From positions 62,001 through 126,000 of the forward strand of contig MEOH01000010.1 in assembly GCA_001769535.1 (NCBI GenBank): DNA of 64,000 nt. The letters run 5' to 3'. Both the position numbers and the translations under genes were made by a program. The notes under the pieces are model-generated. The model saw only the letters and a program-made list of their open reading frames with translations. It was not told the origin of the DNA and did not search any database. Shown here piece by piece: positions 1-64,000 of the stretch; positions within the stretch are counted from its first letter, which is position 1, and every line of letters starts with the position of its first letter. The DNA comes from Bacteroidetes bacterium GWF2_38_335. GTDB lineage: Bacteria; Bacteroidota; Bacteroidia; Bacteroidales; GWF2-38-335.

Positions 1-1
1 T

Positions 2-904
2 TCGGTCAGCTCAGGTTCCGGAATTATCAATACCCAGCCGGGATTCAAAATTGACTGGGGAAAATTATTGAAGATTTCATTTGTTTCTGCATTATATGCC
101 GATTCATTGGCAAAGATGTATTATTCAACAGTCGTACGTGAAAAGGAAAGTGGAATTTCCAGAATGTTGATGGATAAATACATTGCTGAAGCATATAAGC
201 CCGTTAAAGAAAAAAATGTGAATCAACTTTTTTCTTTATTGAGAAAAGCGGTTGAGGATTTTAACCAGGTTCCTGTAAATGAAGGCATTTATCCTAAAAT
301 TGGCATTGTTGGTGAAATTTTTGTGAAATATAATTCTTATGGCAATTTAAATGTTCCGGAATGGCTAATAAATCAGGGAATCGAAGTTTGTGTGCCACCT
401 TTGATGGATTTCTTTACACAGTATTTTATCAATGTGGATGCTGATATTAAAACCGGAATGAAAAAGTATTCGTTATCAGATTTGTACCTCAGGTTTATTG
501 AACTGCGCGCAGATTTATTCGTTCAGAAAGCCGAGAAAATAAACAGGGATTTCAGATATTTTACGCCGTTCCATTCTATTCGCCGTATTTCCAGGTACGC
601 TGAGCGAATTTTAAGTATAGCCAATCAGTATGGCGAGGGATGGCTGATCCCGGCCGAAATTTCTGCTTTTGCCGAAGATGGTGTGAATAATGTTGTAAGT
701 CTGCAACCCTTTGGATGCATTGCCAATCAGATAATTTCCAAGGGGGTTGAAAAACGGTTGCGTGATTTTTATCCTGAATTAAATCTGCTCTTTTTGGATT
801 TTGATGATGGTGCCAGCGAAGTCAATGTTCACAACCGGCTGTATTTTATGGTAAGAAATGTAAAGGAAAATATCAGGAATTCACAACCTGTTATTTCCAC
901 TTAA
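2..904 (+). CDS. C-terminal part of acyl-CoA dehydratase activase-related protein (5' truncated)
   Basis: The frame is open from the first bases of the window, so this is the last 300 residues of a larger protein. A TTG at 68 could act as a start but continues an already open frame, so I treat the gene as cut by the window edge. The segment matches from memory the C-terminal part of the large activators related to 2-hydroxyglutaryl-CoA dehydratase (COG3580/COG3581, DUF2229 type): a KIGIVGEIFVKYN segment, then GEGWLIPAEI, then LQPFGCIANQ and a final DDGASEVNVHNR segment. In the full-length family, N-terminal ASKHA ATPase modules precede this region and transfer an electron with ATP hydrolysis to an iron-sulfur dehydratase. 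The gene converges on and overlaps the 3' end of the SpoIIE phosphatase gene by 14 bases. Family assignment is fairly firm; the substrate is unknown. Confidence 0.8.
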   Translation, partial: SVSSGSGIINTQPGFKIDWGKLLKISFVSALYADSLAKMYYSTVVREKESGISRMLMDKYIAEAYKPVKEKNVNQLFSLLRKAVEDFNQVPVNEGIYPKIGIVGEIFVKYNSYGNLNVPEWLINQGIEVCVPPLMDFFTQYFINVDADIKTGMKKYSLSDLYLRFIELRADLFVQKAEKINRDFRYFTPFHSIRRISRYAERILSIANQYGEGWLIPAEISAFAEDGVNNVVSLQPFGCIANQIISKGVEKRLRDFYPELNLLFLDFDDGASEVNVHNRLYFMVRNVKENIRNSQPVIST

Positions 905-3383
905 TCCCTAAAATGGTAATGTCATCTGTTTGTGGTTCGTTACCAATCCATTCGATAATTTTTGAATCAAGTTTTTCCTTTTGTTCATTCATGGGTTGAC
1001 CTGAAATGTCAATCAACATTTCCTTTAGCCGTTTGTACAGGAACTTTTTATTATTTGGTCCGCCAAACTGATCAGGATAACCATCGGTGATTAAATACAG
1101 GGCATCATCATTTTGCAGGGTAATTTTATGTGTGGCATAGTTTTCCATGTGCGAGTGAATGGCAACAGGCATTTTATCGCCCTTATATTCAATTAGTTCT
1201 TTGTTTCTTATCAGATAAAGCGGGTTGTTTGCTCCGGCAAAAACGGCAGTTTTTTTATCTTCATCAATTACAATCATCGAGATATCCATACCATCCTTAA
1301 CTGCAATAGATTGGTCGGCTGAGTTGGTTTGCTCGTCTTCGACTACATTCTGTTTTAAAGTTCTGATAATTTTTTCACGTAAATGATCCAGGATTTTCCC
1401 CGGATCGGTAATCTTTTCCTGAATGAAAATCTCGTTGATGAAAGTCATTCCGAGCATGCTTACAATTGCTCCCGGAACCCCATGTCCCGTGCAGTCTGCA
1501 GCAGTAATAAGTATCTTTTTTCCTGATCTCCCAAACCAGAAAAAATCGCCCGAAACAACATCCCGTGGTCTGAATAAAATGAAAGAGTCACTGAAAATAT
1601 TATCCAGCAACATCGGGTTTGGCAACACTGAATCCTGAATGAGCTTGGCATAATCGATACTTTTTCTCAAATCTGAATACATTTCATCAAGAAGTGCCTT
1701 TTGAGTTGAAATTCGATCATTGGCGGCTTTTAGCTCAACATTTCTGATTCGCTCTATTTCTGCTTCCTTTTCGGCTTTTTCAACAGAATATCCTACCTGC
1801 TGTTTTTTTAATTTATTGAATGTTTCGTTATTGATGACTTCCTCTTTGATATTATGAAATTCTTTGAAATGATAGTAGGCATCAAAATGATTACCTGTTT
1901 CTTCAAGCGCAAGAGATAATTGGTAATGTATCTGATACTGGACCGGCTTTGTGTTGATGGTTTTTGAAATTTCAAGTGCGTTTTGGAGCAGGATCAATGC
2001 TTCTTCATATTTTTTTCCTGAAACCAGAAGTTTCCCTTTTCCCAGCAAACAAATAAGGTTGGCCTTTTGGTCATTTGTCTGAGCTGTAATCTCAATGGCT
2101 TTCTGATAGTAACTGATGGCTTTATCGAATTCACCGGATTCTTCGCTCATGCTGGCCATTCCAATATAAGACCATGCCAGAGCGCCTTTGTGACCAAGTT
2201 CGGTCCTGATTTCAATACTTTTATTGTAGTTTTCTTTTCCCTTTTCAAATTCTTTTTTTAATGTAAAGGCCCTTCCGATCTGGTTATAGGATGCAGCCAT
2301 ACCGGGTTTATCATCATTTTTTATGCGGATATTAAGGCATTTTTCAAAATATTGCAGTGATTCATCCAGATCTGATATACGCATGAATAGAAAACCGGCC
2401 TGACTGTAATAATCGCTCAGAAGGGTTTCATCATAATGTTTGCCTTCAATCAGTTTTAAACCAGTAATTACACAGTTGATCCCTTCGTGGTATAATCCGT
2501 ACATGTCAAAATAACCCGCTTTTACCAAAAGGGTTTTGATAATACCTCCCGTATCGGATGTTTGTCTGAAATAACGATGAATGGTGGATAACAATTCAAG
2601 GTTACTTTCATCATCTTTTGCCTGAATAAGCTCAATAGCCTTACAGTAAAGCAATGCAAAATTTTTACCCCTCAGGTATTGGATGTTTTCAGATTCATCG
2701 GCAAGTTTTAACGCCCTTTCATATGATAAACCAGATTGTATGTATCTGTTTTTCCAGATATCATCAAGGATTGACTCACTTTCACGAATCTTTTCAGCTT
2801 TTTCATTGGTTAAAAAAACATCAGCAATAGCGTGATGCGACCAGTAATCATCAGATTCGGCATAATCTGAAGCCGATTGAAATTCTTTTAATGGAATGGC
2901 AGGAGCATATTCACCGGGAAAAATGGTAACAATTTCATGACCGTTTTCTGCATTTTTTAAAATCACATGAAAAGTATCGGTGATTTTAAACTTGGGTGAA
3001 TTTATTTTTTTTACCGGCTCTCTTACAGCTATTGCAAGTTCTTCATCGGAACCGGTTATGTCAATGATGTTGTCAATGCCTAATCCCGGAGTAAAATCGG
3101 GAAAGGAAAAAGAGTAAACATGGGGTCCGTATTTGTTGGAGAAATTTCCTGCCGAAATATTTTCTTTTATCAGAATAAACAGCTTTTCGGGTGAGGAGCA
3201 GAAATAGTGGAAAAATTTTGATCCCGGATTTTTCATTGCAGAAAAAATGGCTTCTTTATCAAACCCCTTCGAGATCAAATACACAAGATAATCATTATCA
3301 ATACTGTAAAAATGTTTCAAAATATGAAACTGTCTTTCAATACTGAATGAAATAGTATTGTTTTCCTTGTTCTGGTTTTCCAT
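891..3383 (-). CDS. TPR-repeat protein with C-terminal SpoIIE/PP2C-type serine phosphatase domain
   Basis: 830 residues. The start is the ATG at 3383 (MENQNKEN), 4 bases after the stop of the WG-repeat gene; an upstream ATG at 3563 lies inside that gene and gives implausible sequence. Layout: an N-terminal region of about 170 residues I do not recognise; TPR-like helical repeats at about 280-510; a coiled coil at about 520-574 rich in Lys, Glu and Arg; then a SpoIIE-type PP2C phosphatase domain from about 575 to the end. The phosphatase shows SGDFFWFG, AADCTGHGVPGA (metal Asp near 630), LITDGYPDQFGG (Asp near 767) and the final TDDITILG (about 820), so the metal-binding acidic residues appear intact. 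No signal peptide or membrane helix is visible, so it should be cytoplasmic. It is the last gene of the STAND-STAND-WG operon and is a candidate output enzyme that removes phosphate from Ser/Thr of a partner such as an anti-anti-sigma protein (inference). Confidence 0.85.
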   Translation of the reverse strand: MENQNKENNTISFSIERQFHILKHFYSIDNDYLVYLISKGFDKEAIFSAMKNPGSKFFHYFCSSPEKLFILIKENISAGNFSNKYGPHVYSFSFPDFTPGLGIDNIIDITGSDEELAIAVREPVKKINSPKFKITDTFHVILKNAENGHEIVTIFPGEYAPAIPLKEFQSASDYAESDDYWSHHAIADVFLTNEKAEKIRESESILDDIWKNRYIQSGLSYERALKLADESENIQYLRGKNFALLYCKAIELIQAKDDESNLELLSTIHRYFRQTSDTGGIIKTLLVKAGYFDMYGLYHEGINCVITGLKLIEGKHYDETLLSDYYSQAGFLFMRISDLDESLQYFEKCLNIRIKNDDKPGMAASYNQIGRAFTLKKEFEKGKENYNKSIEIRTELGHKGALAWSYIGMASMSEESGEFDKAISYYQKAIEITAQTNDQKANLICLLGKGKLLVSGKKYEEALILLQNALEISKTINTKPVQYQIHYQLSLALEETGNHFDAYYHFKEFHNIKEEVINNETFNKLKKQQVGYSVEKAEKEAEIERIRNVELKAANDRISTQKALLDEMYSDLRKSIDYAKLIQDSVLPNPMLLDNIFSDSFILFRPRDVVSGDFFWFGRSGKKILITAADCTGHGVPGAIVSMLGMTFINEIFIQEKITDPGKILDHLREKIIRTLKQNVVEDEQTNSADQSIAVKDGMDISMIVIDEDKKTAVFAGANNPLYLIRNKELIEYKGDKMPVAIHSHMENYATHKITLQNDDALYLITDGYPDQFGGPNNKKFLYKRLKEMLIDISGQPMNEQKEKLDSKIIEWIGNEPQTDDITILGIKWK

Positions 3384-3387
3384 TTTA

Positions 3388-6300
3388 CTACTCTTTACTT
3401 GTTTTTTGCCCAAGTTTGTTGATGTAGAATTCCTGATTGTCCATCTTAACCAGAGCTTTTCCATTGACAAAGTTTTGGGCATAATCAAACTGGATGGGAA
3501 TAACCTCTTCGCCAAGAATATTGATATAGCCGTATTTTCCTTCCCATGAAAATGAAGTTTCATTGTATTTTCCGATAAACACTAAAGCCATGCCTTCCGA
3601 AAAATCAAATACCTGATCATATTTTATAGGGATGACTAAATTACCATCTTTATCAATGAAACCATATTTTCCGATATATGGATCACCTTCCTGCAATTCT
3701 CCATTGAAAGCCATAGCAAATCCATCTTTAAAATCACCTGTATAATCAACCATGATTTTTGGATATATTTCTTTTCCTTCTTTATCGATATACCCGAATT
3801 TTCCTGTTACCGGATTCCCTGAATAATTAAGTTCTCCTTTGAAAAACCTTGCGTAACCTTCATGAAAATCATAAACAACGTTGTAATCGGGTCTGCATTT
3901 AATCACCTCTTTTCCCGTATGGTCAACAAATACAAATCTGTTCGAGCTGGTGTTAGCGCCGGTATTGCTTAATTCTCCTAACATCGCTCTGGCCATTCCA
4001 TCTGAAAAATCATACACGTTAGTGTAATTTCTTTCGCATGGAATCACCTCCTTACCCGCTTTGTCTATAATACCATATTTTCCCTCACTTGTGTAACCGT
4101 ATGTGTCAATAGTTCCCTTGAATACCCATGCGTATTCCTCTGAAAAATTGCGCACAAGGTCGTAATCAAGAATACATGGAATGACTTCTTTGCCTGTTGT
4201 GTCAATAAATCCTGTGAGATTGAATTTTTTTATCTGAGCCAGGCCATTTGTAAAATATTCAATAGATGAATAAATACAAGGAGCAATCACTATCCCGCTT
4301 GTTGTAAGAAGTCCGAATTTACCGTCCTGCTGTACCAGTGATATTCCATTATGAAAATATTCATTTATTTCACTGTAAATACAAGGAGTAACTTCTTTAC
4401 CTGCTTTATTGATAATTCCATATTTTTCATCTTTTTGAACCTTTGCGAAACCATTTTTAAAAATCTCTACCAGGGTGTAATCCAGATTGCAGGGGATAAC
4501 TTCATTGCCGAGGGTATCAATAAATCCCCAAAGCAATTTTTCTTCCTTGTCACCTTGCGATTTCTCAATAATATTGACAGGAGCCATCCCTTCATAAAAG
4601 TAGCCAATGGAATTGTATTTGGAATCTAATGGTATAATTTCTTTTCCATTTTTATCTACATAGCCATATTTGCCTTCTTCGAAGTAACCTGTTTCACTCA
4701 TTTTTCCCATAAAAACACGAGCCATATTATGCTCGTTGAAAGTTTCAACATAATCGTATTTGCATGGAATAACTTCTTTTCCTTTAAGTGAAACCAGTCC
4801 GTATTTTCCTGTTTTAGGACTTCCGTAAGTATCTGTTTCACCAATAAATGCCTGTGCGATATCATCATAAAAATAGCCAATGTAATTATATTTACATGGG
4901 ATAATTTCTTTTCCGCTTTTATCAATATATCCAAATTTACCTCCTTTGTAATATCCGTACTCATCAAAAGATCCGTTGTAAACTTTGGCATATCCATCCA
5001 TAAAATCCTCAACTTTTGAATATTTTAACTTGCATGGAATCACTTCTTTTCCGTTTTTATCAATAAAACCTGTTTTTCCCTCACCCAAAGACCCGTCATC
5101 ATTGACTTTTCCGGTGAAAACCCGTGCCAGCCCTTCATTAAAATCAAATACATAATTGTATTTAAGGTTGCAGGGTATCAACTCTTTGCCTTCTATATCG
5201 ATAAAGCCATATTTTCCTCGTCTGGGGGTATTGTTTTTTGCATCACCATAAAAAACACGTGCCATATCATTTGAAAGAGTTCCTATATAATCATATTTGG
5301 GTTCGATTAAAACTTTTCCCTGGGTTGTGATTAATCCATTTTTTCCCTTGTCAGGTGTCCCCGATTCGTTTAGATCTCCCTTAAAGGAAATATAAATTCC
5401 GGTTGTGAAATAGCTGAGATTATCGTATTCACATTTGATAACTTCTTTTCCGGTTTTGTCGATATACCCGTATTTTCCCTTTAACGGAGTTCCGTAATCA
5501 TTCAGGCTTCCATTAAAAACACTCGCTATTCCTCCAACAAAATCAAATGCATAATCATATTTGCAAGGGATGATTTCCTTGCCTTCATCTGTTATAAATC
5601 CATATTTTCCATTTGATGGAGATCCGTATTCATCTGTCTGGCCAATGAATACCTTGTATGCTTTTTCATTGGGATATCCAATATTAACGTATTTACATGG
5701 GATAACTTCTTTACCGGTTGAATCTATATATCCGTAAAGTCCTTTTAGCGGTACTCCATATTCAGATAATTCTCCCTTGAAAACCATAGCGCGGCCTCCA
5801 TAAAAATCATAGGCGTAATCGTAAATGGCCTGAGTTAGTAATTCTCCCCTGAAATTTAAATATCCGTATTTTCCGATTAATGGTGATCCGTAATCACTCA
5901 ATGTGCCCTCAAAATAATTAATTATTCCTGAACCGGGAGCAGATAAATATTGATATTCACATAATATCACCTCAGTTCCTGTTGTATCAATATACCCGTA
6001 TTTCCCGGAAAGGGGAGATCCATACACGTCTGTTTGGCCGATGAATACTTTTGCCAATCCATCTGTAAATACATCAATATAATTGTATTTACATGGTGTT
6101 ACTTCAATTCCTCTTATATCAATTAACCCGTAAAAGCCTTTAATCTTATTTCCAAGGTCGTCAATTGTTCCTTTGAAAACTTTGGCGAATCCGTTTGAAA
6201 AATCCTCTGCATAGTCATATTTTCTTGTTAAATCCAATACAACTTTACCCTTTTCATTAATATATAAGTAGTTTCCTTTAACCGGATTGCCATAAACCAT

Positions 6301-8400
6301 CACACCGGTAAATGCACGTGCCAGATTTTCTGAAAATTCCCAGAAATAGTCATATTTGAAGGGAACAACCAAGGAACCTGTTGAGTCAATGAAAGACCAT
6401 TTATTATTATGCATTACCCTTGCAATTTCACCTGAAAAATCTGAAACATCATCGTATGGAAGCGAACAGGGAATTACTTCATTTCCCTGTTTGTCTACAA
6501 ATCCCCACAAGGATCCTTTTTTTACCCTTTTCTTGTCCGAAAAGAATGAGGTGCCAGTAAAATCATAATAACCAGCCTGTTTCTGCTCACTGACATCTTC
6601 GTTTTGTTGCCTGCACAGAATGGTCTCGCTTAATTTTGTTTCATCTGTAAACAGTTTTCTGTATTGTTCAGGTAATTCATTGGCACTGTAATATTTGCAT
6701 GGCACGATAATATTGCCGGTTGTATCAATACATCCCCAGAGGTTTTGCTTTTTAACCGCCGCCACATTCATATTGAAATCTGAAATAAAATCAAAAGTGA
6801 AAGGTATTACTGCAATTCCCTTTTTGTCCATGAAACTGTATTTAAAACCTTTTCGGATCACCGAGTGGCCACAACTGAAATTTCCCACATAATCGCAGTG
6901 ATCAATTACACAAGGGATGGCTTCGTTGCCCGTTTTATCTAAAAATCCTGTTTTGTTGAACTTGACTACTTTAACCATTCCATTGTAATAATGATCAATG
7001 AAATCGTATTCAAGTTCACACGGTATGATTTCGTTGTAGGTGGAATCAATAAAACCTGTTTTTCCATTCCTTACAACTTTAATCATATTATCAGAATATT
7101 GAGTGATTTCATCATAAATACAAGGAATGATTTCTTTTCCGGTTTTATCTATAAACCCATATTTTCCCTGAATAGGAGAATAATATGAGGTGTCAACTGT
7201 GCCTCGGAATACTTTGGCCATATCATCCTGAAAATTCCATAGAATATCATAATCCAGTTCGCATGGAATGACTTCATGTCCTTTGCGATCAATAAAACCA
7301 TACACTCCTTTTGCAGGCTGTGCAAATTGATTGGTAATTCCTTTGAATACAAGTGACATGCTGTCTGAAAAATTTCCTACATAATCATACTCTAAAGCAC
7401 AAGGAATGACTTCTGTGCCTGTTTTATCAATAAACCCGTAAACACCTTGGCCAATATAGTTTTTTTTAAGGGTGCCTTTGTAAACTATTGCCAATCCTTC
7501 AGAAAAACCACCCATTACATCATACTTCAGTTTACATGGAACCACCTCTTTTCCTGATCTGTCGTAGTACCCTGCTTTTTCGATTTTTAAAGCATCTGCT
7601 CCCCATTCTCCAATATAAACAGGCACAATATTGTCATAGAATTCACCTACTGCAGTGTATATAACCGGTACAATAATCTTTCCTGTTGAGTCAATTATTC
7701 CATATTTGTTATCTGATGAAATTTCTGAGGTTTTACCCAAAAATGCTTTAGACATGCCTTTATTCATTTCATATAAATAGTCATATTTGAAGGGTACAAC
7801 TTCTTTTCCTGTTTTGTCAATAAAACCGTACTTGTCTTTTAGTTTGCATAAGGCCAGACCGCAACTGAACGAAGATACATCTTCGTATTTTAACTCACAG
7901 GGTACTATTTCCTTTCCGGTACGATCGATTATACCAAATTTTTGATTTTTCTCTACCACAGCTACTCCCTCCTTAAAAGGTTTGGCATTATCATATATCA
8001 AAGGTACAATTTGCTCGCCCAGCAAATTGATAAAACCATAGTAGCCTCCCGAATAATTGCTTGATGAATAGGTGTAAACTAAAGAAAGACCTTCAGAAAA
8101 TTCTCCAATTGATGTGTATATACAGGGAACAATTTCTTTGCCATATTTATCAACCAATCCATATTTTGTTGTATAATCATTTAAATCAAAAATACTAACA
8201 CTGATCAATCCATTATTAAAGTATTCATCTACAAAATCATATTTAAATGGGGTAACCTCCATTCCTGTTTCAGTTATGAAACAAAAATTGGAACCGTTGC
8301 TTTTCTTCAATAGTTCTAGTTGCGAAAAAGATGGTACTGTTTTAATTATTGCCAGAAATAATATGGCAATAAAGATTTTATATTTTAGGTTTTTAATCAT
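3388..8400 (-). CDS. Giant exported WG-repeat protein
   Basis: 1670 residues. It begins with a Sec signal peptide (basic MIKNLKYK, a hydrophobic core, cleavage near FSQ at 26-27). The rest is about 38 WG-type repeats with the core K-Y-G-[FY]-I-D-x-x-G-K-E-[VI]-I-P-C, spaced about 35-55 residues apart. Longer units carry an insert of the type DxYGSPxxGKYG. WG repeats are predicted beta units that form extended solenoids or propellers; no enzyme activity is known for them. About 25 repeats end in Cys after the Ile-Pro or similar pair, which is many Cys residues for an exported protein. No T9SS C-terminal domain is visible, so periplasm or outer-membrane association is more likely than T9SS secretion. 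The gene sits 27 bases after the WD40-STAND gene and 4 bases before the phosphatase gene. Its partner or ligand is unknown. Confidence 0.88.
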   Translation of the reverse strand: MIKNLKYKIFIAILFLAIIKTVPSFSQLELLKKSNGSNFCFITETGMEVTPFKYDFVDEYFNNGLISVSIFDLNDYTTKYGLVDKYGKEIVPCIYTSIGEFSEGLSLVYTYSSSNYSGGYYGFINLLGEQIVPLIYDNAKPFKEGVAVVEKNQKFGIIDRTGKEIVPCELKYEDVSSFSCGLALCKLKDKYGFIDKTGKEVVPFKYDYLYEMNKGMSKAFLGKTSEISSDNKYGIIDSTGKIIVPVIYTAVGEFYDNIVPVYIGEWGADALKIEKAGYYDRSGKEVVPCKLKYDVMGGFSEGLAIVYKGTLKKNYIGQGVYGFIDKTGTEVIPCALEYDYVGNFSDSMSLVFKGITNQFAQPAKGVYGFIDRKGHEVIPCELDYDILWNFQDDMAKVFRGTVDTSYYSPIQGKYGFIDKTGKEIIPCIYDEITQYSDNMIKVVRNGKTGFIDSTYNEIIPCELEYDFIDHYYNGMVKVVKFNKTGFLDKTGNEAIPCVIDHCDYVGNFSCGHSVIRKGFKYSFMDKKGIAVIPFTFDFISDFNMNVAAVKKQNLWGCIDTTGNIIVPCKYYSANELPEQYRKLFTDETKLSETILCRQQNEDVSEQKQAGYYDFTGTSFFSDKKRVKKGSLWGFVDKQGNEVIPCSLPYDDVSDFSGEIARVMHNNKWSFIDSTGSLVVPFKYDYFWEFSENLARAFTGVMVYGNPVKGNYLYINEKGKVVLDLTRKYDYAEDFSNGFAKVFKGTIDDLGNKIKGFYGLIDIRGIEVTPCKYNYIDVFTDGLAKVFIGQTDVYGSPLSGKYGYIDTTGTEVILCEYQYLSAPGSGIINYFEGTLSDYGSPLIGKYGYLNFRGELLTQAIYDYAYDFYGGRAMVFKGELSEYGVPLKGLYGYIDSTGKEVIPCKYVNIGYPNEKAYKVFIGQTDEYGSPSNGKYGFITDEGKEIIPCKYDYAFDFVGGIASVFNGSLNDYGTPLKGKYGYIDKTGKEVIKCEYDNLSYFTTGIYISFKGDLNESGTPDKGKNGLITTQGKVLIEPKYDYIGTLSNDMARVFYGDAKNNTPRRGKYGFIDIEGKELIPCNLKYNYVFDFNEGLARVFTGKVNDDGSLGEGKTGFIDKNGKEVIPCKLKYSKVEDFMDGYAKVYNGSFDEYGYYKGGKFGYIDKSGKEIIPCKYNYIGYFYDDIAQAFIGETDTYGSPKTGKYGLVSLKGKEVIPCKYDYVETFNEHNMARVFMGKMSETGYFEEGKYGYVDKNGKEIIPLDSKYNSIGYFYEGMAPVNIIEKSQGDKEEKLLWGFIDTLGNEVIPCNLDYTLVEIFKNGFAKVQKDEKYGIINKAGKEVTPCIYSEINEYFHNGISLVQQDGKFGLLTTSGIVIAPCIYSSIEYFTNGLAQIKKFNLTGFIDTTGKEVIPCILDYDLVRNFSEEYAWVFKGTIDTYGYTSEGKYGIIDKAGKEVIPCERNYTNVYDFSDGMARAMLGELSNTGANTSSNRFVFVDHTGKEVIKCRPDYNVVYDFHEGYARFFKGELNYSGNPVTGKFGYIDKEGKEIYPKIMVDYTGDFKDGFAMAFNGELQEGDPYIGKYGFIDKDGNLVIPIKYDQVFDFSEGMALVFIGKYNETSFSWEGKYGYINILGEEVIPIQFDYAQNFVNGKALVKMDNQEFYINKLGQKTSKE

Positions 8401-8427
8401 AAGCTCCTGGCTAATAAACAGCAGTGG

Positions 8428-11124
8428 TTACAAATTTATACTGAATTTATTTTTTTCCGATGTGTTCAGGTCATCATATTTGCCTGAAGCCCTGAATTGA
8501 AGATAACCTTCTTTCTTCCACGATTTCCCGGATGTGTTGATCCGGTCAAGGTCACTTTCTCCAAGATGCCAGCTTCGAATGGTCTTATCCTTCGAACCGG
8601 TGATGATGCTTTTTTTATCGGGCGAAAAACCAATAAAAGAAACAGCTCCAAGGTGACCTTTCATTTCATATATCAGTTCTTCCTTTTGACTCCAAATACA
8701 AATACTGCCTGTATTGGTGCCTGTTATGATGAATTTTCCATCATTGGTGGTGGTTACAAAGGTTACGGGTGAATTGTGTTTAAATACATTTAACTTTCTG
8801 CCCGAAAGATCCCATAAAACGGCTGTTTGATCATCCGAAGCACTTAGAATCTGCTTGCCGTTTGGATGAAAATTCAGACAATTGATTTTGCCTGAATGAT
8901 TGATTACCTTCACAAAACCTGTCGGTGTTTGATCCCACAAATATCCGGCATTACCCTGACAAACAACCAGAAACTCGCCATTTTGTGAAATTCTTGAATC
9001 GGTCACCGTGCTTGTAGTCTTCGCCTGAACTGGCTTTGCACTTTTTAAACCTGTAAGATATACAGTCCCATTCTTTCCTCCAATTAACATCATGTCTGAC
9101 TTTTCACTGTATTCAATGGATACCGGTTCAAAATTTAATTTTAAGGTATTGATCAATTCTCCTGATTGATTCCAGGTCTTCACAGACATATCTGATAAGG
9201 CGGCAACAATATAACTGTCAGTTATTTTCATGCTGTTAATTGTTGCTCCGTCAGAGGAGATATCTTTAATTTTTACTCCTGCTGATGAAAAAACTTTTAT
9301 GGAATTGTCTGTGCCTGCGCAAAATATTTTTGATCCGTCAGAATTAATGGCTGCAAAACCGGATGAGCCTGTATTTTGATTTAAAGTCTGATAAAACACA
9401 TGCCTTGCATATATGCTGTCTCTGATTTCAAGAGAATAGGAATTTGTCGGGTCAATCATCAGTGCATATTCTGCCAGTCTCAAGGCTTTTGTCGGATTGC
9501 TATTTATATAATCCTTGGCCATATTGGTAAGAAAAAGGGCTTTGGTTTTTTTCTCCTGCGACAACGCTCTTACTTCATTGACCTTTGATTGCTTATAAGC
9601 CGATTCCACTTCTTTTTTCTGGCTTTCCAACTGTACGTTTGATGTTTCAAGTTCTGCCTTGGCATTATCAGCCTCCTTTTTGGCCTCAATGGCTTTTTGT
9701 TTTTCCCGGTTGGCCAATTTTTCATTTTCAAGAGCAATCTTTTCTTTTTCCATTGCTTTGGATCTTTCGTTGAGGGCCCAGATTGAAAATCCGCTAAAAA
9801 TTGCCAGCAACAGTGCCATCAGTATTATCAGCCAAATACGACGCCTGCGTTTTGCTTTTTCGGCTTCTCTTTTACTCTTGAAAATAAATTCATTCAGTTG
9901 CTCATTGAGAAAAATCTTGCCTTCATAAGGGGCAATATAGGAAAGGTCATTTTTGTTTAGTAAAATCTTCCTTCTCAGGAAATTGTCGTAGGCATTTTCA
10001 ATGAACTGCCTGACTTCCAAAAGCTCTTTTTCAACAAGAGTGATTTTTTCATAAATTTTTGACGCAAGTGCATCATGCCGCAATTCATAATGGCCGCTTT
10101 CATCCTTATCCCTGAGAATGCGTAAATTAATGAACCGCTGAATCAAATCGCGCAGGGTTTCTATGCTCAGGTTTTTGCCTAAAGTACGGCTGTAATCCAG
10201 AACTTCTTCCTCGGTAATCTGTCTTTTTGTGCCTTTAGTCGAGACAAAAGCCTTTAATGCCACAAGGGCTGTGTCGGGGTCGGGTAGAAGTACAATCTGC
10301 TCTTCAAGAAAACTACCGAGTAAGTCCTTAACCTCGCCGGTTTTTTTCAATTGGGCTAAGGTGAATTTTGGTGACTGTCCGGGGTTCTCGCTTTTTGCAA
10401 CTTTAAAAAGTTTATCCAGAAATACCTGCAGGTAGGTGAGTTCCACATCAACACCTTCCGGCGATAACCTTTCTAGCAACTGATCCGAAAAGCCCGGCTC
10501 AATGTCAATGCCTGCAAAACGACACGGTCCCTCAATGGCATGCTGGGCATTGCTCCGAGTCATTTTTTCAATCCTGATGCGGTTTGCCAGAAATGTGGGT
10601 ATCTGTTTTTCAAATTCTGTGATGCCTGCCAGATATTCTTCCCTGATAACAAACAAAAACCTGCATTGTAAGTCGCTTTCGGCCACTTCTTTAATGGCTT
10701 TTATAAATTCCTCTTTTTCGGTTTTGCTCCCGAAAATAAACAACTCTTCAAATTGGTCAAAAATCAGGTAAACAGGCTTGAAATGGTCAAGGTAAAGTGA
10801 TCGGATTCCCTTCTTCAACCACCCGTCTTTTGCGGTGTTAAGGGTAAACGGGGTAATGGCTGCGGCAGAAAGTGAGCGGGCCAGACTTTCAGTCATGTTG
10901 CCTCCCCTGCGGATGTTTACCGGCAGCCAGTCCGACTCCGAAAATTTGCTGGCCAAACCGCAATATATGAGGGATGATTTCCCCGTTCCTGAAATTCCGT
11001 AAACCAACAGAATCTTGCTTTCGAAAATCTTTTGGTATAGTTCTTCTATCTCACGGTCACGCCCAAAGAAAATCTCTTTGTCTTCTTTTGTATAACTGTC
11101 GAGGAACTTGAAGGGTGATGTCAT
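8428..11124 (-). CDS. Membrane STAND NTPase (nSTAND1-like) with WD40 repeats
   Basis: 898 residues. Order of parts: STAND P-loop NTPase at about 1-370 with Walker A GISGTGKSS at 43-51 and Walker B-like LIFDQFEELF around 120-129 (Asp123, Glu126/127); a helical region; one transmembrane helix at about 430-451 preceded by KAKRRRR; a coiled coil at about 452-525 rich in Lys, Glu and Ala; then WD40-like beta repeats from about 580 to the C-terminus, with several repeats ending in W-D or W-S. The positive-inside rule puts the NTPase in the cytoplasm and the WD40 domain in the periplasm. STAND NTPases act as signal-gated switches that oligomerise on sensing a ligand. The NTPase half is strongly similar to the gene just upstream (same MTSPFKFLDSYTKEDKEIFF start). 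The start is the ATG 16 bases after that gene's stop. Sensor ligand unknown. Confidence 0.88.
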   Translation of the reverse strand: MTSPFKFLDSYTKEDKEIFFGRDREIEELYQKIFESKILLVYGISGTGKSSLIYCGLASKFSESDWLPVNIRRGGNMTESLARSLSAAAITPFTLNTAKDGWLKKGIRSLYLDHFKPVYLIFDQFEELFIFGSKTEKEEFIKAIKEVAESDLQCRFLFVIREEYLAGITEFEKQIPTFLANRIRIEKMTRSNAQHAIEGPCRFAGIDIEPGFSDQLLERLSPEGVDVELTYLQVFLDKLFKVAKSENPGQSPKFTLAQLKKTGEVKDLLGSFLEEQIVLLPDPDTALVALKAFVSTKGTKRQITEEEVLDYSRTLGKNLSIETLRDLIQRFINLRILRDKDESGHYELRHDALASKIYEKITLVEKELLEVRQFIENAYDNFLRRKILLNKNDLSYIAPYEGKIFLNEQLNEFIFKSKREAEKAKRRRRIWLIILMALLLAIFSGFSIWALNERSKAMEKEKIALENEKLANREKQKAIEAKKEADNAKAELETSNVQLESQKKEVESAYKQSKVNEVRALSQEKKTKALFLTNMAKDYINSNPTKALRLAEYALMIDPTNSYSLEIRDSIYARHVFYQTLNQNTGSSGFAAINSDGSKIFCAGTDNSIKVFSSAGVKIKDISSDGATINSMKITDSYIVAALSDMSVKTWNQSGELINTLKLNFEPVSIEYSEKSDMMLIGGKNGTVYLTGLKSAKPVQAKTTSTVTDSRISQNGEFLVVCQGNAGYLWDQTPTGFVKVINHSGKINCLNFHPNGKQILSASDDQTAVLWDLSGRKLNVFKHNSPVTFVTTTNDGKFIITGTNTGSICIWSQKEELIYEMKGHLGAVSFIGFSPDKKSIITGSKDKTIRSWHLGESDLDRINTSGKSWKKEGYLQFRASGKYDDLNTSEKNKFSINL

Positions 11125-11140
11125 ATAATAACTTTATATT

Positions 11141-13216
11141 TTAATCAATACTGAAAATGATTCCGTTTAGATATCGTTCCTTGCCATCTGGAGCCATTGC
11201 TTTTATATCTGAAATAAAAATATCCTGACCTTTTTTAAGCTGTTTAATGGCTTTAATCTGACTTTCATTAAAAGTTGAACTTTTAGATTCAATACAGGTA
11301 AATAGTCCGTTAACTTCAATCATTAAGACGAATCCTGTTACTGAATATTTTAAATCAAATACAGAATTTTTTATTTCAGCAATTATTCCTGTATTATTAA
11401 GCAATTCTTTTTTTGATATTTTCCCGCCTTTTTTTTCACATAAAAACGGTTCCGGATCAGGAATTCGATAAACACGAAAACCCATTCTCCCAATAGGCGT
11501 AAAAGCAGTATCTTCAGGGCGATATCTAATGGATACATTTATATAACACAACTGATTTTCTTGCTGAGGGAAGATAATATATTCGGTATTATTTGATCCT
11601 TTTTTCAGTTTGCCGCCGGTTGTAGAAACGTAAACATCTTCAGCGCTGAATCCCGGTACTGCCACTGTTATCGGATTATCGATGCCTAAATATAAAACAT
11701 TCATTTTTGTAGCAGAAATAACTGCCGAAGGCGGGCCTTTTTTCACTAATCTTAAGCTGTCAGCCTCCTTTTTAGCAACATCCGCTTCATTAATAGCTTT
11801 TAATGCTTTTTCCTTTTCTATAAGTGCAGTTTTTTCATTCTCTTTTGCTTTAGTTCTTTCATTCAATGCCCAAAATGTAAACCCCGATAAAACAACAAAT
11901 AATAAAATAGCCGCAGATACTGCAAAGGTTCTTTTTCTACGTTTTATTTTACTAAGCATCCTGCGGCTGTCATTAATAAAGCTGATAAGTTGCTCACTTA
12001 GAAACATTTTATCTTCATACGGAGCAAAATAACTGAGGTCTTTGGTTGATAGATAAATTTTTCTTCGCTGGTAATTATCAAAAGAATTTTCAATAAACTG
12101 TCTGACTTCAAGAAGTTCTTTTTCAACCAGACTGATTTTCTCATAAATTTTGAGAGCAAGAGCATCATGCCTTAATTCAAACCGGCCACTTTCGTCTTTG
12201 TCTCTTAAAATCCTTAAAGATACAAAATGCTGAATGAGTTCACGCAGACGTTCTGCTGATAAGTCTTTACCTAAGGTCCGGCAAAATTCAAAAACCTCAC
12301 TTTCTGTAATTTGTCTTTTTGTTCCTTTTGTTGAGACAAATGCTTTTAGTACGGCCAGACCAATATCAGGATCGGAGAGTTCTGAAATCTGATCATCAAG
12401 AAATGAACCCAATAAATCTTTTACATCACCTGTTTTATCCAATATAGCATGAGTGAATTGTAAATTATTTCCGGTTTTTTCGTGTGAAACAAGTTTATAA
12501 ATTTTATCAAGATAAACTTGCAAATATGTAAGTTCAATTTCATTGCTGTCGGGCGAAAGTTTATTCAGTAACTGATCAGAAAATCCTTCTTCAAGTTCAA
12601 TTCCTGAAAATTTACAGGGTCCCTCGACAGCCATTTTTGCATTTAGCCGTGACATTTTTTCAATTCTTACCCTGTTTGCCAGAATAGAGGGTATGGTTTT
12701 TTCAAATTCAGTAATTCCGGCCAGATATTCTTCCCTGATAACAAAAACAAACCGGCATTGCAAATCGCTGTCAATTACATCCTTGATTAGTTTGACGAAT
12801 GCTTCTTTTTCAGATTTGCTTCCAAAAATAAAGAGTTCTTCAAATTGATCAAAAATTAGAAAAACTGGCTTAAAATGATCAAGATATAATGAATGCAATG
12901 CTTTTTTTAGCCAACCTTCTTTTGAAGAATTTATCTTTAAGGTGGTGAGAGATAGAGCAGAAATTGATCTTTCAATGCTCTCGGTAATGTTTCCGCCCCG
13001 CCTTATATTTACAGGCAGCCAGTCGCTTTCTGAAAACTTCCCTGACAGTCCGCAATTAATAAGAGATGACTTTCCGGTACCCGAAACGCCATAAACCAAT
13101 AATGTTTTATTTTCAAAAACCTTATGGTATAATTCCTCAATTTCCTTATCGCGCCCAAAGAAAATCTCCTTGTCTTCTTTTGTGTAACTGTCGAGAAATT
13201 TAAAAGGCGATGTCAT
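11141..13216 (-). CDS. Membrane STAND NTPase fused to a GldM/PorM-like C-terminal domain
   Basis: 691 residues from the ATG at 13216, chosen because it aligns with the start of the paralogue (MTSPFKFLDS); a TTG at 13237 would add seven residues. The N-terminal NTPase has Walker A GVSGTGKSS at 43-51 and a LIFDQFEELF Walker B. A basic stretch (KIKRRKR) and one transmembrane helix follow at about 430-450, then a short coiled coil. From about 494 the sequence leaves the paralogue and resembles the last two periplasmic domains of GldM/PorM: SATKMNVLYLGIDNPITV at the start, then FRVYRIPDPEPF, GGKISKKELL, then DIKAMAPDGKERYLN at the end. GldM/PorM is the proton-driven motor protein of gliding and T9SS, whose periplasmic domains reach the GldK/GldN ring. 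Carrying these domains on a STAND switch is very unusual. This is the first gene of the operon. Confidence 0.87.
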   Translation of the reverse strand: MTSPFKFLDSYTKEDKEIFFGRDKEIEELYHKVFENKTLLVYGVSGTGKSSLINCGLSGKFSESDWLPVNIRRGGNITESIERSISALSLTTLKINSSKEGWLKKALHSLYLDHFKPVFLIFDQFEELFIFGSKSEKEAFVKLIKDVIDSDLQCRFVFVIREEYLAGITEFEKTIPSILANRVRIEKMSRLNAKMAVEGPCKFSGIELEEGFSDQLLNKLSPDSNEIELTYLQVYLDKIYKLVSHEKTGNNLQFTHAILDKTGDVKDLLGSFLDDQISELSDPDIGLAVLKAFVSTKGTKRQITESEVFEFCRTLGKDLSAERLRELIQHFVSLRILRDKDESGRFELRHDALALKIYEKISLVEKELLEVRQFIENSFDNYQRRKIYLSTKDLSYFAPYEDKMFLSEQLISFINDSRRMLSKIKRRKRTFAVSAAILLFVVLSGFTFWALNERTKAKENEKTALIEKEKALKAINEADVAKKEADSLRLVKKGPPSAVISATKMNVLYLGIDNPITVAVPGFSAEDVYVSTTGGKLKKGSNNTEYIIFPQQENQLCYINVSIRYRPEDTAFTPIGRMGFRVYRIPDPEPFLCEKKGGKISKKELLNNTGIIAEIKNSVFDLKYSVTGFVLMIEVNGLFTCIESKSSTFNESQIKAIKQLKKGQDIFISDIKAMAPDGKERYLNGIIFSID

Positions 13217-13272
13217 TTTTTCTTTATTTATCAGCAACCTGAGTTAATACTTGCTTTTTTTCATTTTCATCC

Positions 13273-13280
13273 GAAAATTA
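13273..13280 (-). promoter_or_regulatory. Possible -7 element for the STAND-WG-SpoIIE operon
   Basis: On the minus strand this reads TAATTTTC, one base from the Bacteroidota -7 consensus TAnnTTTG, and lies about 57 bases upstream of the first operon gene. No TTTG is seen at the expected -33 position, so support is weak. Confidence 0.25.
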
Positions 13281-13497
13281 CATATAAAAATGGAATTATA
13301 GTATAAAATCCATTGTTTTTGTCATCATGCATTTCATATTCAGGGAAAGATTAATTCATAAAATGAAAATTATCCGATATTTTTTATTTTTTAGTTTATT
13401 TCCGAAAATTATGTAATTTCGAACAATAAAATCAAGCGTTATTCTCTTGATGATTATAGTGTGGAAACAGTTTTATGGATGGCCGGTGATATTATTA

Positions 13498-14295
13498 ATG
13501 CAAAATATTATAAATAAAGTAACAAGAAAAAGGAGAATAGTTTTTTTATTGTTGGTATTAATTATTTATAGTAGTTGCTCTGATTTAAATAATGAAAAAA
13601 CTATTGAAAATCCAAAAAAAGCTATTGACGATAATATAGCAGATATAAATCACCAAATGTCATCTGATGAGAGAGTTTTTGTAAGCAGGGAAGATTCAGT
13701 TGGAAATAGAATGGAAGGGGATTTGATTAATAGCAAAAAACATGGTGTGTGGAAGTTTTATTCTGTTAAAAATATACTTGACTCTGTCAATTTTTATCGG
13801 GGTGATACAGTTTATTTAAAACTTGATAAAGATGATTATAATTGTGAGTTTATTTCAATAAAGAATAAATACAAAGTGTCGGTTCCAAAAAAATGGAAAA
13901 TTGAAAACAGTGAAAATGAAAATGTTTTGTTATCATTATTTAAAAATTGTAATGATAGTTTTAAACCTGTTATAACAATAACATATGAAAAAAACAATTT
14001 TAAATCATTTAAGGAATATATTGAAAATTCAATATATTCACTTCAGAATAAGCCATATTTTAAAGAATTATTACAATCAAATTTGACTAAAATAAATAAA
14101 AATCAAGCTGCCTATGTTTCTTTCGAAATTATTGTGAATGAAGAAATAGCTGGTGTACTTGCAATTTTTATTGATATTAACAATGAAATATTTGTTTTTA
14201 CAGGGACAGCCTTTAATGAACCAAAAGGTGAGTTTCTAAGATATAAAGTGGTGTTTGAAAAAATTGCGGAATCTTTTTCCCCATTGGAAGATTAA
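13498..14295 (+). CDS. Lipoprotein with a MORN-like motif and PsbP/DcrB-like domain
   Basis: 265 residues from the ATG at 13498. An ATG at 13447 in the same frame would put a long non-signal stretch before the lipoprotein signal, so I prefer the later one. The lipobox is IIYSSC with the lipidated Cys at 27, so it is predicted to sit in the inner or outer membrane, facing the periplasm. Residues about 60-75 read GNRMEGDLINSKKHGVWKFY, a MORN-variant (YwqK-like) unit. The rest, from KYKVSVPKKWKIE to the C-terminal FEKIAESFSPLE, has the pattern of PsbP/DcrB-like alpha-beta proteins, a fold of unclear role in these bacteria. The gene is strikingly AT-rich and diverges from the STAND operon. Function unknown; fold assignment tentative. 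Confidence 0.65.
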   Translation: MQNIINKVTRKRRIVFLLLVLIIYSSCSDLNNEKTIENPKKAIDDNIADINHQMSSDERVFVSREDSVGNRMEGDLINSKKHGVWKFYSVKNILDSVNFYRGDTVYLKLDKDDYNCEFISIKNKYKVSVPKKWKIENSENENVLLSLFKNCNDSFKPVITITYEKNNFKSFKEYIENSIYSLQNKPYFKELLQSNLTKINKNQAAYVSFEIIVNEEIAGVLAIFIDINNEIFVFTGTAFNEPKGEFLRYKVVFEKIAESFSPLED

Positions 14296-14335
14296 CCTTG
14301 AAGATATGTTTTATATTAATCGTAATTCTCAAGTC

Positions 14336-14692
14336 ATGAAACATATAGTATTTATGTTATCTGCATTTTTTTTTATATTCACAAATGCCCAATCCACCCT
14401 CTTCATTAGACACTACACCTCCCCCCAAACCTCCTATTCCCTGGAAGATTTAAGTAAAATCAATTTTTCCGGTTCAGAAATGAATGTCGAAAAAACCGGG
14501 GGAGAAATATGTGTTTCACCTCCAATTAAAGACTCAATAAAAATTTTTTCCCCTTCTGAAGGAGAACGCTATCATGTATATATAACCACAGATTCAATAA
14601 TCTCTTTTAAAAGTAAAGGTCTAACAGATTCAACTGTAAGGTATTATATCCATATTATAGACGGGAAAACAACTGTAACAGAAGTTAAATAA
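14336..14692 (+). CDS. Small secreted protein, chimeric copy of the module in the 16.0 kb gene
   Basis: 118 residues from the ATG at 14336, chosen because it gives a signal peptide (MKHIVFMLSAFFFIFTNAQ); an in-frame ATG at 14255 lies within the previous gene. Mature residues to about 60 match the gene at 16020, including FSGSEMNVEKTGGE, and the DNA is identical over 36 bases (14464-14499 versus 16148-16183). After that the two diverge: this copy lacks the T9SS sorting domain and instead ends in a short predicted beta region (SIKIFSPSEGERYHVYITTD and onward). It looks like the product of recombination or partial duplication. The N-terminal segment resembles the one preceding many FISUMP or T9SS proteins. 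Function unknown. Confidence 0.6.
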   Translation: MKHIVFMLSAFFFIFTNAQSTLFIRHYTSPQTSYSLEDLSKINFSGSEMNVEKTGGEICVSPPIKDSIKIFSPSEGERYHVYITTDSIISFKSKGLTDSTVRYYIHIIDGKTTVTEVK

Positions 14693-14702
14693 TTTATAAA
14701 AT

Positions 14703-15695
14703 ATGAAAAATGTAATTATTTTTTTTGTACTAACTTGTTCTGCTTTTCTATTTATCTCAATTGGTTCTTGTGGAAAAAAAGCTACTATCAAAAAAGAGCT
14801 ATCAAAAATAGTTGTTTATAATGAAAATAATAAAGAATACCAAGTTGGATGTTTTGATAATAACAATAAAGCCCAAGGAGTTCATGCTTTTTTTGATGAA
14901 AAATTTAATATAAAAGCAATATATGAATTTAAAGATTCAATTTTGAATGGTTATTTTATTTCTTTTTCAAATGACAGTAATATTTGGGCGGAAGGGACTT
15001 TAAAAAATGGTGTTGAATGCGGCACAAAAATTGAGTATTATCAAAATTCTATGGTTTATCAAATATCGTATGTAGATACTTTGAAAAATAAATTGTATTT
15101 GTATCAATATAACCCAAACAATTCATATTCAATACAAGAGTATTGTTTTTTTCCAAAAATAAATAGGTATTTAATAAATTGTTTTTTATCCATAAAAGAC
15201 AATGATACGTTGGATAATAGTTTATATTATTCCTTAAAAAAAGAGGAAAATGAAAAAATCAAGATCAAGCTTCAATTTTCATTGAATACTTTTAAAATAT
15301 CTGAAAATGAGTTAAGAAATAAGGACTATAAAATCCTTATTAAAAATAAAAATTATTTAGATACAAAATATTCATTTACAGATAATGAATACATTTTTGA
15401 AGACATAAAAGATAGTATTTTCAGTCAATTTAATAGTAATCCTTTCGATTATGAGTTTAAAGGAGAGCCAGATAAATTTATTGCTATTCTTTCATTTGAA
15501 TACAATAATCCCGTTGATTTAAGAGCCATTCCCTCATTTTTCTTGTTTATTAATGGAGATGTTTTAATGCACATGAAAAATTTTTATAATGATATTGTTT
15601 TACCAAATATTAATATTAATGGTAAATTAAAAGAAAGAAAAGAACTTGAAAAATGGATATCTATAAACAGAAAATTTATAAAGTTATTTTTATAA
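14703..15695 (+). CDS. AT-rich lipoprotein with MORN-variant repeats
   Basis: 330 residues. A signal peptide with a lipobox-like ISIGSC puts the lipidated Cys at 23. Residues about 45-120 contain two to three YwqK/MORN-variant units (QGVHAFFDEKFNIKAIYEF, NGYFISFSNDSNIWAEGTLKNG and CGTKIEYYQNS). The remainder is Asn-, Lys- and Ile-rich and not recognisable. Local base composition is very AT-rich (single lines near 15.24 kb and 15.36 kb are about 20% G+C), well below the neighbouring housekeeping genes. It starts 10 bases after the preceding gene and is probably co-transcribed. MORN-variant repeats are found in surface proteins, effectors and immunity proteins; nothing here decides among these. 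Confidence 0.65.
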   Translation: MKNVIIFFVLTCSAFLFISIGSCGKKATIKKELSKIVVYNENNKEYQVGCFDNNNKAQGVHAFFDEKFNIKAIYEFKDSILNGYFISFSNDSNIWAEGTLKNGVECGTKIEYYQNSMVYQISYVDTLKNKLYLYQYNPNNSYSIQEYCFFPKINRYLINCFLSIKDNDTLDNSLYYSLKKEENEKIKIKLQFSLNTFKISENELRNKDYKILIKNKNYLDTKYSFTDNEYIFEDIKDSIFSQFNSNPFDYEFKGEPDKFIAILSFEYNNPVDLRAIPSFFLFINGDVLMHMKNFYNDIVLPNININGKLKERKELEKWISINRKFIKLFL

Positions 15696-15862
15696 CTCTA
15701 TTCTTATTTATCACATTGATTTATATAAAATTAATTAATTTATTAAGTATTTTGTTGCTATTTGCAAAAACAATTTCCGTTGAAGAGCGATTTATTAAAA
15801 GAACTCATTTAAGATATTTTATTAGTGAAAATAATTTAAATCCGGATGATTTTGGAATATGA
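15653..15862 (+). CDS. Possible small membrane protein
   Basis: 69 residues overlapping the end of the previous gene by 43 bases in another frame. It has a long hydrophobic segment at about 9-38 (IYKVIFITLFLFITLIYIKL and onward) and a short polar tail. In such AT-rich sequence a hydrophobic frame can arise by chance, so I include it only as a possibility. Confidence 0.3.
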   Translation: MDIYKQKIYKVIFITLFLFITLIYIKLINLLSILLLFAKTISVEERFIKRTHLRYFISENNLNPDDFGI

Positions 15863-16019
15863 TTTTTATAAAAATTTAATTATTATTTTAAATAAAACCC
15901 AATTTCAGACAATAATACTGAGTAAGTTAAAACGACAAGTCTGAGGGGTGGAGTTTGTCATAAAATAATTTTTGGAATTGAAATATTTATATAGTATTTT
16001 TAAAACTTATTTATATGTC

Positions 16020-16508
16020 ATGAAAACTCTGTTATTTATTTTTGCGATTTCTTTTGTTTGTATAGTAGAGGCTCAATCCAGCCTATTCGTAAGACAATAC
16101 AGTTTTCCTCAAACAGCATATTTTCTGGAAGATGTAAGCAAAATCAGTTTTTCCGGTTCAGAAATGAATGTCGAAAAAACCGGTGGAGAAGTGGATGTGT
16201 ATAACCTGTCGGATATCCGTTACCTGAATTTTGAAAACCTGGCTACAGAAAATGAGGCCCGGGAGGAAATTGAAAGTACAGATGTCAGGTGCTACCCCAA
16301 TCCGGTCAAAGAAACCCTGAATTTTGAATTTGCAGATCAGGAAAACCATAAAATTGAAATAATTGATTTTCAGGGAAAGTTGGTTTATGTGGTTGAAATG
16401 AACGGAGAAAATGCAAAAGTAAATTTCTCAGGTTTTCCGAAAGGACTGTATCTCTGCCGTATTTCGAACGGAAACAACACAGTAACAAAAAAAGTCATTA
16501 AAAATTAA
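16020..16508 (+). CDS. Small secreted protein with T9SS type A sorting domain
   Basis: 162 residues from the ATG at 16020, which begins a good signal peptide (MKTLLFIFAISFVCIVEAQ); an upstream TTG at 15972 is disfavoured. A short N-terminal module (LFVRQYSFPQTAYFLED, then ISFSGSEMNVEKTGGEVDV and DIRYLNF) is followed by a C-terminal T9SS type A sorting domain of about 75 residues (CYPNPVKETLNFEF, then IIDFQGKLVY, GLYLCRIS and a final KKVIKN). The sorting domain directs export through the Por system and anchoring or release at the cell surface. It contains little besides the module and the sorting signal, so it may be a minimal surface adaptor. It is followed 13 bases later by the FISUMP gene. 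Confidence 0.75.
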   Translation: MKTLLFIFAISFVCIVEAQSSLFVRQYSFPQTAYFLEDVSKISFSGSEMNVEKTGGEVDVYNLSDIRYLNFENLATENEAREEIESTDVRCYPNPVKETLNFEFADQENHKIEIIDFQGKLVYVVEMNGENAKVNFSGFPKGLYLCRISNGNNTVTKKVIKN

Positions 16509-16521
16509 ATAGCAACAAACC

Positions 16522-17247
16522 ATGAAATATTTAACCGGTGTATTTTTATTAATAGTAATATTTGCCATAAACAGCAAAGCCCAGGATACATTGTACATAT
16601 ACCAGTCAGGCGAAGTAGTAGTCAAACGGGCTGTTAGTGACATAGACAGCATTATTTTCTATCAGCCCGCCATACCCGAAACAATAACCGATATCGAAGG
16701 CAATATTTACATAGTCGTGACCATAGGAACCCAAAAATGGATGGCTGAGAATTTAGCAACCACCCACTTGAATGATGGCACGGAAATACCTAGTATTATT
16801 AATAGTACCTTTCCGTCGTATTTATATTATAATGATGATTCAGTTGCAAATGCAGCAACTTATGGTGTTTTATATAATTGGCCGGCAGCTAATTCTGGAA
16901 ATCTTTGCCCCTCAGGATGGCATGTGCCTACCGATGCTGAATGGACAGTGCTCACAAATTACCTTGGTGGTTTGACTGTAGCAGGAGGTAAAATGAAAGA
17001 AACCGGAACAGCCCACTGGAATAGTCCGAATGCCGGAGCAACTAACGAATCTGGATTTTCAGCCAGACCAGGAGGCCGGTTCGCAACAGGATTTGCTAAT
17101 ATGGGAGTTGAAGGAAATTGGTGGTCAAGTACAGAAGATTCATCAAGCACAGCATGGATGAGGTTAATTACCTCTTTTATGGACGATGTCAGCAGAAGTT
17201 CTAATAACAAAGTCTTTTTCTTATCAGTCAGGTGTATTGAAGATTAA
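16522..17247 (+). CDS. FISUMP-domain secreted protein
   Basis: 241 residues with a signal peptide ending near NSKAQ. After a short N-terminal strand-rich stretch (DTLYIYQSGEVVVKRAVSDI), residues about 65-240 form a Fibrobacter succinogenes major paralogous (FISUMP) domain: IGTQKWMAENL, YGVLYNWPAA, LCPSGWHVPTDAEW, GFSARPGGRF, NWWSSTE and a final VRCIED. These domains resemble C-type-lectin or formylglycine-enzyme-like folds and occur in surface proteins of Bacteroidota and Fibrobacteres; biochemical roles are not established. No C-terminal T9SS domain is present, unlike the neighbour. It is probably co-transcribed with the small T9SS protein before it. Confidence 0.85.
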   Translation: MKYLTGVFLLIVIFAINSKAQDTLYIYQSGEVVVKRAVSDIDSIIFYQPAIPETITDIEGNIYIVVTIGTQKWMAENLATTHLNDGTEIPSIINSTFPSYLYYNDDSVANAATYGVLYNWPAANSGNLCPSGWHVPTDAEWTVLTNYLGGLTVAGGKMKETGTAHWNSPNAGATNESGFSARPGGRFATGFANMGVEGNWWSSTEDSSSTAWMRLITSFMDDVSRSSNNKVFFLSVRCIED

Positions 17248-17318
17248 AATCGGGAATTACTTAATAATAAAAAACAACTTGAAAAAGGGGCGCTGTTTCA
17301 TTTGCATTTATCTACTCC

Positions 17319-17523
17319 GCCCCAAAGGGGCCCAAGCACCAGCACAGGGAACCGCCCTGTGAAAAAAGACATTAAAGGGCGCGAGAATTGAAAATCATAC
17401 AGGTAATTAAGCTCATTCAGAAGAAAATTTTCGAAAAACTCCGAAGGAGTTCCCCAACCATTGCCACGGATTTCAATCCGTGGGCGTGCCCTTGATAATT
17501 ATTATGAATAATGATAATCAAGG
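17319..17523. repeat. Cluster of short perfect palindromes (REP/MITE-like)
   Basis: The non-coding gap between the FISUMP and ORF6N genes holds a run of perfect short inverted repeats: GCCCC-AAA-GGGGC (17319-17331), CACAGGG/CCCTGTG (17343-17361), AACTCC-GAA-GGAGTT (17437-17451), CCACGGATT/AATCCGTGG with a 2-base loop (17464-17483) and CCTTGAT/ATCAAGG (17490-17523). A related set occurs at 50.8-51.1 kb, where the first two motifs appear in reverse order. They are G+C-rich compared with the surroundings. They look like dispersed extragenic palindromes. Confidence 0.7.
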
Positions 17524-17540
17524 CCATGCAAAAGCGGCCA

Positions 17541-17548
17541 TACCTTTG
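17541..17548 (+). promoter_or_regulatory. Perfect -7 element directly before a hairpin
   Basis: TACCTTTG matches the Bacteroidota -7 consensus TAnnTTTG. The A6TCCC...GGGAT6 hairpin starts 10 bases further on, so any transcript would meet a terminator-like structure at once. No -33 TTTG is visible. Confidence 0.3.
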
Positions 17549-17557
17549 TGCCTGGCC

Positions 17558-17588
17558 AAAAAATCCCAATTTAAAACAGGGATTTTTT
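17558..17588. terminator. Bidirectional terminator-like hairpin
   Basis: A 10-bp perfect stem, AAAAAATCCC (17558-17567) and GGGATTTTTT (17579-17588), around an 11-base loop. The T-run follows on either strand. It would end transcription coming from the FISUMP gene region. Confidence 0.6.
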
Positions 17589-17670
17589 AGATGAAAAGAA
17601 AAAAGAAACATAAAATCACCTCTTATTTTTACGAATAATAAATATAATTTAGTTAATAAAAGAAATTTAT

Positions 17671-17678
17671 TAATTTTG
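17671..17678 (+). promoter_or_regulatory. -7 element for the ORF6N gene
   Basis: TAATTTTG fits TAnnTTTG. It lies 18 bases before the ATG at 17696 and overlaps the alternative GTG at 17678, which supports the later ATG as the start. Confidence 0.45.
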
Positions 17679-17695
17679 TGGATAAATATTATTTT

Positions 17696-18241
17696 ATGAA
17701 AGAGGATAAGATGATTTTACGAGAAGCTATAATAGCAAGTAAAATCATTACTATTAGAGATGAAAAGGTAATACTTGATGTTCATTTGGCTGAACTATAT
17801 GAAGTTGAAACAAGGGTTTTAAAACAAGCTGTGCGTAGGAACAAAGATCGGTTTCCATACGATTTCATGTATGAACTTACTGATGCTGAAATAGATGAAA
17901 TGGTATCACAAAATGTGATACCTTCTAAAAGACATTTTGGCGGTGCTGTTCCTTTTGCTTTTACAGAAAATGGTGTTGCTATGCTTTCAAGTGTCCTTAA
18001 TAGTAAAAAAGCAATTGAAGTTAATATTTCAATAATGCGAACTTTTACAATTTTAAGAAAAATGATTTTGCTAAATAAAGATATCATGGAGGAAATAAAT
18101 AAAATCAGAAAGCAAATGCAGGAACAGGGCCATAACATCATGCTGATTTTTCAGTACCTCAAGCAATTTGAAGAAAGCAAACAGCAAAAAACAGAACAAG
18201 AAAATCGGAAAAGAATAGGATTTAAAACAGACCCTAACTAA
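17696..18241 (+). CDS. ORF6N domain DNA-binding protein
   Basis: 181 residues from the ATG at 17696; a GTG at 17678 overlaps the predicted promoter, and an ATG at 17711 is also possible. Residues about 10-95 form an ORF6N (KilA-N-associated) domain: ILDVHLAELYEVETRVLKQAVRRN, then RFPYDFMYELT, then FTENGVAMLSSVLNS. The C-terminal third is a coiled-coil-like helical tail rich in Lys, Gln and Glu. ORF6N proteins come from phage and plasmid gene pools (phage antirepressor relatives) and are common as solitary genes in Bacteroidota genomes. Molecular role is unclear; DNA binding is assumed from the family. It converges on the next gene with an 8-base overlap of the 3' ends. Confidence 0.85.
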   Translation: MKEDKMILREAIIASKIITIRDEKVILDVHLAELYEVETRVLKQAVRRNKDRFPYDFMYELTDAEIDEMVSQNVIPSKRHFGGAVPFAFTENGVAMLSSVLNSKKAIEVNISIMRTFTILRKMILLNKDIMEEINKIRKQMQEQGHNIMLIFQYLKQFEESKQQKTEQENRKRIGFKTDPN

Positions 18242-19277
18242 CCTCAACCCCGGTCAATGTCTTCATCATATCCTTAAACTCCGCCAACAAAATCTGATAG
18301 TTGCTCAGCGTTCTTAAATCACATTTTTCGGTTACCTCTGTTCCTACATACATCAGCAGGTCTGATCGGAACTTAGTGTAAAGAAAAATATCCTTTTTTA
18401 TATCAAACTTTTCCTTGTTGTCAAGGATTTCTGAGTTTGTATCTATAATAAGTGGTGATAAATTCAGATAATCTTCAATAGATTTGATGTTTTTCATTAA
18501 AAGCACTGAGCGGCTCTCTGCATAATTTGGCTCATTTAGTTCCTGTGCCTTAAAATCTGAATCGGAACTGTTCAACAGGTCTATCACATGATGAAACATG
18601 GCTTGCTGATTTTTTGGCTTGATAACCTTTATTTCACGCACCGAAACCAACTTGTATTTTGCGAAAAATGAAATTCGTTGTAATATGAAAGTGAGCTTTT
18701 CTTCATATTCAACACACCTTTTTTCAATTTCTTCCTGTGTCAGATTGATCTGGTAATGACCTATCTCATTTCTTTCAGGGACCCAGAAATCAAGTGCATT
18801 ATAAAAGTTTTTATCGAAATTTTCCTTGATCTCCGGTATAAACCATTCTGTGTTTTTTTCATTGAAAATATTGCCGATGGCTCTGATCATCCAGGTGAAA
18901 TTGCCCATGCTCAATACCAAAAACCTTCCTGAAAAATCTTTGGCGAAGGACTCCGGAATCTCAATGTTCCCCTTCACTTTTTCCTTCCAAAGCTGCGATA
19001 ACATTACAAAACTGGTGAACTGCATGGTTCTTTCAATGGTCTTGAAAATCTGGTCTAATCGCATACGGTCAAGCTGCCGCATTGAAGCAGAAAAAAGTCT
19101 CCTCAGTTCAACCCCAATGGGCCAGGGGTAATTTTTGATGATCAAATCGCCCAAAACCCTGTAATCTGCAACTTCATCGTCCTCATCATCTGCTATCAGA
19201 TGCTTTTGTAATGCCGGCCTGTGTTTCACCATTTCGTCAAACACCTTCCTGATCATATCTTCGTTTATTACAGCCAT
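18234..19277 (-). CDS. Unknown protein with an R-x4-H (HEPN-like) motif
   Basis: 347 residues, no signal peptide or membrane helix, so cytoplasmic. It is acidic near the N-terminus (ADDEDDEVADYR at 29-40) and mostly helical by appearance. Residues 169-174 read RNEIGH, an R-N-x3-H pattern that fits the R[N/D]x4H signature of HEPN ribonucleases, placed after helix-like segments (MGNFTWMIRAIGNIF at 124-138). I do not recognise the family with confidence and the motif alone is not proof. HEPN proteins are typical toxin or abortive-infection RNases and also partners of STAND NTPases, and a STAND operon lies 5 kb away. Its dense, even sequence suggests a conserved protein rather than a spurious frame. 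Confidence 0.7.
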   Translation of the reverse strand: MAVINEDMIRKVFDEMVKHRPALQKHLIADDEDDEVADYRVLGDLIIKNYPWPIGVELRRLFSASMRQLDRMRLDQIFKTIERTMQFTSFVMLSQLWKEKVKGNIEIPESFAKDFSGRFLVLSMGNFTWMIRAIGNIFNEKNTEWFIPEIKENFDKNFYNALDFWVPERNEIGHYQINLTQEEIEKRCVEYEEKLTFILQRISFFAKYKLVSVREIKVIKPKNQQAMFHHVIDLLNSSDSDFKAQELNEPNYAESRSVLLMKNIKSIEDYLNLSPLIIDTNSEILDNKEKFDIKKDIFLYTKFRSDLLMYVGTEVTEKCDLRTLSNYQILLAEFKDMMKTLTGVEVS

Positions 19278-19392
19278 GATAATTTTCGAGAATTTATTTA
19301 TCTCAAATTTAAAAAAAATACACGAGTGTTTGAGAAATAATCAGAAAATTAATTAAATTTAACAAAAGATAATATATTGTATTAATAATTTA

Positions 19393-19400
19393 TATATTTG
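19393..19400 (+). promoter_or_regulatory. -7 element for the 19.4 kb lipoprotein gene
   Basis: TATATTTG matches TAnnTTTG exactly and lies 26 bases before the ATG. No clear TTTG at -33. Confidence 0.45.
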
Positions 19401-19426
19401 CAGAAAATTAACAAAAACATAATTAT

Positions 19427-20245
19427 ATGAGAAAAACATTTATTTTTTTGACTTTGCTGATTTCATTATCAGCTCTGTTTTCTTCCTGCAAAAAAGAAAA
19501 GGAGGAAAATCTGACTCCCGCAGAAAGCAAGTCTAATTTTGCACTATCATTTAGCAATTATTACGATGGAAATACTGAAAAAATCAGAGCGTATTTCTAT
19601 ATCGCTGAAATCCCTGAAAAGTTTCCAACGGTCATTGTTGATGGAATTACCATGAAACTGGAGATTGAACAGGGAGTTGTCGGCTTTGTTGACCTTGAAG
19701 TCAAATCAAAATACGCATATTCGATTACTATAAACGGTATAACCTATTCTGATGAAATGGTTTTTCCATCCGGGTTCTATAACGTGAAAATAAATGAAAC
19801 TGAAATTGCTGACTTTTCAATTGATTATGAGTCATTATATTATGATATTCCGAATACTTTTGAAATAACTTGGGACTATTATCCTCTGCAATATGTTAAA
19901 TGCGAATTTAACATCAGGAAGACAAATCTATCAAGTTCAGAGAATGAATATGAAAAATTCTCAGGTTATGACTTACCCTCTTTTTCTTATTCACTCAGCG
20001 ACACTGTGAATTACGAAATCACTAACATCAATGGTTGTTTGACTGCCCACAATGGAGTCGATTTTTTAGAACCCAATCCCGTTCCCAATGTTACAACTGA
20101 TTTTGGTGACGGATATGTTTTTGCAGATTGCGATTACAGAATCGGAATTTCCAAACCTTATGACTATTCTAAAACTTTAATAATACCAACCGATCCTGAG
20201 GAAAAAATCAAAAAGATTAAGGACTTCCTCAGAAAAATTAAGTAG
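19427..20245 (+). CDS. Lipoprotein of unknown function
   Basis: 272 residues. A signal peptide ends in a lipobox (LFSSC, Cys 21) followed by KKEKEE, which suits surface or periplasmic lipoproteins of Bacteroidota. The mature part is beta-rich by appearance (many Tyr, Phe, Val and Ile alternations), with segments such as VDGITMKLEIEQGVVGF and ITWDYYPLQY, and ends in a Lys-rich helix. I recognise no domain. It has its own promoter-like element upstream and a strong terminator right after the stop, so it is probably a single-gene unit. Confidence 0.7.
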   Translation: MRKTFIFLTLLISLSALFSSCKKEKEENLTPAESKSNFALSFSNYYDGNTEKIRAYFYIAEIPEKFPTVIVDGITMKLEIEQGVVGFVDLEVKSKYAYSITINGITYSDEMVFPSGFYNVKINETEIADFSIDYESLYYDIPNTFEITWDYYPLQYVKCEFNIRKTNLSSSENEYEKFSGYDLPSFSYSLSDTVNYEITNINGCLTAHNGVDFLEPNPVPNVTTDFGDGYVFADCDYRIGISKPYDYSKTLIIPTDPEEKIKKIKDFLRKIK

Positions 20246-20246
20246 T

Positions 20247-20277
20247 AAAAAAAGCGCTGATCAACGGCGCTTTTTTT
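20247..20277. terminator. Intrinsic terminator after the 19.4 kb lipoprotein gene
   Basis: An A-run and AGCGC (to 20256) pair with GCGCT and a run of seven T bases (20267-20277) across a 9-base loop, starting two bases after the stop codon. The symmetric A and T runs would let it work on both strands. Confidence 0.8.
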
Positions 20278-20285
20278 ATTATTGC

Positions 20286-20293
20286 TATTTTTG
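20286..20293 (+). promoter_or_regulatory. -7 element for the aminotransferase gene
   Basis: TATTTTTG matches TAnnTTTG and lies 17 bases before the ATG at 20311, just after the terminator. Confidence 0.45.
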
Positions 20294-20310
20294 TGTTTTA
20301 ATTTTTATCT

Positions 20311-21453
20311 ATGGACAAGTACCAAAAACCTCAGGGTTCGCTAATCAGCTTCTTCAGCAATAAGGTGAAGCAATACGGTGGAATAAATTTTGCCCAGGGA
20401 ATTCCCGGCTTTCAACCGCCTTCGCAACTGATGGAGTCGCTTAAAAATCTGACTCATTCCAATATTCACCAGTATGCGCCCGGAATTGGCAATCATAAAC
20501 TTCTTGCCTTGCTCGAAAATAATTATAGCAAAGTAGGAAACGTCGGCCTTGATAATTTTCTCATTCTTCAGGGCGCCACTGAAGCAATTTCATTGGTTTA
20601 TACCTACCTGCTAAACCTTGAAAATTCTCCCATGCAGGTGGTGGCTTTTGATCCCGTTTATGAATCTTACAACAACCTGCCTGCTATTTTTAAAAATGAT
20701 TTCACTGCGCTGAAACTGGGCCCGGATAATAAAATTGACACCGATACCCTGGAACAAACCCTGAAAAAATTTGATCGGGGAATTATTTTCCTGAATTCTC
20801 CGGGTAACCCATACGGAAGAATTATTTCAAAGGATGAGGTTATTGCTGTTCACAATCTTGCCCATAAATACAATTATTATATCATTTTTGACGCCGTTTA
20901 TAAAGATCTGTATTTTAAAAATCCACCTTATATTCCCCTTGATATTCTGGATGACCGGATTTTCTATGTCAACAGTTTTTCAAAAATGCTTTCCATCACC
21001 GGCTGGAGAATCGGTTACCTGATTTGTTCGCCTTCTCATATGAAAAAAATACGGTCAATACACGATTATATTGGTCTGTGTGCCCCGTCAATACTGCAGG
21101 AAGCCATTGCTTCTTATTTGTCAGAAAATAATTATGGTATGGAATATGTGATAGATATCAGGGAAAAATTATTAAAGTCTTTTGATCAGCTTTCCGAAAG
21201 TCTTAAAAATTACGGTTTTAAAATTCCTCCCGTTGATGGCGGCTATTTCATCTGGTCCGAACTTCCCGAAAATATGGATGATGGCTTTAAATTTTCCATT
21301 GATCTGTATGATGAGGTTAAAGTTGCCACAATTCCGGGTATCCACTTTTCATCATATGGAAAAAGATTTGTCAGATTCAATGTGGCTCGCGAAGAATCTG
21401 AACTGAACGAAGGAATTGAAAAAATTGACCTGTTCTTTAAAAACATAAAATAA
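20311..21453 (+). CDS. PLP-dependent class I/II aminotransferase
   Basis: 380 residues, the usual length for fold-type I class I/II aminotransferases. Active-site landmarks are in place: NSPGNPYG (Asn166) for PLP ring contacts, Asp194 in IIFDAVY for the pyridine nitrogen, SFSKMLSITGWRIGY with the Schiff-base Lys225, and Arg355 (KRFVRFNVA) for the substrate carboxylate. The pattern resembles the methionine/kynurenine/aromatic aminotransferase group (MtnE/YbdL-like), but the substrate cannot be fixed from sequence alone. The VanX-like gene follows after a single intervening base, so the two are co-transcribed. Confidence 0.9.
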   Translation: MDKYQKPQGSLISFFSNKVKQYGGINFAQGIPGFQPPSQLMESLKNLTHSNIHQYAPGIGNHKLLALLENNYSKVGNVGLDNFLILQGATEAISLVYTYLLNLENSPMQVVAFDPVYESYNNLPAIFKNDFTALKLGPDNKIDTDTLEQTLKKFDRGIIFLNSPGNPYGRIISKDEVIAVHNLAHKYNYYIIFDAVYKDLYFKNPPYIPLDILDDRIFYVNSFSKMLSITGWRIGYLICSPSHMKKIRSIHDYIGLCAPSILQEAIASYLSENNYGMEYVIDIREKLLKSFDQLSESLKNYGFKIPPVDGGYFIWSELPENMDDGFKFSIDLYDEVKVATIPGIHFSSYGKRFVRFNVAREESELNEGIEKIDLFFKNIK

Positions 21454-21454
21454 T

Positions 21455-22174
21455 ATGCGGATATTAATTTTAATTGCTCTTGTATTCTTTTTATCCTGTT
21501 CTGAAAAAGAAAACAACAAAATTGAGACGGAAAAGACCAGTATTGATTCTGTTTCAAACAATGATTCTGTGAGCGATGTCAACAGTTCTGCAAGCATCCC
21601 GGTTGATCATAATGGCAAAATTCCTGATACAAGTCTGGTAGATATTACAAACTTCGATGACAATATTATATTTGAGATGGTTTATTCGTCAGACAAGAAT
21701 TTTTTCAAACAGAAATTCTATGACTGTCCCAAATGCTATCTAAGGTATGAGGCAGCTTTGGCCTTGTATCAGGTGATACTAAAAATTAAAGACCGGGGCT
21801 ATAAATTGAAAATATTTGATTGTTTCAGACCTTTCAGTGTTCAGAAAAAAATGTGGGAGGTTTTGCCCAATCGTGCTTATGTTGCCGATCCTGCGCGGGG
21901 CGGCTCAATTCATAATAAGGGCGGAGCTGTCGATCTCACTCTTGCCGATAAAGAGGGAAATGAACTTAACATGGGCACTGAATTTGATCATTTCGGACCT
22001 GAGTCTGCTCACAGTTATTCTGCTTTAGATTCGACTTGTATTTCAAACAGGCACTATCTTAAATCTGTTATGGAACAATGTGGGTTTGTAGCTCTCGAAA
22101 CCGAATGGTGGCATTATACTTTTAAGAGCAGTCATAAATACACCAATGCTGATCTGATTTTTAAATGCAATTAA
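21455..22174 (+). CDS. VanX-type D-Ala-D-Ala dipeptidase, lipoprotein (M15D)
   Basis: 239 residues. Signal peptide with lipobox FFLSC (Cys 15), a Ser/Asn-rich linker to about 55, then an M15D (VanX/DdpX) domain. Zinc ligands are His153 and Asp160 in SIHNKGGAVD and His220 in ETEWWHYTF, with catalytic Glu217; Arg125 in DCFRPFSVQ matches the transition-state Arg of VanX. The enzyme splits D-alanyl-D-alanine. As a lipoprotein it should act in the periplasm on peptidoglycan-derived dipeptide for recycling or nutrition; no vanH/vanA ligase genes are nearby, so a resistance role is unlikely. It is translationally close to the aminotransferase, which might use the released amino acid (inference). Its stop codon directly abuts that of the next, convergent gene. 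Confidence 0.9.
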   Translation: MRILILIALVFFLSCSEKENNKIETEKTSIDSVSNNDSVSDVNSSASIPVDHNGKIPDTSLVDITNFDDNIIFEMVYSSDKNFFKQKFYDCPKCYLRYEAALALYQVILKIKDRGYKLKIFDCFRPFSVQKKMWEVLPNRAYVADPARGGSIHNKGGAVDLTLADKEGNELNMGTEFDHFGPESAHSYSALDSTCISNRHYLKSVMEQCGFVALETEWWHYTFKSSHKYTNADLIFKCN

Positions 22175-22924
22175 TTACCCCCTTCTTCGAAATTCCGAAC
22201 AAACCACTGCAGTGGCTGTTGAAACATTGAGCGATTCAGGCAACCTGTCTGAAAATCCTGGAATAAACAACTTTCTTTTTATTTCTTTTTCTAAACCTGG
22301 TGATATGCCTTTTCCTTCATTTCCAAATATTACCAATCCGGTTTTATCCAGATCTTCTTCGTAAATATTTTTCCCCTTTAAAAAGGTTCCCCATACATTG
22401 GCTTCTGTATCTTTAATAACCTGATTCAGATTTTTGTAAAACACCTTTACCCGAGTAAATGATCCCATGGTTGATTGAATAACCTTTGGATTGTATTGAT
22501 CTACGGAATCCTCTGAGCAAATAATGGTTTTTATCCCGAACCAGTCTGCTGTCCTGATTATCGTGCCAAAATTTCCGGGATCCTGAATAAACTCATAGCC
22601 TAATACCAACTCCTCTTTGAGCAGTGCCGGAATAAAAATACTTTCTGGCATGTCAAGAATGGCGATCACTTCTGGTGGTGTTGAAAAGGAGGTTATTTTC
22701 TTTAAACCGTCCGGACTTGCTTCAATAACTTCGGTGCTTTTATTTATCTTGTCGTTGTTGTTTTTCAACCAGTCATCTGTGGCAATTATGCTCCTGATGC
22801 TGAAATTCTCATTAAAACACTCCTGTATAACTTTATCACCCTCTGCCATAAATAACCTGCTGTCTTCTCTGTGTTTACCCTGTTTCAAAGAGTTGATGAA
22901 TTTTATTTTGTTTATGCTCAGCAT
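22175..22924 (-). CDS. TrmH/SpoU-family RNA 2'-O-methyltransferase
   Basis: 249 residues, the usual length of RlmB/TsnR-like SPOUT methyltransferases. A substrate-binding N-terminal L30e-like domain (to about 100) precedes the SpoU catalytic domain with its three motifs: FIQDPGNFGTIIRTADWFG (motif 1, Asn and Arg present), IFGNEGKGIS (motif 2) and LPESLNVSTATAVVCSEFRR (motif 3). The fold ties a trefoil knot that binds S-adenosylmethionine. It probably methylates a 2'-hydroxyl in 23S rRNA; the exact position is not predictable. It stands alone on the minus strand, converging with the VanX gene with no gap. Confidence 0.9.
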   Translation of the reverse strand: MLSINKIKFINSLKQGKHREDSRLFMAEGDKVIQECFNENFSIRSIIATDDWLKNNNDKINKSTEVIEASPDGLKKITSFSTPPEVIAILDMPESIFIPALLKEELVLGYEFIQDPGNFGTIIRTADWFGIKTIICSEDSVDQYNPKVIQSTMGSFTRVKVFYKNLNQVIKDTEANVWGTFLKGKNIYEEDLDKTGLVIFGNEGKGISPGLEKEIKRKLFIPGFSDRLPESLNVSTATAVVCSEFRRRG

Positions 22925-22987
22925 GGATTTAGATTTCCGGCAAGGTAAAAAAATAAATAAAAAACTACAAGCTAAAAATTAGTTAAG

Positions 22988-22995
22988 TATCTTTG
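22988..22995 (+). promoter_or_regulatory. -7 element for tamL
   Basis: TATCTTTG matches TAnnTTTG and lies 23 bases before the ATG at 23019. Confidence 0.5.
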
Positions 22996-23018
22996 CTGCA
23001 TTACGATTTAATATAAAT

Positions 23019-25472
23019 ATGCGATTTGACAGGACATACAGCACAGTGGCTGCATTTTTGCAGGTGTTTATACTTGCCATGGTGTTCTATTCATGCCAGT
23101 CAACTAAATATGTACCTGAAAATAAGTATCTTCTCACGAAAAACGAGATTGTATGTGATAATTCTGCCATTGATAAATACGAACTCGAATCGTATGTAAA
23201 ACAAACTCCTAACCGCAAAATATTGGGTGTCATTAAGTTTCATCTGGGCGTTTACAATATGATTTCTCCCGAAAAACTTGCGAAAAGAATTGATAAAAGA
23301 CATAAACGCAAGGAAGCTAAGGTCGAAAGAAAAAACAAAAAACGGGTATTGAAAAACAAACCCCCGAAAAACATTAGGGATAATAAGGGGTTCAGCGAAT
23401 GGCTTCAGGGAATTGGCGAACCTCCGGTGGTTTACGACGAATACCTGAAAGATAAATCAGTAAAACAGATAAAGCAATTTCTTAAAAACAAAGGCTATTA
23501 TTATTCCATCGTAACAGATACCGTAATTTTTAAAAAACGAAAATGCAGCATCAGATATAATATCATAACCAAAACACCCTATTTTATTGATAGTATCAAT
23601 TATCTTGTTGAAGATAAAAACATTGAGAAAATTGTGCTTTCTGATACCATTAATTCTGAAATTACTAAAGGTGAAATCTTTGAAATGGATAATCTTACTG
23701 CAGAAAGAGATCGCATTACCTCTAAGATGAAAGAAAACGGATATTACTCATTTCTGAAGGAATATATTTATTATAAGGCAGATACAACTCTCCCGGGTAA
23801 CAATGTGAATATTACAATTGGAATAAAAAATGTGCCCGATGAACTGGGAAAAGTTAGTCCGCACAAACAATATTTGGTAAGGGAGGTTTACTTCTTTACC
23901 GATTGGGACCCCAAATTGGCACTGGAGGAAAAGGAAGATTATTATAAAAGGTTCGACACGGTCGAATACAAAGGCTATTATTTTGTTTATGAAAATAAAT
24001 TGGAAATTAACCCTGATGTGATTGTGAACTGCAATTATATTAAAAGGGGAGTATTGTACAACGAGAAAAAAGTAGAGGACAGCTACACTCAGCTGGGATT
24101 GCTTAGAAATTTCAAGTTGATCAACATTCGCTTTGAGCAGTTTGTGATTGAAAAATCAACCAATAATTATCTTAAATGCATTATTCAGCTTACACCTTTG
24201 GTAAAGCAGTCATATTCTGTTGAGGTTGAAGGAACAAATTCATCGGGAAATATGGGGATTGCCGGAAACCTTTCTTATCAGCATAAAAGTTTATTTAAAA
24301 ATGCTGAGATTTTTTCGGTAGGACTGCGTGGCGGACTTGAAGTTCAATCGGTTATTGATGAAAATTCAGACCCAAACCTGCCAAGTTATTTGCCCTTTAA
24401 CACCGTGGAAATGGGTGCTGATGCCGGATTGGATTTCCCGAAATTTATGATTCCTTTCTTTTCGAACAGATTTGAAAAATTTATTAGACTCTATAAACCA
24501 AGAACATTAATGAGTATTGGCTATGATTTCCAACAAAGACCTGACTATACAAGAATTATTTCAAATATCTCCTTTGGCTATAAATGGAAATACAAAAAGA
24601 AAAGTGAGTACGATCTCTACCATGTTTTTAACCCGTTTGAAATAAATGCTGTATCTATTTCAAATCTCAGCGATGAATTTCAGGCAAGAATCAAAGATAC
24701 TTATCTCGAAAAAAGTTATGATTCCCTGTTCATTTCTGCGATAAACTATTCCATTGTCTATACCGACCAGGCTGAAAGAAAAAAACTAAAATTCCTTTAT
24801 TTCAGAGGTAAGGCTGAAACTGCAGGTAATATATTATATACTTTTGATGAAATAAGAAAATCTCCAAAAACAGATGGTGTTTATACCATTTTCGGAAATA
24901 AATTTGCCCAGTATTTTAAAACAGATCTTGAACTAAAATATAACTATTCCACAAATTCAAATTACAGTCTGGTTTACCGCGTATTTACAGGATTTGCCAT
25001 CCCTTATGGCAATATGGATGCGATACCCTTTGTTAAACAGTATTTTGGCGGTGGGGCAAACGGCATGCGTTCATGGCAAGTGTATAAACTTGGTCCGGGT
25101 TCCTATATCAACAGTGTTGTAAGACCTTTCCAAACTGCCGATTTTAAACTCGAAGGCAATATGGAATACCGTTTTAACTTATTATGGGTTATCAATGGGG
25201 CAATTTTTGTAGATGCAGGTAACATCTGGTCATTGAGTAAAATTGACGACAGAAAAGGTGCCCTCTTCAGCGCAGATAAATTTTTGAGTGAAATTGCCAT
25301 CGGTACAGGTTTTGGTTTAAGATTTGATTTTTCATTTTTTATCTTCAGAACCGACCTTGGTTTGAAAGTTAAAAACCCCATTGAAGACCCCGGAGAACGA
25401 TGGATTTTCTTCTCCGATGGCATCAAAAGAAGAAACATGGTGCTGAATTTTGCCATCGGTTACCCTTTCTGA
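23019..25472 (+). CDS. tamL: TamL: lipoprotein form of TamA, BamA/Omp85 superfamily
   Basis: 817 residues. A hydrophobic signal ends in a lipobox (MVFYSC, Cys 26), then QSTKYVPENKYLLTKNEI, a beginning typical of the Bacteroidota TamA homologue TamL. POTRA-like domains fill the N-terminal half (one contains KQIKQFLKNKGYYYSIVTDT), with a Lys-rich insert at about 95-120. The C-terminal half is an Omp85 barrel with the characteristic late motifs: YFGGGANGMRSWQVYKLGPG, FKLEGNMEYRF and the final GLRFDFSFFIFRTDLGLKV region. TamL acts in the outer membrane with TamB to assemble outer-membrane proteins or move lipids. No tamB is adjacent here. The start follows a -7 element closely. Confidence 0.88.
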   Translation: MRFDRTYSTVAAFLQVFILAMVFYSCQSTKYVPENKYLLTKNEIVCDNSAIDKYELESYVKQTPNRKILGVIKFHLGVYNMISPEKLAKRIDKRHKRKEAKVERKNKKRVLKNKPPKNIRDNKGFSEWLQGIGEPPVVYDEYLKDKSVKQIKQFLKNKGYYYSIVTDTVIFKKRKCSIRYNIITKTPYFIDSINYLVEDKNIEKIVLSDTINSEITKGEIFEMDNLTAERDRITSKMKENGYYSFLKEYIYYKADTTLPGNNVNITIGIKNVPDELGKVSPHKQYLVREVYFFTDWDPKLALEEKEDYYKRFDTVEYKGYYFVYENKLEINPDVIVNCNYIKRGVLYNEKKVEDSYTQLGLLRNFKLINIRFEQFVIEKSTNNYLKCIIQLTPLVKQSYSVEVEGTNSSGNMGIAGNLSYQHKSLFKNAEIFSVGLRGGLEVQSVIDENSDPNLPSYLPFNTVEMGADAGLDFPKFMIPFFSNRFEKFIRLYKPRTLMSIGYDFQQRPDYTRIISNISFGYKWKYKKKSEYDLYHVFNPFEINAVSISNLSDEFQARIKDTYLEKSYDSLFISAINYSIVYTDQAERKKLKFLYFRGKAETAGNILYTFDEIRKSPKTDGVYTIFGNKFAQYFKTDLELKYNYSTNSNYSLVYRVFTGFAIPYGNMDAIPFVKQYFGGGANGMRSWQVYKLGPGSYINSVVRPFQTADFKLEGNMEYRFNLLWVINGAIFVDAGNIWSLSKIDDRKGALFSADKFLSEIAIGTGFGLRFDFSFFIFRTDLGLKVKNPIEDPGERWIFFSDGIKRRNMVLNFAIGYPF

Positions 25473-25521
25473 TTTTAACCTACTAATTACACATGGCGCT
25501 GTTCCAAGTTTGCAGCTTAGA

Positions 25522-25556
25522 ACAAGAAACAAGAAACAAGAAACAAGAAACAAGAA
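25522..25556. repeat. Five tandem copies of a 7-bp unit (ACAAGAA)
   Basis: Five perfect head-to-tail copies of ACAAGAA lie 59 bases upstream of the -7 element of the aldolase gene. Seven-base units are prone to slippage, so copy number could vary between cells. Confidence 0.9.
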
Positions 25557-25614
25557 ACGTAGAGCCTAAAAACAAACCTTCAACCTATCACTTTCAACTT
25601 TCAAACTTTTTTCC

Positions 25615-25622
25615 TAAATTTG
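25615..25622 (+). promoter_or_regulatory. -7 element for fructose-bisphosphate aldolase
   Basis: TAAATTTG matches TAnnTTTG, 35 bases before the ATG at 25658. No TTTG at -33. Confidence 0.45.
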
Positions 25623-25657
25623 ACAAGATTTAATTTGAAACCTAAAAAATATTGAAT

Positions 25658-26737
25658 ATGTCAAAAAAAATTCTGGAATTAGTCAGCCCCGGTGTAATCC
25701 ACGGTGAAGATGTACTGAAAGTGTTTCAGGCAGCAAAAGAACAAAAGTTTGCTATTCCCGCTGTTAACGTAATCGGAACAAATACAGTTAATGCAGTTCT
25801 TGAAGCTGCTAAACTGGTTAACTCTCCTGTAATCCTCCAATTTTCTAATGGAGGGGCACAGTTTTTTGCCGGTAAATCATTGCCAAATGAAAAACAGGAA
25901 GCTTCAATCGCAGGCGCAATATCAGGAGCACAACATATCCACAGTATTGCTGAAATGTATGGTGTGCCAGTTATCCTGCATACCGATCATGCTGCGAAGA
26001 AACTCCTTCCATGGATCGACGGCCTTCTTGATGCTGGTGAAGAGTTTTATGATATCTACGGAAAACCTATGTTCTCTTCTCATATGCTGGATCTTTCCGA
26101 GGAACCTCTCAAAGAAAATATTGAGTTGTGTAAAAAATATCTTGAAAGAATGAGTAATATCGGAATGCTCCTGGAAATTGAACTGGGTGTAACCGGTGGC
26201 GAAGAAGATGGTGTCGATAACAGCAGCGTTGATTCCAGTCGTCTGTACACCCAACCGGCCGAAGTCTCTTATGCCTACGAAGAACTGAGCAAAATCAGCA
26301 ATGCCTTCACTATTGCAGCTTCATTCGGAAATGTTCACGGTGTTTATAAACCCGGAAATGTCAAACTTACTCCTAAAATCCTTGATAACTCACAAAAGTA
26401 TATCATGGAAAAATTGAAAACAGGACCAAATCCCGTTAATTTTGTTTTCCATGGTGGTTCGGGCTCTTCGCGCGATGAAATTAGAGAAGCCATTTCCTAT
26501 GGTGTTATCAAAATGAACATTGATACCGATACCCAGTGGGCATTCTGGAGCGGAATTCTCAATAATTATAAGAAAAAAGAGGGTTATCTGCAGGGCCAGA
26601 TTGGAAACCCTGAAGGCGACGACAAACCAAATAAAAAGTATTACGACCCCCGTTCATGGTTGCGCGAAGGCGAAAAAGCTTTGGTTGAAAGACTGAAAAT
26701 CGCTTTCGAAGATCTTGATTGCCTCAATCGTTGCTAA
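25658..26737 (+). CDS. fbaA: Class II fructose-bisphosphate aldolase
   Basis: 359 residues from the ATG at 25658 (MSKKILELVSPGVIHG), the same length as the E. coli class IIA enzyme; a TTG two codons upstream is not needed. It splits fructose 1,6-bisphosphate into dihydroxyacetone phosphate and glyceraldehyde 3-phosphate in glycolysis and gluconeogenesis. Zinc and catalytic residues are present one position later than in E. coli: Asp110 and His111 in HTDHAAKK, Glu175 in EIELGVTGGEEDG, His227 in NVHGVYKPGN and His265 in FHGGSGSS. The C-terminal half contains NIDTDTQWAF, part of the phosphate-binding region. It is a monocistronic gene flanked by repeats on both sides. Confidence 0.96.
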   Translation: MSKKILELVSPGVIHGEDVLKVFQAAKEQKFAIPAVNVIGTNTVNAVLEAAKLVNSPVILQFSNGGAQFFAGKSLPNEKQEASIAGAISGAQHIHSIAEMYGVPVILHTDHAAKKLLPWIDGLLDAGEEFYDIYGKPMFSSHMLDLSEEPLKENIELCKKYLERMSNIGMLLEIELGVTGGEEDGVDNSSVDSSRLYTQPAEVSYAYEELSKISNAFTIAASFGNVHGVYKPGNVKLTPKILDNSQKYIMEKLKTGPNPVNFVFHGGSGSSRDEIREAISYGVIKMNIDTDTQWAFWSGILNNYKKKEGYLQGQIGNPEGDDKPNKKYYDPRSWLREGEKALVERLKIAFEDLDCLNRC

Positions 26738-26771
26738 TCTTGATTCGCTTATTCTGAATTTTTAGATATTA

Positions 26772-26875
26772 GATATTTGCTGCTTCGATATTTACCCATT
26801 AGTAAAATATCGCGCAGCAAATATCCCTTAAAATCGCTGCAGGCATAATATCTACAATATCGCGCAGCAAATATC
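26772..26875. repeat. Three-copy palindromic intergenic repeat
   Basis: A 20-base unit (AATATCGCGCAGCAAATATC) occurs twice in direct orientation at 26806-26825 and 26856-26875, exactly 50 bases apart, and a near-copy in inverted orientation lies at 26772-26792. The inverted copy and the first direct copy share a perfect 12-base complementary arm (26772-26783 with 26814-26825), so a large stem-loop can form after the aldolase gene. Confidence 0.85.
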
Positions 26876-26921
26876 TTTTTTCCACAATTCTTTTAACAAA
26901 AATTTAATCCCTAATACCCCA

Positions 26922-26937
26922 TAATTTTGTATTTTTG
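26922..26937 (+). promoter_or_regulatory. Two consecutive -7 elements for the lamin-tail gene
   Basis: TAATTTTG (26922-26929) and TATTTTTG (26930-26937) both match TAnnTTTG and lie back to back, 27-42 bases before the ATG at 26964. Confidence 0.5.
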
Positions 26938-26963
26938 CATTGAAAAATTTAAAATAATCACAT

Positions 26964-28886
26964 ATGTTAAAAAAATTACTATTTATCCTGTCTTGCATTG
27001 CTGTAATGAATTTTGCAAATGCACAAACCCTCATCATCAGCGAAGTTGCCGATGGAACTGGTGCCGGCGGTTATCCGAAAATTGTTGAATTAACAAATAC
27101 CGGTGCAACTACTTATAGTCTTGAAGGACTAAAATTAAAACTTTATACAAACGGAAACACAACTCCCAATTCCACTTTTACATTTCCGGTATTCGACCTT
27201 CCTTCTGGTCAGTCATTGGTCCTAACCAATATTGACAACGTAACTGCAGGTCAGCTTTGGTCCGAATTTAACCTTACTGCCCCGGCAAATGTTATTTATG
27301 TTGTCGGTGCTGTTAACAGTAATGGCGATGATGTATACCAATTGACTGATGCCGCAGATGTTGTTATCGATATCTATGGTGAAGTGGGAGTAGACGGTAC
27401 CGGACAGGTATGGGAATTTCTCGATTCTTATGCCTACAGAAACATTGAAATCGTAAACGGAAATCCTGTTTTTACAGCTTCTGAATGGACAATTGCCGGT
27501 CCGGATGTCCTTGACCCGCATGCAGCCGATTTATCTGCTTTCCTTACACCTGGCACACATACTTTTAACCCATCAACTGCCCCCGTAATTACTAATATTG
27601 TGATCAATCCCCTCGACCCAACATCAACTGATGCAGTAAATGTATTCGCAGATGTTGCTCCTCAGGGCGTTGCTTCAATCACTTCAGTGAAATTGTTCTG
27701 GGGAACGGTTTCAGGATCTCTTACAAACGAAATTGTAATGAATATGGTTTCCGGATCAACTTATGGGACTTCTTCAGCAATCCCTGCACAAATCAGCGGA
27801 ACAACTGTTTATTATAAAGTTGAAGCTATTGATAATACTCCTGTGACTTCCACTTCAGTTGAAATGTCCTATTTTATTGGAAATCTTGCGCCCGTAATTT
27901 CATCAATTCTCATTACTCCGGTTGCTCCAAACGAAACCGAAACTGTTTCAGTTTCTGCAACAGTTACCGATGATAACGCAGTGGGTACTGTGACACTATG
28001 GTGGAGTACCGACGGAATTATTTTTGCAAATTCAATAAATATGTCTGTTTCTACTGGCGATACTTATGTGACCGATAGCCAGATTCCTGCACAAGTTGTT
28101 GGAACCACCGTCAGTTATTTTATTAATGCCGGAGATAACGAAACCGCTACCACCAATTCTGATACCCTTAGTTATACCACCGTTCTTGCCCCGGGAAGTT
28201 TTACATTTATGAATGGCGGTTTCGAAGATTGGACAAGTGGCGCTCCCGATTACTGGACCACAATTGATTCTGATATTCTTGTTACCGAAGAAACTTCAAC
28301 CATTTATGAGGGTTTAAAATCTGCTCGTATTGAACTTATTTCTGTTGACCAGACTAATGCTGACATACGCCAGACTGTTTCTGTTTTTGCAGGAGCCACA
28401 TATACTTTTTCAGTAATGGTTTACCAAACCGACACTTTTGCCCGGGCCAGACTGTTTGCAGGTGATTTCCAGGGCTATTCCGATCCTTTAGTTACAGGCG
28501 AATGGCAAATGGTTTCTTATGACTATGTTGCTGATGCTGATGCCGATATTGAAGTTGGTCTCCGCTTTTACGACCGCCCCGGATTTACCACTTCTTCAGT
28601 CTTCTATGTTGATGGCTTCGGAATGGTAGATATTACAGGAATATGCTGCACAATCAACAGCGAAAATATTGCCTTGTTCCCCAATCCCGCAAAAGAAGTA
28701 ATCAATATATCTGCATCTGACAAATTGAGCTCATTCATAATTACTGATATTTCAGGAAAAATTGTTGTGTCTGAAAGAATCAACAGCAGCATGATCAATG
28801 TTGAGGAGCTTGAAAGTGGATTGCATTTCATTACCTTAACAGGAAATGATGGGAAAATATACAGAAGTAAATTTATAAAATTGTAA
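26964..28886 (+). CDS. Secreted lamin-tail domain protein with T9SS sorting signal
   Basis: 640 residues. Signal peptide to NFANAQ (about 21). Residues about 22-195 form a lamin-tail domain (LIISEVADGTG, KIVELTNTG, LEGLKLKLYT, LPSGQSLVLTN), an immunoglobulin-like fold used in secreted bacterial proteins and nucleases. Two Ig-like beta domains follow at about 205-410, each opening with a proline-containing VISSILITPVAPNE-type strand. A jelly-roll, carbohydrate-binding-like domain (NGGFEDWTSGAPDYWTT, then AGATYTFSVMVYQ) spans about 415-560. The last 75 residues are a T9SS type A sorting domain (LFPNPAKEVINI, ITDISGKIV, LESGLHFITL and a final SKFIKL). It should be exported by the Por system to the cell surface. 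No catalytic residues are recognised; an adhesive or binding role is likely. Confidence 0.88.
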   Translation: MLKKLLFILSCIAVMNFANAQTLIISEVADGTGAGGYPKIVELTNTGATTYSLEGLKLKLYTNGNTTPNSTFTFPVFDLPSGQSLVLTNIDNVTAGQLWSEFNLTAPANVIYVVGAVNSNGDDVYQLTDAADVVIDIYGEVGVDGTGQVWEFLDSYAYRNIEIVNGNPVFTASEWTIAGPDVLDPHAADLSAFLTPGTHTFNPSTAPVITNIVINPLDPTSTDAVNVFADVAPQGVASITSVKLFWGTVSGSLTNEIVMNMVSGSTYGTSSAIPAQISGTTVYYKVEAIDNTPVTSTSVEMSYFIGNLAPVISSILITPVAPNETETVSVSATVTDDNAVGTVTLWWSTDGIIFANSINMSVSTGDTYVTDSQIPAQVVGTTVSYFINAGDNETATTNSDTLSYTTVLAPGSFTFMNGGFEDWTSGAPDYWTTIDSDILVTEETSTIYEGLKSARIELISVDQTNADIRQTVSVFAGATYTFSVMVYQTDTFARARLFAGDFQGYSDPLVTGEWQMVSYDYVADADADIEVGLRFYDRPGFTTSSVFYVDGFGMVDITGICCTINSENIALFPNPAKEVINISASDKLSSFIITDISGKIVVSERINSSMINVEELESGLHFITLTGNDGKIYRSKFIKL

Positions 28887-28897
28887 TTCAACTAAAT

Positions 28898-28926
28898 AAA
28901 AAAGCCCTGTTCCCAGGGCTTTTTTT
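28898..28926. terminator. Bidirectional terminator between convergent genes
   Basis: AAAAAAGCCCTG pairs perfectly with CAGGGCTTTTTT around a 4-base TTCC loop. It serves the lamin-tail gene on the plus strand and the Rieske-like gene on the minus strand. Confidence 0.9.
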
Positions 28927-28940
28927 ATTTGATGTTTTTT

Positions 28941-29381
28941 CTAATTGTAAACATGTAGAATGTTTGTCAGTGAATTGTATGTGGTAGCGTAAGTGTTTAA
29001 CGGGTATTTGGCCGGACCACTTACAAGAAAGCCATCATACAAACTGAACTTTGAACCACAACAATTGCAAACAGCATAAATTCCGGTTGAATCAACCTCC
29101 ACCACCTCACATGTGTTATAAGGATCATGACTGCAGTTTCTTTCAATGGCCATAAACTCATCAGAATTTTTATGGAATAGTATTATGCCTCTTACTCCGC
29201 CGGTAACAGTCAGAGAATTGCCCACCGGATTAAGATCAATATATACAGGTGCATTTAGATCAGCATAAAAATCAACATAGGCATACGGAATCCTTTCTTC
29301 GTCCTGTTTGCAGGAAAATAATACAGTGGTAAACAGCGTTATAATTAAAAAAAATGTTATTTTTGAATTTTGTTTTTTCAT
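28941..29381 (-). CDS. Rieske-like lipoprotein with a Cys in place of the second His ligand
   Basis: 146 residues, lipobox TVLFSC (Cys 24), so a periplasm-facing lipoprotein. Residues about 60-140 follow the Rieske [2Fe-2S] pattern: Cys83-x-His85 as the first pair, then Cys105-Asn-Cys107-Cys108-Gly-Ser-Lys-Phe as the second. In classic Rieske proteins the second pair is C-x2-H (CPCHGS); here the His position is Cys108, giving a 3-Cys/1-His set of possible ligands. Cys91 and Cys107 sit about where the structural disulfide Cys residues of cytochrome bc1 Rieske proteins occur. The closing SGPAKYPLNTY is also Rieske-like. A cluster is probable but not shown; electron-transfer partner unknown. It has its own -7 element. 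Confidence 0.78.
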   Translation of the reverse strand: MKKQNSKITFFLIITLFTTVLFSCKQDEERIPYAYVDFYADLNAPVYIDLNPVGNSLTVTGGVRGIILFHKNSDEFMAIERNCSHDPYNTCEVVEVDSTGIYAVCNCCGSKFSLYDGFLVSGPAKYPLNTYATTYNSLTNILHVYN

Positions 29382-29418
29382 TTATCAAGTTTTCTGAATA
29401 AATTTGTTTTCTTTGATA

Positions 29419-29426
29419 CAAAATTA
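29419..29426 (-). promoter_or_regulatory. -7 element for the Rieske-like gene
   Basis: On the minus strand this reads TAATTTTG, an exact TAnnTTTG match, 37 bases upstream of the ATG at 29381. Confidence 0.5.
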
Positions 29427-29437
29427 ACGAAATTAAT

Positions 29438-29743
29438 TTGAAAAAATTACTTGCCATACTGATCATTGTTTTTTGTGCCTCCATTTCCTATTCTCAGGAA
29501 GATCCCGGACCAACAAAAAATATGACAAAGAAAGAATGGAAAGAACAGAAAAAACAGGAAAAAAAACAAAAGAAAGCCGTTCGTAAACATCATAAACGGG
29601 TAAATGCCGAAAATACAATGTTTATAGACAAAAAAACCTATAAACGAATGAGAAAAACAGAACGAATTTCAAAAAACAGGGTTAATAAAAATAAACCACG
29701 AACACCCTGGATTAAAAGAATATTCAAGAAAAAAAGATATTGA
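29438..29743 (+). CDS. Small exported Lys/Arg-rich protein
   Basis: 101 residues from a TTG start that directly begins a good signal peptide (MKKLLAILIIVFCASISYSQ). The mature part is extremely basic, with many Lys and Arg and a helical stretch at about 28-55 (EWKEQKKQEKKQKKAVRKHH), ending in FKKKRY. No domain recognised. It could bind nucleic acid, lipopolysaccharide or peptidoglycan; nothing decides this. The next gene starts one base after its stop, so the two are a unit. Confidence 0.6.
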   Translation: MKKLLAILIIVFCASISYSQEDPGPTKNMTKKEWKEQKKQEKKQKKAVRKHHKRVNAENTMFIDKKTYKRMRKTERISKNRVNKNKPRTPWIKRIFKKKRY

Positions 29744-29744
29744 T

Positions 29745-30236
29745 ATGGAAGGCACCGGACAAATTATTTTTTACATCATCCTGTTCACTATTATCATTGC
29801 AGTTAATATTGTCAATGCCAATAAAAAGAAACAGCAGAAAATTGAAGAAGCTAAGCGCAAGCAGCAACAAGCTATGCAAACCTCTGGTGCCGAAAGGACT
29901 CCTGCTTTCCCAAGTAATCAGCCAAAACCAAAACCATTCGTTGCTCAGCCCGTAGAAGATCCGCTTACCGAGTTCCTGAAAAAAGCCTTTCAGCAAAACC
30001 AACCCCAACCCGCTCATGAAAGACCACTTGAGGAAACAGTCCTCGAAGAAGTAAACATTGAAGCTGAAAGTCTTGAAAATATTTTTGATGAGGTTTCTGC
30101 ATCCCACGCTGTTACTCGTAAACCAAATGCAAAATTGAATTTTCTTTTGGAAAATGAAGATGAGTTTGGCAAAACAATGGATTTCGATCCCAAAAAAGCA
30201 GTTATCTACGCAGAAATAATGAACCGCAAATATTAA
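29745..30236 (+). CDS. Single-pass membrane protein of unknown function
   Basis: 163 residues. One N-terminal transmembrane helix (about 7-24, IIFYIILFTIIIAVNIV), then a basic, Gln-rich helical stretch, a Pro-rich linker and an acidic C-terminal part, ending in DFDPKKAVIYAEIMNRKY. A short N-terminus before the helix and basic residues after it suggest the bulk faces the cytoplasm. The C-terminal motif looks like a conserved docking end seen in small Bacteroidota proteins, but I cannot name the family. It follows the small basic protein by one base. Confidence 0.65.
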   Translation: MEGTGQIIFYIILFTIIIAVNIVNANKKKQQKIEEAKRKQQQAMQTSGAERTPAFPSNQPKPKPFVAQPVEDPLTEFLKKAFQQNQPQPAHERPLEETVLEEVNIEAESLENIFDEVSASHAVTRKPNAKLNFLLENEDEFGKTMDFDPKKAVIYAEIMNRKY

Positions 30237-30270
30237 TCCTATCTTCACATTTTACCCAAAAAAACCATTC

Positions 30271-30306
30271 TAAACGGATTCCTTAATAATTTATTGTATC
30301 CGTTTA
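30271..30306. repeat. 9-bp inverted repeat, 18-base spacer
   Basis: TAAACGGAT at 30271-30279 and ATCCGTTTA at 30298-30306 are perfect complements. It lies 35 bases after the stop of the 29.7 kb gene, within a 342-base gap that otherwise holds only the receptor promoter. It could be a weak terminator or a protein-binding site. Confidence 0.55.
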
Positions 30307-30477
30307 TATGATTTTTCCTGCCGTTCGTCGGATAAAAACAACAGTTTGAAAATTGAGCCTTTCTTTTATTTTAATATTGAAATATATTTGATTAAGGTTA
30401 AATTAAGCGTATTGTATAAATTGATAATGGAGGTCAGAAAAAATGTATTTACAGCATAAATATTTCTGAAAAAAATG

Positions 30478-30510
30478 TTTGGTTATATCAATTAAGAATA
30501 CCTATATTTA
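30478..30510 (+). promoter_or_regulatory. Promoter of the TonB receptor operon
   Basis: TTTG at 30478-30481, 21 bases, then TATATTTA at 30503-30510, one base off the TAnnTTTG -7 consensus. Spacing is close to the usual 19-20 bases. It would start transcription near 30517, about 60 bases before the ATG. Confidence 0.45.
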
Positions 30511-30515
30511 CGGTT

Positions 30516-30545
30516 TGTTAAAAACTGTTAAAATAACTGTTAAAA
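30516..30545 (+). repeat. Three TGTTAAAA direct repeats at the receptor operon start
   Basis: Identical octamers at 30516, 30526 and 30538, spaced 10 and 12 bases (about one helical turn), at or just after the predicted transcription start. They could be a repressor site or leader element. Confidence 0.5.
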
Positions 30546-30578
30546 ATAATGTTCTAAACCAATCATAAATAATTGATT

Positions 30579-33500
30579 ATGCTACGAAAAGTTCTATTTG
30601 TCACATTTGCAGTCCTCGCTGCAAATTTAATTTATTCGCAGTCCGGTACCCTGCAGGGTAAGGTCGTTGACAAGACTACCGGAGAGACTATTCCTTTTGC
30701 AAACGTTTCTATTATCAATGATGGAGCAATAGTCACCGGGGGTGTTACCGACATTGATGGAAAATATGTAATCAAGCCAATTCCGGCTGGTACATATACC
30801 GTTAAATGTTCAAACATGGGGTATTCACCTGTACAATACAATGGTGTATTGATACGTGCCGGTAAAATTACCTTTCAGGATTTTACAATCGGAGCGTCTG
30901 CAGAATTGTTGCCTACCGTTGAGGTAAAAACTTACAAAGTACCTCTTATCGACAAAGAAGGGGGTTCAAGTACTACTGTTACCGCTGAGGATATTGCAAA
31001 AATGCCCGGCAGATCTGCAACTGCAGTTGCAGCTACCGTTGGGGGTGTATTCTCTCAGGATGGTGCCATCGGTAGTATCCGTGGTGCCCGATCCGAAGGT
31101 ACCGAGTATTACATCGACGGCGTTAAAGTACGTGGATCCACAAGCTTGCCAAAAGCAGCCCAGGGTGAAGTTAACGTTATCACCGGTGGTGTTCCGGCTA
31201 GTTTCGGAGACGTGTCCGGCGGTATCATCAGTATCACAACCAAAGGTCCTTCAAGGACTTTGTTTGGCGGTATTGAATTAGTTACATCAGGGTTTGGCGA
31301 TAAAGGTGTCCGCCTCGACAATTATGGTTATAACCTTCTCGGATTTAGTATTACCGGTCCTATGATTTCTGTAAAGGATAAAAGTGATACTACCGGTAAA
31401 ACCAAAAAACCAATAATGGGTTTCTTCCTTTCTGGTGATTTAGGATATATTATTGATGATGATCCTTCAATTATTCAGCTTTATCAGGCAACTGAAGAAA
31501 CAAGGGATTATATTACTAACAATCCTCTTCGTTTGTCGGGTACTGGTTTTGGAACTTTCCAGAATGCCGACTTCCTTCATGCTGAAGATTTTGAACCGAT
31601 TAAATCAAGACAGAATGCTGAAAACTACTATGCCAACCTGGCTGGTAAAATTCAAATACAACCTTCCAAAAATTTTGATATCACCATCGGTGCATCTTAC
31701 AACTATATCAACCGAATGATGTATGACTGGGGAGGCCATCTCTTTAACTCTGATAATAACGGCCACCAGCAGTATAACAACTGGAGAACTTATATCAGGT
31801 TAACTCAGAAATTTTCAAACGCTACTCAGGAAGAAGAAAAGAAATCTGCTTCAACATTCAAAAATGCCTACTATACAATTCAGGCAGATTATTCTAAAGA
31901 AGACCAGATCCTTGAGGATGATTCTCACAAAGATAACCTTTTCAGATATGGTTATGTTGGTAAATTTACTACCCATAAAATACCTTCATATCAATGGATG
32001 GATACACTTTCTGTTGCTCCGGCCGGAGCTTTTGTTCAGAATGGTTTCAGAGATACATTGTATGATTTCGAATACTCTGATATCAACCCAAGTCTATCCC
32101 AATACAACGAATTCTATTATAATATGTATGACAACCGTGCCTATTATACTAATGCGTTTATCGTACAACAGGGTGGTGGTTTGTTAAATGGAATTTACCC
32201 GGATGCTGTTTATGGTATGTGGACATCTCCCGGTATTCAGTATAACTCATACTCCATCTCCGATAATTCACAATTCAGGGTTACCGCCTCCGGTTCCGCC
32301 GACGTAAAAGATCATGAAATTTCAATAGGGTTTGAATTCGAACAACGTAATGACCGCTTCTATGGTGTAAGTCCTGCTGGCTTATGGACATTAGCAAGAG
32401 GTTATGCAAATAACCACATCACTGAACTTGACCTTTCTAATCCTATCCTTGTATATGACTCTTATGGCGTATTTCAGGATACCATCTGTTACAACAGACT
32501 TTATAATGAACAAAATCAGGCCCGTTTTGATGAAAAACTCAGAGAAAGTCTCGGTTACAACGTTGATGGTTTGAAATGGATTGATGTTGATAACCTGGAT
32601 CCTGATCAGCTTAAAATTGATTTCTTTAGCGCTGATGAACTTTTTAACCAAGGATACAATCAGGTTGCTTATTCCGGATATGATGCTCATGGAAACAGAC
32701 TGAAGGAAATTCCAAGTTTCGAAGATTTCTTTACTAAAACTGATGAAGAGGGTAACTATACCAGAGAAATTGCTCCTTTTATGCCAACCTATGCTGCCGC
32801 TTATCTGCAGGATAAATTTGCTTTTAAAGACCTGATCTTTAACATCGGTTTAAGGGTTGACCGTTTCGACCTTAACCAAATGGTACTGAAAGATCCTTAT
32901 TCACTCTACGAAACTTATACAGCCGGCGATATTGAAAATGTTAATCCAAGTCTGCTAAGTTCTTATGATATTCCTGGTAATATCGGCGACGATTTTGTTG
33001 TTTATGTTGACAACCTCAATGACCCTTCATCTATTGTTGGTTATAGAAGTACTTCAGATGACGAAACCACCTGGTACATCGCCGATGGTTCAGAAACAAA
33101 CGACCCGTCTGTTCTCAATTCATCTACAGGTATTGCTCCTTATTTGGTTGATCCCGACGAAGAACTTAATATTAACGGATTTAAAGATTATGAGCCTGAA
33201 ATCGTTGTAATGCCACGTATCTCTTTCTCTTTCCCGATTTCTGAAATAGCTCTGTTCTTTGCTCACTATGACATCCTTTCTCAACGACCATACAACGGAA
33301 CCCGCCTCGATCCATTGGATTATTTCTATATTAACCAAAAGAATGGTGGCATCCTTAGCAACCCGAATGCAAAACCTCAGAAAACTATTGACTATGAACT
33401 TGGTTTCCAACAGAAACTGAGCGGAAGCTCTTCACTGAAACTTTCTGCATTCTATAGGGAAATGAGGGATATGCAACAGGCTATTATGCTTGCCGGTGCT

Positions 33501-34274
33501 TACCCGGTTAACTATATGACTTATGGAAATATCGACTTTGGTACTGTTAAAGGTTTTACCGCTACTTATGACCTCAGAAGAACTGGCAACGTTTCTGTTA
33601 GAACTGCCTATACCCTTCAGTTTGCCAGCGGTACCGGTTCTAATGCGAATTCTGGTGTGAACCTGATTGCCTCTGGACAGCCAAACCTCAGAACTCTTAT
33701 TCCCCTCGATTTCGACCAACGTCATAACCTGTCTCTTGTTCTTGATTACCGTTTTGGCGGAAATGCCACAGGTTCTCCATACAGCGGCCCAAAATTAGGT
33801 GGTAAAAATTTCCTCCAAAATACTGGAGTTAACTTTGTTATCAACTCTGGCTCAGGTACCCCGTTTAGCAAGCAAACTAACATTTCTCCAACAGCTGTTG
33901 GTGGTGGTAGCAGCTTCCTGAAGGGTTCTATCAATGGATCTAGCCTGCCATGGAGAACCTCTATCAATATGAGGCTTGACAGGGACATTGTTATCAACTT
34001 CGGTAAAGGAGATGACTCTAAAAAGAAAACTTCTATGATGAACGTTTATCTTGATGTTCAGAATCTGCTGAACGCTAAGAATATCGTTGGCGTTTACCGC
34101 GCAACTGGTAACCCCGATGATGACGGATATCTTGAATCAGCACAGGCTCAGGAAACAATTCAAACTTATAACGACCCAACTTCATTCGTGTACTATTATC
34201 AGATGGCTGTCAATAGCCCCTATAATTACATGATGCCTAGAAGGATCAGGTTAGGTGTTCAACTGAGTTTCTAA
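30579..34274 (+). CDS. TonB-dependent receptor with carboxypeptidase-regulatory-like N-domain
   Basis: 1231 residues from the ATG at 30579 (MLRKVLFVTFAVLAANLIYSQ signal peptide); a TTG two codons earlier is ignored. Residues about 25-105 are a carboxypeptidase-regulatory-like beta domain (GTLQGKVVDKTTGETIPFANVSI, GGVTDIDGKYVIKPIPAGTYTV). A plug domain follows at about 125-220 (TAEDIAKMPGRSATAVAATVGGVFSQ, YYIDGVKVRGS, VITGGVPASFGDVSGGIISITTKG). The rest is a TonB receptor barrel ending in a final PRRIRLGVQLSF strand. No SusD-like lipoprotein follows; instead a T9SS substrate gene and a PorV-like gene do, so this is not a standard glycan utilisation pair. It may import a ligand or act as an outer-membrane scaffold for the secreted partner (inference). 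Confidence 0.9.
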   Translation: MLRKVLFVTFAVLAANLIYSQSGTLQGKVVDKTTGETIPFANVSIINDGAIVTGGVTDIDGKYVIKPIPAGTYTVKCSNMGYSPVQYNGVLIRAGKITFQDFTIGASAELLPTVEVKTYKVPLIDKEGGSSTTVTAEDIAKMPGRSATAVAATVGGVFSQDGAIGSIRGARSEGTEYYIDGVKVRGSTSLPKAAQGEVNVITGGVPASFGDVSGGIISITTKGPSRTLFGGIELVTSGFGDKGVRLDNYGYNLLGFSITGPMISVKDKSDTTGKTKKPIMGFFLSGDLGYIIDDDPSIIQLYQATEETRDYITNNPLRLSGTGFGTFQNADFLHAEDFEPIKSRQNAENYYANLAGKIQIQPSKNFDITIGASYNYINRMMYDWGGHLFNSDNNGHQQYNNWRTYIRLTQKFSNATQEEEKKSASTFKNAYYTIQADYSKEDQILEDDSHKDNLFRYGYVGKFTTHKIPSYQWMDTLSVAPAGAFVQNGFRDTLYDFEYSDINPSLSQYNEFYYNMYDNRAYYTNAFIVQQGGGLLNGIYPDAVYGMWTSPGIQYNSYSISDNSQFRVTASGSADVKDHEISIGFEFEQRNDRFYGVSPAGLWTLARGYANNHITELDLSNPILVYDSYGVFQDTICYNRLYNEQNQARFDEKLRESLGYNVDGLKWIDVDNLDPDQLKIDFFSADELFNQGYNQVAYSGYDAHGNRLKEIPSFEDFFTKTDEEGNYTREIAPFMPTYAAAYLQDKFAFKDLIFNIGLRVDRFDLNQMVLKDPYSLYETYTAGDIENVNPSLLSSYDIPGNIGDDFVVYVDNLNDPSSIVGYRSTSDDETTWYIADGSETNDPSVLNSSTGIAPYLVDPDEELNINGFKDYEPEIVVMPRISFSFPISEIALFFAHYDILSQRPYNGTRLDPLDYFYINQKNGGILSNPNAKPQKTIDYELGFQQKLSGSSSLKLSAFYREMRDMQQAIMLAGAYPVNYMTYGNIDFGTVKGFTATYDLRRTGNVSVRTAYTLQFASGTGSNANSGVNLIASGQPNLRTLIPLDFDQRHNLSLVLDYRFGGNATGSPYSGPKLGGKNFLQNTGVNFVINSGSGTPFSKQTNISPTAVGGGSSFLKGSINGSSLPWRTSINMRLDRDIVINFGKGDDSKKKTSMMNVYLDVQNLLNAKNIVGVYRATGNPDDDGYLESAQAQETIQTYNDPTSFVYYYQMAVNSPYNYMMPRRIRLGVQLSF

Positions 34275-34307
34275 TTAATTAGTAAGAATATAATAAACAA
34301 TATAGAA

Positions 34308-37300
34308 ATGAAAAACATTAGAAATTACATCATTCTATCTATCATTGGGTTTTCTATTGTAAACGGCGCTTTTGCCGATAAATACAGAGGAAGTTCCTTG
34401 ACTAATAAGTCCGTGACTTCTGTTACTGCAGGTTGTACCCCCGGTGCTACCTCTACAGAAATCGAACTTAATAACGTCAGGGCTTTAATCCATACCGGTG
34501 GCGACATGTGGTGGGACCTGCAAGGCAGCCCCAGGTATGAAATCCCTAAAAATTCCGGAAAGCACTCTCTTTTCGCCGGTTCTATTTGGATCGGTGGCGT
34601 GGACGTTAACGGTCAGCTTAAACTGGCTGCTATGCGCTACAGATCTAATGGTGCAGACTATTGGCCCGGTCCGCTTATCAAAACTGGAGAAGGCCAGGGT
34701 ACTACCTCACCTGAAGTTTGTTCACAATGGGATAAACATTTTGTGATTACCAAAAACCAGGTGTTGGAATTTGTTGCCTACAACAATGCAGATGTCGAAA
34801 CAAGATTAAAAGATTTTGCAGGCTACACAATACCAAGTATTATTTTGAATTGGCCTGCTCATGGCGACATGGCCAGTGGTTATGATTATTACATGGCTCC
34901 CTTCGCTGATGTTGATGAAGATGGAAGTTATGATCCCTTTATGGGTGACTACCCGCTTTACGAACTCTACAACGGACAGTATCCTTGCGGTACTTCCCGT
35001 GAAGATAGAAAAGTAAGACTTTATGGTGACCAAACTTTATGGTGGGTTTATAATGACCGTGGTAATATTCACACTGAAACTGATGGCGATGCTATTGGTA
35101 TGGAAGTCAGAGCTCAGGCTTTTGCTTTCTCAACAAGTGATGAACTTAATAACATGACTTTCTACAACTATGAACTTATTAACAGGTCTACCTACACACT
35201 TACTGAAACTTATTTTGGCGTTTGGACTGATGCCGACCTTGGTTATGCTTACGACGATTATGTTGGTTGTGACGTTCAAAAAGGTCTTGGCTATTTGTAC
35301 AACGGATTACCAGTTGATGAGGGTGTAATTTATGCTTACGGTGGACCAAATCCTCCTCCTCCAGCCATTGGTGTTGACTTTTTCGAAGGACCATATCAGG
35401 ATGCTGATGGTATTGATAACGCTTCCAGCTATGATTCAGATGGTGAGCTGATTTGTGATGCTGCTTCAATTTTGAACGGTAACATCAATGGCCTTAACTT
35501 CGGTGATGGCATTGCCGACAACGAACGTTGGGGAATGAGAAGGTTTATTTATTTCAATAACGTGGGCGAAGGTGCTCCTCCTACTCAGGACCCATCAACT
35601 GCTTCTGAACATTACAACTTCTTGTTGGGTATTTGGAAAGATAATACACCTTTATATTATGGTGGAACAGGCCACAGCTCAGGTGGTGCAACAACTACCG
35701 AAACTGATTTTATGTTTCCCAGTGATACCGATCCATGTGGTTGGGGACAAGGTGGAATCCCAATGCCAACATGGAATGAGTATACTGAAAATAACTCGCC
35801 TTATGACCGTCGTTTTGTCCAATCAGCCGGCCCTTTTACTCTTGAACCCGGTATGGTTAATGATATTACTGTTGGTCTTGTTTGGGCAAGGGCATCAAGC
35901 GGTGAACCTTACCAATCAGTACTTGAAGTAAAAAGAGCCGACACTAAAGCTCAGAAGCTGTTCGAAGCTTGCTTCCAGATTGTTGAAGGACCCCAGGCAC
36001 CTGAACTTACAATTGTTGAACTTGAAAATGAACTTATTTTCCATCTCTGGAATAAAACTACTTCAAACAACTATCTTGAAGCTTACAAACTGAAAGATGA
36101 ACTGAATCTTGTTTGTCCTACCGGAATAGATTGCGATCTTTATTACAAATTCCAGGGATATCAGGTATTCCAGTTAAAAGATGATGAAGCCTCTGTTGGT
36201 GACATCCGTAACCCGGATAAAGCGCGTTTGGTTTACCAGTGCGATATTAAAGACGGAGTTTCTCAGGTTGTTAACTATGAATGGTCTGATGAACTTGGTG
36301 CAAATGTTCCAATTGAAATGGTCGCAGGTGAAGATAACGGAATTGCACATACCTTCAGAATTACTGAAGATAAATTTGCTACCGGTGACAAAACCCTTAT
36401 CAATCATAAAAAATACTATTATCTGGCTGTAGCTTATGCTTATAATGATATGGATGATTTGGATGTAAACGGTTCACAGCCCCATCTCTATAGTGGCAGC
36501 GATCCTCTTTACTTCGATGGAAACAAGGAACCTTATAAAGCCAGTAGAACCGGTGCCGGTGGTGCTGTAAAAACATATACTGTTACCCCGCACAATACAG
36601 CTCCTGAAGTTGGTGGTACAATTATCAATGCCAATTATGGCTATGGTCCGAAAATTACTACCCTTGAAGGATACAGTAACGGTTTAAATGCTCTTGAAAT
36701 TACTCAGGAAACTCATGATAATATTATGGCAGGATTCCCCTGGAGAGATGAAACTCCAACCTATGAAAACGGAAAAGGCCCGATTGAAATCAAAGTTATT
36801 GATCCTTTGAATGTTCCTGATAAAGAATTGGTTGTCAGATTTGACTCTGTTACTTATTTCCCAACAGGTGTTATCAAAGTAAATAATGGAAAATCTGCAA
36901 GATGGTTTATCTACGAAAAAGCTGATGAAACAAAACAAATGACTGTTACAGTTGCTGATCCTGCTGCTGTTGGAACCACAACTCCTCTTTATGAAGATGT
37001 GACAGTATATCCTCTTGATACAGTTAGTGTTTGGCAAAGAAATGCTATTACTCGCGCTTTAGTATTACCATTAGCACTCCGTGATTCTATGGTTTACCCC
37101 CCAACAACTGTATTCTCTGAACAATGGATCAATGTAAACAATGAACAGATTTTCCCTGAATGGGGTATCTCGGTAAAAATTAATTTTGTTCCTTTCCCCG
37201 ATCCGGAGGATCCTGATGTTGCCAATGGCGGTATCATTGAATCATCTATTGAGTATTCCGATATTACCAAACAGTGGATTTATTTCTTACCTGACAACGA

Positions 37301-38621
37301 CATCGGAGGAGATCCTCAAAACTGGATCCGTTGTGGTAGTCTTGCTGATGAAACTACCCCCCAAAATGATGATAAAGGTGACCCAGACGAATATTATGAG
37401 AAAATATGTGAAGGCCAATGGTCAACTTATAAATATTCATCTCACTCTGTCTATGGACCATGTTTCGACAACTCAAGCTGGTCATTGCAGACATTTGCAA
37501 AACAACGTCCTGCCAGTGTTAACGTAGTGATAACTGCTGATAAATCAAAATGGACCCGTTGTCCGGTTATTGAGTTAAATGAAGATGACTCAATCGATAC
37601 CGATGGCGATGGCGAATACGATGACACTCAAATTGGCCCTTCAGGTGTATGGAAGTTTGACAAAAGGACTAAGCCATCAATTGATAAAAATGGTGTGGCT
37701 ACTAATATTGGAACTGGTGAAGATACTTTGACCGACGAAACCCTTTCAAATTATATGGGTTCAACTGGTATGGGCTGGTTCCCTGGTTATGCGATTGACG
37801 TTGAAACCGGAGACAGATTAAACATGGCTTATGGTGAAAACTCATGGCTTGCTGCTGACCATGGTAATGATATGAAATGGAACCCAAGTGGAAACTGGTA
37901 TTCTGATCTTTATCTTATGACAGGTGGTTTGGCTGGTAACGTGCTGTTTGGAGGTATGCATTATATATATATCTTCGGTCACAATGAAATTGAAACCGAT
38001 GAAGCTAAAAGAATGCCAAGATATGATGCCGGTCGCACCTTGTTTGAAAGGTTTGGTGCAAATACTTCAACCAGTAAAAGGGATGTTTACAGAAATGCAA
38101 TGTGGACAGCAATTCCAATTACAAATCCTGAATATCCATTCCTTGCTTGTGATGTAACTGTAAAAATCAGGGTAGCAAACCCCTATAAGGTGGGTGCCAA
38201 TGGTTACGTTCCAACTGATGCAAAATACAGGAATCTTCCAAGTTTCCTATTCAGCACCAGCGATCTTGTTACTGTAAGAAACGATAACCCGACTGCTAAA
38301 AATGCTTTGGATATTATCAACGTAGTTCCCAATCCATATTATGGATATTCCGAATATGAAAAGAATCAAATTGATAATATTGTTAAATTTACCAACCTTC
38401 CTCAGACTTGTACCATTTCAATTTATACCTTGAACGGTACGCTTATCAAGAGGTTTAAAAAGGATAGTCCGATCACCGAAGTTGAATGGGATCTAAAGAA
38501 CACTTACGGCATTTCAATTGCCAGCGGTGTTTATATTATCCACATTGACGCACCCGGAATTGGAGAAAAGATCCTGAAGTGGTTCGGTGTAATGAGACAA
38601 ATTGATTTACAGTCGTTCTAA
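34308..38621 (+). CDS. Large secreted T9SS substrate with FlgD/T9SS-like C-terminal domain
   Basis: 1437 residues with a signal peptide ending near GAFAD (about 24). The body is rich in aromatic residues, Asn, Asp and Gly, with segments such as SIWIGGVDVNGQLKLAAMRY, DEDGSYDPFMGDYP, and repeated Asp-rich stretches that could bind calcium (for example DTDGDGEYDD). The last ~100 residues (VVPNPYYGYSEYE, KFTNLPQTCTISIYTLNGTL, WDLKNTYGISIASGVYIIHID, then KWFGVM) form a FlgD-like/T9SS C-terminal domain. It is therefore a predicted Por-secreted surface protein. It lies 33 bases after the TonB receptor and 9 bases before the PorV-like gene, so the three are one operon. Function unknown. Confidence 0.82.
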   Translation: MKNIRNYIILSIIGFSIVNGAFADKYRGSSLTNKSVTSVTAGCTPGATSTEIELNNVRALIHTGGDMWWDLQGSPRYEIPKNSGKHSLFAGSIWIGGVDVNGQLKLAAMRYRSNGADYWPGPLIKTGEGQGTTSPEVCSQWDKHFVITKNQVLEFVAYNNADVETRLKDFAGYTIPSIILNWPAHGDMASGYDYYMAPFADVDEDGSYDPFMGDYPLYELYNGQYPCGTSREDRKVRLYGDQTLWWVYNDRGNIHTETDGDAIGMEVRAQAFAFSTSDELNNMTFYNYELINRSTYTLTETYFGVWTDADLGYAYDDYVGCDVQKGLGYLYNGLPVDEGVIYAYGGPNPPPPAIGVDFFEGPYQDADGIDNASSYDSDGELICDAASILNGNINGLNFGDGIADNERWGMRRFIYFNNVGEGAPPTQDPSTASEHYNFLLGIWKDNTPLYYGGTGHSSGGATTTETDFMFPSDTDPCGWGQGGIPMPTWNEYTENNSPYDRRFVQSAGPFTLEPGMVNDITVGLVWARASSGEPYQSVLEVKRADTKAQKLFEACFQIVEGPQAPELTIVELENELIFHLWNKTTSNNYLEAYKLKDELNLVCPTGIDCDLYYKFQGYQVFQLKDDEASVGDIRNPDKARLVYQCDIKDGVSQVVNYEWSDELGANVPIEMVAGEDNGIAHTFRITEDKFATGDKTLINHKKYYYLAVAYAYNDMDDLDVNGSQPHLYSGSDPLYFDGNKEPYKASRTGAGGAVKTYTVTPHNTAPEVGGTIINANYGYGPKITTLEGYSNGLNALEITQETHDNIMAGFPWRDETPTYENGKGPIEIKVIDPLNVPDKELVVRFDSVTYFPTGVIKVNNGKSARWFIYEKADETKQMTVTVADPAAVGTTTPLYEDVTVYPLDTVSVWQRNAITRALVLPLALRDSMVYPPTTVFSEQWINVNNEQIFPEWGISVKINFVPFPDPEDPDVANGGIIESSIEYSDITKQWIYFLPDNDIGGDPQNWIRCGSLADETTPQNDDKGDPDEYYEKICEGQWSTYKYSSHSVYGPCFDNSSWSLQTFAKQRPASVNVVITADKSKWTRCPVIELNEDDSIDTDGDGEYDDTQIGPSGVWKFDKRTKPSIDKNGVATNIGTGEDTLTDETLSNYMGSTGMGWFPGYAIDVETGDRLNMAYGENSWLAADHGNDMKWNPSGNWYSDLYLMTGGLAGNVLFGGMHYIYIFGHNEIETDEAKRMPRYDAGRTLFERFGANTSTSKRDVYRNAMWTAIPITNPEYPFLACDVTVKIRVANPYKVGANGYVPTDAKYRNLPSFLFSTSDLVTVRNDNPTAKNALDIINVVPNPYYGYSEYEKNQIDNIVKFTNLPQTCTISIYTLNGTLIKRFKKDSPITEVEWDLKNTYGISIASGVYIIHIDAPGIGEKILKWFGVMRQIDLQSF

Positions 38622-38630
38622 TTATTATTA

Positions 38631-39704
38631 ATGAATATAAAAATTAAACACATGAAAAGATTATCAAAAAATCTGATTAGTTTACTTCTGATCGTTTCAT
38701 TTGTTGCTCCATATAGCGCATTTGCAGGTAACAAACAACGTGCAGGTTCTGCAGGTGGCACACAGCTTTTGATCAACCCATGGGCAAGAAGCTCGGCAAT
38801 GGGATATTCAAACGCTGCCTCTATCAGGGGTCTTGAAGCTCAGTTTATGAACGTGGCAGGAACAGCCTTTACAAAAAGCACTGAACTTATCTTTGCTTAC
38901 ACCGATTGGTTAAAACCTGCCGATATTGCCATCAATTCATTTGGCTTTTCACAGAAAGTCAGTGAAACAGGTGTTTTAAGTTTGACTGTTATGTCAATTA
39001 ACGTAGGTGACATTGATATTACTACTACCGAACTTCCTGAAGGTGGAATCGGTACTTTCAGACCTGTTTTTACTAATATCGGCTTGTCTTATGCCAAAGT
39101 ATTCTCCAACAGTATCTATGGAGGACTTACCCTCAGGATTCTGAATGAAGGTATTTCTGATGTGAAAGCATCCGGAGTGGTTCTTGATGCAGGTATCCAG
39201 TATGTTACAGGTAAGAATAATCAGATGAAGTTCGGCATCGCCATGAAAAATGTTGGCCCGACAATGAAATATACCGGCGACGGTATGTCGGTTCGTGCTG
39301 ATCTGGAAAGCGGAATTAATATGACCATGGAACACAGGTCGGCCGAGTTTGAACTGCCTTCTCTGATTAGTATTGCTGTTTCCTATGATTTTATCTTCAA
39401 CGAAAAGAACATTCTGACACTGAACGGTACATTTATCTCAAATTCATTTACCAAGGATCAGATATGCATTGGTCTTGAACAAAACATTAGTAATCTCGTT
39501 TTCATCAGAGGAGGTTACACTTATGAAGAAGGAATCTTTGATTATGACACCAGAGAAACTGTTTTTACAGGGCTTTCCTTTGGTGCAGGAATTCAGATAC
39601 CGATCAGTAAGGAAAAAGGATCTGTGTTTTCTTTAGAGTATGCATACCGCGATACTAATCCGTTCTCAGGTTGCCACACTCTTCAGGCAAGAGTTTCTTT
39701 ATAA
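38631..39704 (+). CDS. PorV/PorQ-family outer-membrane protein
   Basis: 357 residues; a second ATG at 38652 (MKRLSKNLISLL) gives a more compact signal peptide and is an equally good start. The mature part begins GNKQRAGSAGGTQLLINPWARSSAMGYSNAASIRGLEAQFMNVAG, the typical opening of PorV/PorQ (LptO) proteins, and continues as an FadL-like beta-barrel with alternating strands to a final TLQARVSL. PorV shuttles T9SS cargo from the translocon to the attachment complex; PorQ anchors the sortase PorZ. Its place straight after a T9SS substrate suggests it may be a dedicated cargo shuttle (inference). A terminator follows. Confidence 0.85.
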   Translation: MNIKIKHMKRLSKNLISLLLIVSFVAPYSAFAGNKQRAGSAGGTQLLINPWARSSAMGYSNAASIRGLEAQFMNVAGTAFTKSTELIFAYTDWLKPADIAINSFGFSQKVSETGVLSLTVMSINVGDIDITTTELPEGGIGTFRPVFTNIGLSYAKVFSNSIYGGLTLRILNEGISDVKASGVVLDAGIQYVTGKNNQMKFGIAMKNVGPTMKYTGDGMSVRADLESGINMTMEHRSAEFELPSLISIAVSYDFIFNEKNILTLNGTFISNSFTKDQICIGLEQNISNLVFIRGGYTYEEGIFDYDTRETVFTGLSFGAGIQIPISKEKGSVFSLEYAYRDTNPFSGCHTLQARVSL

Positions 39705-39719
39705 TTAGAAAATATTTAT

Positions 39720-39727
39720 TATATTTG
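39720..39727 (+). promoter_or_regulatory. -7 element upstream of greA, before a hairpin
   Basis: TATATTTG matches TAnnTTTG. The predicted start near 39733 lies just before the terminator-like hairpin at 39739-39756, so greA mRNA from here would carry that hairpin in its leader. Confidence 0.45.
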
Positions 39728-39738
39728 TAAAATAAGAG

Positions 39739-39770
39739 TCCCGATACCAATCGGGATTCTTTTTCTTTTT
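39739..39770 (+). terminator. Terminator-like hairpin in the porV-greA gap
   Basis: TCCCGAT (39739-39745) and ATCGGGA (39750-39756) form a perfect 7-bp stem with a 4-base loop, followed by a T-rich run (TTCTTTTTCTTTTTT). It would terminate the receptor-PorV operon and also lies in the greA leader. Confidence 0.75.
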
Positions 39771-39786
39771 TATTGAATTAACTATC

Positions 39787-39791
39787 GGAGG
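39787..39791 (+). promoter_or_regulatory. Strong Shine-Dalgarno before greA
   Basis: GGAGG 7 bases before the ATG at 39799. Most genes here lack such a site, so this one stands out and fixes the start. Confidence 0.7.
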
Positions 39792-39798
39792 CTTTAAT

Positions 39799-40272
39799 AT
39801 GTCTAAGGTATCGTATGTTACGGAAGAAGGTTTAAAAAAACTTAAGGATGATCTTGATTATCTGATCAATGTCGAAAGACCATCTATTTCAAGACAAATA
39901 GGAGAGGCCAGGGATAAAGGCGACCTTTCTGAAAATGCTGAATATGATGCCGCTAAAGATGCTCAGGGAATGCTTGAAATGAAAATTTCCAAGTTGCAGG
40001 ATATTATTTCAAATTCCAGACTTATTGACGAATCAAAACTGGATACTTCGAAAATTCAGATTTTGTCAAAAGTTAAAATCATAAACCTGAAAACTAAACA
40101 GATTCTTCAATATACGCTGGTTTCTGAAACCGAAGCTGACCTGAAAAATGGTAAAATGTCAATTAATACTCCTATTGCAAAAGGACTTCTTGGAAAAAAA
40201 GTGGGCGAAACTGTTCAGGTTACTGTCCCATCGGGTGAACTTTCATTTGAAATATTAGATATTTCATTGTAA
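39799..40272 (+). CDS. greA: Transcription elongation factor GreA
   Basis: 157 residues, the normal GreA length. The N-terminal coiled-coil carries ARDKGDLSENAEYDAAKDAQ at about 34-53, whose acidic tip (Asp, Glu) enters the RNA polymerase secondary channel and stimulates cleavage of backtracked RNA. The C-terminal FKBP-like domain ends with the LLGKKVGETVQVTVPSGE segment. It starts after an unusual GGAGG ribosome site and is followed one base after its stop by the HIT-family gene. Cytoplasmic, core transcription. Confidence 0.96.
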   Translation: MSKVSYVTEEGLKKLKDDLDYLINVERPSISRQIGEARDKGDLSENAEYDAAKDAQGMLEMKISKLQDIISNSRLIDESKLDTSKIQILSKVKIINLKTKQILQYTLVSETEADLKNGKMSINTPIAKGLLGKKVGETVQVTVPSGELSFEILDISL

Positions 40273-40273
40273 T

Positions 40274-40669
40274 ATGGCTTCCATTTTTACTAAAATTATC
40301 AAAGGGGAAATACCTTGTTATAAAATATCAGAGAATGAAAAGTTCTTTGCGTTTCTTGATATTAATCCTCTTATGCCGGGACATACCCTGATTGTTCCTA
40401 AAGTTGAAACTGACCGGTATTTTGATCTGCCTGATACCACTCTTGCCGAAATGACAGTTTTTTCAAAAAAAATTGCTAAAGCAATTGAAAAGGTTGTCCC
40501 CTGCGACAGGGTTGGTGTGGTTGTTTTAGGACTTGAAGTTCCTCATGCCCATGTTCACCTGATTCCCCTCAATTCAATGGATGACATTAATTTTGCTCGC
40601 CCAAAATTGAAGTTGTCTAACGAGGAATTTTCAGCTATTGCTGAAAAAATCAGGAATGAAATAGATTGA
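40274..40669 (+). CDS. HIT-family nucleotide hydrolase
   Basis: 131 residues. Classic layout: FTKIIKGEIPCYKI at the start, then FAFLDINPLMPGHTLIVPK, and the catalytic HIT motif VPHAHVHLIPL (His-x-His-x-His) near 94-98, where the middle His is the nucleophile for the nucleotidyl intermediate. Family members hydrolyse or transfer nucleoside monophosphates (Hint or Fhit types); the substrate cannot be fixed. It follows greA by a single base and is probably co-transcribed. Confidence 0.9.
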   Translation: MASIFTKIIKGEIPCYKISENEKFFAFLDINPLMPGHTLIVPKVETDRYFDLPDTTLAEMTVFSKKIAKAIEKVVPCDRVGVVVLGLEVPHAHVHLIPLNSMDDINFARPKLKLSNEEFSAIAEKIRNEID

Positions 40670-40677
40670 TTTATATA

Positions 40678-41229
40678 CTATTTTATTCTGTCTTTATTTT
40701 TCCCGATAAAATCTTTCCAGCTTTTATATTCAGCTGCCGCGGCAGGCTTATTTGTCTGAAAATAATGGCATACTGCCGCTGCCAATCCATCTGTTGCATC
40801 AAGCGGAAGATCGAGGTCTTTTGCAGAAAGCAGCTTGTATGTGAGGGCCGCAACCTGCTCTTTTGAAGCGCTGCCGGTTCCTGTAAGAGACATTTTTATT
40901 TTCCGGGGAGCATATTCAAAAATTGGAATGGTATGCTGAAGTCCGGCCGCTATAGCAGCCCCCTGTGCCCGCCCAAGTTTGAGCATGGATTGAACGTTCT
41001 TTCCAAAAAACGGTGCTTCGATGGCCAACTCATCCGGATGGTAAGTTTCAATGAGGCCGGTAACACGGTCAAAAATCATTTTGAGCTTCAGAAAATGATC
41101 ATCCATTTTTTTCATATCAATGACTCCGGCTGTAACAAGTTCAGGTTTTTTACGGACAATGCGAATAACCCCGTAACCCATTATGTTTGTTCCCGGATCA
41201 ATACCCAAAATAATCCTTTCTTTATCCAT
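40678..41229 (-). CDS. ruvC: Holliday junction resolvase RuvC
   Basis: 183 residues. RNase H-like fold with the four acidic/catalytic positions in place: Asp11 in ILGIDPGTNIMGYG, Glu71 in LAIEAPFFG, and Asp144 and Asp147 in LDATDGLAAAVCH, with His155 in that segment. RuvC cuts Holliday junctions symmetrically with RuvAB during recombinational repair. It is the last gene of the serS-led minus-strand unit, 14 bases after the transporter, and converges with the HIT gene. Confidence 0.95.
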   Translation of the reverse strand: MDKERIILGIDPGTNIMGYGVIRIVRKKPELVTAGVIDMKKMDDHFLKLKMIFDRVTGLIETYHPDELAIEAPFFGKNVQSMLKLGRAQGAAIAAGLQHTIPIFEYAPRKIKMSLTGTGSASKEQVAALTYKLLSAKDLDLPLDATDGLAAAVCHYFQTNKPAAAAEYKSWKDFIGKNKDRIK

Positions 41230-41243
41230 AAAACAAATATACG

Positions 41244-42119
41244 CTATTTGGCAAAAATACGCTGCAAAATTATTCCCGATATAAGCATTATCAATCCGAA
41301 AATTGTTGAAATATAAATTGATTCACCCAACATCATACTTATCCAGAAAAGTGAAAGGAATGGTGAAATAAACACCAGATTTCCTATTTTATCTGTAGAG
41401 GAGGTCATACTAAGGGCTTTTAACCAAAGTATAAAGGTTATTCCCATTTCAAAAATGCCCACATAAACAGAAGCAATCAGACTATCGGTTTCGGGGATTT
41501 TAAAATCAGAGAAAAGCAATAATATAATGGTTATATAGATGAGTGCGAAAATAAAATTTAAAAAAAGTTTTACGGTCTCTTCTCTCTTATCGCGCACATT
41601 TAACAGCCAGAAAAGTGCCCACATCAATGAACTGCCTACTGCCAGAATTACACCCAAGGGGTTTTTTATATCCATGCTTAAATCCCCCTGAAGTGAGATA
41701 ATTATTACTCCGGTAAAGCTGACCATTATTGCCAAAATACTTTTGTAATTGATTTTTTGTTTTAGAATCGGAACCGACAGCAATACTAGCAAAACAGGCC
41801 AGGTGTAATTTAATGGCTGGGCAATTTGTGCCGGCAGAATATCATAAGCTTCCAACAGCACTACATAGTAAAGAAAGGGATTTAGCAACCCTACAAAAGC
41901 AGAAAATAAATATTGTTTGAAGGTAAACCGGAAAAGCGTTCCGATTTTTTTCTGTGCAGCTAAAACAATGATGAAAAAAACTGTTGAAACCAAAATGGCA
42001 TTGAACAGCAGTTGATGTGGTGAAAGGTCTCTCAGGGATATCTTGAAGGCAACTGCAATTGTTGACCATAAAAGAATGGCACTCAGCGCGTAGATGTATG
42101 AGAGTTTCTGTTTCTTCAA
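41244..42119 (-). CDS. EamA/DMT-family metabolite transporter
   Basis: 291 residues with about ten transmembrane helices in two EamA repeats, the usual DMT layout. The first repeat has FLYYVVLLEAYDILPAQIAQPLNYTWPVLLVLL, the typical helix 3-4 hairpin, and the second contains GIFEMGITFILWLKALSMTSSTDKIGNLVF. It should be an inner-membrane exporter or importer of small metabolites; substrate unknown. The start is a TTG whose TG overlaps the TGA stop of the preceding TPR gene, a coupled arrangement; I see no better start. Confidence 0.9.
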   Translation of the reverse strand: MKKQKLSYIYALSAILLWSTIAVAFKISLRDLSPHQLLFNAILVSTVFFIIVLAAQKKIGTLFRFTFKQYLFSAFVGLLNPFLYYVVLLEAYDILPAQIAQPLNYTWPVLLVLLSVPILKQKINYKSILAIMVSFTGVIIISLQGDLSMDIKNPLGVILAVGSSLMWALFWLLNVRDKREETVKLFLNFIFALIYITIILLLFSDFKIPETDSLIASVYVGIFEMGITFILWLKALSMTSSTDKIGNLVFISPFLSLFWISMMLGESIYISTIFGLIMLISGIILQRIFAK

Positions 42120-43981
42120 GGAGTTAGCCGGTTTTGAAAAAACAATTCTTCAACGGACCTGTCGGTTTCTATGTCATCACCCCTGAGTATTCGATATTGT
42201 TTGCGGGCTTCGATCAGATAAATACTTCCCGGGTATTTGGTCATCAGATTTTTATAGCTTTCCTGAGCTTTTTCAGGGTTGTTAAGCTTAAACTGGTAAA
42301 TAACGGAAATTCTGAAAATGGCATCATCACCCAGAATGTCATAGCCATATTCGTTTAAAATCTTTTCATACAAGGCAACAGCGCCTTCAAAATCCTGATT
42401 TTTTTCAAGAATGTTTGCTTTTCTGAAAATAATCTCGTCGCTGAGTGAATGTCTGGAGAATAAGGTCGAAATTGAATCGTAAGTCAGAACGGCCAAACTG
42501 TCCATATTGCGGAACATCAAAAAATCACCCTGTGAAAATATTTGCAGGGGAAGGATTAAGGTATCTATGGTGGAATTGGTACTGATAAGTTGTGAAAGGC
42601 TGAATGCATCGTTTGCAATAAGTTTGGAGGTGCTTGCCTTTAAAACGTCAAGTTGCGCCTGTGCCCATTTGAAATTTCCCTGAAAATAGGCCAGACGGGC
42701 TTTTTTGTAATTGGCTTCATAGCCGGTGGGATTGTTTTCGTTTTCTTTTTCAGTTTGGGTATAAAGTAAGGTTGCTTCCCATGGATCACCCGAAAGGAGC
42801 AGGATATCGGCAAGAAGTATTTTGCCTTTTCCAACATCTGTGCGGCTGACATTGGGCATTTCAATGGCTTTTCTCATTCGGATGGCTGCTTCATCAAGCT
42901 TTCCAAGATGAAAAGCCTGAATGTACGAAAGCTCGCTCATCAGGGTGTAACTGTCGGCACTTTCACCAAGCTCTTTCAATACTTCATAATAGGCGGCCTC
43001 GAGTTCGGTAACTTCTTTTTTTGAAAAGGAACCGGTGTTAAATACTTTGTTGTAAAGTGCTGAAAGATAACGGTTTTTGGCAATGACATAATTTTTTGAA
43101 AACTCGCCACTTTCATAAACATATCTGAAAGCATCAAGTGCAGTATTGTAATCTTTTCCTGATTGCGCCATATCGCCAATGGTCAAAACACGCATGCCTC
43201 CTTCTTTATTTCGCTTATCAAGGGCAATGGCATGAGTCAGGGCATTTTTGAAATCTTTTTCCTGAGTATAATACCATATCAGCATCTCATAGAAAATTCC
43301 TTTTCCCGGGTTTTGCTGGATCACTTTCAGGAGGCTGGTTTTAAGCGTTTCCCTGACAGCTTCCTCGTTATTATTGTAAATAGATGACCACAAACGGCTC
43401 TGGATGTTTTGAAGATAGCTTTCGTTGATCAATAGCAGGTCAAGGTATTCATCGATCATTTTTTTATATTCACGCTGAATGGAGTATAGGCTGGCAAGCT
43501 CAAAATGAAAGGTGTAATTGCCTTTCATGATTTTTCGTCCATCAAGATAAGCTCTTTCGGCAAAGGTATATTCTCCCCGTGTCATAAAAGCCGAGGCAAG
43601 CTGAAGTACCTGAAACTGGTCGGCCTTTATTCCTTTAAGGGCTTCTTCATAAATCTCCTTTGCCTGCTCTGGTTTGTTTTCTGACTTGTAAATAAAGCCA
43701 AGGGTGACTTGGAAAGTCAGGTTTTCAGGATTTTTTTTTATTGCTTTTTTTACGAATTTTTCAGCTTCATCAAAGTTTTTCAGTTCGGTTAGACAGGTAA
43801 TATAATAATCGAAATAAGCATTTGATTTTGTATTGGTATAAAGACTTAAAAACAGGTCGGCAGCTTTATCGAATTCTTTGTTTCTGAAGTAATTAAGGGC
43901 AAGTTGCTGTTCGTCCCCCGGCTGAGCAAAGGCTGCTGTCAGGGAAAAAAAAACAAACAGAGTCAGAATCAATTTTTTCAT
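42116..43981 (-). CDS. Periplasmic TPR-repeat protein
   Basis: 621 residues. Signal peptide to TAAFAQ (19-20), then many TPR-like helical pairs across the whole length (for example EEQLALNYFRNKEFDKAADLFLSLY-like units near 24-48, and a YGYDILGDDAIFRISVIYQF unit near the end). No enzymatic domain is visible. Such proteins act as periplasmic scaffolds in complexes of Bacteroidota. It overlaps both neighbours by 4 bases (the lipoprotein upstream and the DMT gene downstream), which indicates one translationally coupled operon. Confidence 0.85.
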   Translation of the reverse strand: MKKLILTLFVFFSLTAAFAQPGDEQQLALNYFRNKEFDKAADLFLSLYTNTKSNAYFDYYITCLTELKNFDEAEKFVKKAIKKNPENLTFQVTLGFIYKSENKPEQAKEIYEEALKGIKADQFQVLQLASAFMTRGEYTFAERAYLDGRKIMKGNYTFHFELASLYSIQREYKKMIDEYLDLLLINESYLQNIQSRLWSSIYNNNEEAVRETLKTSLLKVIQQNPGKGIFYEMLIWYYTQEKDFKNALTHAIALDKRNKEGGMRVLTIGDMAQSGKDYNTALDAFRYVYESGEFSKNYVIAKNRYLSALYNKVFNTGSFSKKEVTELEAAYYEVLKELGESADSYTLMSELSYIQAFHLGKLDEAAIRMRKAIEMPNVSRTDVGKGKILLADILLLSGDPWEATLLYTQTEKENENNPTGYEANYKKARLAYFQGNFKWAQAQLDVLKASTSKLIANDAFSLSQLISTNSTIDTLILPLQIFSQGDFLMFRNMDSLAVLTYDSISTLFSRHSLSDEIIFRKANILEKNQDFEGAVALYEKILNEYGYDILGDDAIFRISVIYQFKLNNPEKAQESYKNLMTKYPGSIYLIEARKQYRILRGDDIETDRSVEELFFQNRLTP

Positions 43982-44538
43982 TTAGGCAACTGTGTGCTCC
44001 TTAATAGGCTGTCAAGTAAGTGGTCAATTTTGCCACCTATTTTATTATTTAGTTCCAGTTTTTTTGAAACAAAGCTGTACTTTTCATTAAAACTGTTTTT
44101 GAAGCGATTTATTTCACCTTCCTCGGTTTTTAAATAAAATTCAATTGAGTCTTCAAACAACCCGGCTTCATAATCGTCCCTGAGTTTTTTAATCTGTTCT
44201 TTTCTGAATTTCAGTTCGGTTTTAAATCCGTTGAAAGCTTTAGGAAACTTTTTTAGTGCTTTGTGAATATCACCGTGAAGCGACATGTTTACTCTGATGG
44301 TAGTGTCTTCGGGGAGCTTTTGTATGAGCATGGTAAGAGCATTGGTTTTTTGCTCAACCATTTGAAAGATCACAAAAATGCTGTCGATATTGACTTTATT
44401 CATGTCATTTTCGATCTGTTCGAGCTGGGCTGAAAGACTGTCAATTTTACCCAAATATTTCGTGTCTTTTTTTTCGGAGCATGAAATTGCTGCAAAGAAT
44501 ACAGCTGTAATAACCGGAATTAAAATGTATGTTTTCAT
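43978..44538 (-). CDS. Coiled-coil lipoprotein of unknown function
   Basis: 186 residues. Lipobox AAISC with the lipidated Cys at 20, followed by a long, mainly helical, charged sequence with heptad-like spacing (IDSLSAQLEQIENDMNKV; KTELKFRKEQIKKLRDD). No family recognised. It lies 29 bases after serS and overlaps the TPR gene by 4 bases; the two envelope proteins may work together (inference). Confidence 0.75.
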   Translation of the reverse strand: MKTYILIPVITAVFFAAISCSEKKDTKYLGKIDSLSAQLEQIENDMNKVNIDSIFVIFQMVEQKTNALTMLIQKLPEDTTIRVNMSLHGDIHKALKKFPKAFNGFKTELKFRKEQIKKLRDDYEAGLFEDSIEFYLKTEEGEINRFKNSFNEKYSFVSKKLELNNKIGGKIDHLLDSLLRSTQLPK

Positions 44539-44567
44539 TTTATCTGAAAATGAAGTCAGTCCCTGAC

Positions 44568-45842
44568 TTAGTTAATAAAATCAAATTTAGTATATTTTAC
44601 CAGACATTCAGGAATTTTTATTCCGTTTTCTGTTTGGTTGTTTTCAAGAATTGCAGCTACAATTCTGGGTAATGCCAGGGCACTGCCATTCAGCGTGTGT
44701 GCCAATCGGGTTTTCTTTTCGCCTGTGGGCTTGTATCTGAGCATCAGTCTGTTTGCCTGATAAGATTCAAAATTGCTTACCGAGCTGACTTCAAGCCATT
44801 TGTCCTGGGCAGCAGAGAATACTTCGAAATCGTATGTCATGGCCGAGGTAAAACTCATATCTCCACCACATAGTCTTATAATTCTGTAAGGAAGTTCAAG
44901 TTTTTGAACAAGAGATTCCACATAGCTCACCATTTCTTCAAGTGCCTGATATGAATTTTCAGGTTTTTCGATTCTTACGATTTCCACTTTATCAAACTGG
45001 TGCAAACGGTTTAGTCCGCGCACATCCTTACCATATGACCCGGCTTCTCTTCTGAAACAGGGAGTATAGGCAGTGTTCCTTACAGGAAAATCGCTTTCAT
45101 TTAATATTACATCGCGGTACATATTGGTAACCGGAACCTCGGCAGTTGGGATCAGGTAAAGGTTGTCGGCAGTTGCATGGTACATTTGGCCTTCCTTATC
45201 GGGAAGCTGACCGGTTCCAAATCCGGAATCTTCATTAACCATTAGTGGGACCATTACTTCATTATAACCGGCTTCGGTTGCTTCATCGAGGAAGAATGAA
45301 ATCAGGGCTCTTTGCAGCACAGCGCATTTTCCTTTATATACAGGGAATCCTGAACCGGTAAGTTTGTTGCCCAGTTCGAAATCGATGAGGTCGTATTTTT
45401 TTGCCAGATCCCAGTGGGGAATCATAGAAGGATTGGGCGTAATCATTTTGCCACCTTCGCGGATGTGTTCGTTATCGGCAGCAGATTTTCCCGGCACGAT
45501 CGAAGGATTGGGTGTATTGGGAAGCAGAACCAATAATGCGTGCTGATCGGATTCGGCTTTTGAAAAAGCCTCGTTTTTCAGACGGATTTCTTCCTTGATC
45601 TGGCCTGTTTTTTCCTTTGCCAGATTGGCTTCGGATGCTTTTCCTTCCTTAAACAGCTTTCCGATCATTTCGGAAGTTTTGTTCATTTCGGCCTGGAGGT
45701 TATCCAGAGATTGCCTGAGGTTTCGTCTTTCAAGGTCAATCTGCAATATTTGTTCGATAATTGACGAAGCATCAAAATTTTTAATTTTGAGCAATCTTAT
45801 TACTTCGTCTTTGTTTTCTCTGATTTGATTGATGGTAAGCAT
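44568..45842 (-). CDS. serS: Serine-tRNA ligase
   Basis: 424 residues, standard class II SerRS length. The N-terminal coiled-coil arm that clasps tRNA-Ser spans about 30-105 (LQAEMNKTSEMIGKLFKEGK). The catalytic core contains motif 2 (CFRREAGSYGKDVRGLNRLHQFDKVEIVRI) and motif 3 (HTLNGSALALPRIVAAILE), plus the VPVTNMYRD and TAEVPV stretches for serine and ATP binding. It charges tRNA-Ser with serine through a seryl-adenylate. The gene begins the minus-strand run that continues through ruvC. Confidence 0.97.
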   Translation of the reverse strand: MLTINQIRENKDEVIRLLKIKNFDASSIIEQILQIDLERRNLRQSLDNLQAEMNKTSEMIGKLFKEGKASEANLAKEKTGQIKEEIRLKNEAFSKAESDQHALLVLLPNTPNPSIVPGKSAADNEHIREGGKMITPNPSMIPHWDLAKKYDLIDFELGNKLTGSGFPVYKGKCAVLQRALISFFLDEATEAGYNEVMVPLMVNEDSGFGTGQLPDKEGQMYHATADNLYLIPTAEVPVTNMYRDVILNESDFPVRNTAYTPCFRREAGSYGKDVRGLNRLHQFDKVEIVRIEKPENSYQALEEMVSYVESLVQKLELPYRIIRLCGGDMSFTSAMTYDFEVFSAAQDKWLEVSSVSNFESYQANRLMLRYKPTGEKKTRLAHTLNGSALALPRIVAAILENNQTENGIKIPECLVKYTKFDFIN

Positions 45843-45863
45843 GACAGTATAAAATTACGGATA

Positions 45864-45909
45864 CAAAAAATCTCCTGAATTTATATCACACAGTGATATA
45901 AGCAGGAGA
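45864..45909 (-). terminator. Strong terminator after rplU-rpmA
   Basis: On the minus strand a long hairpin, TCTCCTG...CAGGAGA outside and TATATCAC...GTGATATA inside with a 3-base loop, is followed by a run of six T bases. It lies 22 bases after the rpmA stop and separates the ribosomal genes from serS. Confidence 0.88.
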
Positions 45910-45931
45910 TTCCATGAAATATTGATATAAA

Positions 45932-46195
45932 TTAATTATTTACTAAGGGCTCAACGGAAACGTATGACCTGTCGTTTCTTTTCTTATTAAAAACAACAGT
46001 TCCGTCAATAAGTGCAAATAATGTATGGTCTTTGCCGATACCGACATTTTTATCGGGATGGTGTTGAGTACCTCTTTGTCTTACGAGGATATTACCAGCT
46101 TTGGCAAACTGTCCGCCAAAAATTTTTACACCCAGTCTTTTGCTTTCTGATTCACGACCGTTACGTGAACTACCGGCTCCTTTCTTATGTGCCAT
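45932..46195 (-). CDS. rpmA: Large ribosomal subunit protein bL27
   Basis: 87 residues. Begins [29 protein letters not shown], the canonical bL27 N-terminus that reaches the peptidyl-transferase centre; no extra leader peptide of the Firmicutes type. [29 protein letters not shown] follows, also canonical. Second gene of the rplU-rpmA unit, 24 bases after rplU. Confidence 0.98.
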
Positions 46196-46219
46196 GGTCT
46201 GATTTTTTTAAAATTAATA

Positions 46220-46657
46220 CTAGTTTTCGGTTTCCTCTTTGGTTTCCTTTTTGGAGGTCTTTTTTACTGCAGCTTTTGGAGCAGCTTCTTCAGCGTGAAC
46301 TTCAGCTACCGGTTCGGCTTTTTTTGCAGCAGTTTTTTTAACACCTTTTTCTGCAATGCTTTCAATCAGAATTTCGGTAAAACACTGACGGTGACCGTTG
46401 TGTTTCTGATAACCTTTTCTTCTTTTCTTTTTGAAAACCTGAACTTTATCACCTTTAAGATGAGACAGGATTTTTGCAGAAACCTGAGCACCGGCAATTA
46501 CGGGTTCTCCGATTAATACATCCTTTTCATTGTCAATCAGCAGTACTTTGTCAAATACTACTTCTGAACCTTCTATACCTTCAAGTCTGTGAACATAAAC
46601 CCTCTTGTCCTGTTCAACTTTGAACTGTTGTCCTGCGATGTCTACGATTGCGTACAT
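46220..46657 (-). CDS. rplU: Large ribosomal subunit protein bL21 with charged C-terminal extension
   Basis: 145 residues. The first ~103 residues are standard bL21 (YAIVDIAGQQFKVEQDKRVYVHRLEG, KGYQKHNGHRQCFTEILI), which binds 23S rRNA. The remaining ~42 residues are a low-complexity tail of Lys, Ala and Glu (KKTAAKKAEPVAEVHAEEAA and onward), longer than the usual protein of about 103 residues; such tails occur in other Bacteroidota. Led by a clear two-part promoter. Confidence 0.96.
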   Translation of the reverse strand: MYAIVDIAGQQFKVEQDKRVYVHRLEGIEGSEVVFDKVLLIDNEKDVLIGEPVIAGAQVSAKILSHLKGDKVQVFKKKRRKGYQKHNGHRQCFTEILIESIAEKGVKKTAAKKAEPVAEVHAEEAAPKAAVKKTSKKETKEETEN

Positions 46658-46694
46658 TATATTTTATTTTACAACATTTAATCTTTTGGGAGTG

Positions 46695-46726
46695 CAAAAG
46701 TAGGAAACTTTAATATGATTTACAAA
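46695..46726 (-). promoter_or_regulatory. Promoter of rplU-rpmA
   Basis: On the minus strand: TTTG (46726-46723), 20 bases, then TACTTTTG (46702-46695), matching both the -33 and TAnnTTTG -7 elements of Bacteroidota promoters. Predicted start near 46689, about 32 bases before the ATG. Confidence 0.75.
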
Positions 46727-46923
46727 CAATTAAAGCTTATATTTTAAAAAAACTACATTTTTTTCGGACTATAATGGTGCAAATGCCTGAAAAAAAGAGT
46801 GTGGAAAAAAAACGAAACTTATTCTGAATACTAATAAAAATGCTTATTATGAGATAAAACGTGACAGTTGAAAACAATATGTGTTTTTTTTATTCTGCTG
46901 TATGTTTTTTTGAAAAAAATCTG

Positions 46924-46931
46924 TAGGTTTG
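46924..46931 (+). promoter_or_regulatory. -7 element for the nuclease-permease-thyA unit
   Basis: TAGGTTTG matches TAnnTTTG. It overlaps a possible TTG start at 46929, which argues for the ATG at 46956, 24 bases downstream. Confidence 0.5.
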
Positions 46932-46955
46932 TATAATACACCATACAGGTATCTA

Positions 46956-47540
46956 ATGGGAAAAATAAAATTACACGTATTAGGCCTATCATACAGTCAG
47001 ACACAATCGGGGGCCTATGCACTGGTACTTAGTGAAGAAGGAGGGGAGCGAAGAATTCCCATCATTATTGGCGGTTTTGAAGCCCAGGCCATAGCCATTG
47101 AACTGGAGGGGTTAAATCCACCCCGGCCGCTCACCCATGATTTGTTTCTTAAAATGGCATCTGCCTTTGAGATCAGAATAAAGGAAGTGAATATTATTAA
47201 GCTGGAAGAGGGGGTTTTTTATTCGGAATTGATATTTATAAAGGATGGGGGTGAAATCAGGATTGATGCCCGGACTTCTGATGCGGTTGCACTTGCTTTG
47301 AGGTTTAAATGTCCGATTTATACCTCTGCCGAAATAATGGAAAAGGCAGGTATTGTGCTGGATTTTAACGAAAAAACAAAGGAAGAAGAGCCCGAACCTG
47401 CTCCAAAAAAGGAATCGTCAGAATATGGCAAAATGCCTTTGGATGAACTTCAAAAGAAAATGGATGAAGCAGTCAGCAACGAAAACTATGAGCTGGCTTC
47501 GAAAATCAAGAAGGAAATTGAAAAGAGGAGTAAGACCTAG
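46956..47540 (+). CDS. Bifunctional nuclease (BFN, DUF151) protein with UVR motif
   Basis: 194 residues from the ATG at 46956 (MGKIKLHVLGLSYSQTQ); the upstream TTG lies in the promoter. Residues about 1-135 are the BFN/DUF151 domain (GAYALVLSEEGGERRIPIIIGGFEAQAIAIELEG, RPLTHDLF, DARTSDAVALALRFKCPIY), a family with reported DNase/RNase activity in plants and found as single proteins in many bacteria. The C-terminus has a UVR motif (LDELQKKMDEAVSNENYELASKIKKEIEK, about 160-190), as in UvrB/UvrC and ClpC, for protein contacts. Leads a unit with a nucleoside permease and thyA. Confidence 0.9.
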   Translation: MGKIKLHVLGLSYSQTQSGAYALVLSEEGGERRIPIIIGGFEAQAIAIELEGLNPPRPLTHDLFLKMASAFEIRIKEVNIIKLEEGVFYSELIFIKDGGEIRIDARTSDAVALALRFKCPIYTSAEIMEKAGIVLDFNEKTKEEEPEPAPKKESSEYGKMPLDELQKKMDEAVSNENYELASKIKKEIEKRSKT

Positions 47541-47565
47541 ATTTTAAATCTTAAATAAAAATATT

Positions 47566-48819
47566 ATGAGTGTTAAGTTTCGTCTGATATTGATGAATTT
47601 TTTGCAGTTTTTTGTGTGGGGGGCATGGCTCATCACAATTGCAAATTATTGGTTTGGGACAAAGGGATGGGGTGAAGTTGAATTCACAACAATGTTCATG
47701 ACATTGGGAATATCTTCTATTTTTATGCCCGCATTGATGGGTATAGTTGCGGATAGATGGATTAATGGAGAAAAACTCTTTGGATTATTGCATGTCTTAA
47801 GCGGGATTACCATTTTTTGCTTACCCATGATTGATTCAACAGGTGCTTTTTTTTGGGTCATGCTAATAGCAATGTGTTTTTATATGCCAACCATATCTTT
47901 ATCAAATACCATTGCATATAATGCTCTAAAAAGTGGTAATTTTGATGTGGTAAAAAGTTTCCCGCCCATTAGAGTATGGGGTACAATTGGGTTTATTGCT
48001 GCTATGTGGGTAACTAATTTAACCGGAAGCAAGGCAAATGAGTTTCAGTTTTATATTTCCGCAATAGCTTCTGCAGTTTTGGGTGTTTATTCATTTACGT
48101 TGCCTAAATGTCCCCCAAAAATCAGTTCTATGGAGAAGTCGTCTTTTGTTGAAAAAATGGGGTTAAATGCCTTTAGATTATTTACCAATTACAAAATGGC
48201 CTTGTTTTTTGTTTTTTCAATTTTATTGGGTGCTGCCTTACAGTTGACGAATATGTATGGGGATGTTTTTTTGAGTGACTTTAAAAAAATCCCTGAATAT
48301 GCTGATTCATTCGTGATTGAATATTCCACCATCATCATGTCCATATCTCAAATCTCGGAGACACTTTTCATCCTGGCCATTCCATTTTTCTTAAGAAGGT
48401 TTGGCATCAAGAAAGTGATGCTCATAAGTATGGTGGCATGGGTACTAAGGTTCGGGTTGTTTTCATACGGTGATCCCCATGATGGATTGTGGATGATCAT
48501 TTTATCATGCATCATATATGGTATGGCTTTTGATTTTTTCAATATTTCTGGTTCATTGTTTGTTGAAACACAATGTGATCCTTCAATCAGAGCCAGTTCA
48601 CAGGGATTGTTTATGATGATGACCAATGGTATTGGTTCTATTATAGGTAGTTTGGCAAGTGGGTTTATTATCTCTGAATTTTTTATGGATGGGGAAAATA
48701 AAATATGGTCCGATATCTGGCTGACTTTTGCTTTGTACGCTCTGGCGGTAACCGTATTGTTTGCCCTTCTTTTTAGACACAAACACAATGCTAAAGATTT
48801 TGAAAATTTCTCTCATTAA
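47566..48819 (+). CDS. Nucleoside permease (NupG-type MFS)
   Basis: 417 residues and about 12 transmembrane helices. The sequence is of the nucleoside:proton symporter (NHS) branch of [25 protein letters not shown] near the start, [16 protein letters not shown] in the loop after helix 2, then ANTIAYNAL-like and [20 protein letters not shown] segments. E. coli NupG and XapB are the characterised members. It should import nucleosides across the inner membrane. It follows the BFN gene by 25 bases and precedes thyA by 17, which suggests co-transcription and a link to nucleotide supply. Confidence 0.88.
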
Positions 48820-48836
48820 TTAAAGAAAAAACTTTC

Positions 48837-49631
48837 GTGAAACAATATCTTGATTTACTTGACCATGTACTGAAAAACGGTGCGCAGAAACAGGATCGTA
48901 CCGGAACGGGTACCATAAGCACTTTTGGTTATCAGATGCGGTTTAATCTGGAGGAGGGTTTTCCCTTGTTGACCACCAAAAAGCTCCATTTGCGTTCCAT
49001 CATGCACGAACTGCTGTGGTTTTTAAAAGGTGAAACCAATATTCAGTATCTCAAAGATAATAAAGTAACCATTTGGGATGAGTGGGCCGACAAGGACGGA
49101 AATCTTGGTCCGGTTTACGGATACCAATGGCGCAGTTGGCCTGCATCTGATGGTCGTCATATTGATCAGATTACGGAAGTGATCAATTCAATAAAGAAAA
49201 ATCCCGATTCGCGCCGTCATCTGGTATGTGCGTGGAATGTGGGTGAAATTGACAAAATGGCTCTGCCGCCCTGCCATATTCTTTTTCAATTTTATGTGGC
49301 CAATGGAAAATTGTCGTGTCAGCTTTACCAGCGCAGTGCCGATATTTTTCTTGGAGTGCCATTTAATATTGCGTCTTATGCCATGCTGCTGCAGATGGTG
49401 GCAAAGGTAACAGGATTGCAGGCCTATGAATTTGTACACACCCTGGGTGATGCCCATATTTACAATAACCATATAGAACAATGTAAACTCCAGCTTACCC
49501 GTGAGCCCCGAAAACTCCCACAGATGATTCTGAAGGGTAATCCCCGGAGTATTTTTGAAATTAAGTTTGAGGATTTTGAACTGATCAACTACGATCCGCA
49601 CCCGCATATTAAGGGGGAGATTTCGGTTTGA
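48837..49631 (+). CDS. thyA: Thymidylate synthase
   Basis: 264 residues, identical in length to E. coli ThyA, from a GTG start (the first ATG is far inside). It converts dUMP and 5,10-methylene-tetrahydrofolate to dTMP and dihydrofolate. The active-site Cys146 lies in [12 protein letters not shown]; Arg21 (RTGTGT), the Arg126/Arg127 pair (SRRH) and Asp169/Asn177 ([14 protein letters not shown]) for dUMP are all present. No dihydrofolate reductase gene is adjacent. Last gene of the BFN-permease-thyA unit. Confidence 0.97.
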
Positions 49632-49669
49632 GGAAAGGTTTCAACCTCAAGCTATCGAACTATTTCCTA

Positions 49670-50080
49670 TTAGTTAGTGCATTCATAAAACTGAATATTC
49701 TTCTCACTGATCACCCCGTCTATAATGGTAATGGTATTTTCGGTGTTTTTGTAGTAATAATCCTTGATCATGATCACGTAGGTGCCGGGAACAAGCTCAG
49801 TCCTGAGTTTGCCGTTTGAGATGGTAACCACGGTGCTGATGGCAAATAAATCAAGAAAATTGGTTGAGCTCATGGTATCAAGTTTTTCTTTCTGAACGAA
49901 ATACAAATCACCTGAGTATTTTTCATAAACTCTGGTCTCGACGGGTTGGGTGCAGTCGCCCGAACCATATTCGATGATGCCGTGAACACCTGTTTCAAAA
50001 TTGTTGCTGTCGCAGGATGAAATGAAAAAGGTTAAAAAAATAATAAAAGAGTAAATTACTGTTGAACAATACTTTTTCAT
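49670..50080 (-). CDS. Small lipoprotein of unknown function
   Basis: 136 residues. Lipobox ISSC (Cys 23). The mature part begins DSNNFETGVHGIIEYGSGDCTQP and looks like a single beta-sandwich or transthyretin-like domain (GTYVIMIKDYYYKN near the end, where carboxypeptidase-regulatory-like domains often carry G-x-Y strands). Two Cys (near GDC and YEC) could pair. Lies 12 bases after the exported flavin reductase gene on the same strand, so probably co-transcribed. Function unknown. Confidence 0.7.
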   Translation of the reverse strand: MKKYCSTVIYSFIIFLTFFISSCDSNNFETGVHGIIEYGSGDCTQPVETRVYEKYSGDLYFVQKEKLDTMSSTNFLDLFAISTVVTISNGKLRTELVPGTYVIMIKDYYYKNTENTITIIDGVISEKNIQFYECTN

Positions 50081-50092
50081 ATATGTTGCCGG

Positions 50093-50686
50093 TTAAAGTT
50101 TCTTTTTTCTCCAGATATTTACGATTTCGCCAACATAAACGGTGTGAAAATCCTTTTTTGGATAAACCCCGTCGCACACTTCCTTATCCTTAAAGTCATC
50201 TTCCTTAAGAATGGTTGAATACACTTTTCTGCATTCAATGATCAGGTAAGCTTCAGAAAATGCCACTGAGTTTTCGGTTTTTACAGGTGTTAATCCGCTG
50301 TTGTGCATCTTGTCATAATCCTTGCCCGAGACAGTACCCATCAGGCGCAGGGTGTCCTTGTATTTTTCCTCAAAAAAGGTCAGAGTATAATAATCCTCGC
50401 GTTCGGTAAACTGGTGGGTAAATCTTTGCGGACGGACATAAATGGTGCTTACGGGCATCTGCCAGAGCCATCCCAGGGTTCCCCAGCTGGCTGTCATCAT
50501 ATTGAAAGATTCCATATTTCCTGCGGTGATCAGCATCCATTCCGATCCGATCATTTCAACGGCATTGTAATCGAGATCTTTATAGGTAATAATTTCAAAA
50601 TCAGGATTGTCTTTTATGGATGTTTGGGAGTTTCCGGTGTTAAAGAATATCAGGGAGACGATCAATAAGCTTATAGTTTTTGCCAT
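50093..50686 (-). CDS. Exported flavin reductase-like protein
   Basis: 197 residues from the ATG at 50686, chosen because it starts a signal peptide (MAKTISLLIVSLIFFNTGNSQ) and sits just after a full promoter; an ATG at 50773 lies upstream of that promoter. The mature protein is a flavin reductase (FMN-binding split-barrel) domain: MTASWGTLGWLW, VSTIYVRPQRFT, YYTLTFF, GKDYDKM and AFSEAYLIIECRKVY. Cytoplasmic relatives bind FMN and reduce it with NAD(P)H or carry electrons. A secreted copy is unusual; it may be a periplasmic flavoprotein that receives electrons from elsewhere (inference). Confidence 0.82.
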   Translation of the reverse strand: MAKTISLLIVSLIFFNTGNSQTSIKDNPDFEIITYKDLDYNAVEMIGSEWMLITAGNMESFNMMTASWGTLGWLWQMPVSTIYVRPQRFTHQFTEREDYYTLTFFEEKYKDTLRLMGTVSGKDYDKMHNSGLTPVKTENSVAFSEAYLIIECRKVYSTILKEDDFKDKEVCDGVYPKKDFHTVYVGEIVNIWRKKKL

Positions 50687-50714
50687 AGAATAAGTTTGAT
50701 AATTTACAATAACA

Positions 50715-50746
50715 CAAAGATATGATTTATAATTAAAATGTTCAAA
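50715..50746 (-). promoter_or_regulatory. Promoter of the exported flavin reductase gene
   Basis: On the minus strand: TTTG (50746-50743), 20 bases, then TATCTTTG (50722-50715), a full -33/-7 match. The predicted start falls near 50708, 22 bases before the ATG at 50686. Confidence 0.7.
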
Positions 50747-50795
50747 AAGAAACAAATTGTGAAAAGAAACCATTTAATACAAAGAAGGAGCTTGC

Positions 50796-51092
50796 GCCCT
50801 TACAGGGCTTTTGTATACTTAGCCGGAACACAGGGCGTTGCCCTGTGTTATAGCTGATGCCCCTTTGGGGCGTGTGTTTTGGAGACAATTAGATCTGCTA
50901 TATTTAAACAACTTCTAAGTGTTTAATATAAGTTGAATTTATTAAAAAAAAGAGCCGCATTTAAAAAGCGGCTCAAATTTATAGACTTTTTCTTTCGTTT
51001 CCGCCGGAAAAGAGTTATTCGTTCTAAGATGTTCCTGGCCGGCGGTTTCCCGGTTTAAAAGCCGGGTTATTAATATTTCGCTCCTCTGGAGC
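50796..51092. repeat. Second cluster of extragenic palindromes
   Basis: In the gap between the flavin reductase and gyrB genes: GCCCT-TAC-AGGGC (50796-50808), AACACAGGGC-GTT-GCCCTGTGTT (50827-50849), GCCCC-TTT-GGGGC (50859-50871), CCCGG/CCGGG (51049-51066) and GCTCC-TCT-GGAGC (51080-51092). The second and third correspond to the first two motifs at 17.3 kb in reverse order. The gyrB terminator sits in the middle of the cluster. Confidence 0.7.
50943..50974 (-). terminator. Terminator downstream of gyrB
   Basis: GAGCCGC (50952-50958) and GCGGCTC (50968-50974) form a perfect stem; on the minus strand it is followed by a run of seven to eight T bases. It is 175 bases past the gyrB stop, with repeats between. 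Confidence 0.8.
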
Positions 51093-51148
51093 TCTGGTTT
51101 ACCCAGTGTTCATTGCTATTTAACTCCCAACTTCCAACTTCGAACTAT

Positions 51149-53110
<1,962 letters not shown>

Positions 53111-53232
53111 TTAAAATAACATATTAAATTTGACCCGTAAAGGTACAAAAATCCAATAATAAATTTGCTTAAAAACCCATATAAAACAAGGGTTTTATTA
53201 ACAATTACAAACGACTTGTTGATAAGATTTTC

Positions 53233-54660
53233 TTATTTGATATCCTGTGTTGTCGTGAGGTTCTGAAAATGAAATTTTTTGGTGTTTTCACCATCTTTTT
53301 TCTTGAAAGGAGCCACATATTTTTTTACATCAAAATCAACGGGCATATTTTCTTCATTTCTGTGAATCTGCGAGTGGACTTTTTTGTTATTTTTTTTGTG
53401 GTAACCGTAATTAAGTGAAAAGTAGAAAATGGCTTCCTTAACACCAAGTCTGATATTAGGAATAGACCTGCGCAAAGTTGATCTGCGGCTGTAAATGGAG
53501 TATTTTATTTTGTTATAGCCTTCGAGCAGTTCTTCGGAGGTCATGTTTTTCGGTTGAATCAGCACTTTTGTTGCATCAAACTTACTCCAGTTGTCGGTAA
53601 GTATCCTTCCTTCAGATTTCAAAGTATTAAATACAGGAGTGCCAGGATAAGGAGTCATAACGCAGGCCTGAAAAAATGCTGCCTTTGATTTGGTGAGAAA
53701 TTCATGTCCGAGGTCAAAAACAGTATCGGTATCCGAATCAAGTCCGAAAATAAGCGATGCCATAGTCAGAATGCCATATTCCCTGAGTTTTTTAACTGCT
53801 GCCACATTTTCTTCAATGGATTTCAGAGATTTTCGGTAAGCATCAATTCCGGTATCCGTCATTGATTCAAATCCGACAAGCAGGGCAGTGCAACCTGATT
53901 TCTCGGCCAGACTCATCAACTCTTCATCTTTTGTAAGGTTTATGGAGGCTTGTCCCACCCATTTTTTGTTCAGTGGTTTCAGTTCTCTGAAAAGCTCTTT
54001 GGCAAATTTCTTGTCAATGGTGATGTTGTCATCAAGAAAGAACAGGATTTTTTCCTTACACGATTCGGCTTCTTTAATGATGTCTCTGATGGGTTTGTGT
54101 CTTTGTTTTGTTCCAAAAAATCTGGAAACGGTGCAGAAATCACAATTATAGGGGCAACCTCTGGTTGTTTCAATGGGCGCAATGGCAAATTTTCCTGATG
54201 AGCATTTAATAAGGTCACGGCGGGGATAAACGTGTTTCTGAAGTAATGGAAGTTGGTCAAGTTTGTAATATTCCCGAAGTTTGTTTTTTTCAGCATCCCT
54301 GAGAACCTGTTCCCATAATCCGTCTTCGGCTTCGCCAATAACTACGGCATCACCAAACTGAATGGCTTCTTCGGGATAGGTTGTGGCATGGATTCCGCCA
54401 AAAACGACAATTTTTTCTCTTTGTTTGAATTCATTGGCAATCTGGTAACCTCTGATGCAGGTTTGTGTCATCAGGGTAATTCCAATAAGATCGTAATCGC
54501 CGTCAAAATTAATTTTATTGCCATATACTTCTTCACAAATTTCCACTTCGTGTTCGGGTGGAGTCATACCTGCAATCAGTGACAGGGTAAGTTGAGGAAT
54601 GTCCATTGATTTTGGACGAACTTCTTCGGGTTGGCAAGGAGAAACAAGTAATATTTTCAT
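53233..54660 (-). CDS. B12-binding-type radical SAM protein
   Basis: 475 residues. The N-terminal ~150 residues have a Rossmann-like B12-binding fold (ILLVSPCQPEE, VVFGGIHATTYPEEAIQFGDAVVIGEAEDGLW) without the DxHxxG cobalamin His motif, as in many of these enzymes. The radical SAM core has Cys169, Cys173 and Cys176 in TTRGCPYNCDFCTVSRFFG for the [4Fe-4S] cluster, then FLDDNITIDKKFAKELF and VGFESMTDTGIDAYRKSL. The C-terminal ~100 residues are basic. Family members methylate or rearrange unactivated carbons in lipids, hopanoids and cofactors; the substrate cannot be told. It stands alone between gyrB and the TPR/porin operon. Confidence 0.88.
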   Translation of the reverse strand: MKILLVSPCQPEEVRPKSMDIPQLTLSLIAGMTPPEHEVEICEEVYGNKINFDGDYDLIGITLMTQTCIRGYQIANEFKQREKIVVFGGIHATTYPEEAIQFGDAVVIGEAEDGLWEQVLRDAEKNKLREYYKLDQLPLLQKHVYPRRDLIKCSSGKFAIAPIETTRGCPYNCDFCTVSRFFGTKQRHKPIRDIIKEAESCKEKILFFLDDNITIDKKFAKELFRELKPLNKKWVGQASINLTKDEELMSLAEKSGCTALLVGFESMTDTGIDAYRKSLKSIEENVAAVKKLREYGILTMASLIFGLDSDTDTVFDLGHEFLTKSKAAFFQACVMTPYPGTPVFNTLKSEGRILTDNWSKFDATKVLIQPKNMTSEELLEGYNKIKYSIYSRRSTLRRSIPNIRLGVKEAIFYFSLNYGYHKKNNKKVHSQIHRNEENMPVDFDVKKYVAPFKKKDGENTKKFHFQNLTTTQDIK

Positions 54661-54903
54661 TCACGTTTTATTAATTGACAATAATTTAATATTAAAGACA
54701 TTAATTTTTAAAATAGTTGCATGGTATCAAAATACCTGATGTTTTTTATGTGTTAATATTAAACTTATTTTCAAAATTGAAATTAACCAGGTAAGTATTC
54801 AGGTGGTTCTTTTCGTTTTTGAGTTTTGCAAAATTACTTAATTTATCTTTAAAAATGGAAAATTACTTTAATTTCTTGCTTTTCTGGCTAAAATGGAAAA
54901 TGA

Positions 54904-54932
54904 AATACCGCTCGATTAAGCGGTATTTTTTG
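54904..54932. terminator. Terminator at the end of the TPR-barrel operon
   Basis: AATACCGCT and AGCGGTATT (54904-54912, 54919-54927) pair perfectly around CGATTA, with a T-run on the plus side and a T-rich stretch on the minus side. It lies 26 bases after the stop of the barrel gene. Confidence 0.75.
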
Positions 54933-54957
54933 GGAGTGCGATAATATGTACTAATAT

Positions 54958-56688
54958 TTAGAGACTATATGTCAAACCAAACATTACCTGGAATCCATAA
55001 GTTTGATAACCATGCCATCTCTGGTATTTTTTTGCGGTTAAATTATTGAATTGCAAAAATGCAGAAAGAATTTTTGTGTATCTGTATTCAAATCCCAGAT
55101 TGATATCATAATGTGGTTTTTCCTTGCCGGATGTAATATCCCATTGATCAAAAGTTGGCAGTTTATAATAATACGGACCAATATTGTTCACGTCAAAATT
55201 CACAAGTATTTTATCCTGAATATTATATCTTGTTTCAAGGGTAATCAGATATTGAGGAATTTGCCAGGGTTGTTCAAGATTTTGAAGAGTAAAATAGTTG
55301 TACATCCCCTTCAGGCAAATATTGAGTTTTTCTGATTTGGCAAACATCAGGGCGCCGTTTACCTTGAAAATCATGGCGGTATCGGTAACCAGATTAAATC
55401 TGTTGTTGCTGAAATAATACGTTGGCCATATACCCAGTGAATCGTCAAGTGCTGAGCCATCAGAATTCACGTAAAAATACATGTTTTCAGTTTCAAGGTA
55501 GTTTACATTAAAATCATAGGATATTCTGGGCGACAGACTGCCTTTTAATCCGCCCATCACATTGATGGTGTTGTTCATATCGGTCATGCCGGTATTGGGA
55601 TTGATAAAGGGATTTTCCGAAGAAAGAGCTGAATAGGTTTGAGGGAGAAGTTCTCCTTTGATGATAACATACGGAGTAAGAAATTTTTCAGCCAAATCAT
55701 ACTGCATAGAAACATTTGGATAAAAATGGAATTTGGCGTTATCGGTTTCATTCATTTTAGCCATAACATTCAATCCCATATTTATTTTCCATTTATCTCC
55801 CTGAAAGCCGATCCAGGGATTTAAGGTAAGATATGCGTTTAGCAAACTGTCAACGCCGGTGTTTCTGTCTATAAGTCTGAGTTTTGTATTCAGTCCGATC
55901 AATTCATTATTATAGAACTTGTTAAAATCACCGGTATAAACGATGTCGTGTTCATTATATTTGTTGTGATCCTGCAAAAAATTGTAGTTAAGCCTGATGT
56001 TATAATTAAGTTTGCCGGAGTCCATTAAAATTGATTTCCAGCCGGCTCCACCATTCAATCCGAGGAAAGTTTGAAAATCCATGTCGTCTTTTTCGGTGGG
56101 AATTAATCCGTAATTGTTATTGGTTGTGTCGGGATGGGCATAGAAATACCGGGTTTTGTGCATGAAGCCAAAATCTCCGGTAATGACGCTTTTCTTGAGA
56201 ATTTTCTTTCCAAAAAGAGAAGCTTCGTTGTCACAGAATCCGGCAAAGGTTTTGATGTCATTTATCTTGATTTTTCCACGCGAAGAATTGTGCAGCAGGT
56301 TTACTCCATATTGAACGGTTTTTGATCTGTTTGAGTTATAGTTTATCTGGGCATAGGGCATCATATAATTTGCAAAACCCACTTTAATATAAGTGTTGTA
56401 TAGTTTGTTAATGGTTTCCTTGCCGATGGTAGCCGGTTTTATTGACTTAACCTCAAAAGTTGTCGGAAACTGTTTTGATTCGATTGAATATTTGAAATCG
56501 ACATGCACTTTCGACGTATCCTTGATGGTTGGTAAAATAGACAATTTGTTGGCGTCGCTCAGCTCTGTCTTTGGCGGATCATTGATGATTATTGTAGTCT
56601 GCGAAACAGCAGAAAAAGTAAAAATCATCAGGCTGAAAAAGGTTAAAACAAAAGCGGTCTTCATATATTGATTTGTTTTTTTGTTCAT
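54958..56688 (-). CDS. Outer-membrane beta-barrel protein partnered with a TPR protein
   Basis: 576 residues; the ATG at 56664 (MKTAFVLTFFSLMIFTFSAVSQ) gives a tighter signal peptide and is an alternative start. After an N-terminal linker the protein is mostly alternating amphipathic strands (TYIKVGFANYMMPYAQINYNSNR, DFNVNYLETENMYFYVN, LGFEYRYTKILSAFLQFNNL) and ends in YGFQVMFGLTYSL, a C-terminal outer-membrane sorting strand with a final aromatic/Leu. No TonB plug domain is present, so it is a porin-like or receptor-barrel-like protein rather than a full TonB receptor. It lies 14 bases after the 1038-residue TPR gene, a pairing that suggests a shared envelope complex. Substrate unknown. Confidence 0.8.
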   Translation of the reverse strand: MNKKTNQYMKTAFVLTFFSLMIFTFSAVSQTTIIINDPPKTELSDANKLSILPTIKDTSKVHVDFKYSIESKQFPTTFEVKSIKPATIGKETINKLYNTYIKVGFANYMMPYAQINYNSNRSKTVQYGVNLLHNSSRGKIKINDIKTFAGFCDNEASLFGKKILKKSVITGDFGFMHKTRYFYAHPDTTNNNYGLIPTEKDDMDFQTFLGLNGGAGWKSILMDSGKLNYNIRLNYNFLQDHNKYNEHDIVYTGDFNKFYNNELIGLNTKLRLIDRNTGVDSLLNAYLTLNPWIGFQGDKWKINMGLNVMAKMNETDNAKFHFYPNVSMQYDLAEKFLTPYVIIKGELLPQTYSALSSENPFINPNTGMTDMNNTINVMGGLKGSLSPRISYDFNVNYLETENMYFYVNSDGSALDDSLGIWPTYYFSNNRFNLVTDTAMIFKVNGALMFAKSEKLNICLKGMYNYFTLQNLEQPWQIPQYLITLETRYNIQDKILVNFDVNNIGPYYYKLPTFDQWDITSGKEKPHYDINLGFEYRYTKILSAFLQFNNLTAKKYQRWHGYQTYGFQVMFGLTYSL

Positions 56689-56702
56689 GTTTATTTTTGT
56701 TA

Positions 56703-59700
56703 TTATTCGGGCATCAATGAGTTTTCCAATGAATTGTTTTCCAGATTTATTTCCAGATTTCCTCCTTCGGCTTCCTCGGCTTTTTTGTTTTCATCTTCAA
56801 TTATTTTCTGAAGTTTTTTGGTTGCATTTTCAAGGATGCCGTCTGTTTTTATGGAATAGTTATCAATTATGCTCTGAAGTGTTGATTTCGCCTGATAAAT
56901 ATCATTTTTAGCAAGGAATACATCAGATCCCAGCAGGAAGCTCATTCCCAGCCAGTACTGGTGGTTGGTTCCTTTTTTAGCAAAGTCGAATATTTCTTTT
57001 TCTGCTACATCATACATTTGCTTGTCATAGAAAATTTTCGCTACCATATATTTGGCCTCAGCGCCCATCTGTGTTTGGGTTGCGCCTGAAATGAACATGA
57101 ATTCTTCAAGCGCCGGATCAAGCTCATTGTTGGTATAATATCCCAATCCTTTAATATAATGAATTTCGCGAACCTGATTGTCTTCAAGTTTTTCAATGTT
57201 CAGGCATTTTTCAGCGGTAATAATGGCTTCGTAATGTTTGCCAAGTTTGTGCTGGCAACGCATCTTGCCGAGTAAGGCAATTGCTTTGTTTTCATTGCTG
57301 TTTGCGTAGGATTCAAGAGCAGTATACGCGCCCAGTGCTTTCTCGTAATTTTTCTCGCCAAAATATATTTTTGCTGTTTGCAGTGCAGCTTCCTCTGAAT
57401 ATTCACTTTTTCCTTTTGTAAGAATGTAATTGTACGATTCTAGGGCTGCTTCATTTTCCTTATCCATCATATTAATAAGTGCTTTATAGTAATGTGCCTT
57501 TATCAGATATCGGCCTGATGGATTGTTGGCAATATAATTGATGAGTTTCTTTTTGCTTTCGGGATAGTTTTTCCCTTCTCTGAATTCTTTTTCAATGAAA
57601 ACAAAAACAACTGAATCGGCGCTGAGCTTGTCATAAGTGGTGCCTGATTCCTGATAAAGATCTTCCAGAGGTTTCATGTTGCCTTCTTTGGCATAAATGG
57701 TTTCAAGCTGGGCAAGGGCATCGGCGGCTTCGGACTGTCCTTTGAAATCCCGGGCAACCTGCTCATATAACTTCTTTGCCTGATCAAATTCACCACGATA
57801 CTGGTAAACAGAGGCAATATGCAACAGGGATTTTTTGTAGTACGGACTTCCCGGATGGTTATCAAGAATCTGCTGGAAATTGCCGATGGCCATATCGCCC
57901 GATTCAGTCTCGATATAAGCTCTTCCCTGCTCAAAAAGGGCATCATCTATATAAGGAGACTCAGGATAAGAATTGATCAGGTCGGCCAATGTAATGATTT
58001 TCATGTTGATGCTGTTATACCCGTCTTTATCCAAACCATGGGAAATTCCTTTTTGGTAAAGGGCATAATCTTTGCTGGCCATACCCATATCCACAGCTTT
58101 TCCGTAACTTTCAACAGCCAGGTCGAATTTTTTGTCGATATAATAACAGTCGCCCGTGCGCAACAGTGCGTCACATACAAAACCGTTTTTCTTACTTTCA
58201 TTGGTTTTCAGGTATTTTCTGAAACTTGTGAGGGCCTGACTGTATTCCTTGGTTTTGAAAAAGGTGTAGCCAACATTATAATCAACCATATCATATTCCG
58301 GAGTTCCAATGACACCGTTTGTTTGTGAAAACTTTTTGTAATAATCCTGAGCTTCTTTAAAACGTTCAAGTTTATAATATGATTCGGCTTTCCAAAAATA
58401 GCTCTGGGCTTTGAAAACATCATTATATTTTGCATTGTTTAGCGACTTGTCAAAATGGATGATGGCTTCTTCATATTCTTTGTTTTTAAAAAGTTCCACA
58501 GCCATGAAAAAAGCAACTTTCTGGTAAGTTTCTTCGATAAAAGCATTTACTTTTCGAATGCTTTCGAGAGCCACCAGCGCTTCTTTATAATTTTTGGTTG
58601 TCATATAAACATTACCCAGATAACTGTAAAACTCATCAAGATGTTTTGATTCAGGATAAGTATTTATATATTCCGTGAATGATCTAATGGATTCATTAAA
58701 AGGAGAATATGAAAGTTCGTAAGTCAATTTTGCATAATTATACATGGCGTCTTCCCTGATTGCGGGATTTTCATCAGATTTTGATGCTGAAGAAAAAGCC
58801 ATTCTGGCCTTATGCTTGTTTCCAAGACGCAGATAACAGTCACCGATATGGTAATAAGCATTCTGAGATAATTTGTCAGATAAATTGACAGCCCCTTCAA
58901 AATGAGTTGCTGCTTCCTGATAGTTTCCGGAACGATAATTGGCGTAGCCGAGTTGATATACATCTTCGCGGGTGTAATTGGATGATTTTTCGCGGTACAT
59001 CTGCAGATACGGAATTGATTCCTTGTACTTCAGCGTTTGATAATAGGCTTCTCCGATTATCCTGGCAATTTCATCCTGTCTTTTTGTTTTGGCGGTATCA
59101 AGCAGTGATGGAACATATTCAATGACTTTGGCATAGTCTTTTTTCAGATAATATATCTGGCTGATGTAATAGGGTACAATTGGCGCAAACATTTCGTCTG
59201 TTGAAAGTTTTGTAAAACCATCAAGGGCTGTCTGATAGTTCTTTTTCAGATACATGATATGCGAATAGAAATAGGTAGCCGGAGCATTATATTTGTTTTT
59301 TGTGTCCTTGATTTCAAAAAAACTTTTTTCAGCTTTGTCAAAGTTTTCGAGTACAAAATTTGAATATCCTGACTTAAAGTAATATTCAGCCAGTTGCTCT
59401 TCATCAAGGTCATCTGTATTAACTTTGTCGAACCATTTGAGTGCTTCTTCATATGCGTTGCGGCTTCCTTCCCTGAATTTGAAAAGAGCCATTTTAAGAT
59501 TGGCGTCAGAAACTTTGTTGTTTCCCTGATTATCATTGATAAAACTGGTTATCAGATATTCAGCATCCTCATTGAAAAGCTCTATAGCACAGGCGCTTAT
59601 GTAATATTCAGCCTTAACATTTTTTTCTTTATCATCATGCTTTTCATTTAAGTATTTCTGAAAATGATATTGGGCTGCAGCATATTTTTCTTTATTGTAA

Positions 59701-59819
59701 AGATCAAGCCCTGTTTCATAGCTTTTTTCACAAAGAATATAATCCAGAGATTTTTGTCCCGCAACCGGAACAACCAGCATGGCAGCTAACAGAATGAAAA
59801 TTAATCCTTTTAGTCTCAT
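56703..59819 (-). CDS. Large periplasmic TPR-repeat protein
   Basis: 1038 residues. Signal peptide (MRLKGLIFILLAAMLVVPVAGQ), then about 25 or more TPR-like helical pairs across almost the whole length, for example YNKEKYAAAQYHFQKYL, YRSGNYQEAATHFEGAV, FKTKEYSQALTSFRKYL and YRGEFDQAKKLYEQVA. The C-terminal end is a charged, Glu/Asn-rich tail. No enzyme domain. It probably forms a long superhelix that binds other envelope proteins; the downstream barrel is the best candidate partner. The TPR count is by eye. Confidence 0.87.
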   Translation of the reverse strand: MRLKGLIFILLAAMLVVPVAGQKSLDYILCEKSYETGLDLYNKEKYAAAQYHFQKYLNEKHDDKEKNVKAEYYISACAIELFNEDAEYLITSFINDNQGNNKVSDANLKMALFKFREGSRNAYEEALKWFDKVNTDDLDEEQLAEYYFKSGYSNFVLENFDKAEKSFFEIKDTKNKYNAPATYFYSHIMYLKKNYQTALDGFTKLSTDEMFAPIVPYYISQIYYLKKDYAKVIEYVPSLLDTAKTKRQDEIARIIGEAYYQTLKYKESIPYLQMYREKSSNYTREDVYQLGYANYRSGNYQEAATHFEGAVNLSDKLSQNAYYHIGDCYLRLGNKHKARMAFSSASKSDENPAIREDAMYNYAKLTYELSYSPFNESIRSFTEYINTYPESKHLDEFYSYLGNVYMTTKNYKEALVALESIRKVNAFIEETYQKVAFFMAVELFKNKEYEEAIIHFDKSLNNAKYNDVFKAQSYFWKAESYYKLERFKEAQDYYKKFSQTNGVIGTPEYDMVDYNVGYTFFKTKEYSQALTSFRKYLKTNESKKNGFVCDALLRTGDCYYIDKKFDLAVESYGKAVDMGMASKDYALYQKGISHGLDKDGYNSINMKIITLADLINSYPESPYIDDALFEQGRAYIETESGDMAIGNFQQILDNHPGSPYYKKSLLHIASVYQYRGEFDQAKKLYEQVARDFKGQSEAADALAQLETIYAKEGNMKPLEDLYQESGTTYDKLSADSVVFVFIEKEFREGKNYPESKKKLINYIANNPSGRYLIKAHYYKALINMMDKENEAALESYNYILTKGKSEYSEEAALQTAKIYFGEKNYEKALGAYTALESYANSNENKAIALLGKMRCQHKLGKHYEAIITAEKCLNIEKLEDNQVREIHYIKGLGYYTNNELDPALEEFMFISGATQTQMGAEAKYMVAKIFYDKQMYDVAEKEIFDFAKKGTNHQYWLGMSFLLGSDVFLAKNDIYQAKSTLQSIIDNYSIKTDGILENATKKLQKIIEDENKKAEEAEGGNLEINLENNSLENSLMPE

Positions 59820-59927
59820 TTTGAATGAAATTGAATAATTCGCTAAAAATAACCAATATATGATTAGTTAATTTTTTGCATAAACCCTTTTAATTAACAA
59901 TTAACTGTTTATTACTTCGCTTTATTA

Positions 59928-59960
59928 TTTGGTTTTTTAGGGCATTAATGATTAGTTTTG
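59928..59960 (+). promoter_or_regulatory. Promoter upstream of the FtsE-like gene
   Basis: TTTG at 59928-59931, 21 bases, then TAGTTTTG at 59953-59960, matching the -33 and -7 elements with slightly long spacing. About 73 bases before the ATG at 60034. Confidence 0.5.
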
Positions 59961-60033
59961 TCACAGGTCATTTTGTTTTGGTAAACGTGCTGATAATGAC
60001 CGTTTAAACCAAATGTTAAAAAATGTTTCAAAT

Positions 60034-60741
60034 ATGTCTGATTTTTGTATTTCGCTCGATAAAGTTTCAATTTTCCAACAAGACAAATTGGTATTGTCGG
60101 ATGTTGATTTTAAAGTAAAAAATGGTGAATTTGTTTACCTCATTGGCAGGGTGGGGGCCGGAAAAACCAGCATGATCAAAACCCTGAATGCCGAGCTGTC
60201 TTTAAAAGCAGGTGAAGCATCAATTTCGGGATTTTCTCTGAATAATATCAGGAAAAAGGATGTTCCGAAATTAAGAAGGAAACTGGGAATTGTTTTTCAG
60301 GATTTTCAGTTGCTTAACGACCGCACAATCTATGACAATCTTCTTTTTGTGCTAAAGGCTACCGGGTGGAAGGGGCGGAACGAAATCAATGAAAAAATCA
60401 CCAATGTGCTTTCGAAAGTCGGACTCGAAGATAAAATGGCGAAAATGCCCCATCAACTTTCAGGGGGAGAGCAGCAAAGGGTTGTAATTGCAAGGGCTTT
60501 GCTCAATGATCCGGAAATCATTTTGGCCGATGAACCTACCGGAAACCTTGACCCTGAAACATCCAACGGAATAATGGAACTTCTTTTTGATATTTGTGCA
60601 AATGGAAAAGCAGTGGTAATGGCCACACACAATTATACATTGCTGAAAAAATTTCCGGCACGCACGGTAAAATGTGAGAATGGAAAATTCACTGAAATAA
60701 CCGACGAGAAACAGGCCATCGATTTTTCTGAGCTGGATTAA
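60034..60741 (+). CDS. ftsE: FtsE-like ABC transporter ATP-binding protein
   Basis: 235 residues from the ATG at 60034 (MSDFCISLDKVSIF); an in-frame ATG at 60013 (MLKNVSNMSDF) is possible. All ABC motifs are present: Walker A GRVGAGKTS, Q-loop IVFQDFQLL, signature LSGGEQQRVVIARALL, Walker B IILADEPTGNLDP and the H-loop His in MATHNY. The closest family is FtsE, which with FtsX controls septal or lateral peptidoglycan hydrolysis at the divisome. No ftsX gene is adjacent; in Bacteroidota the two genes are often apart. It converges on hldD with a 12-base gap. Confidence 0.85.
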   Translation: MSDFCISLDKVSIFQQDKLVLSDVDFKVKNGEFVYLIGRVGAGKTSMIKTLNAELSLKAGEASISGFSLNNIRKKDVPKLRRKLGIVFQDFQLLNDRTIYDNLLFVLKATGWKGRNEINEKITNVLSKVGLEDKMAKMPHQLSGGEQQRVVIARALLNDPEIILADEPTGNLDPETSNGIMELLFDICANGKAVVMATHNYTLLKKFPARTVKCENGKFTEITDEKQAIDFSELD

Positions 60742-60753
60742 AAATTTGTTTTT

Positions 60754-61719
60754 TTAATAGAATTTTCCGTCAATCAGGTAATTCTTCACATAGTCATCTA
60801 TTCCGTTTTCAAGGGAATGAAAGGGTATTGAGTAGCCGATGGAATGTAGTTTTTCCATATTTGCTTCGGTAAAGTACTGGTATTTATCACGAATGTCAAC
60901 CGGAGTATCAATAAATCCTATGTTTTCTGAAATCCCCATAGCTTTAAATGTATTCCTTGTTAGATCAAGAAATGTTCTTGCTTTTCCTGTTCCCAGATTG
61001 TAGATTCCGGAGTTTTTTCGGTGGTGCATCAGGAAATACATTACTTCGCAAACATCTTTCACGTAAACAAAGTCTCTTTTTTGTTCCCCATCCCTGAAAT
61101 CCGGATGATGTGATTTAAACAGATTCATTTTTCCTGTTTTGCGAATTTGGTTAAAAGAGTGGAATATTACCGATGCCATTCGGTCTTTATGGTATTCATT
61201 GGGTCCGTAAACGTTAAAAAACTTTAATCCTGCCCAAAAATAAGGTTGTTCTTTTTGCTCAAGTGCCCAGATGTCAAAGTTGTTTTTCGACTCACCATAG
61301 GGGTTCAATGGTTTCAGTTTTTTAACAATTTCATGGTTGTCGTCATATCCAAACTCGCCCATCCCGTAGGTTGCTGCCGAGGAGGCATAAATTAGCGGAA
61401 GTCCATATTTTACACAGGAATTCCAGATATTTTTTGTATAACCGATGTTCAGTTTTTCAAATACCGAATAATCAAATTCAGCGGTATCGGTTCGTGCCCC
61501 AATGTGAAAAATGAATTGAACCAGGTCATGGTTTTTGTCAAGCCATTCAAAAAAATCCGCTCTGTTTACCAGTTGGGAATATTTTTTATTCTTATAGTTA
61601 TCGGTTTTACGGGTTTTTGAAAAATCGTCAACCAAAACAAGGTCGTAAAAACGATCCTGATTTAACCGGGTAACAAGGTTGCTGCCTATAAATCCTGCGG
61701 CTCCTGTTATTACAATCAT
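60754..61719 (-). CDS. hldD: ADP-L-glycero-D-manno-heptose 6-epimerase
   Basis: 321 residues. An extended short-chain dehydrogenase fold with the N-terminal nucleotide-binding GAAGFIGSNL, catalytic Ser and the Tyr-x3-Lys pair (SSAATYG, then NPYGESK), and LKFFNVYGPNEYHKDRMASVIFH, a segment typical of HldD (RfaD). It converts ADP-D-glycero- to ADP-L-glycero-D-manno-heptose for the inner core of lipopolysaccharide. Other GDP- or ADP-sugar epimerases are related, but the NEYHKDRMAS motif favours HldD. Preceded by its own -7 element. Confidence 0.92.
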   Translation of the reverse strand: MIVITGAAGFIGSNLVTRLNQDRFYDLVLVDDFSKTRKTDNYKNKKYSQLVNRADFFEWLDKNHDLVQFIFHIGARTDTAEFDYSVFEKLNIGYTKNIWNSCVKYGLPLIYASSAATYGMGEFGYDDNHEIVKKLKPLNPYGESKNNFDIWALEQKEQPYFWAGLKFFNVYGPNEYHKDRMASVIFHSFNQIRKTGKMNLFKSHHPDFRDGEQKRDFVYVKDVCEVMYFLMHHRKNSGIYNLGTGKARTFLDLTRNTFKAMGISENIGFIDTPVDIRDKYQYFTEANMEKLHSIGYSIPFHSLENGIDDYVKNYLIDGKFY

Positions 61720-61735
61720 ATCATTAAATTTTGTG

Positions 61736-61743
61736 CAAAAATA
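61736..61743 (-). promoter_or_regulatory. -7 element for hldD
   Basis: On the minus strand this reads TATTTTTG, an exact TAnnTTTG match, 16 bases upstream of the ATG at 61719. Confidence 0.5.
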
Positions 61744-61867
61744 GTGAAAAGTCCTTTAAACTCTCCTATCCTTTTTCTGAATTAAAAAGAATGTTAAAAA
61801 AACAGGCCTCACTGCAGATGATAAATCTTTTTCAATTACTTTAGTGCCATATTGAAAAATTACTGTT

Positions 61868-64000
61868 ATGAAAAAATTCTTTCGTCGTTTTTTGATTGTC
61901 CTGCTGGTATTGGTTATACTGGCGGGCGGATTTGTTGCATGGCTTTATTTTTCACCCGGTGGAGAACGTAATGCATTCAGCGTAATTCCCGATGATGCAA
62001 TTTTTATTATTGAAACCAGCAATCTCACCGATGGATGGGAAGAGCTAACCGAGAGTAACTTTTGGAAAAATCTCACCCGTACCGAATTTTTTGCTGATGT
62101 CAATGAAGATGCAAAAATGCTTGATGATCAGATCAAAGACAGTGAAACTATGGCTGCATTGCTCAGCGGACGGCAATTGCTTATCTCGGCTCACATGATC
62201 CCCGGCAAGGAAGATTACGATTTTCTTTTTGTGATTGATGTGGAAAAGGCCGAAAAACTTACCTTTTTGGTTGATCTTCTGCAAACCTTTGATAAATCCA
62301 TCGAGCAGGATAAATACAAGGAATGTGACCTCATTTATATGATTGACGGAAAGGATACTACGTATATCGGACTAATTGATAATCTTCTGGTTGCTACTTT
62401 TAGTAAAACCCTGCTTGCCAAAGCCATTGATCAAAAGGATGATAATTTCTGGGAGAAAAATGAATTTTTCACTCAGGTTAAAAGTGATATCAGTGATGAG
62501 GAAGTTTTCAATCTTTACCTCAATTATTCACAGATTGACAATTACATGTCCTGTTTTATGGAAGAGGAAAGCGATTTGATGAATGACCTCAGTCAATCAT
62601 TGTATTTTTCAGCTTTCAACATGTCACTTAATGATAAATATCTGAAACTGCAGGGTTATACCAACTGGAGTGATGAATATTCTTCTTATATAAAAGTACT
62701 TGGCCATTGTAGTCCGGGTAAAATGCGCGCCTATGAAATTCTCAGTGAAAATACAGCGCTGTATTTAGCTCTGTGTTTTGACAGTTTTGAGACCTTTAAA
62801 AAGGGGATTGAGGAGGAGTTTAAATCAGATCCTTCAAATAAGGAGGATTTGAGAATGGTCGAAAAAGTGGAAAAGTTTCTGAAAATAAGCTTCAGGGAGG
62901 ATTTCTTCAGTTGGATTGGTAACGAAATTGCTTTCGTTAAACTGAAACCCAAAAGCAACTCAAAGGAATATGATGTAATTGCCGCTATACATGCGGCTGA
63001 TATTAATAAAGCAAAAGAAGGTCTGGGACATATTATGCGCCAGATAAAAAGACGGACTCCGGGTAAATTTAAGGAATTCAATCATAAAGGATATGATATT
63101 TATTATATGGAAATCAACGGGTTCTTTAAGCTTTTTTTAGGAAAGCTGTTCAGAAAACTTGATAAGCCATATTTCACTTATATTGAAGATTATGTTGTTT
63201 TTGCAAATACGCCCTCTATCATTATGGAAATTGTTGATGATTATCTTGTGGGAAAAACCCTTGTCCATAATGAGGATTTCATGGCCTTCAGGGACAGGTT
63301 TGACAGCAAGACAAATATTACAGTATTTGTTCAAATGGCCCAAATATATCAGCATCTGTTTTATTATACAGATGTGGAATCAAGAGAAGGAATAAAAAAG
63401 AACAAGGAAGTAATAATGAGTTTTACGCATCTAGGATTTCAGATGGTTTCGGATGGAGAAAGGTTTGAAAATCTGATTTATGCAGATCATGGTGCGGGAA
63501 CTTATAACCTTGAAGATCTGGATAAGATTGAAGCATCAGCCGACCAAACATTCAACGGTGATTTTGAGCAGTTAAAGTTTAAGGTGGTAATTTCTCCTGA
63601 ACCTGAAAACCCTGATGGTCCCTTTAAACTTTATTTTGATGAAGAGGAAACACAGATCAAAGCCGAAGGCATGCTGAAAAACGGAAAACCCCATGGATTA
63701 TGTCGCAGTTATTATGAAAGCGGAAATATCAGTTCGTCGGTTAATTATGATGAGGGAGTGGTAAATGGAAGTGCTACTTTTTATTACGATAATGAAACCA
63801 GGACAATTAAGGCAAAAGTTGATTTTGAAGAGGACCAGATCATTGATGTTTATTATGAGTTTTATGAAAACGGTTCGCGTAAAGCAAAAATTAACTATGA
63901 CGACGGGTTGCCTGATGGACGAGCTGAATACTACTATGACAGCGGAAATTTAATGATTATAGGAAAATTTGATAAAGGTAAGAAAAAGGGAAAATGGAAA
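61868..64000 (+). CDS. DUF3352-like membrane-anchored protein with MORN-variant tail (3' truncated)
   Basis: At least 711 residues; the frame is still open at the last base of the window. A single N-terminal transmembrane helix (MKKFFRRFLIVLLVLVILAGGF and onward) is followed by a DUF3352-type periplasmic region (AFSVIPDDAIFIIETSNLTDGWEEL, and a repeated FFSWIGNEIAFVKLKPK-type segment near 345-362), which in other bacteria spans most of the protein. From about 595 it continues into YwqK/MORN-variant units (AEGMLKNGKPHGLCRSYYESGNI, NGSATFYYDNETRT and DGRAEYYYDSGNLMIIGKF), an unusual addition. It lies 148 bases upstream of and divergent from hldD. Function unknown; the end of the gene is beyond the window. 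Confidence 0.75.
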   Translation, partial: MKKFFRRFLIVLLVLVILAGGFVAWLYFSPGGERNAFSVIPDDAIFIIETSNLTDGWEELTESNFWKNLTRTEFFADVNEDAKMLDDQIKDSETMAALLSGRQLLISAHMIPGKEDYDFLFVIDVEKAEKLTFLVDLLQTFDKSIEQDKYKECDLIYMIDGKDTTYIGLIDNLLVATFSKTLLAKAIDQKDDNFWEKNEFFTQVKSDISDEEVFNLYLNYSQIDNYMSCFMEEESDLMNDLSQSLYFSAFNMSLNDKYLKLQGYTNWSDEYSSYIKVLGHCSPGKMRAYEILSENTALYLALCFDSFETFKKGIEEEFKSDPSNKEDLRMVEKVEKFLKISFREDFFSWIGNEIAFVKLKPKSNSKEYDVIAAIHAADINKAKEGLGHIMRQIKRRTPGKFKEFNHKGYDIYYMEINGFFKLFLGKLFRKLDKPYFTYIEDYVVFANTPSIIMEIVDDYLVGKTLVHNEDFMAFRDRFDSKTNITVFVQMAQIYQHLFYYTDVESREGIKKNKEVIMSFTHLGFQMVSDGERFENLIYADHGAGTYNLEDLDKIEASADQTFNGDFEQLKFKVVISPEPENPDGPFKLYFDEEETQIKAEGMLKNGKPHGLCRSYYESGNISSSVNYDEGVVNGSATFYYDNETRTIKAKVDFEEDQIIDVYYEFYENGSRKAKINYDDGLPDGRAEYYYDSGNLMIIGKFDKGKKKGKWK

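Follow-up and report, generated by a model that had tools for sequence, protein, structure and literature searches.

Four genes read in one direction in the genome of Bacteroidetes bacterium GWF2_38_335 form part of a wider and apparently undescribed pattern in which membrane STANDs are encoded within trans-envelope operons. We lean towards the view that this cluster, found in a 64,000-nucleotide stretch of DNA (the whole of which is called the window), encodes a membrane STAND switch that couples periplasmic sensing to cytosolic effectors. This view draws on the positive-inside topology of the STAND proteins, their partnership with an undescribed family (FAMA) and the fusions of that family, the clustering of SpoIIE genes with STANDs, the co-location of an undescribed domain (NT4), the operons of a second STAND family and the presence of GldL-like neighbours. 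The domains, gene order, spacing, predicted topology and conserved neighbourhoods described here are sequence-based results. No paper on a STAND-SpoIIE, STAND-GldM or STAND-TonB system was found in the literature searched, whose coverage left most subscription papers outside. The features of the cluster and its surroundings are as follows.

11141 to 13216, minus strand: P0001, 691 amino acids; nSTAND1 NTPase, transmembrane (TM) helix at about 433-452, coiled coil, GldM D3-D4 (497-687; predicted periplasmic)
8428 to 11124, minus strand: P0002, 898 amino acids; nSTAND1 NTPase, TM helix at about 430-448, coiled coil, WD40 propeller (predicted periplasmic)
3388 to 8400, minus strand: P0003, 1670 amino acids; signal peptide (SFS/Q cleavage) and 38 WG repeats; exported
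891 to 3383, minus strand: P0004, 830 amino acids; NT4 (1-200), TPR and SpoIIE-type PP2C phosphatase; no TM segment
2780 to 3383, minus strand: NT4 domain of P0004, about 200 amino acids, undescribed
18234 to 19277, minus strand: FAMA, 347 amino acids, undescribed family; no signal peptide or TM segment
13447 to 18241, plus strand: opposite-strand gene block between FAMA and the STAND genes, with small exported proteins and one ORF6N-like gene

An earlier reading of the sequence alone had described four genes in the same direction with gaps of 16, 27 and 4 bases, and both this arrangement (minus strand, 891-13216) and the domain layouts assigned to the four proteins are borne out, by the coordinates and by Pfam matches respectively. 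For P0004, a first-ATG open reading frame caller places the start at 3563; the start 4 bases past the WG stop codon fits the spacing and is preferred. P0004 also shares 14 bases with the convergent gene at 2-904. Two further parts, FAMA and the NT4 domain of P0004, had escaped the earlier reading. The four-gene cluster is not due to chance.

P0001 and P0002 match nSTAND1 with E values of 1.2e-41 and 1.4e-42 (144 and 147 bits against a cut-off of 27.1), and both carry a Walker A motif, G(V/I)SGTGKS, and a Walker B motif, LIFDQFEE. The two proteins share 67% identity over residues 1-506; beyond this point the similarity stops abruptly and each has a sensor of its own, indicating that a module consisting of the NTPase, TM segment and coiled coil was duplicated and its sensor swapped. 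In P0002 the sensor is matched by Pfam as WD40. In P0001 it is matched as GldM_3rd (3.3e-17) and GldM_4th (3.8e-18), and the C-terminus matches domains D3-D4 of the solved Porphyromonas gingivalis PorM (6ey5) with an E value of 1.5e-20. A GldM of the GldLM motor has its own N-terminal TM segment, domains D1-D4 and an adjacent GldL, whereas P0001 has D3-D4 only. Moreover, the fused GldM domains cluster apart from the true GldM of the source genome in a small tree (support 0.89). Small GldM_4th proteins of about 210-220 amino acids are also encoded in this genome (G000; C4:117537-118501, C5:10734-11701 and C19:109707-110039), in pairs on C4 and C5, and are separate from a 542-amino-acid GldM-like gene on C27.

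A strong TM segment follows the NTPase in both proteins, and the 15 residues ahead of it include 8-9 basic ones; basic residues before the membrane helices had been noted in the earlier reading. This architecture is shared by relatives: a strong hydrophobic helix follows the NTPase in 75 of 82 related STANDs, and 72 of these 75 have more positive charge on the N-terminal side of the helix (mean net +5.5 versus +0.9). Among STANDs of the second family the helix and the positive-inside charge are present in 41 of 41. Since the ATPase is expected to be cytosolic, prediction places the C-terminal sensors in the periplasm. Domains D3-D4 are natively periplasmic in GldM, which agrees with this placement. 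The claim that the GldM and WD40 sensor domains face the periplasm is therefore supported by prediction.

The FAMA gene lies 5.0 kb upstream of the STAND genes on the same strand and is the sole copy in the 5.27-Mb source genome. Its product is up to 73% identical to those of genes directly beside related STANDs, and among 65 related loci whose sequence extends far enough, 53 have FAMA at most 1.5 kb from the STAND gene on the same strand, nearly always upstream. The window holds the components of a FAMA-STAND operon, namely a FAMA gene and STANDs with a positive-inside TM segment after the NTPase, with FAMA 5 kb upstream rather than adjacent. Judging from gene order in relatives, the intervening plus-strand block is probably a later insertion. 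Two small exported proteins of this block (window positions 14255-14692 and 15972-16508) have in common the stretch LED(L/V)SKI(N/S)FSGSEMNVEKTGGE, and the second ends in a tail resembling a YPNP-type sorting domain. An ORF6N-like DNA-binding gene, recognized by eye, lies at the end of the block next to FAMA (17678-18241).

FAMA stands alone in Bacteroidales-like loci. Elsewhere it is joined to an N-terminal CHAT protease domain (KSB1, Aminicenantes, alphaproteobacterial and some other loci), to a DUF4062/TIR-like domain (Algoriphagus) or to an AraC HTH (L099, with proteins of the same length class in L103 and L108). We infer that FAMA may serve as an output adaptor, a cytosolic module that stays constant while its effectors vary. 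Pfam does not recognize the family (tested on a relative from locus L060). Its AlphaFold model is good (pLDDT 88), and a comparison of the model with the PDB gave no significant match to a solved fold; weak structural matches to an OB-like part and a HEPN-like part fall under the noise bar.

The fusions to CHAT and TIR-like domains also conform to the pattern of a constant module with variable effectors seen in conflict systems (PMC7159879, PMC8195603). The cluster could accordingly be an intracellular conflict or cell-death system, in which the STANDs recognize an invader, the effectors are FAMA and NT4, SpoIIE has a tuning role and the anchoring to the envelope is incidental. An RNxxxH motif present in 27 of 37 FAMA proteins, together with the HEPN-like match to 7bxo_G (Z 6.5, rmsd 3.7, 117 aligned residues, under the noise bar), would suit such a role, although the motif is situated within a loop of the model and is missing from distant members. 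We consider this explanation unlikely, however, because the sensors are predicted to be periplasmic, outer-membrane partners are kept adjacent in relatives, and a PADLOC search gave only weak or repeat-driven matches and no described system.

Neighbourhoods were compared among 78 STAND loci from public genomes, a set that was assembled by similarity and lacks phylogenetic independence. A SpoIIE gene is near the STAND in 11 of 53 Bacteroidota-like loci, and ten of these genes are within 2.6 kb. The SpoIIE density of the source genome predicts 2.2 within 4 kb (P 9e-5), and the near flank of the STAND differs from the far flank (P 0.0095); these P values are indicative because of the similarity-based, non-independent selection of loci. 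A GldL-like multi-pass protein is encoded beside 13 of the 53 STANDs (Pfam GldL_N 3.9e-14 in one). Of 61 relatives, 12 encode, downstream of the STAND, an exported protein that combines TPRs with an outer-membrane barrel. No such barrel was found near the STANDs within the window, and its presence in only 12 of 61 relatives indicates that it is not a strict requirement of FAMA-STAND operons.

P0004 is matched by Pfam as TPR and SpoIIE (1.3e-22) and lacks a TM segment, consistent with the soluble TPR-SpoIIE phosphatase that had been described. Its metal-binding motifs are intact (D..GD at 608, D..GHG at 630 and TDDITI at 819). The source genome encodes about 41 SpoIIE genes (43 matches, some of them split), and one SpoIIE neighbour is therefore weak evidence when taken alone. 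The N-terminal NT4 domain (residues 1-200) has no Pfam match. A search for NT4 only, conducted on 393 genomes of the order, matched 11. Other NT4-bearing genomes mostly encode it as a gene of its own, of about 200 codons, adjoining TPR-SpoIIE, TM2 or both, and P0004 is thus a fusion of neighbours. TM2 is a two-TM protein of about 435 amino acids encoded elsewhere between SpoIIE and NT4, and it gave no match in the source genome in a search run without a positive control. A SpoIIE-TM2 fusion of 1043 amino acids is present at L061:4246-7377 and L158:5115-8246, apparently the same contig, while TM2 is separate elsewhere. The possibility that NT4 is a toxin or RNase was considered on the basis of conserved His/Lys and TxFPG motifs, and we make no such claim. 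The structure model is poor (pLDDT 60), and a Foldseek search with it returned nothing usable.

STAND and NT4 are found on one contig in the source genome and in G027, G303 and G343. The contig edge in G156 truncates a STAND-like TM-GldM protein, whose remaining C-terminal portion (37% identical to P0001 over 418-690) is encoded 75 bases before TPR-SpoIIE, TM2 and NT4. In G047 (L170:7488-9193) a probable STAND-derived TM segment followed by GldM D1-D4 occupies two overlapping frames near TPR-SpoIIE. The combination of a STAND-like GldM fusion with SpoIIE and NT4 thus recurs in G156 and probably in G047, both recovered by the NT4-only search. This recurrence, along with the clustering of STAND and SpoIIE genes above expectation, makes it unlikely that the cluster joins a FAMA-STAND system and an unrelated WG-SpoIIE pair which are adjacent and co-transcribed by chance. 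Such an origin would fit the restriction of the WG gene to the present locus, the abundance of SpoIIE genes in the source genome and the situation in G001, a genome of the same genus, where NT4-SpoIIE is located at a contig end and no close STAND of the P0001/P0002 family is present.

P0003 proved to be the very large exported WG-repeat protein that had been predicted, with 38 WG repeats recognized by Pfam and a signal peptide ending at SFS/Q. This cleavage site is in line with the signal-peptide Q-rule of Bacteroidetes (PMC5837995). No WG gene lies beside a related STAND in any of the 78 loci (0/78), and the exact four-gene set is therefore local. WG was accordingly rejected as a conserved STAND partner, being a partner at the present locus only, and the proposals that the four families form a unit and that the WG domains act as a sensor lose their support. 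Among the other WG genes of the source genome that were read, none is beside a STAND or SpoIIE gene. The position of the WG gene corresponds to that of the barrel in relatives, and P0003 perhaps supplies a signal to a STAND sensor.

A third good STAND of the source genome (L051; G000:C13:34000-50000) belongs to the second family. Its operon encodes a HEAT-repeat membrane protein, a HAMP-SpoIIE protein, a TIR-like protein, a STAND-TM-WD40 protein, a TPR-barrel and a propeller-like lipoprotein. In 40 of the 41 second-family loci read, the STAND is accompanied by the barrel or by a TonB-receptor-type protein of about 870 amino acids; the latter replaces the barrel in 13 of 41 loci and is a TonB-dependent receptor by Pfam (one tested). 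An N-terminal exported TPR-like domain is common to both. Upstream are a TIR-like gene (22 loci), HAMP-SpoIIE (20 of 41 loci, or 20 of the 28 without the ~870-amino-acid protein) and the HEAT-repeat membrane protein, and the propeller-like lipoprotein is downstream in 27 of the 41. About half of these operons, including those with the ~870-amino-acid receptor, have no adjacent SpoIIE gene. The operon is tight, with median gaps of 1-17 bases, and is kept across the order. Second-family STANDs occur in 76 of 393 genomes, mostly as single copies, and one copy per genome in a stable operon resembles a housekeeping sensor more than a defence system, which further argues against a role in conflict.

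The two families together support a recurrent association of membrane STANDs with SpoIIE. For the sequence-only reading, which had proposed trans-envelope signalling, the search for shared neighbourhoods thus had a mixed outcome: WG genes are found apart, whereas STAND and SpoIIE genes are together above expectation. Those parts of the proposal that concern periplasmic sensors (at the level of prediction) and the association of STANDs with SpoIIE and with exported or outer-membrane proteins are retained, whereas the exact gene set, the WG sensor and partner switching are not. Regarding the last of these, the cluster encodes no STAS antagonist or RsbW-like kinase of the kind that a partner-switching module contains. 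Moreover, the source genome has one STAS protein and one short HATPase_c_2 (RsbW-like) protein for its many SpoIIE genes, and the phosphatases likely have substrates other than partner-switching proteins.

In the membrane switch that we favour, two paralogous STAND ATPases would be cytosolic, each with one pass through the inner membrane and with a different sensor displayed in the periplasm (GldM D3-D4 or WD40). An exported protein would feed a signal to the sensor, perhaps the WG protein here and the barrel or TonB receptor with its periplasmic TPR-like domain in relatives. Sensing would free the STAND ATPase to oligomerise, and FAMA and the NT4-TPR-SpoIIE protein would be the cytosolic output partners, the latter acting by dephosphorylation of proteins. 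Here we infer physical contact, the direction of the signal, oligomerisation and the role of the phosphatase as output.

The GldM domain of P0001 could sense which state the type IX secretion motor or its ring is in. As a special case of the membrane switch, the STAND-GldM protein might join or mimic the GldLM motor and report through SpoIIE, a possibility raised by D3-D4 of P0001, the probable STAND-derived TM segment preceding GldM D1-D4 in G047 and the GldL-like neighbours of related STANDs. The binding of PorL by PorX (PMC5005315) is a precedent for a link of this kind, an attractive possibility. We judge a dedicated type IX regulator to be rather unlikely, because most relatives have WD40 instead of GldM, no GldL-like gene was seen in the cluster and GldM D4 is also present in small separate proteins of the source genome. 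As a broader and tentative proposal, with a real though lesser chance of being correct than the membrane switch itself, Bacteroidota may possess a trans-envelope class in which a barrel or TonB receptor, via its periplasmic TPR-like domain, controls a membrane STAND whose WD40 or GldM sensor gates SpoIIE and TIR-like, CHAT or DNA-binding adaptors. In the window's variant of this class, an exported WG protein would be combined with a GldM sensor that may read the type IX motor.

If these proposals are true, a periplasm-sensing STAND would constitute an envelope signalling route in addition to two-component systems and TonB/anti-sigma relays, part of the large SpoIIE complement of Bacteroidota would gain a role, and GldM fusions would connect STANDs to the motor of type IX secretion. 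STAND switches are familiar as sentinels inside the cell. The nSTAND1/STAND NTPases of conflict systems with variable-effector partners (Kaur et al., PMC8195603, PMC7159879) resemble those described here in NTPase family, WD40 sensor and such partners. However, the proteins of the present set and its relatives have a single TM segment after the NTPase, a sensor predicted to be outside the cytosol, outer-membrane or exported partners, a SpoIIE neighbour and a GldM sensor. Although P0001 shares D3-D4 with GldM/PorM of the type IX motor, these domains are fused behind a STAND NTPase and TM segment, and D1-D2 are absent. P0004 has the SpoIIE-type PP2C domain and metal-binding motifs of the RsbU/SpoIIE partner-switching phosphatases and of SiaA, its best NCBIfam similarity (far below the SiaA cut-off), but differs in its accessory TPR and NT4 regions and in belonging to a cluster without a STAS protein or anti-sigma kinase. 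In FecA-FecR surface signalling, a TonB-receptor/anti-sigma system, an outer-membrane receptor with an N-terminal periplasmic domain is encoded beside an inner-membrane relay. The second STAND family shares this arrangement, although its relay is a STAND ATPase rather than an anti-sigma factor and the window itself carries no such receptor.

Follow-up and report, generated by a model that had tools for sequence, protein, structure and literature searches.

Exchange of C-terminal sensors on a shared nSTAND1 NTPase chassis is well supported in a Bacteroidota family to which two adjacent genes of the window belong, and members of this family have taken up GldM domains as sensors more than once. 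By the window we mean the whole 64,000-nucleotide stretch of DNA that was analyzed. What is new, within a known kind of receptor, is a set of membrane nSTAND1 receptors with repeatedly acquired GldM domains, traveling with a motif-bearing partner gene. In our preferred reading, to which we assign a probability of about 0.55, receptors A and B of the window are paralogous membrane nSTAND1 receptors with exchangeable periplasmic sensors, forming a unit with a partner that serves as effector. The features concerned are listed in Table 1; genomes and loci of the comparison are given by their G and L numbers.

Table 1. Positions, strands and main characteristics of the genes and domains of the window considered here.
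Feature	Position	Strand	Description
TPR plus SpoIIE (PP2C-type) phosphatase	891-3563	-	Two genes after A
37-WG-repeat protein	3388-8400	-	1670 aa; 27 bp after A; adjacency only
Receptor A	8428-11124	-	898 aa: nSTAND1 NTPase, membrane helix, coiled coil, WD40 propeller
WD40 region of A	8476-9351	-	About residues 592-883 (Pfam)
nSTAND1 NTPase of A	10060-11115	-	Residues 4-355 (Pfam)
Receptor B	11141-13216	-	691 aa: nSTAND1 NTPase, membrane helix, coiled segment, GldM domains 3 and 4
GldM_3rd and GldM_4th of B	11156-11728	-	Residues 497-582 and 586-687 (Pfam); predicted periplasmic
Membrane helix of B	11864-11920	-	Residues 433-451; N-terminal side predicted cytoplasmic by the positive-inside rule
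nSTAND1 NTPase of B	12155-13207	-	Residues 4-354 (Pfam)
Accessory-gene segment	13238-18233	+ (genes)	About 5 kb; separates partner gene from B; includes T9SS-sorted, Fib_succ_major and ORF6N proteins
Partner gene ('helper')	18234-19277	-	347 aa; RNEIGH at residues 169-174

The two receptor genes lie on the same strand with a gap of 16 bp, and, as the original prediction stated, both proteins begin with MTSPFKFLDSYTKEDKEIFFGRD. The chassis is 70% identical between A and B over 450 aligned residues, and the sequences part after the membrane helix. In 40-residue segments to residue 480 the identity is 0.88, 0.88, 0.57, 0.80, 0.78, 0.62, 0.55, 0.72, 0.78, 0.75, 0.45 and 0.61, and it falls to 0.32 in the segment that follows. 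This segment-wise alignment and the Pfam assignments agree with the predicted closeness through the helix and the subsequent split into WD40 and GldM-like domains. Both proteins score far above the cut-off of 27.1 bits for nSTAND1 (PF20703; 147.1 for A and 144 for B), WD40 is matched in A, and B matches GldM_3rd (PF21602) with 62.9 bits and GldM_4th (PF12080) with 66.6 bits (cut-offs 25.2 and 24.6). A phmmer search matched the sensor of B to the PorM crystal chain 6ey5 (E 1.6e-19). The P-loop residues GxSGxGKS are conserved in the chassis alignments. A single membrane helix follows the NTPase in each receptor, and in 40/40 family members more positive charge precedes the helix, the arrangement of NTPase in and sensor out; the sensors of A and B should therefore lie in the periplasm and the NTPase in the cytosol. 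For full-length B the structure model had low confidence in the sensor (block pLDDT 30-73), and only its NTPase part was used. B was rejected as a GldM proper, since it reached 110.4 bits against the cut-off of 180 for the TIGR03517 equivalog and matched profile positions 319-519 of 524 only; the organism has its own GldM elsewhere in its genome (L051).

A scan of the genome collection with the chassis recovered at least 79 loci, the closest among the matches listed being from Bacteroidota. In other samples (E<=1e-70) the chassis was present in 18/393 genomes of the order and 16/395 of the class; among viral contigs no chassis relative was found, none of 128 pattern matches being confirmed. 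The C-terminal parts of the family include WD40 and other propellers, GldM domains 3-4, FGE-like and TPR-like domains, and in one distant member a part resembling WG plus LRR. Receptors with GldM domains 3-4 come from the window and from G099, G115, G126, G090 and G219, and FGE-like sensors from G090 and, by eye, G219. Several WD40 and GldM versions, as judged by eye, end in the same TPR-like tail, which A and B do not have, so that in those versions the middle has been exchanged between two shared ends.

In the NTPase tree, grouping tends to follow the genome and not the sensor, and among 55 NTPases the four that bear GldM domains need four label changes (shuffled mean 3.9). The GldM copy and the propeller copy of G099 have NTPases that are 93% identical (support 100/100); L057 (GldM) joins L072 (propeller) with support 100/100, and L085 (GldM) adjoins L077 (WD40) weakly (95/16). 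With the C-terminal domains mapped on this tree, the sensor is seen to change independently of the NTPase, and the four changes together with the G099 pair bear out the original prediction of sensor swapping on a shared chassis. At the DNA level the GldM/propeller pair of G099 is 0.83-1.00 identical along the chassis, dropping to about 0.4 beyond the membrane helix, and pairs in G099, G102 and G103 likewise pass from high chassis identity to about 0.4-0.6. Short stretches of 92-100% DNA identity occur in paralogue pairs of G105, G125, G126 and G090, with neighboring stretches of about 56-60% in G105 and G090. The best explanation is that recombination, for example gene conversion, maintains the similarity of paralogous chassis within one genome.

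Some loci of the family show further peculiarities. In G090 (L044, 5376-8629, - strand) an FGE-type and a GldM-type receptor stand in tandem; the GldM copy is without the middle of the NTPase, and its first 60 codons are 99% DNA-identical to those of the FGE copy. The receptor NTPase of L045 (2486-6211, - strand; G047) has three in-frame, palindrome-ended inserts of about 27 codons that start with DPQGHL and resemble small mobile palindromic elements inside coding sequence. In many draft genomes a contig ends inside the chassis (chassis breaks were counted on both sides, sensor breaks on one side), as is expected from near-identical repeats. Many of these genomes also hold a protein of the nSTAND1-WD40 type, about 1030 aa long and present in single copy (L049, L214-L243).

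The GldM version had been predicted to be the more AT-rich over the NTPase region, and equal base composition had been named beforehand as part of the refuting outcome; calculation shows both G+C and GC3 to be unequal, in the direction predicted. The NTPase has a G+C of 0.442 in A and 0.356 in B (44.2% and 35.6%), with GC3 of 0.481 and 0.283. At 450 aligned third positions, G/C is found in A only at 136 and in B only at 50 (binomial p 2e-10), the corresponding counts being 96 and 33 at the third positions of 316 identical residues and 37 and 16 at fourfold sites. The total codon-usage distance between the NTPase halves of A and B is nevertheless ordinary: of 105 pairs of chunks taken from other genes of the window, 47.6% are at least as distant. 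Both GC3 values are within the range of window genes (A +1.7 sd, B -1.2 sd; other window genes have a mean of 0.364 and an sd of 0.069). The outlier in codon usage is the NTPase half of A, not B, at 1.135 from the window background, 24 gene chunks lying at 1.071 or below.

A chassis richer in G/C than its own sensor is a pattern of the family. GC3 is higher in the NTPase than in its own C-terminal part in 33/34 family genes for which sufficient sequence was available on either side (mean +0.123); in a previous set comprising 38 open reading frames, one of them a duplicate, the mean step was +0.106 and 35/38 were positive. The step averaged +0.018 in the control, 25 nSTAND1-WD40 genes of about 1030 aa that are single-copy and come in many cases from the same genomes, and +0.046 in a smaller mixed first control (n=8), and in 12/12 genomes with both gene types it was larger in the family gene (p 0.0005). 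The excess peaks in the first 180 codons of the family genes, and the control nSTAND1 genes show no 5' G/C gradient. A and B, moreover, fall in one clade with three G099 copies (support 99/98). The argument from composition is weakened by this common clade and by the chassis excess common to the family, and composition does not hold up as a sign of separate origins. The other possibility raised originally, different residence times of the two copies, is still compatible with these data; B borders an AT-rich segment (G+C 0.22-0.28 over 13001-16000, the part of the accessory segment that adjoins B), which is itself no evidence of age.

GC-biased gene conversion among paralogous chassis copies is a possible, if doubtful, source of the chassis G/C excess. 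It would fit the near-uniform sign of the step in family genes, the controls with neither step nor gradient, and the location of the most G/C-rich part at the 5' end, the region of highest similarity in several paralogue pairs. Copy number, however, explains little. With family copies per genome read by eye, the step is +0.072 in single-copy genomes (n=13) and +0.121 in multi-copy genomes (n=17), a trend only (p 0.07), and copy number was rejected as the cause; G027 (0.26) and G110 (0.16) have a large excess although single-copy. The same pattern would also be expected from codon-use selection or from imported sensors that are AT-rich.

The second component of the unit is the partner gene. Directly upstream of 36/65 family receptor starts stands a partner gene that codes for about 345 residues, at a median gap of 15.5 bp. 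Six of the other starts follow another receptor, six are at contig ends, and for 17, the start of B in the window among them, the 700 bp upstream contain no partner and no receptor (two contigs are entered twice among the 65, as L062/L197 and L079/L206). The partner was upstream of 0/25 control nSTAND1 starts, 24 with room and 1 at a contig end; the linkage is thus specific to the family. The partner in the window is the only homologue found in its genome and is 61-73% identical to most close relatives. Among 47 partner rows scored for the motif, two of them near-duplicates, RN-x3-H is kept in 39/41 standalone partners and in 0/6 long ones, which are fused to a further domain at the N-terminus (Fisher p 2.6e-6), a contrast that may partly reflect ancestry because the fused motif-less partners are also divergent. 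The six long partners carry a caspase domain in two cases (Peptidase_C14 in one, the second assigned by similarity to the caspase part only), CHAT in two (one tested), an AraC-type HTH in one and a domain with no Pfam name in one. In a KSB1 MAG (L097, 6250-17440) two long partners, with CHAT in the tested one, each precede a receptor in tandem.

The form of the partner motif points to a HEPN-type RNase. In the AlphaFold2 model of the partner (pLDDT 87), helices are followed by strands, and the near-invariant R169-N170-x3-H174 lies between two helices. The HEPN RNase motif is defined, in a passage of PMC3710099, as Rx4-6H with a polar residue after R; the RN-x3-H of the standalone partners and the RNEIGH of the window fall within this definition, and form and place of the motif agree with what that passage describes. 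Pfam gave no family over its cut-off for the window partner, HEPN included. Foldseek returned no match to the model at E<=0.001, and its best row, the COMMD-like protein 9q6a, was dismissed as not significant (E 0.019, TM 0.11). In a second fold comparison, chains of Csm6, HepT and YutE, regarded as HEPN-type partly on passages of PMC3710099, appeared with Z 6.5, 5.3 and 5.3 among many unrelated rows and did not stand out from them. Fold searches thus neither support nor exclude a HEPN assignment, which is suggested by the motif. A HEPN-type partner of nSTAND1 was not found in the literature searched, which included portions of PMC8195603.

Together these elements suggest how the proposed unit might work. 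As a rule, the family's unit starts with the gene of a cytosolic partner, and one or several receptor genes come after it; in the window the AT-rich segment splits the partner from the receptors. The chassis would consist of a cytosolic NTPase, a single membrane helix and a short coiled segment. The sensor would respond, in the periplasm, to a ligand or to some change of the envelope machinery, and the signal would pass through the membrane helix; the NTPase would then oligomerize in an NTP-dependent manner, and its assembly would switch on the partner, a putative HEPN-type RNase by its motif, whose activity would lead to growth arrest or cell death. In some relatives the caspase or CHAT domain fused to a motif-less partner may take over as effector. 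Topology, oligomerization, RNase action and biological role are all predicted here, the steps after topology by inference from STAND and HEPN families elsewhere. Nothing in this analysis shows a role in defense, which is presumptive, and no system model of PADLOC-DB 2.0.0 fits A, B or the partner gene: A matches 79 of 1972 positions of HEAT-ARM_XIII, A and B give a weak mad8 match, and the partner gene gives none. The ORF6N-domain gene that adjoins the partner gene (17678-18238) matches PADLOC candidate PDC-S05.

A less likely but serious alternative is that the receptors monitor the envelope or secretion and serve no defense, reading the T9SS motor or the periplasm and regulating genes via the TPR-SpoIIE phosphatase. 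The phosphatase gene close after A fits such a role, as does the fusion of GldM domains 3-4 to a receptor of another type in G115. Genes for TPR-SpoIIE lie within 5 kb of 15/62 family loci and of 16/25 control nSTAND1 loci, and as the family's specific partner this gene was rejected, being commoner beside the controls. The family-specific partner is the motif-bearing gene and not the phosphatase, and the caspase and CHAT domains of related partners fit killing better than regulation.

The GldM sensors of the family were acquired repeatedly. A single clade of receptor-borne GldM modules was rejected in three trees of domains 3-4: one with five receptors including G126 (p-AU 0.025); one of 48 rows, where the clade test was made with receptors G000, G090, G099, G115 and G219 and did not count as a receptor the row named GldM_G126, which is in fact the G126 receptor (p-AU 0.013); and a reduced one with four receptors, made after removal of GldM_G126, of three further long rows and of six GldM rows similar to others (p-AU 0.036). 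The module of the G115 receptor is sister to G115's own GldM (98/90 in the 48-row tree, 96/94 in the reduced tree), and that of G090 shares a clade with two standalone modules and with the GldM of both G090 and G219 (98/93). Since the modules do not form one clade and one of them groups with its own genome's GldM, uptake has occurred more than once. The module of B is nearest to a pair from G047, with 42% identity (97/58 in the 48-row tree, 84/51 in the reduced tree), and shares just 31% identity with the GldM of its own genome. Standalone modules likewise branch off next to the resident GldM, in G027 (96/99) and G047 (99/95; reduced tree). PF12080 is near universal in the order (348/393 genomes), and score-ordered matches did not reveal fusions.

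GldM domains 3-4 are also found outside the family. In G115 an M56/BlaR1-like membrane receptor (L232, 4364-5863, - strand) ends in them, so the module serves other receptors too. The genome of the window has three tandem pairs of short GldM 3-4 proteins (L052, 4526-5808; L053, 3411-4714; L055, 2748-4052), which consist of a signal peptide, judged by eye, and the two domains and are without an obvious partner.

A docking or decoy role of the GldM domains of B is possible, since domain 4 of PorM alone binds PorN in a two-hybrid assay, according to a passage of PMC5790014. A link between phage resistance and the loss of gliding is described for Flavobacterium columnare (in part of PMC6867891). 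B might accordingly be an integrated decoy, with GldM domains 3-4 grafted more than once from a resident gldM onto an NLR-like switch; an attack on the secretion or gliding machinery, for example by phage, would be felt in the periplasm and answered by the HEPN-type RNase in the cytosol. We consider this specific version improbable and offer it as speculation; were it true, sensor exchange on a recombining chassis would be a means to match changing attackers. A fusion of GldM with STAND was not found in the literature searched, which covered few subscription journals, and a term search of PMC7159879 and PMC10907252 gave no mention of GldM.

Also unlikely is an old tandem duplication in which A and B arose once, lost and gained their sensors long ago and acquired their composition by drift or codon bias, with no ongoing exchange: indeed, A and B have no stretch in common that was converted recently (in bins of 60 codons to residue 420 their DNA identity is 0.64-0.78), their codon-usage distance is ordinary and an A+B pair is not rejected (p-AU 0.31), but exchange elsewhere in the family is more recent, as the G099 pair and the near-identical stretches of G105, G125, G126 and G090 indicate, and GldM domains and WD40 are different folds, so that divergence cannot convert one into the other.

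On the preferred reading of exchangeable sensors, one signaling chassis with unrelated sensor folds in one genome forms a natural series, in which the acceptance of sensors by a STAND switch can be studied directly. The partner family with its HEPN-type motif offers a candidate effector open to assay. Should the GldM module act as bait, the integrated-decoy idea, taken from plants, would apply to bacteria too, and the motor of type IX secretion would stand out as a guarded target.

Compared with known systems, the family resembles the nSTAND1 conflict systems, in which effector-associated domains occur, in its NTPase, far over the cut-off, in its FGE-like and propeller sensors, in its multiple paralogues and in the caspase or CHAT domains that adjoin in some relatives. 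It differs from them in the membrane helix between the NTPase and the predicted periplasmic sensor, in the GldM domain 3-4 sensor and in having a distinct gene of about 345 aa as partner. With GldM/PorM, the type IX secretion motor, B has domains 3 and 4 in common, by Pfam and by the PorM crystal sequences, but it is without the N-terminal part of GldM. In plant NLR receptors with integrated decoys, a host domain is grafted onto an NTPase immune-type receptor, and B may be likened to these by analogy only. Targets of nSTAND1-FGE type with an effector-associated domain are known elsewhere, as described in part of PMC10907252. The duplicated nSTAND1-FGE targets that a retroelement diversifies in Thiohalocapsa (DGR 6), from the same part of that paper, share with the present family the paired receptors and a diversified C-terminal sensor; there, targeted mutation acts within one sensor fold, whereas here whole sensor folds are exchanged.

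Follow-up and report, generated by a model that had tools for sequence, protein, structure and literature searches.

A putative membrane-spanning nSTAND1 receptor with a GldM/PorM-derived periplasmic domain and a predicted HEPN-like partner protein in a Bacteroidetes genome

The window analysed here is the whole stretch of 64,000 nucleotides taken from contig MEOH01000010.1 of Bacteroidetes bacterium GWF2_38_335. It contains a gene in which an nSTAND1 NTPase domain, a transmembrane (TM) helix and domains D3 and D4 of GldM/PorM are joined. This gene, its domains and the genes considered with it are as follows, with coordinates given in the window:

18234..19277, minus strand: partner gene X, 347 aa, with a predicted HEPN-like domain (residues ~48-206) and a predicted OB-like domain (residues ~209-274)
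11141..13216, minus strand: nSTAND1-TM-GldM D3-D4 fusion gene, 691 aa, ATG at 13216
12155..13207, minus strand: nSTAND1 NTPase domain of the fusion, residues 4-354 (Pfam PF20703, E 1.2e-41)
11858..11935, minus strand: single transmembrane helix of the fusion, residues 428-453 (hydropathy peak 2.24)
11732..11857, minus strand: helical extension and low-confidence linker of the fusion, residues 454-495 (by AF2 pLDDT)
11471..11728, minus strand: GldM/PorM D3 of the fusion, residues 497-582 (PF21602, GldM_3rd, E 3.3e-17)
11156..11461, minus strand: GldM/PorM D4 of the fusion, residues 586-687 (PF12080, GldM_4th, E 3.8e-18)
8428..11124, minus strand: sister gene nSTAND1-TM-WD40, 16 bases downstream of the fusion in the same operon-like run
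3388..8400, minus strand: WG-repeat protein gene, 27 bases downstream of the WD40 sister
891..3383, minus strand: TPR-SpoIIE (PP2C-like) phosphatase gene, taken to start at M61 (about 3383), the mechanical ORF extending to 3563

The fusion gene is a single open frame with its stop at 11141 and no internal stops, in the position and on the strand given by the preliminary description of this DNA, and a TTG at 13237 offers an alternative start. Its NTPase domain scored 144 bits against PF20703, which passes the cut-off of 27.1, and both nucleotide-binding motifs are intact, namely Walker A (GVSGTGKS, residues 43-50) and Walker B (VFLIFDQFE, residues 118-126). By structure comparison, the NTPase fold resembles Cdc6/ORC-type and archaeal Walker-type ATPases, with 2qen as the top match (Z 19.4). 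This half had been described as that of the neighbouring gene, and residues 1-490 were indeed found to share 69% identity with the WD40 sister.

The profile search of the C-terminal region, which had been proposed beforehand as a possible refutation of the fusion, returned the GldM family and no unrelated family. The GldM_3rd and GldM_4th matches, like that of PF20703, each lie above the curated Pfam cut-off. The NCBIfam model for PorM/GldM (TIGR03517) was matched in its C-terminal part only (model positions 319-519 against residues 491-686, 1e-31), and the resulting 110 bits fall below the 180-bit whole-protein cut-off, as is expected since only part of PorM/GldM is present. No Pfam match to PF12081 or PF21601 was obtained in the fusion. 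Classification of the fusion as a member of the GldM family was rejected, as D1-D2 are absent and the TIGR03517 equivalog cut-off is missed. In a PDB sequence search, residues 495-686 matched PorM 6ey5 (E 1.7e-19). The AlphaFold2 model gave pLDDT values of about 90-97 for D3-D4, and VIA-align placed this region on PorM 7cmg_B with a Z of 19.2 (rmsd 2.2 A, 185 aligned, 32% identity) and on GldM 6ey4 with a Z of 17.4. Pfam, NCBIfam, PDB sequence and predicted structure therefore agree on the joining of NTPase and D3-D4. The pTM of the complete model was 0.54, so the relative placement of the two halves is not predicted. When the own genome was searched with PF12080, the fusion ranked first, above the organism's own GldM.

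Residues 428-453 are the sole strongly hydrophobic segment of the fusion, and the 15 residues preceding this helix carry a net charge of +5. By the positive-inside rule, this indicates an N-in/C-out orientation. From these topology signals, the protein is predicted to cross the inner membrane once, with the NTPase in the cytoplasm and D3-D4 in the periplasm. The model becomes uncertain around the crossing, most pLDDT values from residue ~451 onwards falling under 60 and those of residues 467-495 under 50.

Downstream of the fusion and its sister, the WG-repeat gene encodes a protein of 1670 aa with 35 repeat stretches and a signal-peptide-like N-terminus, and the M61 start of the TPR-SpoIIE gene would leave 4 bases after its stop. 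Homologues of the TPR-SpoIIE gene also lie near nSTAND1 genes at other loci (L047, L064, L069, L071, L072, L154, L156, L165 and L169). In genome G090, an nSTAND1-GldM gene adjoins both an nSTAND1-FGE gene and a TPR-SpoIIE gene, and the order at the second locus of G577 is X, nSTAND1-FGE, TPR-SpoIIE. The sensor position thus varies inside one nSTAND1 subfamily, where it is occupied by WD40, FGE-sulfatase or GldM domains. A PADLOC scan of the fusion, the WD40 sister, X and the phosphatase gave weak or generic matches only, none of them relevant, and no defence-island context was found for the fusion, which speaks against a role in a conflict system.

Relatives of the fusion were sought by scanning GTDB genomes with the nSTAND1 subfamily and by searches of the order. 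Genes of the nSTAND1-TM-GldM type were detected in six further genomes, in two of them in broken or split form (L047 of G090, and L075), giving seven genomes altogether. The other relatives are L063 (927 aa, in a genome apparently the same as G771), L073 (1024 aa), L076 (625 aa, ending at a contig end) and L153 of G577 (800 aa), the last with a clear D3 (PF21602, 1.1e-05) and a D4 that is not significant. A recognisable D4 is retained in most fused copies, and several relatives have C-terminal extensions beyond it. The fusion is carried by 4 of the 393 genomes of the order, in contrast to GldM, which the majority of them possess. At the threshold applied, a 95% complete genome of the same genus gave no match. 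When 395 genomes from across the phylum were searched at E <= 1e-80, the own genome alone was matched, which suggests that members of this nSTAND1 subfamily are uncommon in the sample. The TM-to-D4 segment of L047 gave no match in 395 class genomes at E <= 1e-30, a threshold too strict to recover even its own genome. The N-terminal domain of true GldM is present in every genome with the fusion; this co-occurrence is a weak test, because a GldM_4th match was obtained in 81 of the 88 genomes of good quality among the sampled relatives. It should also be noted that L047 (positions 4299-6629, contig C24 of G090) holds tandem nSTAND1 genes whose first ~70 codons are nearly identical, one with an FGE domain and one broken ahead of its TM-GldM part; this near-identity may reflect either gene conversion or assembly collapse.

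The partner gene X is present in one copy only in the own genome, on the same strand as the fusion and 5017 bases upstream of it. Between the two lie plus-strand ORFs, including those for a T9SS-tail protein, a Fib_succ_major protein and an ORF6N protein, which were possibly inserted there. Co-expression of X and the fusion is not a given, as they are 5 kb apart across oppositely oriented genes. At related loci (L065-L140), almost every nSTAND1 homologue is immediately preceded by an X homologue, and in many cases the two genes share a few bases. The nSTAND1 subfamily of the fusion belongs to a two-gene system with X, which is recognised here for the first time and had been missed in the preliminary description; the fusion is the receptor half of this system.

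A Pfam search of X itself gave no match above cut-off. The model of X (pLDDT 88.8) is helical to about residue 207 and mostly beta beyond. For residues 48-206, many HEPN chains were among the best rows in VIA-align at Z 6.0-7.0 (Csm6 6tug 7.0, 2hsb 6.8, 5yep 6.8, 6m6u 6.5 and 7ae6 6.3). Values of this size are moderate for helical folds and within reach of chance, and some unrelated helical membrane proteins score alike, so that the fold by itself is no proof. Residues 209-274 matched OB-type folds, and a Foldseek search with the model returned nothing at E <= 0.001. The third long helix of X (residues 156-175) bears the motif RNEIGH (residues 169-174) towards its C-terminal end, which agrees with the placement described for the HEPN RNase motif, in the C-terminal part of helix 3 (PMC3710099), and supports the assignment independently of the fold. 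Alignment of 76 complete X proteins, of which 13 are standalone and 63 long, showed the RNxxxH motif in all of the former and in none of the latter. The R, N and H are invariant over the 13 standalone proteins of a diverged clade while the intervening letters vary, as would be expected of a catalytic site. The contrast between standalone and long forms corresponds to a single split on the X tree (97/93) and hence to one event, not to independent events. A short relative (L077) showed weak HEPN matches of 5.6e-4 and 1.4e-3 (RiboL-PSP-HEPN and Apea-like HEPN). Seven long relatives of 568-638 aa were scanned; a CHAT Pfam match was obtained above cut-off in L086, L079, L090 and L097 and below it in L139, and the long X of L083 gave weak TIR/DUF4062 matches. 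X is accordingly predicted from its model and motif to consist of a HEPN-like and an OB-like domain, and is a candidate RNase. The pair of CHAT-X and nSTAND1 was also observed to be widespread (L079, L086, L090, L097 and others), occurring in Bacteroidota, alphaproteobacteria, KSB1 and Aminicenantes.

The own genome carries a gldK-gldL-gldM-gldN cluster with a second gldN (gldK, gldL and gldN being named by reading of their sequences), the gldN duplication lying directly after gldM (L061:6702-8912). T9SS sorting tails are encoded inside the window at 15972-16508 and 26964-28886. In PorM, D4 alone suffices for PorN binding in a two-hybrid test, and the PorM-PorN KD is about 1 uM (PMC5790014). 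D4 also cross-links to PorN, and an interface residue is known (PMC12421860). Since D4 binds and cross-links to PorN, D3-D4 would be the piece to borrow for docking on the ring. When the PorN-interface loop was aligned, the fused copies proved too diverged for its conservation to be compared. On a tree of D3-D4, the fused copies had end branches of 1.1-3.1 and the true GldM copies mostly of 0.2-0.9; the fused copies did not form a single supported clade (2 changes) and were not placed with their own GldM.

Parts of GldM were also found outside the T9SS operon of the own genome, where they occur split, as tandem lipoprotein-like D1-D2 proteins on contig C1 (L173:3645-5726) and as tandem secreted D3-D4 proteins on C4, C5 and C19 (L058, L059 and L060). 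Elsewhere, a protein encoded at L043:1720-4038 (G013:C609) combines a signal peptide, GldM D4, several TM helices and a LytS-type histidine kinase, and its gene adjoins that of a LytTR-like response regulator; from its sequence, this protein would appear to use a GldM domain as a two-component sensor. At L057:1218-4384 (G098:C38), two highly divergent GldM-like genes, coding for 513 and 529 aa, stand in tandem. The presence of GldM modules on secreted proteins and on a histidine kinase means that ring binding may have been lost in the fusion.

The reading that is preferred here, with a probability of about 0.5, is that the fusion, a bacterial relative of the immune switch proteins of plants and animals, is a membrane-spanning STAND receptor of the conflict type, whose periplasmic sensor was taken over from the T9SS/gliding motor and whose effector is a HEPN RNase. 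A STAND NTPase together with an effector-type domain, in cis or in trans, is the combination that marks STAND conflict systems; at most related loci X adjoins nSTAND1, and in several relatives it has CHAT at its N-terminus. In such a system, the periplasmic D3-D4 would respond to the condition of the cell envelope, most probably that of the T9SS PorN/PorK ring or of something attached to this ring. The NTPase could then exchange its nucleotide and oligomerise, and in this switched form it would activate X in the cytoplasm, where X is predicted to act as a HEPN RNase; a CHAT protease-like domain would fill the effector role in those relatives whose X is long. The cell may consequently stop growing or kill itself, or it may mount a milder stress response that the TPR-SpoIIE phosphatase adjusts. 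That the receptor is more precisely an NLR-like guard, whose D3-D4 docks on the PorN/PorK ring or serves as a decoy for attackers of the ring and which fires the HEPN RNase, is put forward tentatively, at somewhat less than even odds. The earlier interpretation, in which the fusion was thought to monitor or compete for the ring, is partly supported. Sensing is plausible in view of the periplasmic topology, the published binding of D4 to PorN (PMC5790014) and the true GldM in all genomes with the fusion. Contact with the ring itself is called into question by the reuse of GldM modules without the motor, the divergence of the fused copies and the loss of a recognisable D4 in L153, and nothing was found in favour of competition.

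The decoy version deserves separate consideration, as it would have the receptor read an attacker's binding to its copy of D3-D4 and not the ring itself. As in plant NLRs, the integrated domain would here act as bait for phage proteins or toxins that make use of the T9SS/gliding machinery. Mutations in gld/spr genes, including a gldM stop codon, accompany phage resistance in Flavobacterium columnare (PMC9233685), and a Cellulophaga GldM missense mutation is cited as conferring phage resistance (PMC13288928); these mutations imply that phages depend on the machine. nSTAND1 proteins are part of conflict systems (PMC8195603), and the fused copies have diverged further than the majority of true GldM copies, as an arms race predicts. 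Relaxed constraint explains this faster divergence equally well, however, and the cited Cellulophaga mutation lies in domain 2, which is absent from the fusion. Direct contact of a phage with GldM D3-D4 is not known, and the dependence may run through secreted adhesins. A decoy of this kind is therefore considered unlikely, though far from negligible.

A purely structural role for D3-D4, which would merely dimerise the receptor or hold it in the periplasm while the signal comes from elsewhere, is rather improbable. It would agree with the dimerisation of PorM/GldM through D2-D3, in which strand 7 of D3 is swapped (PMC5790014), and with L153, which keeps D3 without a significant D4. Nevertheless, D4 is recognisable in most copies, isolated D4 showed no self-interaction in a two-hybrid test (PMC5790014), and the sister proteins carry binding folds, WD40 or FGE, at the same position. 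It is also quite improbable, and slightly more so, that the STAND protein and the TPR-SpoIIE protein form a housekeeping regulator that reports T9SS assembly or load without suicide, with a purpose like that of PorX-PorY. The TPR-SpoIIE gene does lie near nSTAND1 genes in several genomes, and the GldM-domain histidine kinase with its LytTR-type regulator places GldM domains in ordinary signalling. The patchy spread of the fusion in its order is, however, unlike that of a core regulator, and the constant partner X carries a HEPN motif or CHAT, which are of effector type. Finally, tandem homologous nSTAND1 genes invite misassembly and L047 is broken at the corresponding place, which could point to an assembly chimera or a chance joining of two genes. 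The frame of 691 codons is clean, and the same order of TM, linker, D3 and D4 recurs in independent assemblies, so an artefact was rejected and this explanation has a very small probability.

The bacterial STAND receptors known so far are regarded, for the most part, as sensors that act in the cytoplasm and detect phage proteins. If the guard reading is true, the guard and integrated-decoy principle of plant NLRs would operate in bacteria and across a membrane. A receptor holding part of an envelope machine in the periplasm would show that bacteria guard a named structure of their own and signal through the membrane to a death-type effector. The GldM sensor also gives a handle on the sensor positions of these proteins, as its likely ligand, PorN/PorK, is known in atomic detail, unlike those of the WD40 and FGE domains. 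From the analysis of X, a HEPN/OB family is also predicted whose standalone members retain the RNase motif, while members with an extra N-terminal part such as CHAT lack it.

The nSTAND1 clade and its conflict context have already been published. No text describing a GldM-STAND fusion or an nSTAND1-X pair was found in the open-access literature, a scope that leaves many journals outside it, and both appear to be undescribed. Compared with HEPN RNases such as HepT, Csm6 and the Apea-like proteins, X is predicted to share the helical arrangement and carries the RNxxxH motif towards the C-terminal end of helix 3; it differs in its added OB-like domain, its pairing with nSTAND1 and its having no family match above cut-off. 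With PorM/GldM (TIGR03517; 6ey4, 6ey5 and 7cmg), the fusion has D3 and D4 in common, as judged from profiles, from sequence and from the predicted structure, whereas D1, D2 and the N-terminal TM helix that pairs with PorL/GldL are replaced by the NTPase. In Avs proteins, the effectors are fused N-terminally and act in the cytoplasm. The likeness to Avs lies in a STAND NTPase switching an effector (also as cited in PMC10907252), while the effector candidate here is encoded in trans and the sensor is predicted to face the periplasm. The closest resemblance in clade and arrangement is to the conflict NTPases for which nSTAND1 is the published name (PMC8195603, which does not mention GldM) and to the DGR-diversified nSTAND1-FGE proteins (PMC10907252), where C-terminal FGE/CLec domains of conflict STANDs have been proposed as antigen sensors. 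The fusion shares with these the PF20703 clade, a variable C-terminal sensor position, a separate effector-type partner gene and WD40/FGE sister genes, and is set apart by a sensor consisting of GldM D3-D4, predicted to be periplasmic, and by a partner predicted to be a HEPN-like/OB-like protein.
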